A stretch of DNA of 21,516 nucleotides from a virus: the IMG/VR virus record IMGVR_UViG_3300007537_000018, positions 1 to 21,516 of that record; one strand, written 5' to 3'. Numbering within the stretch: the stretch's first letter is position 1; the number at the start of each line of letters is the position of its first letter. Made by a program: the position numbers and the translations under genes. A model generated the notes under the pieces. The model was not told the DNA's origin and ran no database searches. It worked only from the letters and a program-made list of their open reading frames with translations. This document shows positions 1 through 21,516 of the stretch, in pieces.

Positions 1-1370
1 ATCTATTTTTAGACACTCTCGTTATGCGCGGTAATGTAAAATTTGATGCAACAGGTGGAAGTGGTGTCTATGAGTCAATAACCTATAAATATATTGATGA
101 CTATTACAGTGGCTCTATGACCGGTGGCACGACACCACGTCCTGATCCAGATAAAGCTCCATCGGTATTTTATGTACATAACAAAGATACTTTTGAGTGG
201 GCAATGGAAAGTGACAATTTTCATGGTGCTAAAGAAATTGTTTTATTAAACAACATATATCTAACTGGAACAAATCCACGCTATATTTATGATAATCAAA
301 AAATAAACATACATTGCAACGGGTATCAAATTTCAGCTGAGATTGGAAATGATTTAGATTTTCAACCAAAGAATACAGGAAACATCGAATTACATTTTAA
401 GGATAAATTAAAGCTTTATACAGAAAATGACTCTCCTTATCCTCAAATTAAGGCTGGAGCAGGTATTGATATATACTTTTACGATTTAACATTAAATAGT
501 GATATTGAGTTTGTCTCTACTTCCACGTCTAATTTTTACGCAAACTTAATTGATTTAAATGGATACAGTTTTTTAGGAGACACACCAATTACGTTTGGTA
601 AAGATGTCATTTTCGATTCTAATTTAAGCGGAATTGGTGACAAAGACTGGACCATTGGTTCCACTTCAAACAGAGCAAACTTTACATATACACACGACCT
701 TGAAGTTAGAAGTGTATTTGTATCAGATGGAGAACCTTGGTGGTCGTCGGATGCGACATTGGTTCCAAAAAGTAATAATACATACAACTTAGGTGATGCA
801 AGTTGGCATTGGGAAAATGTTTATACCAATAATGTAAATGGTGCTACTTTCCCCATGAATTTGAGGTTCTCCAGTTCAGGCTCATTAAGCAGTGGTACCG
901 GGCTACATACCTTATCATTGGACGGAACCCATACAGGATGGCCATTTGCTCATGTAAACGAAACGAAATCATATTTGCGTGCAGTAAGGGTTATAGTAGA
1001 TGATGAGGTTATTGACGATATCTCAGATGAAATTTTTTTTGTAGACATCAGGGTCTTTGATAATACTGATGGTAGTAAGGTAAATCAAATGGTGGTATCC
1101 TTTGACGCGTCAGAATATCCTTATACTGCTATGACTTCTTTTTTTCCGCTTAAACAACAAAGTGGTCATAAGACAGCTGTATTAGGCAGAATTGATAAAG
1201 AAACTGAAAACGATTATTCGTCCCTATTTGATGTAGGTGGTTTTCCGTTTTTAATGCAAGCTAATACATCAGTTATCGTCGGGTTAGAACTGTTCGATCC
1301 AAATGGTTCTGGAACTATTAATGATACAGAAACCGTTATTGCACTTACCATTGAAAGTGAGTCGTATTAA
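1..1370 (+). CDS. Tail fibre / receptor-binding protein, 3' part only
   Basis: The frame is open without a stop to the first base of the window, so the ATG at 24 is probably internal and the 5' end is missing. About 455 residues remain. The first 200 alternate short hydrophobic and polar stretches with many N, D, G and T, as in beta-helical fibre shafts. Near residues 250-276 (counted from ATG 24) is an NTYNLGDASWHWENVY motif, the N-T-Y-x-L-G...W..VY signature common in phage fibres before a distal domain. The last 150 residues look like a beta-rich tip. It should sit at the tail tip and bind the host surface. The next gene starts 5 bp after its stop. In related podoviruses the fibre follows the internal virion proteins, which lie at the far right here, so the molecule may be circular or circularly permuted. 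No specific fold was recognised; a tailspike with enzymatic activity is an alternative. Confidence 0.72.
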   Translation, partial: LFLDTLVMRGNVKFDATGGSGVYESITYKYIDDYYSGSMTGGTTPRPDPDKAPSVFYVHNKDTFEWAMESDNFHGAKEIVLLNNIYLTGTNPRYIYDNQKINIHCNGYQISAEIGNDLDFQPKNTGNIELHFKDKLKLYTENDSPYPQIKAGAGIDIYFYDLTLNSDIEFVSTSTSNFYANLIDLNGYSFLGDTPITFGKDVIFDSNLSGIGDKDWTIGSTSNRANFTYTHDLEVRSVFVSDGEPWWSSDATLVPKSNNTYNLGDASWHWENVYTNNVNGATFPMNLRFSSSGSLSSGTGLHTLSLDGTHTGWPFAHVNETKSYLRAVRVIVDDEVIDDISDEIFFVDIRVFDNTDGSKVNQMVVSFDASEYPYTAMTSFFPLKQQSGHKTAVLGRIDKETENDYSSLFDVGGFPFLMQANTSVIVGLELFDPNGSGTINDTETVIALTIESESY

Positions 1371-1374
1371 GATT

Positions 1375-1515
1375 ATGCCAGTACATAAAGGAAAAGATCA
1401 AAAAGGAGTTTTTTACCAATGGGGGAAATCTGGTAAGAAATACAGGGGGGATGGAGCAAAAAAAATGGCAGAAAAACAAGGGCGCGCAGTACGCGCGAGC
1501 GGCTACTCAGAGTGA
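1375..1515 (+). CDS. Small basic phage protein (46 aa), function unknown
   Basis: A 46-aa basic protein starting MPVHKGKDQKG, with aromatic YQWGKSGKKY in the middle and an AEKQGRAVRASGY end. It resembles a small conserved protein seen in many phages and prophages, where a K/G/Y-rich strand is followed by a KKxAEKQGRAI-like helix; no function is established to my knowledge. The ATG at 1375 follows the tail fibre stop by 4 nt, so translation is probably coupled. Its last 65 bp overlap the start of the nuclease gene in another reading frame. An open frame extends upstream to 1303 inside the fibre gene, but the ATG at 1375 gives the family-like N-terminus. Confidence 0.65.
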   Translation: MPVHKGKDQKGVFYQWGKSGKKYRGDGAKKMAEKQGRAVRASGYSE

Positions 1516-1864
1516 ATCTCAGCAGCAACAAGCCTTATTTAAATGGGTTGCTTATGCTAAGAGGTTCACTCCTGAGTTAGAGAATTTGTTCGCGATACCA
1601 AACGGAGCACACGTCAGTATGAATAATAGGAAACGGTTAATAAGAGAAGGGTTAAGATCTGGTGTCCCAGATTTGTTTTTAGCTGTCCCCCGGGCAAATT
1701 TTGCCGGGTTGTTCATAGAGCTCAAGCGTGACAAAAAGGCGATTTTGGGAGAATCTCAAAAAAAATGGATAAAAAAATTAAAAAAAGCTGGATATGCTGC
1801 AGGAGTGTGCTATGGTTTCAACCAGACTGTAGAGTGTATAAATGAATATCTCAACAAACAGTAA
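1451..1864 (+). CDS. VRR-NUC domain nuclease
   Basis: A 137-aa protein with the layout of phage VRR-NUC proteins of the PD-(D/E)xK nuclease superfamily: an N-terminal SESQQQQALFKWV helix, FAIPNGA, then GVPDLFLAV (catalytic Asp about residue 75) and GLFIELK (Glu and Lys about residues 90-92), followed by a Q..W...L..AGYAAGVCYG helix-strand. The family includes Holliday-junction and structure-specific nucleases. A role in recombination, replication or processing of packaging substrates is likely but not shown. The frame has no ATG, GTG or TTG between 1451 and the conserved domain, so the start must lie inside the preceding 46-aa gene; that makes the 65-bp out-of-frame overlap real. The stop overlaps the next frame by 23 bp. 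Confidence 0.85.
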   Translation: MEQKKWQKNKGAQYARAATQSESQQQQALFKWVAYAKRFTPELENLFAIPNGAHVSMNNRKRLIREGLRSGVPDLFLAVPRANFAGLFIELKRDKKAILGESQKKWIKKLKKAGYAAGVCYGFNQTVECINEYLNKQ

Positions 1865-2093
1865 AATATTTGAATTAAATAAGGAAGGCGCTTGCAGTTT
1901 TACCTACAAACGCCCTTGTAAACCTTTGATAATGAATGTTCAAATGAATAAAAAACACACATTAAGCGTAACACCAAACAAACCGACTTATTCAAACCAG
2001 AACCAGAAAGGACCAGAAAGGATATCTCAACCAGAAAGGATATCTTATATCTTACCAGAAAGGATATCTCAACCAGAAAGGATATCTTACTGA
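1842..2093 (+). CDS. 83-aa frame ending in PERIS tandem repeats; possible translational leader
   Basis: Open frame overlapping the nuclease gene end by 23 bp. Its TGA (2091-2093) overlaps the next ATG (2093) as TGATG, a classic coupling arrangement. The first 50 residues are lysine-rich and match no family I know. The last 28 are a repeat: PERISQPERISYIL followed by PERISQPERISY. At the DNA level this places five AAAGGA motifs (2007, 2017, 2035, 2059, 2077) just upstream of the next start, the last at 10 nt spacing. The peptide may matter less than ribosomes reading through to 2093. No strong Shine-Dalgarno precedes its own ATG (only a weak purine run), so it may be expressed through overlap with the nuclease gene or not at all. 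Confidence 0.42.
   Translation: MNISTNSKIFELNKEGACSFTYKRPCKPLIMNVQMNKKHTLSVTPNKPTYSNQNQKGPERISQPERISYILPERISQPERISY
2013..2089 (+). repeat. Nested tandem repeat (42-bp unit containing two 18/17-bp subunits)
   Basis: A 35-bp stretch at 2013-2047 recurs exactly at 2055-2089, period 42 bp. Each copy contains two subunits that begin CCAGAAAGGATATCT, spaced 18 bp apart. The 42-bp period is 14 codons, so the reading frame of the 83-aa ORF is kept. A partial fifth core (CCAGAAAGGA) precedes at 2003. Each subunit carries the Shine-Dalgarno-like AAAGGA and a GATATC palindrome. The array ends 3 bp before the start codon at 2093. Confidence 0.9.
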
Positions 2094-2950
2094 TGAGTGA
2101 TTTGTTTGACAGTCATATAAAACCAAATATTGCTTGCAGGAGTCAAGCTAAAAAAGGTTTATTTGTAAAAAAGATTTTCGATAAAAAGCCAGACCTTTCC
2201 AAAAACTTAAAAAAGAAATTATTTGCCAATATAAAGAAGGAAATTAGGTTAAACAATTATCAACCTGTAAGTGTTTATGATATTACTAGGCAAATTTTGC
2301 CTACCATGTCTGAGAGACATTTAAAGAGATATATTTCAGAGCTTAAAAAAGAGAAGGATTTGTCATTTGAAGGTGGTCGTGGACGCGGTAATCCATTGAA
2401 AGTTTCATTCAAAAAAAGGATGTCAAAAAAAGGTGACATATACTCCTACGGAGTATCTAAAGATAAACTTTACTCTTTCTTTCGAAACGAAGTAAGTCCT
2501 TTTGATGAGATTAAAATTAGAAAATATTTGAGAGATAATGCTACAACTCCGTCAGATGTTAAACTAAAAAAGTTAGTTTGGATTAAAATTAGACAATTGA
2601 ATAGTTTTGCAAGGCAGAGGTTTGGCAAGATTGACGTAGATTTTAAATATTTGTACAAAGATTTGCTAAAGTTTGCACGTTGGGGGTATTTGTTGAAGGA
2701 CTTAGAGAGTTTTATTTTAGGGCCGATAAAGGCGTTTTATGCATGGGCATGTAAGTTTCACAAAAAAACTGGCAAGAAATGGCTTTGGACTAATTGGAAA
2801 GAAATCAGGTCTAGGCTTGAAGAATTTTCTGTTTTTTCTGGCGAACACGAAAAGGTTTTTTGCAAAAAGGCTAAAGAAGATAATGTTGAAAAATTAAGCA
2901 ATGAAGAAGCTATTGAAAGTTTATCCAGACTATTAAAAGAATTGAGTTAA
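2093..2950 (+). CDS. Lysine-rich putative DNA-binding protein, possibly replication or regulation
   Basis: A 285-aa, strongly basic protein that I cannot assign to a family. Residues about 60-105 look like a winged helix-turn-helix: VSVYDITRQILPTMSERHL is followed by an RYISELKKEKDL recognition-like helix and a GRGRGNPLKV wing or basic loop. The middle (about 105-200) is rich in K, F, Y and R, and the region 205-245 is aromatic with several Trp (FYAWACKFHKKTGKKWLW). The C-terminus is acidic-amphipathic. A replication initiator or transcription regulator is possible, given the nuclease next to it and the recombination operon beyond. Its start overlaps the stop of the repeat-bearing frame (TGATG) behind AAAGGA at 10 nt. 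A terminator hairpin acting on the other strand lies at its stop codon. Confidence 0.75.
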   Translation: MSDLFDSHIKPNIACRSQAKKGLFVKKIFDKKPDLSKNLKKKLFANIKKEIRLNNYQPVSVYDITRQILPTMSERHLKRYISELKKEKDLSFEGGRGRGNPLKVSFKKRMSKKGDIYSYGVSKDKLYSFFRNEVSPFDEIKIRKYLRDNATTPSDVKLKKLVWIKIRQLNSFARQRFGKIDVDFKYLYKDLLKFARWGYLLKDLESFILGPIKAFYAWACKFHKKTGKKWLWTNWKEIRSRLEEFSVFSGEHEKVFCKKAKEDNVEKLSNEEAIESLSRLLKELS

Positions 2951-2976
2951 AAAAAGGACCTCGGAGTACGAGGCCC
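2949..2976 (-). terminator. Rho-independent terminator for leftward transcription
   Basis: A CCTCG stem (2959-2963), 5-nt loop and CGAGG stem (2969-2973). Read on the - strand the stem is followed by TCC and a run of seven T (complement of 2949-2955). On the + strand the hairpin is followed by CCATTGTG, not a T run, so it works mainly leftward. It lies where the leftward early operon (SSB and upstream genes) would need to stop before entering the 2093-2950 gene, implying that this transcript crosses the spanin gene in antisense. Confidence 0.7.
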
Positions 2977-3048
2977 ATTGTGCTGTAGAATGCATAAATG
3001 TTAAAAAAATGAAAAATTTAATTAACAGCTTTATACAATATGCTAAAT

Positions 3049-3084
3049 AAATTACTTGAAGTAATTTTCAAAGTCAAGTAAAAT
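3049..3084 (+). promoter_or_regulatory. Promoter overlapped by palindromic operator-like sites
   Basis: A perfect dyad AAATTACTT-g-AAGTAATTT spans 3049-3067. A second inverted copy TCAAGTAA (3074-3081) pairs with TTACTTGA (3052-3059), giving three related half-sites in 33 bp. A possible promoter overlaps them: TTGAAG (3056-3061), 17-nt spacer, TAAAAT (3079-3084). Transcription would start about 7 nt before the ATG at 3098, so the mRNA would be almost leaderless, and no Shine-Dalgarno is present. A protein bound here should repress this gene. Its identity is unknown. Confidence 0.5.
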
Positions 3085-3097
3085 ATGGCTTGAAAAC

Positions 3098-3559
3098 ATG
3101 AAAAAGGTATTATTATTAGCGGTTGTTTTAACTGGTTGTAGGAGTATAAATGAAGACATCGATAGATATAGAGAGATTAGCTCGCAACGAAATCAAACGC
3201 AAGGTGAGATTTTGGACAGGTTACAATTATGTTTATGGGGCTCCAAATCCTCGGAAAGTGAGGATAGGAGAAAGGCTTTTTTTGATGCGGCCTTTATAAT
3301 TACAGAATATCCGACTATAGATGAGGTTGAGTTAGTCAAGCAGATGGATTTAAAAGACATTTTTTCAATGAGGATTGAAAACAAGCATTTAATGCGCGAA
3401 TACAAAAATCTTACAAAAAATTTAGCGAACTCAAGAAATGAAGTTTTTCAAGAATCCGCTAAATTAGAGGGTGAAAGTAACATTATGACTTTCTTAAAAT
3501 GGGGAATAGGAATCTTGATCCCATTCATTGGAGTTTTTCTTTTGTGGAGATACCTCTAG
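3098..3559 (+). CDS. Putative unimolecular spanin (u-spanin)
   Basis: A 153-aa protein with a lipoprotein signal at the N-terminus (KK, hydrophobic VLLLAVVLTGC, lipobox LTGC with Cys14) and a single hydrophobic helix near the C-terminus (about 132-149, TFLKWGIGILIPFIGVFLLW) followed by basic RYL. Between them lies a mostly helical, charged segment with coiled-coil character, about 83-125. A lipid anchor for the outer membrane plus a C-terminal inner-membrane helix in one small protein is the architecture of u-spanins such as T1 gp11 (131 aa), which fuse the two membranes in the last step of lysis. This call is by architecture, not sequence similarity. No endolysin or holin gene lies beside it. 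Its 3' end overlaps the convergent SSB gene by 66 bp. An ordinary phage lipoprotein or superinfection-exclusion protein is the alternative. Confidence 0.55.
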   Translation: MKKVLLLAVVLTGCRSINEDIDRYREISSQRNQTQGEILDRLQLCLWGSKSSESEDRRKAFFDAAFIITEYPTIDEVELVKQMDLKDIFSMRIENKHLMREYKNLTKNLANSRNEVFQESAKLEGESNIMTFLKWGIGILIPFIGVFLLWRYL

Positions 3560-3886
3560 GTTCTCATCTTTTTTACTAAGTTTTTCAAATTTATCGACTA
3601 TCATATATGTTATCGTTATTTTATTTGCTTCACTAGACTTTTTATCATCGAATGAGTACTGTGTTAAACGCCCTTGTAAACATATAAATGTTCCTTTAAA
3701 GATGTTTAGTTTTTTGAAGTTTTCAGCATTTTTACCAAAAACGTAAAAAGTAACAAAGATTACATCTTCATCATTTTTGCCATTAACAGCAAGATTGCCT
3801 TTTGCAACAGATTGATCATTTTTGCTAACCCTAAATTCAGGATCGCGAGTTAATCTACCAGTTAGTATTAATGAGTTTGTGTTCAT
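3494..3886 (-). CDS. ssb: Single-stranded DNA-binding protein
   Basis: A 130-aa protein starting MNTNSLILTGRLTRDPEFR, the usual OB-fold opening of bacterial and phage SSBs. It continues with the AKGNLAVNG and DVIFVTFYVFGKNAENF strands and GTFICLQGRLTQYSF. The C-terminus is acidic and ends DSYSPF, a variant of the DDDIPF tip that recruits partner proteins. It protects ssDNA and works with the ERF annealing protein encoded upstream in the same leftward operon. A clear ribosome site (AAAGG, then AAAAT) precedes the ATG. The stop lies inside the convergent spanin gene. Confidence 0.93.
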   Translation of the reverse strand: MNTNSLILTGRLTRDPEFRVSKNDQSVAKGNLAVNGKNDEDVIFVTFYVFGKNAENFKKLNIFKGTFICLQGRLTQYSFDDKKSSEANKITITYMIVDKFEKLSKKDENLEVSPQKKNSNEWDQDSYSPF

Positions 3887-3900
3887 ATTTTCCTTTTTTT

Positions 3901-4101
3901 TTATTCTATTCCATTTTCAATTATATCATCAACAGCGTCAGTAGTGATATACCATCTTCTGCCAATTTTAATAACCTTTTTTAAGCGCCCTTGCCGTGCT
4001 AGTGCTTGAAGGCTCTCAACAGGAACTCCAAGAGTCTCAGATAACTCATAGAGGGTTAGTAGTTTTTTCTTTGTGTATTCTTGTGACATGCCTTTTATCA
4101 T
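3901..4101 (-). CDS. Excisionase-like helix-turn-helix protein
   Basis: A 66-aa protein from the ATG at 4101. The core, LLTLYELSETLGVPVESLQALARQGRLKKVIKIGRRWYIT, is the MerR/excisionase-type HTH: a helix-turn-helix, a short RQGRL link and a wing-like strand pair before the final helix (DAVDDIIENGIE). Such proteins act as Xis factors or small transcription regulators. No integrase is seen here, so regulation of the early operon is as likely as excision. An in-frame ATG at 4158 would extend it by 19 residues into the ERF gene with no recognisable domain, and one at 4089 would shorten it. None has a strong ribosome site; I chose the first ATG beyond the ERF stop. Confidence 0.78.
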   Translation of the reverse strand: MIKGMSQEYTKKKLLTLYELSETLGVPVESLQALARQGRLKKVIKIGRRWYITTDAVDDIIENGIE

Positions 4102-4126
4102 CTCATTTGTGTTCTGTTTGTCAACT

Positions 4127-4591
4127 TTATTTGCCACGTGAAGAAACGCCGTCGTCATCTTCTTGTGGTATTCCTAATAGTGATACAAGTGAGTATCGTC
4201 TTGCGTATGTTATAGCACTTCCGAGTGCATGAGCGTCTTTTTGATCTTTGCAAGGTAATGCTATTTTACTTTCAATGAACTGACCACTTTCATGATAAAT
4301 TCTTGTTTTTAATACAGACAGGGTCTCATACCACTCTTTAACTTCACCTTCTTTTGTTGTGAGTTTTCTATAGGTTGAATCGCTTTCAATGGATTGCACA
4401 AATGACAGTTTATTGCTTGTAAGAATTTCACGAATGTAGTCAATGATGTCGGAAAGTAATGCATATTTCCAACCATATGCTTTTCCATTTTTTTCAACTT
4501 TTACTTTTCCATTTTTTTTAACTGTTCCAATTTCAGCCTGTGCTTTGATAAAACACGGTATTAGTTGATCTATTTTTTCTGATGTGTTCAT
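4127..4591 (-). CDS. erf: ERF-family single-strand annealing protein
   Basis: A 154-aa protein with the hallmark ERF motif near the C-terminus, GSAITYARRYSLVSLLGI (about 124-141), followed by acidic QEDDDG. Upstream are the typical YGWKYALLSDIIDYIREIL segment and the beta strand LSVLKTRIYHESGQFIES. ERF proteins, as in P22, anneal complementary single strands, circularising or recombining the phage genome. It is shorter than the roughly 200 aa of P22 Erf and stops just after the conserved core, lacking the C-terminal tail. The AAAGG ribosome site has about 8 nt spacing. It is followed by the HTH protein and SSB, a usual recombination set, though no partner exonuclease lies in this operon. The VRR-NUC protein at 1451 is the only nuclease-domain candidate nearby. 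Confidence 0.92.
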   Translation of the reverse strand: MNTSEKIDQLIPCFIKAQAEIGTVKKNGKVKVEKNGKAYGWKYALLSDIIDYIREILTSNKLSFVQSIESDSTYRKLTTKEGEVKEWYETLSVLKTRIYHESGQFIESKIALPCKDQKDAHALGSAITYARRYSLVSLLGIPQEDDDGVSSRGK

Positions 4592-4594
4592 TTT

Positions 4595-4729
4595 TTATTT
4601 CCTTTCAATTAAATGTTGGTATATGCCTTTTTTTGATGCCTTTTTTAAAACTTTTTCTATAAGGCCAGCGCAAATAGCTGGCCCTGTAGACATTATAACT
4701 AAAATCGAGATGTCGCATATGTAATTCAT
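4595..4729 (-). CDS. 44-aa small membrane-type protein
   Basis: Start ATG at 4729 with a near-perfect ribosome site GGAGG 5 nt upstream. Its first bases overlap the stop of the preceding 45-aa gene (ATGA). The peptide has an N-terminal hydrophobic stretch, ISILVIMSTGPAICAGLI (about 8-25), followed by a basic tail, KVLKKASKKG. This predicts one membrane helix with a cytoplasmic basic end. The stop is 3 bp before the ERF start codon, so it is tightly placed within the operon. Its function is unknown; host-membrane interference or a host-takeover peptide are guesses. Confidence 0.65.
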   Translation of the reverse strand: MNYICDISILVIMSTGPAICAGLIEKVLKKASKKGIYQHLIERK

Positions 4730-4863
4730 TTATTCCTCCAATGGTAGTCGGTGTAACGTCTTAAGAAGTTTGTCATCTCATCGCTTCTTGCGCAATCTTC
4801 TTTTGCATTTAAAGCCATCTCGATGTTTCCATCCGAGAAATCTAAATCATTCATGAAGCCCAT
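4726..4863 (-). CDS. 45-aa small soluble protein, function unknown
   Basis: Start ATG at 4863 behind GGAGG with 5 nt spacing. The ribosome site lies inside the last codons of the ankyrin gene, whose stop is at 4851-4853 (13-bp overlap). The peptide is acidic to neutral (MGFMNDLDFSDGNIEM), with a likely helix MALNAKEDCARSDEMTNFLRRY and an aromatic end TDYHWRNK. Its TGA overlaps the next ATG as ATGA. Strong ribosome site plus overlaps on both sides support translation. No family was recognised. Confidence 0.62.
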   Translation of the reverse strand: MGFMNDLDFSDGNIEMALNAKEDCARSDEMTNFLRRYTDYHWRNK

Positions 4864-5540
4864 AAGTTACCTCCGTTTAGCTCAGCGATTGATGGTTCTG
4901 TGATTTCATTAATTTCATTAATTGTATTTTTTGAGGCGTTTGCATAGAAATATACATTTTCTAAAACGTCTTCAGCATCGTGATCTGCCGTGTTGTATAG
5001 CTCTAGTCCGACACCAATGCTTTCTTCATCATATTCGAATCCTTTGCTATGAAAAAGGTCCATAATGTTCTCATCTTCAGCCAATATGGCCATATCGATC
5101 ATTCTATAACCTTCTTCATTCCTTTGCATGGGATTAGCGCCGAGCTTTAGAAGTGATTTAACAACAATATCATCACCAACCTCCACAATTGCATATTCAA
5201 GCAGTGAAATTCCATCAGCGTGTGATTTATCATTTATATTAAAGCCACGCCCAATCATTTCACTTAACAATAATTCAATTACTTCATATTTCTCTTTATC
5301 ATATCCTGGCCTGTGGAAGGCTGAGATTAAAGGTGATTCATTGAACATATCTTCATGGAAGATGTTAGCTCCCATCGCGATAATGTTTTTTATGTCATCT
5401 TTTGATCTGCTTGTGGCAGCCATATGAAGTGCTGAAGAGCCTTGCTCATTTACTTCATTTACATTTATAGGCGAGCTTACAATAACAGCTGGTTTGATAG
5501 TTATTGGTTTGATTGTATATTCATTTGTTATCATTTTCAT
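4851..5540 (-). CDS. Ankyrin-repeat protein
   Basis: A 229-aa protein with about four ankyrin repeats. The clearest are residues 32-63 (ALHMAATSRS, then IIAMGANIFHED) and 107-139 (LLEYAIVEVGDD, then LLKLGANPMQRNEEG). Degenerate repeats lie at about 66-104 and 141-171. A leader of about 30 residues (IKPITIKPAVI) and an acidic tail of about 60 residues without repeats flank them. Ankyrin repeats bind proteins. In phages they are known mainly from hosts that live inside eukaryotic cells, such as Wolbachia WO phages, where effector roles are proposed. No signal peptide is visible. Its position second in the early recombination operon suggests an early function on a host or phage protein instead. 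Ribosome site AAAGG is 3-4 nt from ATG 5540. Confidence 0.82.
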   Translation of the reverse strand: MKMITNEYTIKPITIKPAVIVSSPINVNEVNEQGSSALHMAATSRSKDDIKNIIAMGANIFHEDMFNESPLISAFHRPGYDKEKYEVIELLLSEMIGRGFNINDKSHADGISLLEYAIVEVGDDIVVKSLLKLGANPMQRNEEGYRMIDMAILAEDENIMDLFHSKGFEYDEESIGVGLELYNTADHDAEDVLENVYFYANASKNTINEINEITEPSIAELNGGNLWAS

Positions 5541-5558
5541 TATCCTTTGGTTTATGGT

Positions 5559-6050
5559 TTACGCTTTGTTTCTTTGGTTTCCAAAAATTAGACGGCTTCT
5601 AGCTTCTGCAATTTCGTCGCTGTAACATCCAAAATGTTCAGCTTGTTGCAATAGTTCTTGCAAAATGTAGCGCGTTTTCATGTTAAGCTTAAAAGCTTTG
5701 TATTCGTTTACTAATTGTGCTATTTTATTAGCAAACTCGCATGTCATACAATCTTTGCTATCATGCTTTGGCTCAACAATGTCTAATATCTTATACGAAA
5801 TCGATTTGTCATCTGCGTAGAAAAATTTTGCATTAATATCGTAGTTTTTATCGGCAGTATAAATCCTTATTTGATTTTTCTTAGCAAAAGGATTTAACTT
5901 ATCTTTATCTTCGAGCTCTACAAAAGCGTCGAACCATACCCATTCACCAAATTCTGGTATGCCATTCATATGATTGACGCTGCCTTTATATTCTAGTGAG
6001 CCAATGCATGATTGCAGAGCTAAGTGTGCTATTTCTTTTATTTTATTCAT
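5559..6050 (-). CDS. Hypothetical protein, first gene of the leftward operon
   Basis: A 163-aa protein that I do not recognise. It looks folded: an N-terminal helix with a Cys, a strand-rich middle (EFGEWVWFDAFVELEDKD, then NQIRIYTADKNYDINAKFFY), then a possible metal site CMTCEFANKIA (C-x2-C, about 102-105, with a further Cys near 141) and a helical C-terminus. It directly follows the leftward promoter at 6079-6108 and would be the first early protein made. The start ATG at 6050 follows AAGAAAGATA, a weak ribosome site. The gap to the ankyrin gene is 18 bp, so it is in the same operon. Confidence 0.75.
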   Translation of the reverse strand: MNKIKEIAHLALQSCIGSLEYKGSVNHMNGIPEFGEWVWFDAFVELEDKDKLNPFAKKNQIRIYTADKNYDINAKFFYADDKSISYKILDIVEPKHDSKDCMTCEFANKIAQLVNEYKAFKLNMKTRYILQELLQQAEHFGCYSDEIAEARSRLIFGNQRNKA

Positions 6051-6078
6051 TATCTTTCTTATCAGGTTTACGTTTAAT

Positions 6079-6108
6079 ATTAGAACACACGCAATAGGGG
6101 TGTGTCAA
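6079..6108 (-). promoter_or_regulatory. Leftward early promoter with dyad in the spacer
   Basis: On the - strand: TTGACA (complement of 6103-6108), 18-nt spacer, TCTAAT (complement of 6079-6084). The spacer and the edge of the -35 hold an inverted repeat, ACACAC (6085-6090) and GTGTGT (6100-6105), with a 9-nt centre, a plausible operator. Transcription would begin near 6072, about 20 nt before the ATG at 6050. It should drive the whole leftward operon down to SSB. Confidence 0.65.
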
Positions 6109-6175
6109 CACTTTTTTTGCTTCTTTCCCTTTTTTTTTGCGATGGAGGTGTTCTGACGTGGTTTGAATTAATTTA

Positions 6176-6217
6176 TTGACATATTTATAAAAAACTTTAA
6201 GATACGATCATATCGTA
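6176..6217 (+). promoter_or_regulatory. Rightward promoter with operator-like dyad at the start site
   Basis: TTGACA (6176-6181), 16-nt spacer, TAAGAT (6198-6203), followed by a perfect inverted repeat TACGAT-cat-ATCGTA at 6203-6217, which overlaps the expected transcription start. A bound protein would block the terminase operon. The leader is only about 17 nt and has no clear Shine-Dalgarno before the ATG at 6227. It lies back to back with the leftward promoter about 70 bp away, so this is the early/late switch region visible in the window. Confidence 0.62.
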
Positions 6218-6226
6218 AGTTCAACT

Positions 6227-6598
6227 ATGGCAGGGAGAAAAAAGGGCAAAGAGTATAAACCTGAATTTTGTGATGAGTTATCAAAGCTTTCGCAAAGGAA
6301 AGGTGGTTTTAAAAATAATGTAATATCGTATTTTGAGACATCGTATTGGATGATTGATAAATGGCGTGATGAATATCCTGAATTTGAAGAAGCTTATAAT
6401 TTGGCCTTAAGAAATAAGCTATTGGATTTGGATAGGAAGCTGGAAGAAGGGCGTCTCGACTATAAGTATTGGAGAGCTCAGTATTGGATGCAGGCTAAAG
6501 AGCGTTGCGAGCCTTCAGATAAAGTTCAACAAACAACACATCATCGTCTTTCTGATGCAAATATAAGAGATTTTGTGAATGCACTAGACTCAAAATAA
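6227..6598 (+). CDS. terS: Terminase small subunit
   Basis: A 123-aa protein starting MAGRKKGKEYKPEFCDEL. An N-terminal helix-turn-helix (FKNNVISYFETSYWMIDKWRDEYPEFEEAYNLAL, about residues 25-60) fits the DNA-binding domain of small terminases, where W...PEF..A is common. A coiled oligomerisation helix follows (NKLLDLDRKLEEG, YKYWRAQYWMQAKERC), then a flexible tail. It recognises the packaging site and recruits the large subunit. The large-subunit gene starts directly at the next base after its stop, so the pair is coupled. The call rests on size, fold and position; sequence identity to a named family is not certain. Confidence 0.8.
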   Translation: MAGRKKGKEYKPEFCDELSKLSQRKGGFKNNVISYFETSYWMIDKWRDEYPEFEEAYNLALRNKLLDLDRKLEEGRLDYKYWRAQYWMQAKERCEPSDKVQQTTHHRLSDANIRDFVNALDSK

Positions 6599-8173
6599 AT
6601 GGCCAAGGCTACGAAAAAGAGAAACTCCACCAGATATAAGGAGAAGTTGGCTGATATACTGTTTGATTTTGAGAAGTTCTGTGCAAACTTTCTAAAAATT
6701 AAGACAAAAGCTGGGAGGTTGGTTCCTTTTGAACTAAACCCTCTGCAGGTGCGCCTTCATAATGAAATTGAAGAGCAGAGACGTCAGACTGGTAGGGTTA
6801 GGGTAATTATCCTTAAGGGTCGTCAGATTGGGATTTCTACATACACTCAGGCTCGTTTTTTGTGGCGAATGTTTACGGGAGGTTCGTTGCGAGCTTTTAT
6901 TTTAACACATCATTCTGAAGCGACTAAGAATATCTTTAGGATGACAAAGCGTTATCTCGAAAATATTGATCAGTTTACGGTAAACCTCGGAACTTCTAAT
7001 ATAAATGAACTCACGCTGCCAAACTTAGGTTCTAGCTACCGCGTTGGCACTGCAGGATCGAGCGCGACAGGAAGATCCGATACTATTCAGTTGCTTCATG
7101 GTTCTGAAGTGGCGTTTTGGCCAAACAGTGAAGAACACATGGCTGGTTTATTGCAGGCGATTCCAAATCAGGATGGCACTGAGATAATCCTAGAATCGAC
7201 AGCTAATGGTTTAGATAAAACGTTTTATAGAATATATACTGAAGAAGGTTCCGACTCAAATGACGACGTATGTGCATTTAAGCCAATATTTTTACCGTGG
7301 TTTTTGCAAGAAGAGTATTCAATTCATAACTTTGGAAACTTATCTTTAGATGCTGAAGAAATTGCTTTAAAAGCCAGATATGATCTAACTGATCATCAAA
7401 TGTTTTGGAGAAGGCTGAAGATTAGAGAGCTTGGGTCTGTAGCAAAGTTTGAACAAGAATATCCAAATGCACCTTCCGATGCTTTCAAAGCTTCTTTTGA
7501 TGAAACTCTGATTGATCCGGCAGTTGTTATTGAAGCTCAAAAGCATAGTGCTATTGAGCCATTTTTAGATCACAATGCTCCTATGGCGATTGGAGTTGAT
7601 CCATCAGGTCCAGGGAAAGATAAGACTGCTATAGCAATTCGTCAAGGTAGGGCAATCTTTTATGCCGAAGCGTTTTCGTATACAGACGAATCTTTAAATA
7701 TTTCAAAAGTAATTGAATTAATTAAAAAGTATAATCCTGATAGAGTTTTTATTGATAACGGTGGTGTAGGAAGTCCTCAAATCACATCCTTAACGCAAAT
7801 GGGATATGGTGATGTTATTAGTAGAGTTAATTTTGGGTCTCCTTCGACTGAAAAAAATAGGTTTGCAAATAAGAGGTCTGAAATGTATTGCAAATTCAGA
7901 GAGTGGCTGAAGGATGATGTGTTCATTACCAAAAATGATGCGATTCCCATTCAGGCAGGTACAACTCTTTTTAAGCCAAATATGCTTGGCGGCATTCAAT
8001 TATTGTCAAAAGAGCATTTGAAATCAAAGGGAATGTCATCTCCTGACTTGTTAGACGCAATTATACTAACATTTGCTGAAGATTTGCCGAATAGAGATGC
8101 TAAAAAGTTTTTAAATTCATACGAAAATGGGGGATCAGTTAAAAATCACACATGGGATCCATTCGCGATTTAG
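6599..8173 (+). CDS. terL: Terminase large subunit (packaging ATPase-nuclease)
   Basis: A 524-aa protein of normal TerL length. The ATPase half has a Walker A-like KGRQIGIST (73-81), a Walker B region LLHGSEVAFW with the catalytic Glu at 170, and the coupling motif IILESTANG (196-204). The conserved EYPNAPSDAF (about 287-296) precedes the RNase H-like nuclease domain, with acidic residues at GVDPSG (Asp334), FIDNGG (Asp386) and DLLDA (Asp486). It cuts concatemeric DNA and pumps it through the portal. All key residues appear present. Start and stop abut its neighbours: the ATG follows the small-subunit stop directly, and its last 47 bp overlap the next gene. Whether packaging is headful or cohesive-end cannot be told. 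Confidence 0.96.
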   Translation: MAKATKKRNSTRYKEKLADILFDFEKFCANFLKIKTKAGRLVPFELNPLQVRLHNEIEEQRRQTGRVRVIILKGRQIGISTYTQARFLWRMFTGGSLRAFILTHHSEATKNIFRMTKRYLENIDQFTVNLGTSNINELTLPNLGSSYRVGTAGSSATGRSDTIQLLHGSEVAFWPNSEEHMAGLLQAIPNQDGTEIILESTANGLDKTFYRIYTEEGSDSNDDVCAFKPIFLPWFLQEEYSIHNFGNLSLDAEEIALKARYDLTDHQMFWRRLKIRELGSVAKFEQEYPNAPSDAFKASFDETLIDPAVVIEAQKHSAIEPFLDHNAPMAIGVDPSGPGKDKTAIAIRQGRAIFYAEAFSYTDESLNISKVIELIKKYNPDRVFIDNGGVGSPQITSLTQMGYGDVISRVNFGSPSTEKNRFANKRSEMYCKFREWLKDDVFITKNDAIPIQAGTTLFKPNMLGGIQLLSKEHLKSKGMSSPDLLDAIILTFAEDLPNRDAKKFLNSYENGGSVKNHTWDPFAI

Positions 8174-8603
8174 CACCGCTTATGTGATTATTTTAAGAAA
8201 TAGTGGACGCACTATAGGACATTGGTTTTATAGGTTGTTGCAGAAGATTAGTTTCAAGCTAGTTGATGATAAGGCTTATCATTGCAGTCTGTTATTATTT
8301 CAAGATAGGGAGAGATCTCTGTTGGTTGATTGGGGAGCTCCTCAGATCTATATTAGGCCCGTACGGGGTGCTGCAGATGACGTAATTAAGCGATTAAAGC
8401 GCCAGCCGCAAGTCAATAAAGTTTTGAAAGTTCACAATATGCCTCGTAAAAATCCTGATGGCGCATTAAAAGGTCATCATTGGAATTGCGCATCTGTGAT
8501 GGGTTCTATTTTAGGAGTTGATGTTGGCGGCTTAACGACTCCATCTCAACTTGAAAAGATCTTGAAAGAAAGGTATGGGGCCGAAGAAATCTATTCTTCG
8601 TAA
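8127..8603 (+). CDS. Putative permuted NlpC/P60-like (papain-fold) protein
   Basis: A 158-aa protein with a His early (YHCSLLLF, His52) and a later HHWNCASVMGSILG (Cys121) followed by GLTTPSQLEKIL. The order His then Asn-Cys at the start of a helix is that of circularly permuted NlpC/P60 domains (LRAT/YiiX type), which act as amidases, acyltransferases or thioesterases. Small proteins with this C-terminal pattern occur near terminase and portal genes in several podoviruses. A role in head maturation, in the virion, or in the cell envelope is possible; it is not a typical endolysin. The start overlaps terL by 47 bp in another frame. Another start is not evident, and the first 20 residues, inside the overlap, may be imprecise. 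Confidence 0.55.
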   Translation: MGDQLKITHGIHSRFSTAYVIILRNSGRTIGHWFYRLLQKISFKLVDDKAYHCSLLLFQDRERSLLVDWGAPQIYIRPVRGAADDVIKRLKRQPQVNKVLKVHNMPRKNPDGALKGHHWNCASVMGSILGVDVGGLTTPSQLEKILKERYGAEEIYSS

Positions 8604-8632
8604 TTGACTGATAGTGTGATTTTGTATTTAAT
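8604..8632 (+). promoter_or_regulatory. Candidate promoter before the head gene block
   Basis: TTGACT (8604-8609), 17-nt spacer, TTTAAT (8627-8632), directly after the stop of the preceding gene. The 112-bp gap here is the only notable gap between terL and the portal gene. An A-rich leader ending in an AAGG ribosome site leads to the ATG at 8716. It would allow head genes to be transcribed separately from terminase. Confidence 0.5.
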
Positions 8633-8715
8633 GGTTTGGGTATGGAAAGCTGGAAATATTTTGTTATTATATAAATAATGTAAAAGTTGAATAACACTTA
8701 AAAAAAGGATAAGGG

Positions 8716-9099
8716 ATGGAGTTAAGTTTAGTTATACAAAAGGGTTGGGAGGCCTTGACGTATGCAGGTGGCCATATTGATGGAGTTTGTGTAGCAGGAG
8801 CAGAAGCTTTGATAATTGGCGGTGCAATGTTGGCAGGTTCTGCTGTAAATGCAGTGGTTTCTGCTGATGCAGCGCGAAAACAGGCACATGCTCAACAAGA
8901 TGCGCTCAACTGGCAAAAGGAACAGGTTTCTAAACAAGAGAAGGCTGCTGAAGAAAAAAGACAGGAGTCTTTAGAAAAAGTGCGCGAAAAGCAGACTAGG
9001 ATGTTTGCTCGAAAAGGTAAAAAAAGTTTGTTCAGCGGTAGCTCTGTTGGGCAGGAAGATCCTCGTCATTCAAATGAGGGATTAAAAACGATAGGTTGA
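8716..9099 (+). CDS. Small virion-type protein with hydrophobic and coiled-coil segments
   Basis: A 127-aa protein. A glycine/alanine-rich hydrophobic stretch (GVCVAGAEALIIGGAMLAGSAVNAVV, about 23-48) is followed by a long Q/E/K-rich coiled coil (about 52-92), then a basic MFARKGKKSLFSGSSVG segment. This layout is close to that of the internal virion protein at 19354, which also has a hydrophobic patch followed by a charged helix, so it may be a minor capsid or ejection protein. Such small proteins lie between terminase and portal in BPP-1/epsilon15-like podoviruses. Ribosome site AGGATAAGGG precedes the ATG. The function is not known. Confidence 0.7.
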   Translation: MELSLVIQKGWEALTYAGGHIDGVCVAGAEALIIGGAMLAGSAVNAVVSADAARKQAHAQQDALNWQKEQVSKQEKAAEEKRQESLEKVREKQTRMFARKGKKSLFSGSSVGQEDPRHSNEGLKTIG

Positions 9100-9107
9100 T
9101 TTTAGTT

Positions 9108-9803
9108 ATGGGTGCTAGATCTTATGAAGCTGATCTTAAAAGAGCTTTAGAAAGTAAGATGCCAGTGGCTGCTGGAGAATATGACGGCCACGGAGTGCAT
9201 AGTACAGGCAATATTCCAGCTATTGCTGATCACGAGAGACATTCTGTTGCTGTTTTAACAACAAAACGCAATATGCATTCGAGTGAAAGGAATGCGGTGC
9301 CTTTTTGGGAGCATGTTTTTGAAAATATTGATGAGCCAATAGAGCCTTGGACAGTGCAGAGGCGCCTTGGCCCCCCAAATGCTCTATACACAACAATCCC
9401 TTTTCGACCACGAAGAAGTGGAGAAGATTACACAAAATATGAATATGAATTTTTATCACATTTTCCGTCGATGACTTTCTCCAGAGAAGGAACTCGGGTA
9501 GTTCCAGGGTTTCCGTCGATGACTTTCTCCAGAGAAGGAACTCGGGTAGTTCCAGGGAGCAGCGTTACACATCAGCGTCTTGTTGAAAACCTTACAATCT
9601 CACCAAAGACAGTTGGTTTAATTGCGCAAAGGGTCTTTTCTGGAGGATCAGCTAAGTCTAGAAAACAGGTTAAGCAGGCAGAGGCTAGAGCAGCTCGTTC
9701 AGAAAAGAAAATGAGGTTTAAAGGCTCGCTAGAAGCACCTGAAAAGACGTGGAATATTTATAATGAGAACATAGGACAATTTGGAAGAACGTCCTTTAGT
9801 TAG
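9108..9803 (+). CDS. Virion-module protein with an in-frame 16-aa duplication
   Basis: A 231-aa protein from the ATG at 9108. A TTG at 9096 would add four residues and overlap the previous stop. No family was recognised. The N-terminal part is predicted globular (SYEADLKRALESKMPVAAGE). A PFWEHVFE...PWTVQRRLGPPNALYTTIPFRPRR segment follows, and then two identical copies of FPSMTFSREGTRVVPG (about residues 119-150), which come from a 48-bp tandem DNA repeat. The C-terminal third is basic and helical (KSRKQVKQAEARAARSEKKMRFKG). It lies just before the portal gene (8 bp gap). The duplicated segment is more GC-rich than the surroundings and may be an insert not needed for function. Confidence 0.7.
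   Translation: MGARSYEADLKRALESKMPVAAGEYDGHGVHSTGNIPAIADHERHSVAVLTTKRNMHSSERNAVPFWEHVFENIDEPIEPWTVQRRLGPPNALYTTIPFRPRRSGEDYTKYEYEFLSHFPSMTFSREGTRVVPGFPSMTFSREGTRVVPGSSVTHQRLVENLTISPKTVGLIAQRVFSGGSAKSRKQVKQAEARAARSEKKMRFKGSLEAPEKTWNIYNENIGQFGRTSFS
9462..9557 (+). repeat. Perfect 48-bp tandem duplication with two internal inverted repeats
   Basis: Copies at 9462-9509 and 9510-9557 are identical by eye. Each unit holds two adjoining inverted repeats, TTCTC-ca-GAGAA and GGAACT-cgggt-AGTTCC (first copy 9477-9505). By direct count 25 of 48 bases are G or C, clearly richer than the AT-rich neighbours. The unit is 16 codons, so the frame is kept. I find no third copy in the window. Confidence 0.93.
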
Positions 9804-9811
9804 GAGAACAT

Positions 9812-11407
9812 ATGTCAGAAAAAAAGGCTAACAGTTTATTAGAGCGATATAATAAAGCAGTATCTAATAGAGATGAATTTAAAGGCAGGTGGGAAGAGGC
9901 TGCTAGATACATGGCGCCTGGTAGAGCAGGATTTGATTATGAACCAGGTTCAAATAAACAACCATATGTTTATGATTCTACTGCTGAACAGGCAATGCAT
10001 CAGGCTGTAAATATGTTTATGAGCATGGTTATTCCGCCTTATACGCGTTGGGCGGAGTTGTCTGCAGGACCAGAGTTAGCACCATATATTCTTTACTTAC
10101 AAGGCAATGTGTCGCCTTCTGAAAAGGATGTAGAAAAAGCTAATGAAGAGATCAATAAAGATTTAGAACATATAACTTCTCAGGTTTTTAACTATATCAA
10201 TGGTTCAAATTTATTTGAGAGCTTAGGTCCATGGACGTATGACTTTTTGATAGGCACAGGAACTATGTTGATAATGCCATCGGATCCAACATCAGGTCTT
10301 TCCAGGGGCAGTCCAATTGAATTTACACCTATTCCAACTTATGAAATTGCAATTGAGAACGGTCCATATGATCGTCCTACAGCTATTTGTCGCAAGCATA
10401 AACTGTTTTGGAGAGATCGTTATTTAGAATTTGAAGATTGGCAAGATCCGCCGAACTGCGGCCATATAGACAAGGATGAAAAGATTGAAGTTATTGAAGC
10501 TACAGTTTTTAATGAGAAGAAAAATAAATGGAGTTATTCAATTATATTTAAAAATCAATTGTGCTTAGAGAGACTTTACAATAACAATCCATTCGTGGTT
10601 TCACATTTCTCTCTTGTTCCTGGCGAAACTTATGGTCGTGGTCCTGCAACTCATGCTTTGGCCGATGTAAAAACTCTTAATAAAGCCAAGGAGCTAACTT
10701 TAAAGTCAGCACAGTTAAATGCTTATGGTGCTTATACGTTACAGAGAAATGATGTTCCAAATGTAAACAATGTGCGAATCTTTCCAGGAGCTATAATTCC
10801 TGTTAAACAAAACAAAGGATCATCAACAGCCCCAACTATTGAGCCCCTACCAACTTCTGGCAATTTCCAATGGCAAGAATTACAGATTCGTGAGTTGCAG
10901 CAACAAATTCGCAGTGCATTCATGATTTTTGATTTATTTCCTACAGAACGAACTGACAGAATGACAGCCACAGAGGTTTTGGCGAGACAAAGGCAGTGGC
11001 AGATGAATAATTCTGCTCTGTATGGTAGAATTTGTAATGATTTGATAGTGCCATTAATGCAGAGAATAATAGATGTTTTATCTCAGACAGGCAGAATAGC
11101 CCTTCCAGAATGGTTTACAAAGATAGATTATACAAACTTAAAGCTTGATGTATTGAGTCCAATTGCAAGGATTCAGAATGGTCAGGACATTGAGTCATTA
11201 ACGCAAGCGATGCAGTTGACAGGGCAAATAGCACCAGAACTAGTAAATGCTGGATTTAAGGTTGAAGAATTGCCATATTATTTTAATTCTATGCTTGGTG
11301 GACGAACTAAGTTTAATAGGCCACAAGAAGAAGTTGAACGTAGGCTTCAAGACATGCAACAGGCGCCTCAACAAGCTCCTGAAATGCCAGAAAATATGGT
11401 TAGTTAA
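9812..11407 (+). CDS. Portal / head-tail connector protein
   Basis: A 531-aa protein matching the T7 gp8-like head-tail connector family. The N-terminus has LLERYNKAVSNRDEFKGRWEEAARYMAPGR, then DSTAEQAMHQAVNMFMSMVIPPYTRWAEL. A middle GPWTYDFLIGTGTMLIMP stretch and a C-terminal stem-like region follow (QQQIRSAFMIFDLFPTERTDRMTATEV, where the R.TATEV.....W pattern is conserved in these portals). Twelve copies form the ring at one capsid vertex through which DNA is packaged and to which the tail tube proteins attach. The length is typical. Ribosome site TAGGAG is well placed before ATG 9812. The next gene starts 2 bp after its stop. Confidence 0.96.
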   Translation: MSEKKANSLLERYNKAVSNRDEFKGRWEEAARYMAPGRAGFDYEPGSNKQPYVYDSTAEQAMHQAVNMFMSMVIPPYTRWAELSAGPELAPYILYLQGNVSPSEKDVEKANEEINKDLEHITSQVFNYINGSNLFESLGPWTYDFLIGTGTMLIMPSDPTSGLSRGSPIEFTPIPTYEIAIENGPYDRPTAICRKHKLFWRDRYLEFEDWQDPPNCGHIDKDEKIEVIEATVFNEKKNKWSYSIIFKNQLCLERLYNNNPFVVSHFSLVPGETYGRGPATHALADVKTLNKAKELTLKSAQLNAYGAYTLQRNDVPNVNNVRIFPGAIIPVKQNKGSSTAPTIEPLPTSGNFQWQELQIRELQQQIRSAFMIFDLFPTERTDRMTATEVLARQRQWQMNNSALYGRICNDLIVPLMQRIIDVLSQTGRIALPEWFTKIDYTNLKLDVLSPIARIQNGQDIESLTQAMQLTGQIAPELVNAGFKVEELPYYFNSMLGGRTKFNRPQEEVERRLQDMQQAPQQAPEMPENMVS

Positions 11408-11409
11408 TT

Positions 11410-11793
11410 ATGAAAGAAAAGTACTTATTTAAAGATTTACAAAAAGATTTGTTTTTAGCTGAAGGAGGAACCTTCGTCGATGATAATGGCAAACAAAGAA
11501 CTTTTTATACATTAAACATCACTTACACATATGAAGATCCTTTGCATAAGACAGAGATTGGATCCAAGCTTTTTAAGCATGTTTTAAGCACTCCTACACT
11601 TGTTTGGGAAGAGGCCGTTGATTCTTTACATAAGAAAACTAAAAAAGTATTTTCCAATGTTAGAAATTATACCGAAATCCCAGATGACTTTTTTGAGGAT
11701 TTAAAAAATAACGAAACATTGAAAAAGAAATTTATATATTTTAATGATTATACTAATTCTGACATCAAAAAAGAAATACAATTACCGTTATGA
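11410..11793 (+). CDS. Hypothetical protein after portal (127 aa)
   Basis: A 127-aa lysine-rich protein, unrecognised. It shows a strand-rich first half (TFVDDNGKQRTFYTLNITYTYEDPL) and a helical second half (EEAVDSLHKKTKKVF, DDFFEDLKNNETLKKKF). No signal peptide or membrane segment is seen. It begins 2 bp after the portal stop, and its end overlaps the next start by 4 bp (ATGA), so it is in the late operon and co-translated. Confidence 0.7.
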   Translation: MKEKYLFKDLQKDLFLAEGGTFVDDNGKQRTFYTLNITYTYEDPLHKTEIGSKLFKHVLSTPTLVWEEAVDSLHKKTKKVFSNVRNYTEIPDDFFEDLKNNETLKKKFIYFNDYTNSDIKKEIQLPL

Positions 11794-12089
11794 ATGATGA
11801 TATATATAATGAAGATGCCGATAGGCTGAATAAGCAATTGCACAAAGAACAGCTGCAAAAACAATTGTTTAATGGCAAAAAGTATAAAACTTGCTTTTCA
11901 ACAGAAGAAGGTGAGTTTGTTTTAGATGATTTAATAAATTATTTTGATTATGAGCAGATTTTCATTGCAGGCTCTGGACAATCTTTTCAGGACGTAGCAT
12001 TTGCCGAAGGCCAGAGATTTGTTATAAATTATATAAAAAGTCAGATAAAGAATGCTGATATAATATTACATGAAGAAAATGATGAATAA
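11790..12089 (+). CDS. Bbp19-like phage protein
   Basis: A 99-aa protein. Residues about 30-92 follow the pattern of the Bbp19-like domain first named in Bordetella phage BPP-1: a CFSTEEGEFVLDDLINYF helix, a short loop region, and FAEGQRFVINYIKSQI, where the E-G-x-R before the last helix is the conserved feature. The function is unknown; such genes sit between portal and scaffold in BPP-1-like podoviruses, as here. It overlaps the previous gene by 4 bp and the following small membrane protein by 20 bp. Confidence 0.68.
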   Translation: MNDDIYNEDADRLNKQLHKEQLQKQLFNGKKYKTCFSTEEGEFVLDDLINYFDYEQIFIAGSGQSFQDVAFAEGQRFVINYIKSQIKNADIILHEENDE

Positions 12090-12243
12090 AATAAAAAAAG
12101 GTATAAATAAATTCGCATCAGCAGTGCTAGTTTGTATTGTAGTTCCATTGCGATTGTTTTCAATAGCTTTCATGGTACTATCAACTATAATTGATGTAAT
12201 TGATAGATATTTTGCAAGTTTATTATATAAATTAACAAATTAA
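12070..12243 (+). CDS. 57-aa membrane protein, possible holin or host-membrane factor
   Basis: Frame from ATG 12070 (in-frame ATGs also at 12079 and 12082) to TAA at 12241. A basic N-terminus (MKKMMNKIKKGINK) is followed by a hydrophobic stretch, FASAVLVCIVVPLRLFSIAFMVLSTIIDVI (about 15-44), and a short amphipathic end. This is long enough for one or two membrane helices. It overlaps the Bbp19-like gene by 20 bp in another frame; an A/G-rich GAAGAAA stretch precedes the internal ATGs. Size and shape are compatible with a small holin, but no endolysin is adjacent, so the role is open. Confidence 0.55.
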   Translation: MKKMMNKIKKGINKFASAVLVCIVVPLRLFSIAFMVLSTIIDVIDRYFASLLYKLTN

Positions 12244-12257
12244 TAACTAATATCTAT

Positions 12258-12332
12258 ATGGATGATACCTCTATTATACTGCTGATTTTATTATTCGCCG
12301 CGATGTATTTAGATTTCAAAAAAAATGTATGA
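12258..12332 (+). CDS. 24-aa single-helix micropeptide (tentative)
   Basis: ATG 12258 to TGA 12330-12332 gives MDDTSIILLILLFAAMYLDFKKNV: an acidic start, one membrane-length hydrophobic helix and a basic end. It follows the 57-aa membrane protein by 14 bp and overlaps the next gene start by 8 bp. There is no convincing ribosome site, so it could be a chance frame. The clean charge-helix-charge layout and the tight packing favour a real small gene. Confidence 0.35.
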   Translation: MDDTSIILLILLFAAMYLDFKKNV

Positions 12333-12537
12333 TGACGTTGAGGAACAGTTACAACATTTAATTGAAAAGCATGGAGATGTTGTCATCAATGATGATTTAA
12401 CAATTAGCTTAGCATTGCCATCAACTGATCTATCTTTGTTTTTTGTACATGGAGAACAACCACATTTGCTTTATAGAAAAGGGAAAAACAAAATGTGTCC
12501 GAATATTGAGAAATATGGTTACTTTTACGGTTTATAA
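12325..12537 (+). CDS. Hypothetical protein (70 aa)
   Basis: A 70-aa acidic-to-neutral protein (MYDDVEEQLQHLIEKHGDVVINDDLTISLALPSTD) with an N-terminal helix and a strand-rich end (LSLFFVHGEQPHLLYRKGKNKM, YGYFYGL). No family was recognised. It lies in the late block between portal and scaffold. The A-rich upstream sequence lacks a clear ribosome site; translation may depend on the overlapping micropeptide frame. Confidence 0.55.
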   Translation: MYDDVEEQLQHLIEKHGDVVINDDLTISLALPSTDLSLFFVHGEQPHLLYRKGKNKMCPNIEKYGYFYGL

Positions 12538-12539
12538 GC

Positions 12540-12568
12540 TTGAAAAGCATGTAGATCATGTATATTCT
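12540..12568 (+). promoter_or_regulatory. Candidate weak promoter before the scaffold gene
   Basis: TTGAAA (12540-12545), 17-nt spacer, TATTCT (12563-12568), in the 60-bp gap before the scaffold ATG at 12598. The -10 matches only four of six consensus bases, so this is tentative. An 8-bp AT palindrome with a 1-nt centre (12571-12587) lies between it and the AAGGG ribosome site. Confidence 0.3.
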
Positions 12569-12597
12569 TATTTTTTAGTCTAAAAAAAAGGGTATAT

Positions 12598-13377
12598 ATG
12601 GCAGAAGAAGAAGTTGTTGAAGAGAGCACACAGGATAATAATGTATCTAATGAAAGCCTCCAGCAAGCCAATAATAGTGGGGCTGTTGAAGAAAAAGGCA
12701 GTGAGCAATCGAGTGTAGCGCAACGTCCTGATGAAATTCCAGAAGAGCTCTGGGATTCTGAATCTGGAAAAATAAATAAGGAAAAACTAGACCAGACTCT
12801 TCATGACGCAAAACGCACTGATGATATGCGCAAAAAGCTATCATTAAATGATGTTCCAAAGGACCCTTCTGGGTATGAATTTAAAACTGCATCTGAAGAT
12901 ACTATTCCTGAAATAAAAGAAGACTTTGCAAAGTTTGCTCATGAAATTGAGTTACCCAAACATAAAGCAGATGAGTTGTTTGGTAAACTATCTGAAAGAT
13001 TTACAGATTATGTAAAATTAGCAACTACTCCATCTGACGAAGATTTAGAAAAATTTCAAAAAGCTCAAAAAGAAGAATTAGGAGATGACTACGAAAAGAT
13101 AGCAGATGCTGTTAAGAGCTATGGTAACACATTGAGCAGTGATGAAGAATTCGAAGATTTCAAGGCTACAATGTATGATGCAAAAACTACTCGTGCAGTT
13201 TACAAGCTAATTCAACAGGCCCAAGAAAAGTCCATTCCAAAAAGAACAGGAGATACACATATGAGCGATACTTCAGAAGATCAGATTAAAGAAGAATATA
13301 GAAATGCGATACAATCTGGTGATATTGATCGTCAAAAAAAGGCTGTGCAAAACTTAAGGAGTTTTTATGGCGAGTGA
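12598..13377 (+). CDS. Scaffolding protein
   Basis: A 259-aa, highly acidic protein. The first 45 residues are disordered and rich in E, Q, S and N (MAEEEVVEESTQDNN). PDEIPEELWDSESGKINKEKLDQ follows, then charged helical segments, and the C-terminal part is basic-amphipathic (IKEEYRNAIQSGDIDRQKKAVQNLRSFYGE). Size, acidity, helix content and position between portal and major capsid gene are those of podovirus scaffolding proteins, which assemble the procapsid and leave before maturation. Ribosome site AAGGG precedes ATG 12598. Unusually, the capsid gene does not follow directly; 1.5 kb of other genes intervene. Confidence 0.8.
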   Translation: MAEEEVVEESTQDNNVSNESLQQANNSGAVEEKGSEQSSVAQRPDEIPEELWDSESGKINKEKLDQTLHDAKRTDDMRKKLSLNDVPKDPSGYEFKTASEDTIPEIKEDFAKFAHEIELPKHKADELFGKLSERFTDYVKLATTPSDEDLEKFQKAQKEELGDDYEKIADAVKSYGNTLSSDEEFEDFKATMYDAKTTRAVYKLIQQAQEKSIPKRTGDTHMSDTSEDQIKEEYRNAIQSGDIDRQKKAVQNLRSFYGE

Positions 13378-13729
13378 AAAAGAGAAGTCACCACATGATA
13401 AAGTAGTATTATCGATTCAACTACCTCGCTCAATGAAGGAGGAGGCAGTTAAAAAGGCTGTTCAAAACGGAACGAATATTACAAAACTGGTGCAGAAGTG
13501 GATAGATAAATTTTTGCGCGGCAGCGAGGAGGTCTGCATGTCTCGATCGGAATGGGAGATTATTGAGAATACAATTACCGAGCATGCAGAGCTTTCTCGT
13601 GATACTGGCGCGAAACAGGCAACGCCAGAAGTTGTTGAGGCCCTTTTTCGCGATCTCCCAAAACATAAACGTAACTTATGTTTCGTGAAGCTTCAGAATA
13701 TTTGGATGAATCCACATGCAAATCCTTAA
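13367..13729 (+). CDS. Ribbon-helix-helix-like protein with possible internal start
   Basis: A 120-aa protein overlapping the scaffold stop by 11 bp. Residues 13-50 fit a ribbon-helix-helix fold: a VVLSIQL strand, a SMKEEAVKKAVQNG helix, then NITKLVQKWIDKFLRG. The rest is a different, more polar segment. A strong Shine-Dalgarno, GAGGAGG (13526-13532), lies 5 nt before an in-frame ATG at 13538 (Met58), so a 63-aa C-terminal product (MSRSEWEIIENTITEHAEL) may be made separately. From about 13510 the DNA looks more GC-rich than the neighbours. The last 155 bp overlap a gene on the opposite strand, so the true 3' extent of one of the two is uncertain. Possible roles are regulation of the adjoining cassette or an antitoxin-like protein; neither is shown. 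Confidence 0.6.
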   Translation: MASEKEKSPHDKVVLSIQLPRSMKEEAVKKAVQNGTNITKLVQKWIDKFLRGSEEVCMSRSEWEIIENTITEHAELSRDTGAKQATPEVVEALFRDLPKHKRNLCFVKLQNIWMNPHANP

Positions 13730-14003
13730 TCTTTTTATAGATTGTTTTGTAGTACATCTTTGTATTATTTAATTGCATTATGGCATTCTTCATAGCGTAA
13801 CATACCCGTTGGAAGTTGGGGTATATCATTAGGTCGGCATCCTTTACTTTTATGCCTTTAGGGATGCCGGCTTTTTCTTTTACAAGATCAAGGATTGCTT
13901 TATAGTACCAATTTGCATTTCGCGAACCTTGAGATTTTGCCAGCTCTACAAATATTTTTACAGAGTCCATTAACTCATTACGAATATTACTTTTATGCCT
14001 CAT
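13575..14003 (-). CDS. Opposite-strand gene, resembles prophage accessory/regulatory domain
   Basis: A 142-aa basic protein, the only - strand gene in the late block. The segment from FVELAKSQGSRNANWYYKAILDL to YYKTIYKKIKD (about residues 18-92) resembles a domain common in prophage regulatory or antirepressor-type proteins: an SQGSxxAxxYY opening, a helical middle, and a Y-K-x-I-Y-K end. This is recognition by pattern only. The last 50 residues overlap the RHH gene on the other strand and look less conserved, so the frame may have been extended by insertion. The ATG at 14003 has no clear ribosome site. Together with the recombinase it looks like a moron-type insertion. Confidence 0.5.
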   Translation of the reverse strand: MRHKSNIRNELMDSVKIFVELAKSQGSRNANWYYKAILDLVKEKAGIPKGIKVKDADLMIYPNFQRVCYAMKNAIMQLNNTKMYYKTIYKKIKDLHVDSSKYSEASRNISYVYVLGDREKGPQQLLALPVSRQYHEKALHAR

Positions 14004-14055
14004 CGTTTTTAATTCTCACACACATTTATTGGTAATTGCAAGCTAAAATTTTGGT

Positions 14056-14109
14056 AACGAAAACGTTCGTTTTTGAGACTTGTTCTTAGCCCTATAAATA
14101 TTGTACGAT
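14056..14109. promoter_or_regulatory. Operator-like dyad between the divergent cassette genes
   Basis: A perfect inverted repeat AACGAA-aacg-TTCGTT lies at 14056-14071, with a single TACGAT at 14104-14109. TACGAT is exactly the half-site of the dyad at the rightward promoter (6203-6217), and both dyads share ACGA/TCGT cores. The 208-bp region between the opposite-strand gene and the recombinase gene is very AT-rich, and I see no convincing -35/-10 pair in it. Confidence 0.4.
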
Positions 14110-14211
14110 TTTGTGCTATTTTTAGTATCAAAACCCATGTCAAAAACAAAATATTAAAATGTGATTTTTTAGTTGAGTTTTGAAACATTATATTAGAGAT
14201 TGTTTAATGCT

Positions 14212-14766
14212 ATGAAGATTGGATATGCACGTGTATCAAAATTTGATCAAAATATGGATCTGCAAATGGATGCATTAGAAAAAGCAGGATGTATTAGAAT
14301 ATTTTATGACAATATTTCTGGTGCCAAAGATGTTCGACCAGGCTTGACTAATTTAAATAATGCTTTGAGAGAAGGTGATATTTTTATTGTTTGGCGCCTA
14401 GACAGGCTTGGGCGTTCATTAAAACAATTAATTTCTATAGCAAATGATTTAGAGTATCGTGGTGTTGGTTTAAAAAGTTTATCAGAGTCAATCGACACCA
14501 CGACTCCTGGCGGCAAATTGATATTTCATGTATTTGGGGCTTTAGCTGAGTTTGAGCGCAATATTATAAAAGAACGCACAAAAGCTGGTTTAACCGCTGC
14601 TAGAACAAGAGGGAAAGTAGGTGGTAGACCTAAAAAGATAGATACAAATATTATATTAGCAATTAAACACTTGCATGAAAAAAGTGAGTTGCCAATAAAA
14701 GATATTTGCAATATGTATGGAATCTCAAAGCCAACTCTTTATCGTTATTTAAAAGTCTCCTTATAA
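14212..14766 (+). CDS. Serine recombinase, resolvase/DNA invertase type
   Basis: A 184-aa protein of the small serine recombinase family (Hin, Gin, Tn3 resolvase). The catalytic Ser9 is in KIGYARVSK, with DQNMDLQ after it. Conserved VWRLDRLGRSLKQL (60-73) holds the active-site arginines Arg65 and Arg68. The long E-helix region is FHVFGALAEFERNIIKERTKAGLTAARTRG (105-134), then GRPKK, and the C-terminal helix-turn-helix is at 161-181 (DICNMYGISKPTLYRYL). The length is typical and nothing seems missing. An upstream TTG at 14200 adds four residues; ATG 14212 gives the family N-terminus. It may invert or resolve DNA, or mobilise its cassette. Its place between scaffold and capsid genes is unusual. 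A 28-bp dyad begins 17 bp after its stop. Confidence 0.93.
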   Translation: MKIGYARVSKFDQNMDLQMDALEKAGCIRIFYDNISGAKDVRPGLTNLNNALREGDIFIVWRLDRLGRSLKQLISIANDLEYRGVGLKSLSESIDTTTPGGKLIFHVFGALAEFERNIIKERTKAGLTAARTRGKVGGRPKKIDTNIILAIKHLHEKSELPIKDICNMYGISKPTLYRYLKVSL

Positions 14767-14778
14767 GGCCTATAAAGC

Positions 14779-14811
14779 TTGACAACAATTATTTATTCAT
14801 ACATAATTGTT
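14779..14811 (+). promoter_or_regulatory. Strong promoter for capsid genes with a 28-bp dyad
   Basis: TTGACA (14779-14784), 17-nt spacer, CATAAT (14802-14807). A perfect inverted repeat, AACAATTAT (14784-14792) and ATAATTGTT (14803-14811) with a 10-nt centre, covers the spacer and -10, 28 bp in all. It could be a repressor operator. Serine recombinase crossover sites are also imperfect dyads of about 26-28 bp, so it could be a recombinase-binding or crossover site. The promoter would give the capsid gene, the most needed protein, its own transcription after the interrupting cassette. Confidence 0.65.
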
Positions 14812-14827
14812 TTACTAAAGCGGTTTT

Positions 14828-14935
14828 ATGCAGCCCATAAGGCGAGGGGCTCTCCAGATTTTTTGGTCCTCCTTTAAAGCATTATGGCTACCTGTCGCAC
14901 AATTCGTTGTAAATCAAGTAGTTAATAAAATTTAA
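14828..14935 (+). CDS. 35-aa ORF in the capsid-gene leader (tentative leader peptide)
   Basis: The leader of about 130 nt between the capsid promoter and the capsid ATG contains an ATG at 14828 followed by 35 sense codons and TAA at 14933-14935, ending 12 bp before the capsid start. The predicted peptide (MQPIRRGALQIFWSSFKALW...) is basic at the N-terminus and hydrophobic/aromatic after that. No good ribosome site precedes it; its stop lies beside the AAAGGAGG of the capsid gene. Upstream part of the leader (14832-14851) can form a short AGCCC/GGGCT stem. It may be a leader peptide, an RNA element, or chance. Confidence 0.27.
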   Translation: MQPIRRGALQIFWSSFKALWLPVAQFVVNQVVNKI

Positions 14936-14947
14936 AAGGAGGAAATT

Positions 14948-15811
14948 ATGGCAAGTGGAGATCCACAACTAGAAAAATCATTCGAAGTAGCATTTGATGA
15001 GAATGTACAATTAGCCTATCAAGGCACGTCGGTTACCAGAGGCAAGGTATATACAAAAACAGGAATTAATGGCAAGTCTGTTCAGTTTCGTCGAAGAGGT
15101 GAAACACAAATGTCACCTGCCGTTTACAATTCGCCAGTAACAGGCGGAAACTTAAGCATGGAAGTCGTAACGGCAATGATCAATGATTATGAAGTTGCTA
15201 AGCGACAAAGCCCATTTGATTTGTATAAAGTTAATTTTGATGATGGCATGCAAATAGCTAAAGCAATGGGTTCGGCAATTGGAAGGCAATACGACCAAAC
15301 AATTATTGATGCATTGCAGGCTGGCGCAACATACACAATAGCAGCCGACTATGGTTCAACAAGTGGAAATACAGGGTTAACAATTGATAAAATCAACAGG
15401 ATTATATCAATGCTTGAAGAGCATAACGTTCCGATGCAAGACGTTTGCGGGCTAGTCACACCTCAAGCAAAAGAAGGATTGAGAAATTCAGAAAAAGCTA
15501 CGAGCTCACTATATGTTGACCATAAAGCTATGAATGATGGAAAAATTGAAAAATTAGCAGGCATGGAATTGTTAACTGTAGGAGGTCGCAAAGAAGGTGG
15601 ACTTCCGGTTGATGGTGATAATGTTGCAAGCTTATATTTCTTTGACAAAAATGCCATTGGCGTAGCTGAAGGAGCTCTTTCTGGGCAAGGTGATGTTAGA
15701 AAACAATGGTCAGTTGAGTATCAAGGATGGTTATACTATGGTGGTTTATCAATTGGATCTATTGTAATAGAGCCAGAAGGCATTGTAGAAGTTAAAATAC
15801 AACAAGTTTAA
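14948..15811 (+). CDS. Major capsid protein
   Basis: A 287-aa protein with the features of podovirus coat proteins of the HK97 fold: FEVAFDENVQLAYQGTSVTRGKVYTKTGINGKSVQFRRRGE at the N-terminus, a long helix region DDGMQIAKAMGSAIGRQYDQTIIDAL (about 98-123), a DKINRIISMLEEHNVP spine-like helix, and a C-terminal strand-rich AIGVAEGALSGQGDVRKQW...YYGGLSIGSIVIEPEGIVEVKI. It forms the icosahedral shell. It has the best ribosome site in the window (AAAGGAGG, 6 nt spacing), a private promoter and a leader, all consistent with very high expression. It is followed 19 bp later by the decoration protein. Confidence 0.93.
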   Translation: MASGDPQLEKSFEVAFDENVQLAYQGTSVTRGKVYTKTGINGKSVQFRRRGETQMSPAVYNSPVTGGNLSMEVVTAMINDYEVAKRQSPFDLYKVNFDDGMQIAKAMGSAIGRQYDQTIIDALQAGATYTIAADYGSTSGNTGLTIDKINRIISMLEEHNVPMQDVCGLVTPQAKEGLRNSEKATSSLYVDHKAMNDGKIEKLAGMELLTVGGRKEGGLPVDGDNVASLYFFDKNAIGVAEGALSGQGDVRKQWSVEYQGWLYYGGLSIGSIVIEPEGIVEVKIQQV

Positions 15812-15830
15812 TAAAAGGAGAAAATAAATT

Positions 15831-16760
15831 ATGGCATTAGATATAACAAATCTAACCGTTATTCGTGGTCAAGATAAACCTGAAGCTGTTCAAGGTTATC
15901 TGGCTTATAGAACAGAAGATGATGAAACAACAGTTTCTGGTGTTAATTATTTTGGCAAATTGCAGCACAAACTGTTTAAAGGTGACGAAATCTGGGTTCA
16001 ACACGTTGATGCAGATGGCGAGCTTAAGGGTGAGCATAGATATATGATCGCAATAGATGATGAAGATTTTATTGTGGCATATCCTGTTGCACCTGGTGAA
16101 ATGATAGCTACAGCATATATTGAAGATATAACAGAAGTTGAGCAAGATACATCTGTTTTCAATGAAAAAGTTTTAGCTGATAAAGCTACAGTTTATCTCG
16201 ATGGAACGATAGATACAAGTGATGCTAATATTGCATTAACAATTAATGGAGAAACGATAGGAACAATGACAGTTCCACATACTGCCAGTGAACCTGGATC
16301 AAGTTCAAGCCTTTCGGTTTCCACAATGCATCCATCTACAAGTTATATATTTGGATCAGATGGTACATGTGCTGGCACTTCAGGTGCTTATTGTATTGTG
16401 GTTGGAAAGCCTGTAGTAATAGATAGTGTTTATATTCAACAAGAAAATATTACAATAGATGATACGGCAGCTCAAACAGCTTACATTAATGCACCTATAA
16501 ATGGTAAATTATTAAAGCTTCAAGCTACTATTGATGGTGATCCTGGTGCTGAAAAGACTATTGTAGCAAAAATTGATGGAACTAACGTAGCTAATGGAAC
16601 TATAACAGTCCCGAATGGAACTGCTGCAGGTACCGTTATTAGTGCTAGTCCAACTGCTGACAACATACTGGATGCTGGAGACACGCTAGAGCTTAGCGCA
16701 CCTGACACAGGCGGAAACACTGTTGAAGCATACGTTTCTGCATACATAAAGATTGATTAA
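15831..16760 (+). CDS. Head decoration / head fibre protein with Ig-like repeats
   Basis: A 309-aa protein directly after the capsid gene, with ribosome site AAAGGAG. Residues 1-110 form one domain (VIRGQDKPEAVQGYLAYRTEDDE, EIWVQHVDADGEL). From about 119 on it is a beta-sandwich type sequence poor in Lys and rich in T, G, D and A. A segment at 121-155 (YLDGTIDTSDANIALTINGE) is echoed at 229-270 (LQATIDGDPGAEKTIVAKIDG...TITVPNGTAAGTVISASP), suggesting a duplicated domain. The second copy, ending DNILDAGDTLELS, matches the general pattern of capsid decoration or head fibre domains. It likely projects from the shell and stabilises it or binds surfaces. The exact fold is inferred. Confidence 0.72.
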   Translation: MALDITNLTVIRGQDKPEAVQGYLAYRTEDDETTVSGVNYFGKLQHKLFKGDEIWVQHVDADGELKGEHRYMIAIDDEDFIVAYPVAPGEMIATAYIEDITEVEQDTSVFNEKVLADKATVYLDGTIDTSDANIALTINGETIGTMTVPHTASEPGSSSSLSVSTMHPSTSYIFGSDGTCAGTSGAYCIVVGKPVVIDSVYIQQENITIDDTAAQTAYINAPINGKLLKLQATIDGDPGAEKTIVAKIDGTNVANGTITVPNGTAAGTVISASPTADNILDAGDTLELSAPDTGGNTVEAYVSAYIKID

Positions 16761-16762
16761 AA

Positions 16763-17392
16763 ATGTCGGTTATAACTGATAAAGTTGAACTGGCTAACAG
16801 AGCGCTCAGGAAACTGGGCGCTCAGCAAATCAGTGGTTTTGATGATAATAGTCAGGAAAGCGCTATCTTAGAAGATGTATTTGATCAATGGCGCAAATCT
16901 ATTTTAACCAAAAGTGATTGGAGATTTGCCAGTAAGCAGGATGCACTTGTTCAATCAGGAACAGATCCAGAATTTGGTTATAAATATAAGTTTGATATTC
17001 CAGATGATATGTTAAAGCTTCGCGCTTTATATGTTGCATATGATGACAGTGCGGATCAGTCAGGCAATAATTTGCCTATTTTGACGGACTATAAAGTGTT
17101 TGATGCTATTCATGTGGATTATGAAAATATTTGGGCTGAATATTTATATGATGCAGATTATGCATTGTGGCCTGCATGGTTTGTAGAGTTTGCAGTGTCG
17201 GCATTAGCATATGAATTAGCTATGCCCATCACCAGAGATACTCAATTGTCTCAATTATATAGAGTCGAGGCTTATGGTGAAACTAGTTCTATGATGGGAG
17301 GGTTATTTGCTGAAGCCACAAATCAAGACACTGGTCAGCAACCAACAGACGCATTTAAATTAGATATATTTACAAGATCTAGATTTTACTGA
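16763..17392 (+). CDS. Tail tubular protein A (T7 gp11-like)
   Basis: A 209-aa protein of the size and pattern of T7 gp11: VELANRALRKLGAQQISGFDDNSQESAILEDVFDQWRKSIL at the N-terminus, SDWRFASKQDAL, YKYKFDIPDDMLKLRALYV, and a helical WPAWFVEFAVSALAYELAMPITRDTQLSQLYR segment (about 133-165). It forms the ring between portal and nozzle in the short tail. The start lies 2 bp after the decoration gene stop, and its stop overlaps the nozzle start as TGATG, so the two tail tube proteins are translationally coupled. Confidence 0.93.
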   Translation: MSVITDKVELANRALRKLGAQQISGFDDNSQESAILEDVFDQWRKSILTKSDWRFASKQDALVQSGTDPEFGYKYKFDIPDDMLKLRALYVAYDDSADQSGNNLPILTDYKVFDAIHVDYENIWAEYLYDADYALWPAWFVEFAVSALAYELAMPITRDTQLSQLYRVEAYGETSSMMGGLFAEATNQDTGQQPTDAFKLDIFTRSRFY

Positions 17393-19347
17393 TGAGAAAT
17401 ATTGCCCTACCCCAGTTTAGATTCACCCATGGAGCGTTAAACCCAGAAGCTTCAGGACGTGGAGATTTAGAGTTTTATTACAGCACAGTAAATGAATCTA
17501 GAAATTTAGTTGGCAGGCCTCATGGGGCTCTTAAAAAAAGAGCAGGATTAAAATTTTTAAAAGATATAACGGTTTCAGGCTATGATGAAGGTCATGTTTC
17601 AATGCATGAATTTGCTTTTTCTGCAACACAGGTTTATCTAGTTGTGTTTTTAGATAATGTAATAAAAATTTTTCATGATGATATAGAAGTAAAAGAGATA
17701 ACATCGACAGGATATTCGGGTGAAAGATTATTACAACTAGACACTTGTCAATTCGGTGATACAATGATTATCACTGAAAAAGATGTCCAACCTAAAAAGT
17801 TAGTGAGAGGTGCAACAGATTCAGATTGGACATTGAGTAATATAACTTTTGAAAACGTCCCTCTTCACGAATTTAGCGAAAATGATACATATCCTGGAGG
17901 TACTATAACGCCTTCTGCTGTGGAAGGCACTATAACATTAACGGCTAGTTCTAGTGTTTTAGGCGGTGTCATAGTCGGCCAATATATTATCGGAAATGGT
18001 GGAAGGGCTAGAATTGTTAAAAAGAATTCAGGAACGGAAGTCACTGCAATAGTCATTGCTCCCTTTTATAATAAAAATGCCATTGCAAGTGGGGATTGGT
18101 ATATAACCTCTGGTCGTGAACCTATTTTTGGAAGCGCTAGAGGATACCCTAGAACCTCTACGTTTCATGCAGGTAGATTGGTTTTGGCAGGGTTTAGAAG
18201 TGCTCCAGAATATTACATATTTTCAGTAGTTAATGATTACTTTAATTTTGATTTAGGGCAGTCTGAAGATGACGATGCTATTATGGCTAGTTTGCCATCC
18301 GAAAGAGTCGCAACAATATATTCAACAAACTCTCACAATTCATTAGAATTTTTTACATCAGAAGGGCAGTTTACATTATCTGGAGATGTTATTTTGACGC
18401 CAAATTCGGCTGAAAATGCACTTCATCAATCAACAGATGGTGTTAATGCTTATCCCAAGCCTGTTGATTTGCCGGATGGGGGAACTTTGTTTGTACCACG
18501 AGATGGTGGTTCGATTAGACAATTTATTTTTAGTAGAGATATATTCGCTTATCATGCGGCTTCAATAACTTTTATGTCATCGCATTTAATAAAAAATTGT
18601 GTCGGTTTGGCAAGGCAGAAGCCATCCACAGAAACGGATGGTTCGTATATTTATGCAATAAACAATGATGGCAGTTTAGTTATGGGATGTATTGTCGTTG
18701 ATCAAAATGTATTTTGCTTTCTAAGGCAGGAGACTCAAGGGAAGTTTCAGTATATTCAAGCGGTAGGTGACCAAGTTTATGTTGCTGTGCAAAGAGATTT
18801 GTCTGGAACTACAAAGCTATTTTTAGAGAAATTTGATGCCAGTTTTTGTAGTGATGCTGCTGTACATTTGACTTCTGATACTGCAAAAACATCATGGGAT
18901 GTTCCTGCACATTTGGCTGGTCAAATTTGTATACTGAAAGGCATTGATCCTACGCAAGATAATCCGTCTTGGGAAATTTTTGATCCATTTGTGATGCCTC
19001 TTAGTGGTCAATTTTCTACACCTATTCCTGTTACAGAAGTTGAAGTTGGATTTTCTTTCTGGACAGATTTAATTACAAACCCTGTAGAGATTCCACAACA
19101 AGGCTCTAGCATGGGTCAAAAAAAGAGTATAAGTGAATTGGTATTGAATTTATATAATACACAACAGGTGGTTGTTAACTCCAGGACAGTTTTGGATGAG
19201 CAATATGAAACAGATGCTTTTACTGGAAGAAAGCATTTATTTGCAATTTCTGGATGGGATGAAAAAGGTCAAGTGCGGATAGAGCAATATGATTCTGTTC
19301 CTTTCGAATTATTAAATTTAAATATGAAAGTGAGTTTTGGGAGATAA
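17392..19347 (+). CDS. Tail tubular protein B / nozzle (T7 gp12-like)
   Basis: A 651-aa protein opening LPQFRFTHGALNPEASGRGDLEFYYSTVNESRNLVGRPHGALKKRAGLKFL, the typical N-terminus of gp12-like nozzle proteins (G-x-L-x-P, the R.D...Y..G/...N......G...RR.G block). Later FGSARGYPRTSTFHAGRLVLAG (about 243-264), SVVNDYFNFD and IYSTNSHNSLEFFTSEGQFTL are also family features. The middle is a beta-propeller-type series of strands. It forms the distal tail tube that contacts the fibre and the host. The length is a little below T7 gp12 (794 aa) but normal for BPP-1/epsilon15-type phages. Coupled to the previous gene by TGATG. Confidence 0.95.
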   Translation: MRNIALPQFRFTHGALNPEASGRGDLEFYYSTVNESRNLVGRPHGALKKRAGLKFLKDITVSGYDEGHVSMHEFAFSATQVYLVVFLDNVIKIFHDDIEVKEITSTGYSGERLLQLDTCQFGDTMIITEKDVQPKKLVRGATDSDWTLSNITFENVPLHEFSENDTYPGGTITPSAVEGTITLTASSSVLGGVIVGQYIIGNGGRARIVKKNSGTEVTAIVIAPFYNKNAIASGDWYITSGREPIFGSARGYPRTSTFHAGRLVLAGFRSAPEYYIFSVVNDYFNFDLGQSEDDDAIMASLPSERVATIYSTNSHNSLEFFTSEGQFTLSGDVILTPNSAENALHQSTDGVNAYPKPVDLPDGGTLFVPRDGGSIRQFIFSRDIFAYHAASITFMSSHLIKNCVGLARQKPSTETDGSYIYAINNDGSLVMGCIVVDQNVFCFLRQETQGKFQYIQAVGDQVYVAVQRDLSGTTKLFLEKFDASFCSDAAVHLTSDTAKTSWDVPAHLAGQICILKGIDPTQDNPSWEIFDPFVMPLSGQFSTPIPVTEVEVGFSFWTDLITNPVEIPQQGSSMGQKKSISELVLNLYNTQQVVVNSRTVLDEQYETDAFTGRKHLFAISGWDEKGQVRIEQYDSVPFELLNLNMKVSFGR

Positions 19348-19353
19348 TAAAAA

Positions 19354-20001
19354 ATGTTAGGTTATCAGTCAATAGGCTATCAATCAATGTATGCAAACCA
19401 AGCTGGGGGTGCTGCTTCTAGTTTTGGGTCATTTGCATCGCAAACTCGTTCTACTCTTCCAAGCAATGCTCAATTGCAGTCAATGAAAACTACAACAGGA
19501 CAGAAACAAGGAGCCAGTATAAGTGGTGGAGATGTTGCTATAGCAGTCATTGGAAGTTTAACTCAAGTTGCAGGCTCTTTAATTGGAGCTCATTATCAGT
19601 CGCAGATGGCTGAAACACAAAAGGGATTTCATGAAGTTCAGGCCCGACAAGAGAAAGTTAAGGCTGAAAATATTGCCAGTAACTTAAGAAATCAAGCCAG
19701 AAAAGTTTTGGGAACATCTTTAGCTATTATGGGCAGTAGGGGATTTGATAGCTCTGAAGGCAGCTCCCTAAGAGGTCTTGAGCAATCATTGATAGATTTA
19801 AATTCTGATATTAAAGATGTTTTTACTATGGGCGAAACACAAGCCAATCAGAGTCGCACACAAGCCAGGTTAGCTGAGATACAAGCCCCTTATATTAGGA
19901 GTCAAGGATTTTTAGGAGCGATAGATCCTAGCATGAAATCACTCAGCACGTTAAAAACTTATATGAATCAAAAAAAGCAGGTAAATAGAAATGGCAGATA
20001 G
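19354..20001 (+). CDS. Internal virion / ejection protein (T7 gp14-like)
   Basis: A 215-aa protein. The N-terminal 50 residues are disordered and rich in G, S, Q and A. A hydrophobic stretch follows, GGDVAIAVIGSLTQVAGSLIGAHYQS (about 58-83), then a long coiled coil (about 85-115), the segment VLGTSLAIMGSRGFDSSEGS and helices to the C-terminus. The G-rich hydrophobic patch, coiled helices and position right after the nozzle gene fit gp14-like internal proteins, which are ejected first and make a channel in the outer membrane. GGGAGATAATAAAAA precedes ATG 19354. The end overlaps the next gene by 11 bp. Confidence 0.78.
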   Translation: MLGYQSIGYQSMYANQAGGAASSFGSFASQTRSTLPSNAQLQSMKTTTGQKQGASISGGDVAIAVIGSLTQVAGSLIGAHYQSQMAETQKGFHEVQARQEKVKAENIASNLRNQARKVLGTSLAIMGSRGFDSSEGSSLRGLEQSLIDLNSDIKDVFTMGETQANQSRTQARLAEIQAPYIRSQGFLGAIDPSMKSLSTLKTYMNQKKQVNRNGR

Positions 20002-21516
20002 TGGTGGGCAAAAATTTCCTAGATATGAGAAAAAAGTTGACTGGCAAGGGTTATCTAATGCGTCACAAGATTTAAGTAAAACCATTGCTGCTAAGATGCA
20101 AGAAAGCTCCCAAAAGCTTGCAAATGACTATGCAAACTTAGGTCGTCAAACAATTTACTTTAATACAAAGAATTTAGCCAATCAGCAAATAGATGAGGTC
20201 TTTCAAAAATATTCAACTGATCCTGACAATTTGCAAAAAATGTATACCCAAATTCATGATGGGATTATTGATGAGTTGTTGCCTCAAGAAAGATCTGAAT
20301 TTAATGGCTGGTATAATGCTAAGATAACAGGATATTTAAGTAAAGCTAAGCAAAATGCTATTGCTCAGCAGAGAGATTCTGTAAAAGCGACAGCGATACA
20401 GTGCTTTGATGATTCTATAAAACAAGCCGCTTGGAAAGGTGCCGATATTTTTTCAGAAGATGAAGGGATTTCATATAACGCAACTGCATCTGCAATGATG
20501 GATTGGCGTGATGCTTTTGAGGCTGCCGGGGCAACGGATGAGAATGGAACTCCTATTTTTAGTGCAGTAGAAAAACAAAATATGTTTCATAAAGCTACAT
20601 CTAGCTTTGTTAATCAAGCTGTGCGTCAAAGATTTGATAAGCTCGAAGGTTTAGATGAAAAACAGAAATTTGCTGAGCAATTCATGAACAATGAGTTAAA
20701 TGTTGGAATTTTGAATTATGAAGGTGAAGAACAAGCTGTTAGGCCATCCCAAATGATGACGAGAGCGCAATACGAACAAACAATAAATTATTTTACAAAA
20801 AGTATACAAGCAGGAGCTCGTGAAATGCAGTTAAAAATGAATGAAGATTATGTACAAGATGTATTAGACGAAAAATCTACGCCAAGGCAAAATGACAAAA
20901 GTTATCAGGATGCTGTAAATAGTGTTTATTTGCAAAAAGCTGAAGGTGGATATATCAATTCACCAAATGATATAGTTACATTCATAGCAAATACACGAGT
21001 TATGCCAGATGCTGTTAAGGAAACTATTGATTCTGGCATCCAGTCACAAAACCCACAATCTGTTGTTCAAAGCGCAAAACTATTAAGTAATATAAACAAT
21101 GCAACTCCATGGGCTTTAAAAGGCATTAATAATGATGAGACCTTAAGAACTGGATTAAGGGTGGCTAATATGATAACTCAGGAAGGATTTGCAGATGAAG
21201 ATGCTGTAAAAACTGCGTTAAATGATTTAAGACTATCTAAAACTCAATCTAAAGAGCAGAGGTCTGCTTTAAGCAAAGCCTTTGATGAAACGTCTAAAGA
21301 CTTTAAGTGGGATAAAAAGATTGCAGAAGCGACTGGTGCCATGTCAGGATGGCTTTGGAAAACGCCAGATGAAAGCAGGGTGAACGTATTTGATCACGCT
21401 GATTTTAAGTCTATGGCTAGAGATGAATTTCATAGGAATGGTGGAGATTTCGATTCCGCTATAGAGATGACGTCTTTAAGATTTGGAAGGAAGCGTGGTT
21501 ATTCGGCTGCCAGTCC
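19991..21516 (+). CDS. Large internal virion protein, 5' part only
   Basis: ATG 19991 opens a frame with no stop to the end of the window: 508 complete codons, so the gene continues beyond. It begins MADSGGQKFPRYEKKVDWQGLSNAS and is almost wholly helical and polar, with many Q, A, K, D and E and repeated coiled segments. No transmembrane part is seen. By position (after the gp14-like gene) and composition it should be the gp15- or gp16-type ejection protein that forms the core stack above the portal and the periplasmic tunnel. A peptidoglycan-cutting domain, if present, would lie at an end not included here or was not recognised. Start overlaps the preceding stop by 11 bp. Confidence 0.8.
   Translation, partial: MADSGGQKFPRYEKKVDWQGLSNASQDLSKTIAAKMQESSQKLANDYANLGRQTIYFNTKNLANQQIDEVFQKYSTDPDNLQKMYTQIHDGIIDELLPQERSEFNGWYNAKITGYLSKAKQNAIAQQRDSVKATAIQCFDDSIKQAAWKGADIFSEDEGISYNATASAMMDWRDAFEAAGATDENGTPIFSAVEKQNMFHKATSSFVNQAVRQRFDKLEGLDEKQKFAEQFMNNELNVGILNYEGEEQAVRPSQMMTRAQYEQTINYFTKSIQAGAREMQLKMNEDYVQDVLDEKSTPRQNDKSYQDAVNSVYLQKAEGGYINSPNDIVTFIANTRVMPDAVKETIDSGIQSQNPQSVVQSAKLLSNINNATPWALKGINNDETLRTGLRVANMITQEGFADEDAVKTALNDLRLSKTQSKEQRSALSKAFDETSKDFKWDKKIAEATGAMSGWLWKTPDESRVNVFDHADFKSMARDEFHRNGGDFDSAIEMTSLRFGRKRGYSAAS

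Follow-up and report, generated by a model that had tools for sequence, protein, structure and literature searches.

A probable resolvase-res module between the scaffold and major capsid genes of a deep-branching podovirus

Small serine recombinases of the resolvase type act on paired res sites and normally do not integrate. The res of Tn3 TnpR-type systems has three sub-sites, and tnpR can invert the DNA between inverted res copies in vivo (PMC13367494). Here, a recombinase and a candidate site of this kind are described between two head genes of a phage. The DNA analysed, referred to as the window, is a linear virus record of 21,516 bases with 36 % G+C. It encodes a podovirus on a deep branch, with a closest capsid match in phage records that is about 33 % identical (Methylophilales phage MEP301) and a capsid identity of 34 % at best among viral contigs. 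Searches of viral contigs with capsid, opposite-strand, RHH and recombinase protein patterns detected no close relatives, the region had no DNA-level match in phage records, and defence-system models gave nothing convincing. An ankyrin-repeat protein gene (4851-5540, minus strand) was found near genes for an ERF-type annealing protein (4127-4591) and an SSB (3494-3886); its presence in a phage suggests an intracellular or protist-associated host. A VRR-NUC nuclease gene (1451-1864) has a codon usage unlike that of the structural genes (score -0.055) and is possibly a recent acquisition. The features of the window are listed in Table 1.

Table 1. Positions of the cassette, its flanking genes and other late genes in the window
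Feature	Position	Strand	Basis or remark
Terminase	6599-8173		
Portal	9812-11407		
Bbp19-like	11790-12089		
Scaffold/capsid-assembly-like ORF	12598-13377	+	Weak tblastn matches; left neighbour of cassette
Ribbon-helix-helix (RHH, Arc-like) ORF	13367-13729	+	phrog_582 E 9e-4, Arc-like repressor; weak but real
Opposite-strand ORF, C-terminal Bro-N-type likeness	13575-14003	-	Matches to phage and plasmid Bro-N proteins
Res site I (crossover), 26 bp, holds AACGAA dyad	14054-14079	+	Identity to homologous sites; string for copy counting GTAACGAAAACGNNCGTTTTTG
22-bp conserved stretch of site I	14054-14075		GTAACGAAAACGTTCGTTTTTG; 158 bp before recombinase start codon
Probable accessory res sites II and III	14125-14187	+	First half-site 14125-14135; possible last near 14174-14187
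Serine resolvase, 184 aa	14212-14766	+	ATG 14212, alternative TTG 14200; catalytic domain and HTH intact
Capsid promoter, TTGACA-17-CATAAT	14779-14807	+	Sigma-70-type consensus match
28-bp dyad	14784-14811	+	Across capsid promoter (-35 to -10); possible operator
Capsid leader	14867-14943	+	Inverted repeat I9; leader folding
Major capsid	14948-15811	+	phrog_3437 E 3e-32, PF19821 E 4e-40; right neighbour of cassette
Tail tubular proteins	16763-17392 and 17392-19347		

A sequence-only reading of the window had proposed that the scaffold and capsid genes, normally adjacent, are separated here by a cassette that carries an intact serine recombinase, an RHH-like ORF and a gene on the opposite strand, and both parts of this description held. 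The scaffold stop (13377) and the capsid start (14948) are 1.57 kb apart; the scaffold assignment itself is weak, with about 25 % identity to the scaffolds of relatives (weak tblastn matches to the ORF at the scaffold position in 24 relatives, E 2e-10 at best). Loci of relatives were gathered by capsid similarity, and all were distant (capsid identity about 34 % or less). The gap before the capsid gene was below about 300 nt in about 85 of the about 92 with a callable upstream ORF, with the automatically chosen ORF probably spurious in a handful. Wider gaps were the exception (498 nt in L045, 676 nt in L099 and 793 nt in L101, with L102, L104, L105 and L107 also in this group), and no scored relative had a recombinase between scaffold and capsid. 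Because most gaps are this short and none holds a recombinase, the cassette is an addition in the lineage of the window, to which, by this comparison, the insertion is peculiar. Its absence from the same place in all scored, distant relatives also fits the earlier suggestion of a moron. Other ORFs in the same slot, for example in L099 and L101, indicate that the slot tolerates insertions. The ORF in these two gaps is Lys/Ala/Pro-rich and histone-H1-like (L099:7361-7768; L101:3573-3899), and both are alphaproteobacterial contigs, one labelled Rickettsiales.

Comparison across the scaffold-capsid region, as the sequence-only reading had recommended, found recombinase-free gaps but no relative close enough to define the ends of the cassette. 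Direct repeats at its edges were limited to short or 71-84 % pairs, taken as chance. No convincing terminator was found in the cassette region, where promoter-like matches were no more numerous than in shuffled sequence. That the cassette is a phage-borne mobile element inserting itself through the small recombinase, as had also been suggested, is in keeping with the position of a recombinase within an insertion that relatives lack. However, no duplicated site was present at the cassette ends and recombinases of this size and type use paired res sites, and self-mobilization is considered highly improbable.

The recombinase is intact and has the plan of a small serine recombinase, a catalytic N-terminal domain followed by an HTH, with GYARVS and WRLDRLGRS motifs and profile matches to phrog_125 (E 2e-67), Pfam Resolvase (1.5e-42) and HTH_7 (4e-9). 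It is 56-62 % identical to plasmid and transposon resolvases (59-62 % to those borne by plasmids). Homologues were found next to TniA/TniB-like genes in Paracoccus, Gloeothece and Nitrosomonas, and next to toxin-antitoxin or regulator genes elsewhere. The codon usage of the gene resembles that of the phage structural genes (score 0.208; structural genes 0.13 to 0.24), which makes a very recent acquisition improbable. That the resolvase is intact and has this codon usage points to a long stay in the phage under selection.

The PHROG family is labelled DNA invertase and the best solved structural relative is the invertase Gin, which, together with the capacity of tnpR for inversion, favour an alternative in which expression is controlled by the protein flipping a segment between inverted sites, either a tail-fibre segment elsewhere in the genome or one around the capsid promoter. 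However, Gin and other tail-fibre invertases (Gin, Cartapus, P88) formed a clade of their own in a phylogenetic tree (95/98 support), and the window recombinase did not group with these phage invertases. Its nearest relatives by tree path were the recombinase of a Desulfocapsa plasmid, Aquicella TnpR and that of a Protochlamydia plasmid, although the tree does not fix its exact placement. Furthermore, no variable tail gene adjoins the recombinase.

When the DNA preceding homologous recombinase genes was scanned for palindromes, the Mucilaginibacter gene proved to have ACAGTAACGAAAACGTTCGTTTTTGTTACTGT in front of it, and the window has GGTAACGAAAACGTTCGTTTTTGAGAC at the same place. The site in the window shares 22 identical bp with one located 143 bp before a Mucilaginibacter plasmid resolvase that is itself 62 % identical (12 bp or fewer in 100 shuffles), and 19 bp with the res of an Aquicella Tn3-family tnpR directly adjoining tnpA (longest common string in shuffles, 14 bp or fewer). 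Plasmid records were also searched blind, using the AACGAA dyad (14056-14071) and its surroundings (66 bp in all). This recovered sites upstream of recombinase genes in Mucilaginibacter, Aquicella and Staphylococcus aureus plasmids, the Aquicella lusitana match lying 170 bp before a recombinase gene that is followed by a Tn3-family transposase; two further matches that were checked, in Priestia and Rothia, had no recombinase annotated adjacent. The dyad is far beyond chance once set against homologous resolvase genes. Distance to the gene is also conserved, at 158 bp in the window vs 113-170 bp in homologues. The identity of the recombinase, and that of the AACGAA dyad as its crossover site (res site I), can be assigned with high confidence, and a puzzling dyad becomes a testable recombination site. 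A pattern scan of viral contigs returned seven loci, with the site next to a 54 %-identical recombinase in L119 and next to the remains of one in L117, and no recombinase at the other five. In the first of these (L119:1086-1775, IMGVR_UViG_2728369474_000001), another viral contig, the resolvase is thus accompanied by a matching site I, at a distance of 137-156 bp.

Downstream of site I, the first probable accessory half-site follows at +71 bp, as compared with 71 bp in L110 and L124, 72 bp in L111 and 74 bp in L112. Sites II and III are only partly recognizable, site III weakly and by eye in the alignment.

Site I lies between the opposite-strand gene and the resolvase gene, and the AACGAA dyad occurs once in the window. 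No second site I was found there with up to three mismatches, and no inverted partner. The window therefore provides no evidence for a switch of capsid expression, as had been envisaged, since this needs a second site. The remaining form of this idea, in which a second res copy, inverted or direct, lies elsewhere in the genome and the resolvase reversibly rearranges the head operon, is regarded as extremely unlikely. The invertase alternative also fares poorly, as no segment in the window is flanked by two inverted crossover sites and the single site is a res at a place and spacing typical of resolvase genes; it is considered very unlikely. A third alternative is that a Tn3-family transposon lost tnpA and its terminal repeats and left the resolvase, res and a divergent passenger gene behind, as a remnant or a non-autonomous derivative that is perhaps useless to the phage. 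The layout (divergent gene, res, tnpR) is that of the Aquicella Tn3 element, with which 19 bp of site I are identical. However, no tnpA was present among the main window proteins checked, no long inverted ends were found around the cassette, the terminal repeats of the Aquicella element were not matched in the window, and the resolvase is intact with a phage-like codon usage. This origin is possible but rather unlikely.

The interpretation preferred here, and considered quite probable, is that of an acquired resolvase-res module that stands alone and is likely to resolve genome dimers or cointegrates. A module of plasmid, Tn3-family or Tn5053-like type would have entered between the scaffold gene and the capsid's own promoter. 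Resolvase dimers would bind res at site I and at the accessory sites between it and the gene. In a dimeric or cointegrate phage genome, two directly repeated copies would pair, and cutting and rejoining at the centre of site I would yield monomers, with the single copy in a monomeric genome remaining idle. That a one-site monomer becomes a substrate only when dimerized points to this role, and dimer resolution is proposed with moderate confidence as the benefit to the phage. A dimer-resolution module of plasmid or transposon type in a podovirus late operon would be a hint that the phage has a stage that is circular, plasmid-like or multimeric, and the purpose of the module would be comparable to that of Cre-lox of P1. 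No sign of the replication mode was found within the 21.5-kb fragment.

The end of the scaffold gene and the beginning of the RHH ORF share 11 bp. The RHH ORF has a codon-usage score of -0.003, unlike the structural genes (0.13 to 0.24), and may have been added to the operon earlier. Its structure prediction was useless (pLDDT 46), and no RHH counterpart was found in plasmids. The opposite-strand ORF overlaps it by 155 bp and also has a codon usage unlike the structural genes. Its product is similar to a C-terminal part of the Bro-N proteins that Clostridioides phages encode (phiCD27 gp75, 45.7 % identity over 46 aa, E 8e-5), and Bro-N proteins were also found in plasmid records. Its predicted structure includes a helical domain of medium confidence and had one structural match to a viral protein (F8UBN0, E 4e-4). 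Residues 98-142, antisense to the RHH gene, have a pLDDT below 50. The very low confidence of these last 45 or so residues suggests that read-through beyond a junction near 13.70-13.74 kb has probably lengthened the gene; on this model, its true end is probably near 13709 and the last 45 or so codons are read-through.

The sequence-only reading had suggested that two dyads may frame the cassette and had attributed a strong promoter of its own to the capsid gene. Neither dyad frames the unit: the crossover site of the recombinase is inside it and the 28-bp dyad is within the capsid promoter. A second dyad copy, the lack of which had been named beforehand as counting against the proposal, was not found within the 21.5-kb window, where the 28-bp dyad occurs once. 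Perfect repeats with 9-bp arms were at chance level (two in the window vs 0-6 in shuffles; one within the cassette, and at least one in 6 of 60 shuffles), and the dyad could be an operator. The promoter itself stood, as the best sigma-70-type match in two stretches scanned (1-17000), at 11/12 positions with the next best at 10/12. It is not a consequence of the cassette, because promoter-like sites were present in the gaps of 29 of 84 relatives without one (8.4 expected from shuffled sequence).

In podoviruses related to MEP301, a conserved structured leader RNA was found upstream of the major capsid gene (L050:7853-7966, L011:3393-3506, L002:8853-8966 and 36 further loci). The alignment of 39 sequences contains 18 pairs in five helices, with four hairpins closed by a GG/CC pair. 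Paired cells amounted to 94.5 % vs 79.6 % in shuffles and cells changed on both sides to 100 vs 29.7, with a sharp fall when partners were slid. Rfam gave no convincing match for this RNA and none on the window. The covariance model had no match above noise in the window and, on 25 divergent loci, was convincing in L086 only. Together with the promoter-like sites, this RNA in the gaps of relatives indicates that separate capsid transcription probably predates the cassette. In the window leader, pairing is possible between an upstream TCCTCCTTTAAA and AAAAGGAGGA, the ribosome-binding site of the capsid gene, and could hide the start of capsid translation. The leaders of L006, L007 and L074 also carry a complement of the ribosome-binding site upstream (CCCTCGTTT with AACGAGG in L006-type phages). 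The covarying leader RNA of many relatives, for which Rfam gave no convincing match, may merit closer study than the cassette itself.

Among known systems, the Gin/tail-fibre invertases of Mu and P2-like phages are about half identical to the window recombinase and share its domain plan, but use two inverted sites around a tail-fibre segment, whereas the window shows a single site, of the res type, and lacks an invertible segment. MAnkyphage_25.80 (Ca. Megaira), a circular phage record, also carries a phage-borne resolvase (52 % identical), which differs in adjoining an annotated terminase and in lacking an upstream counterpart of site I. TniR of Tn5053/Tn7-like elements (Paracoccus, Nitrosomonas and Gloeothece plasmids) is 60-61 % identical, with palindromes at a similar upstream distance in two of three, but the site sequence is different and TniA/TniB-like genes come after. 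The Tn3-family TnpR/res of Aquicella lusitana plasmid 4 (resolvase 56 % identical) matches in the 19 bp of site I, in site-to-start distance (170 vs 158 bp) and in having a divergent gene beyond res; it has tnpA and terminal inverted repeats, whereas the window has neither and its module sits in a phage head operon. The stand-alone resolvase of Mucilaginibacter robiniae plasmid unnamed1 shares the 62 % identity, the 22 bp of site I and a half-site at 72 bp, and differs in being on a plasmid with an ArsR-type regulator as its divergent neighbour. The parts of the cassette are ordinary, and only their location within a phage head operon is unusual.
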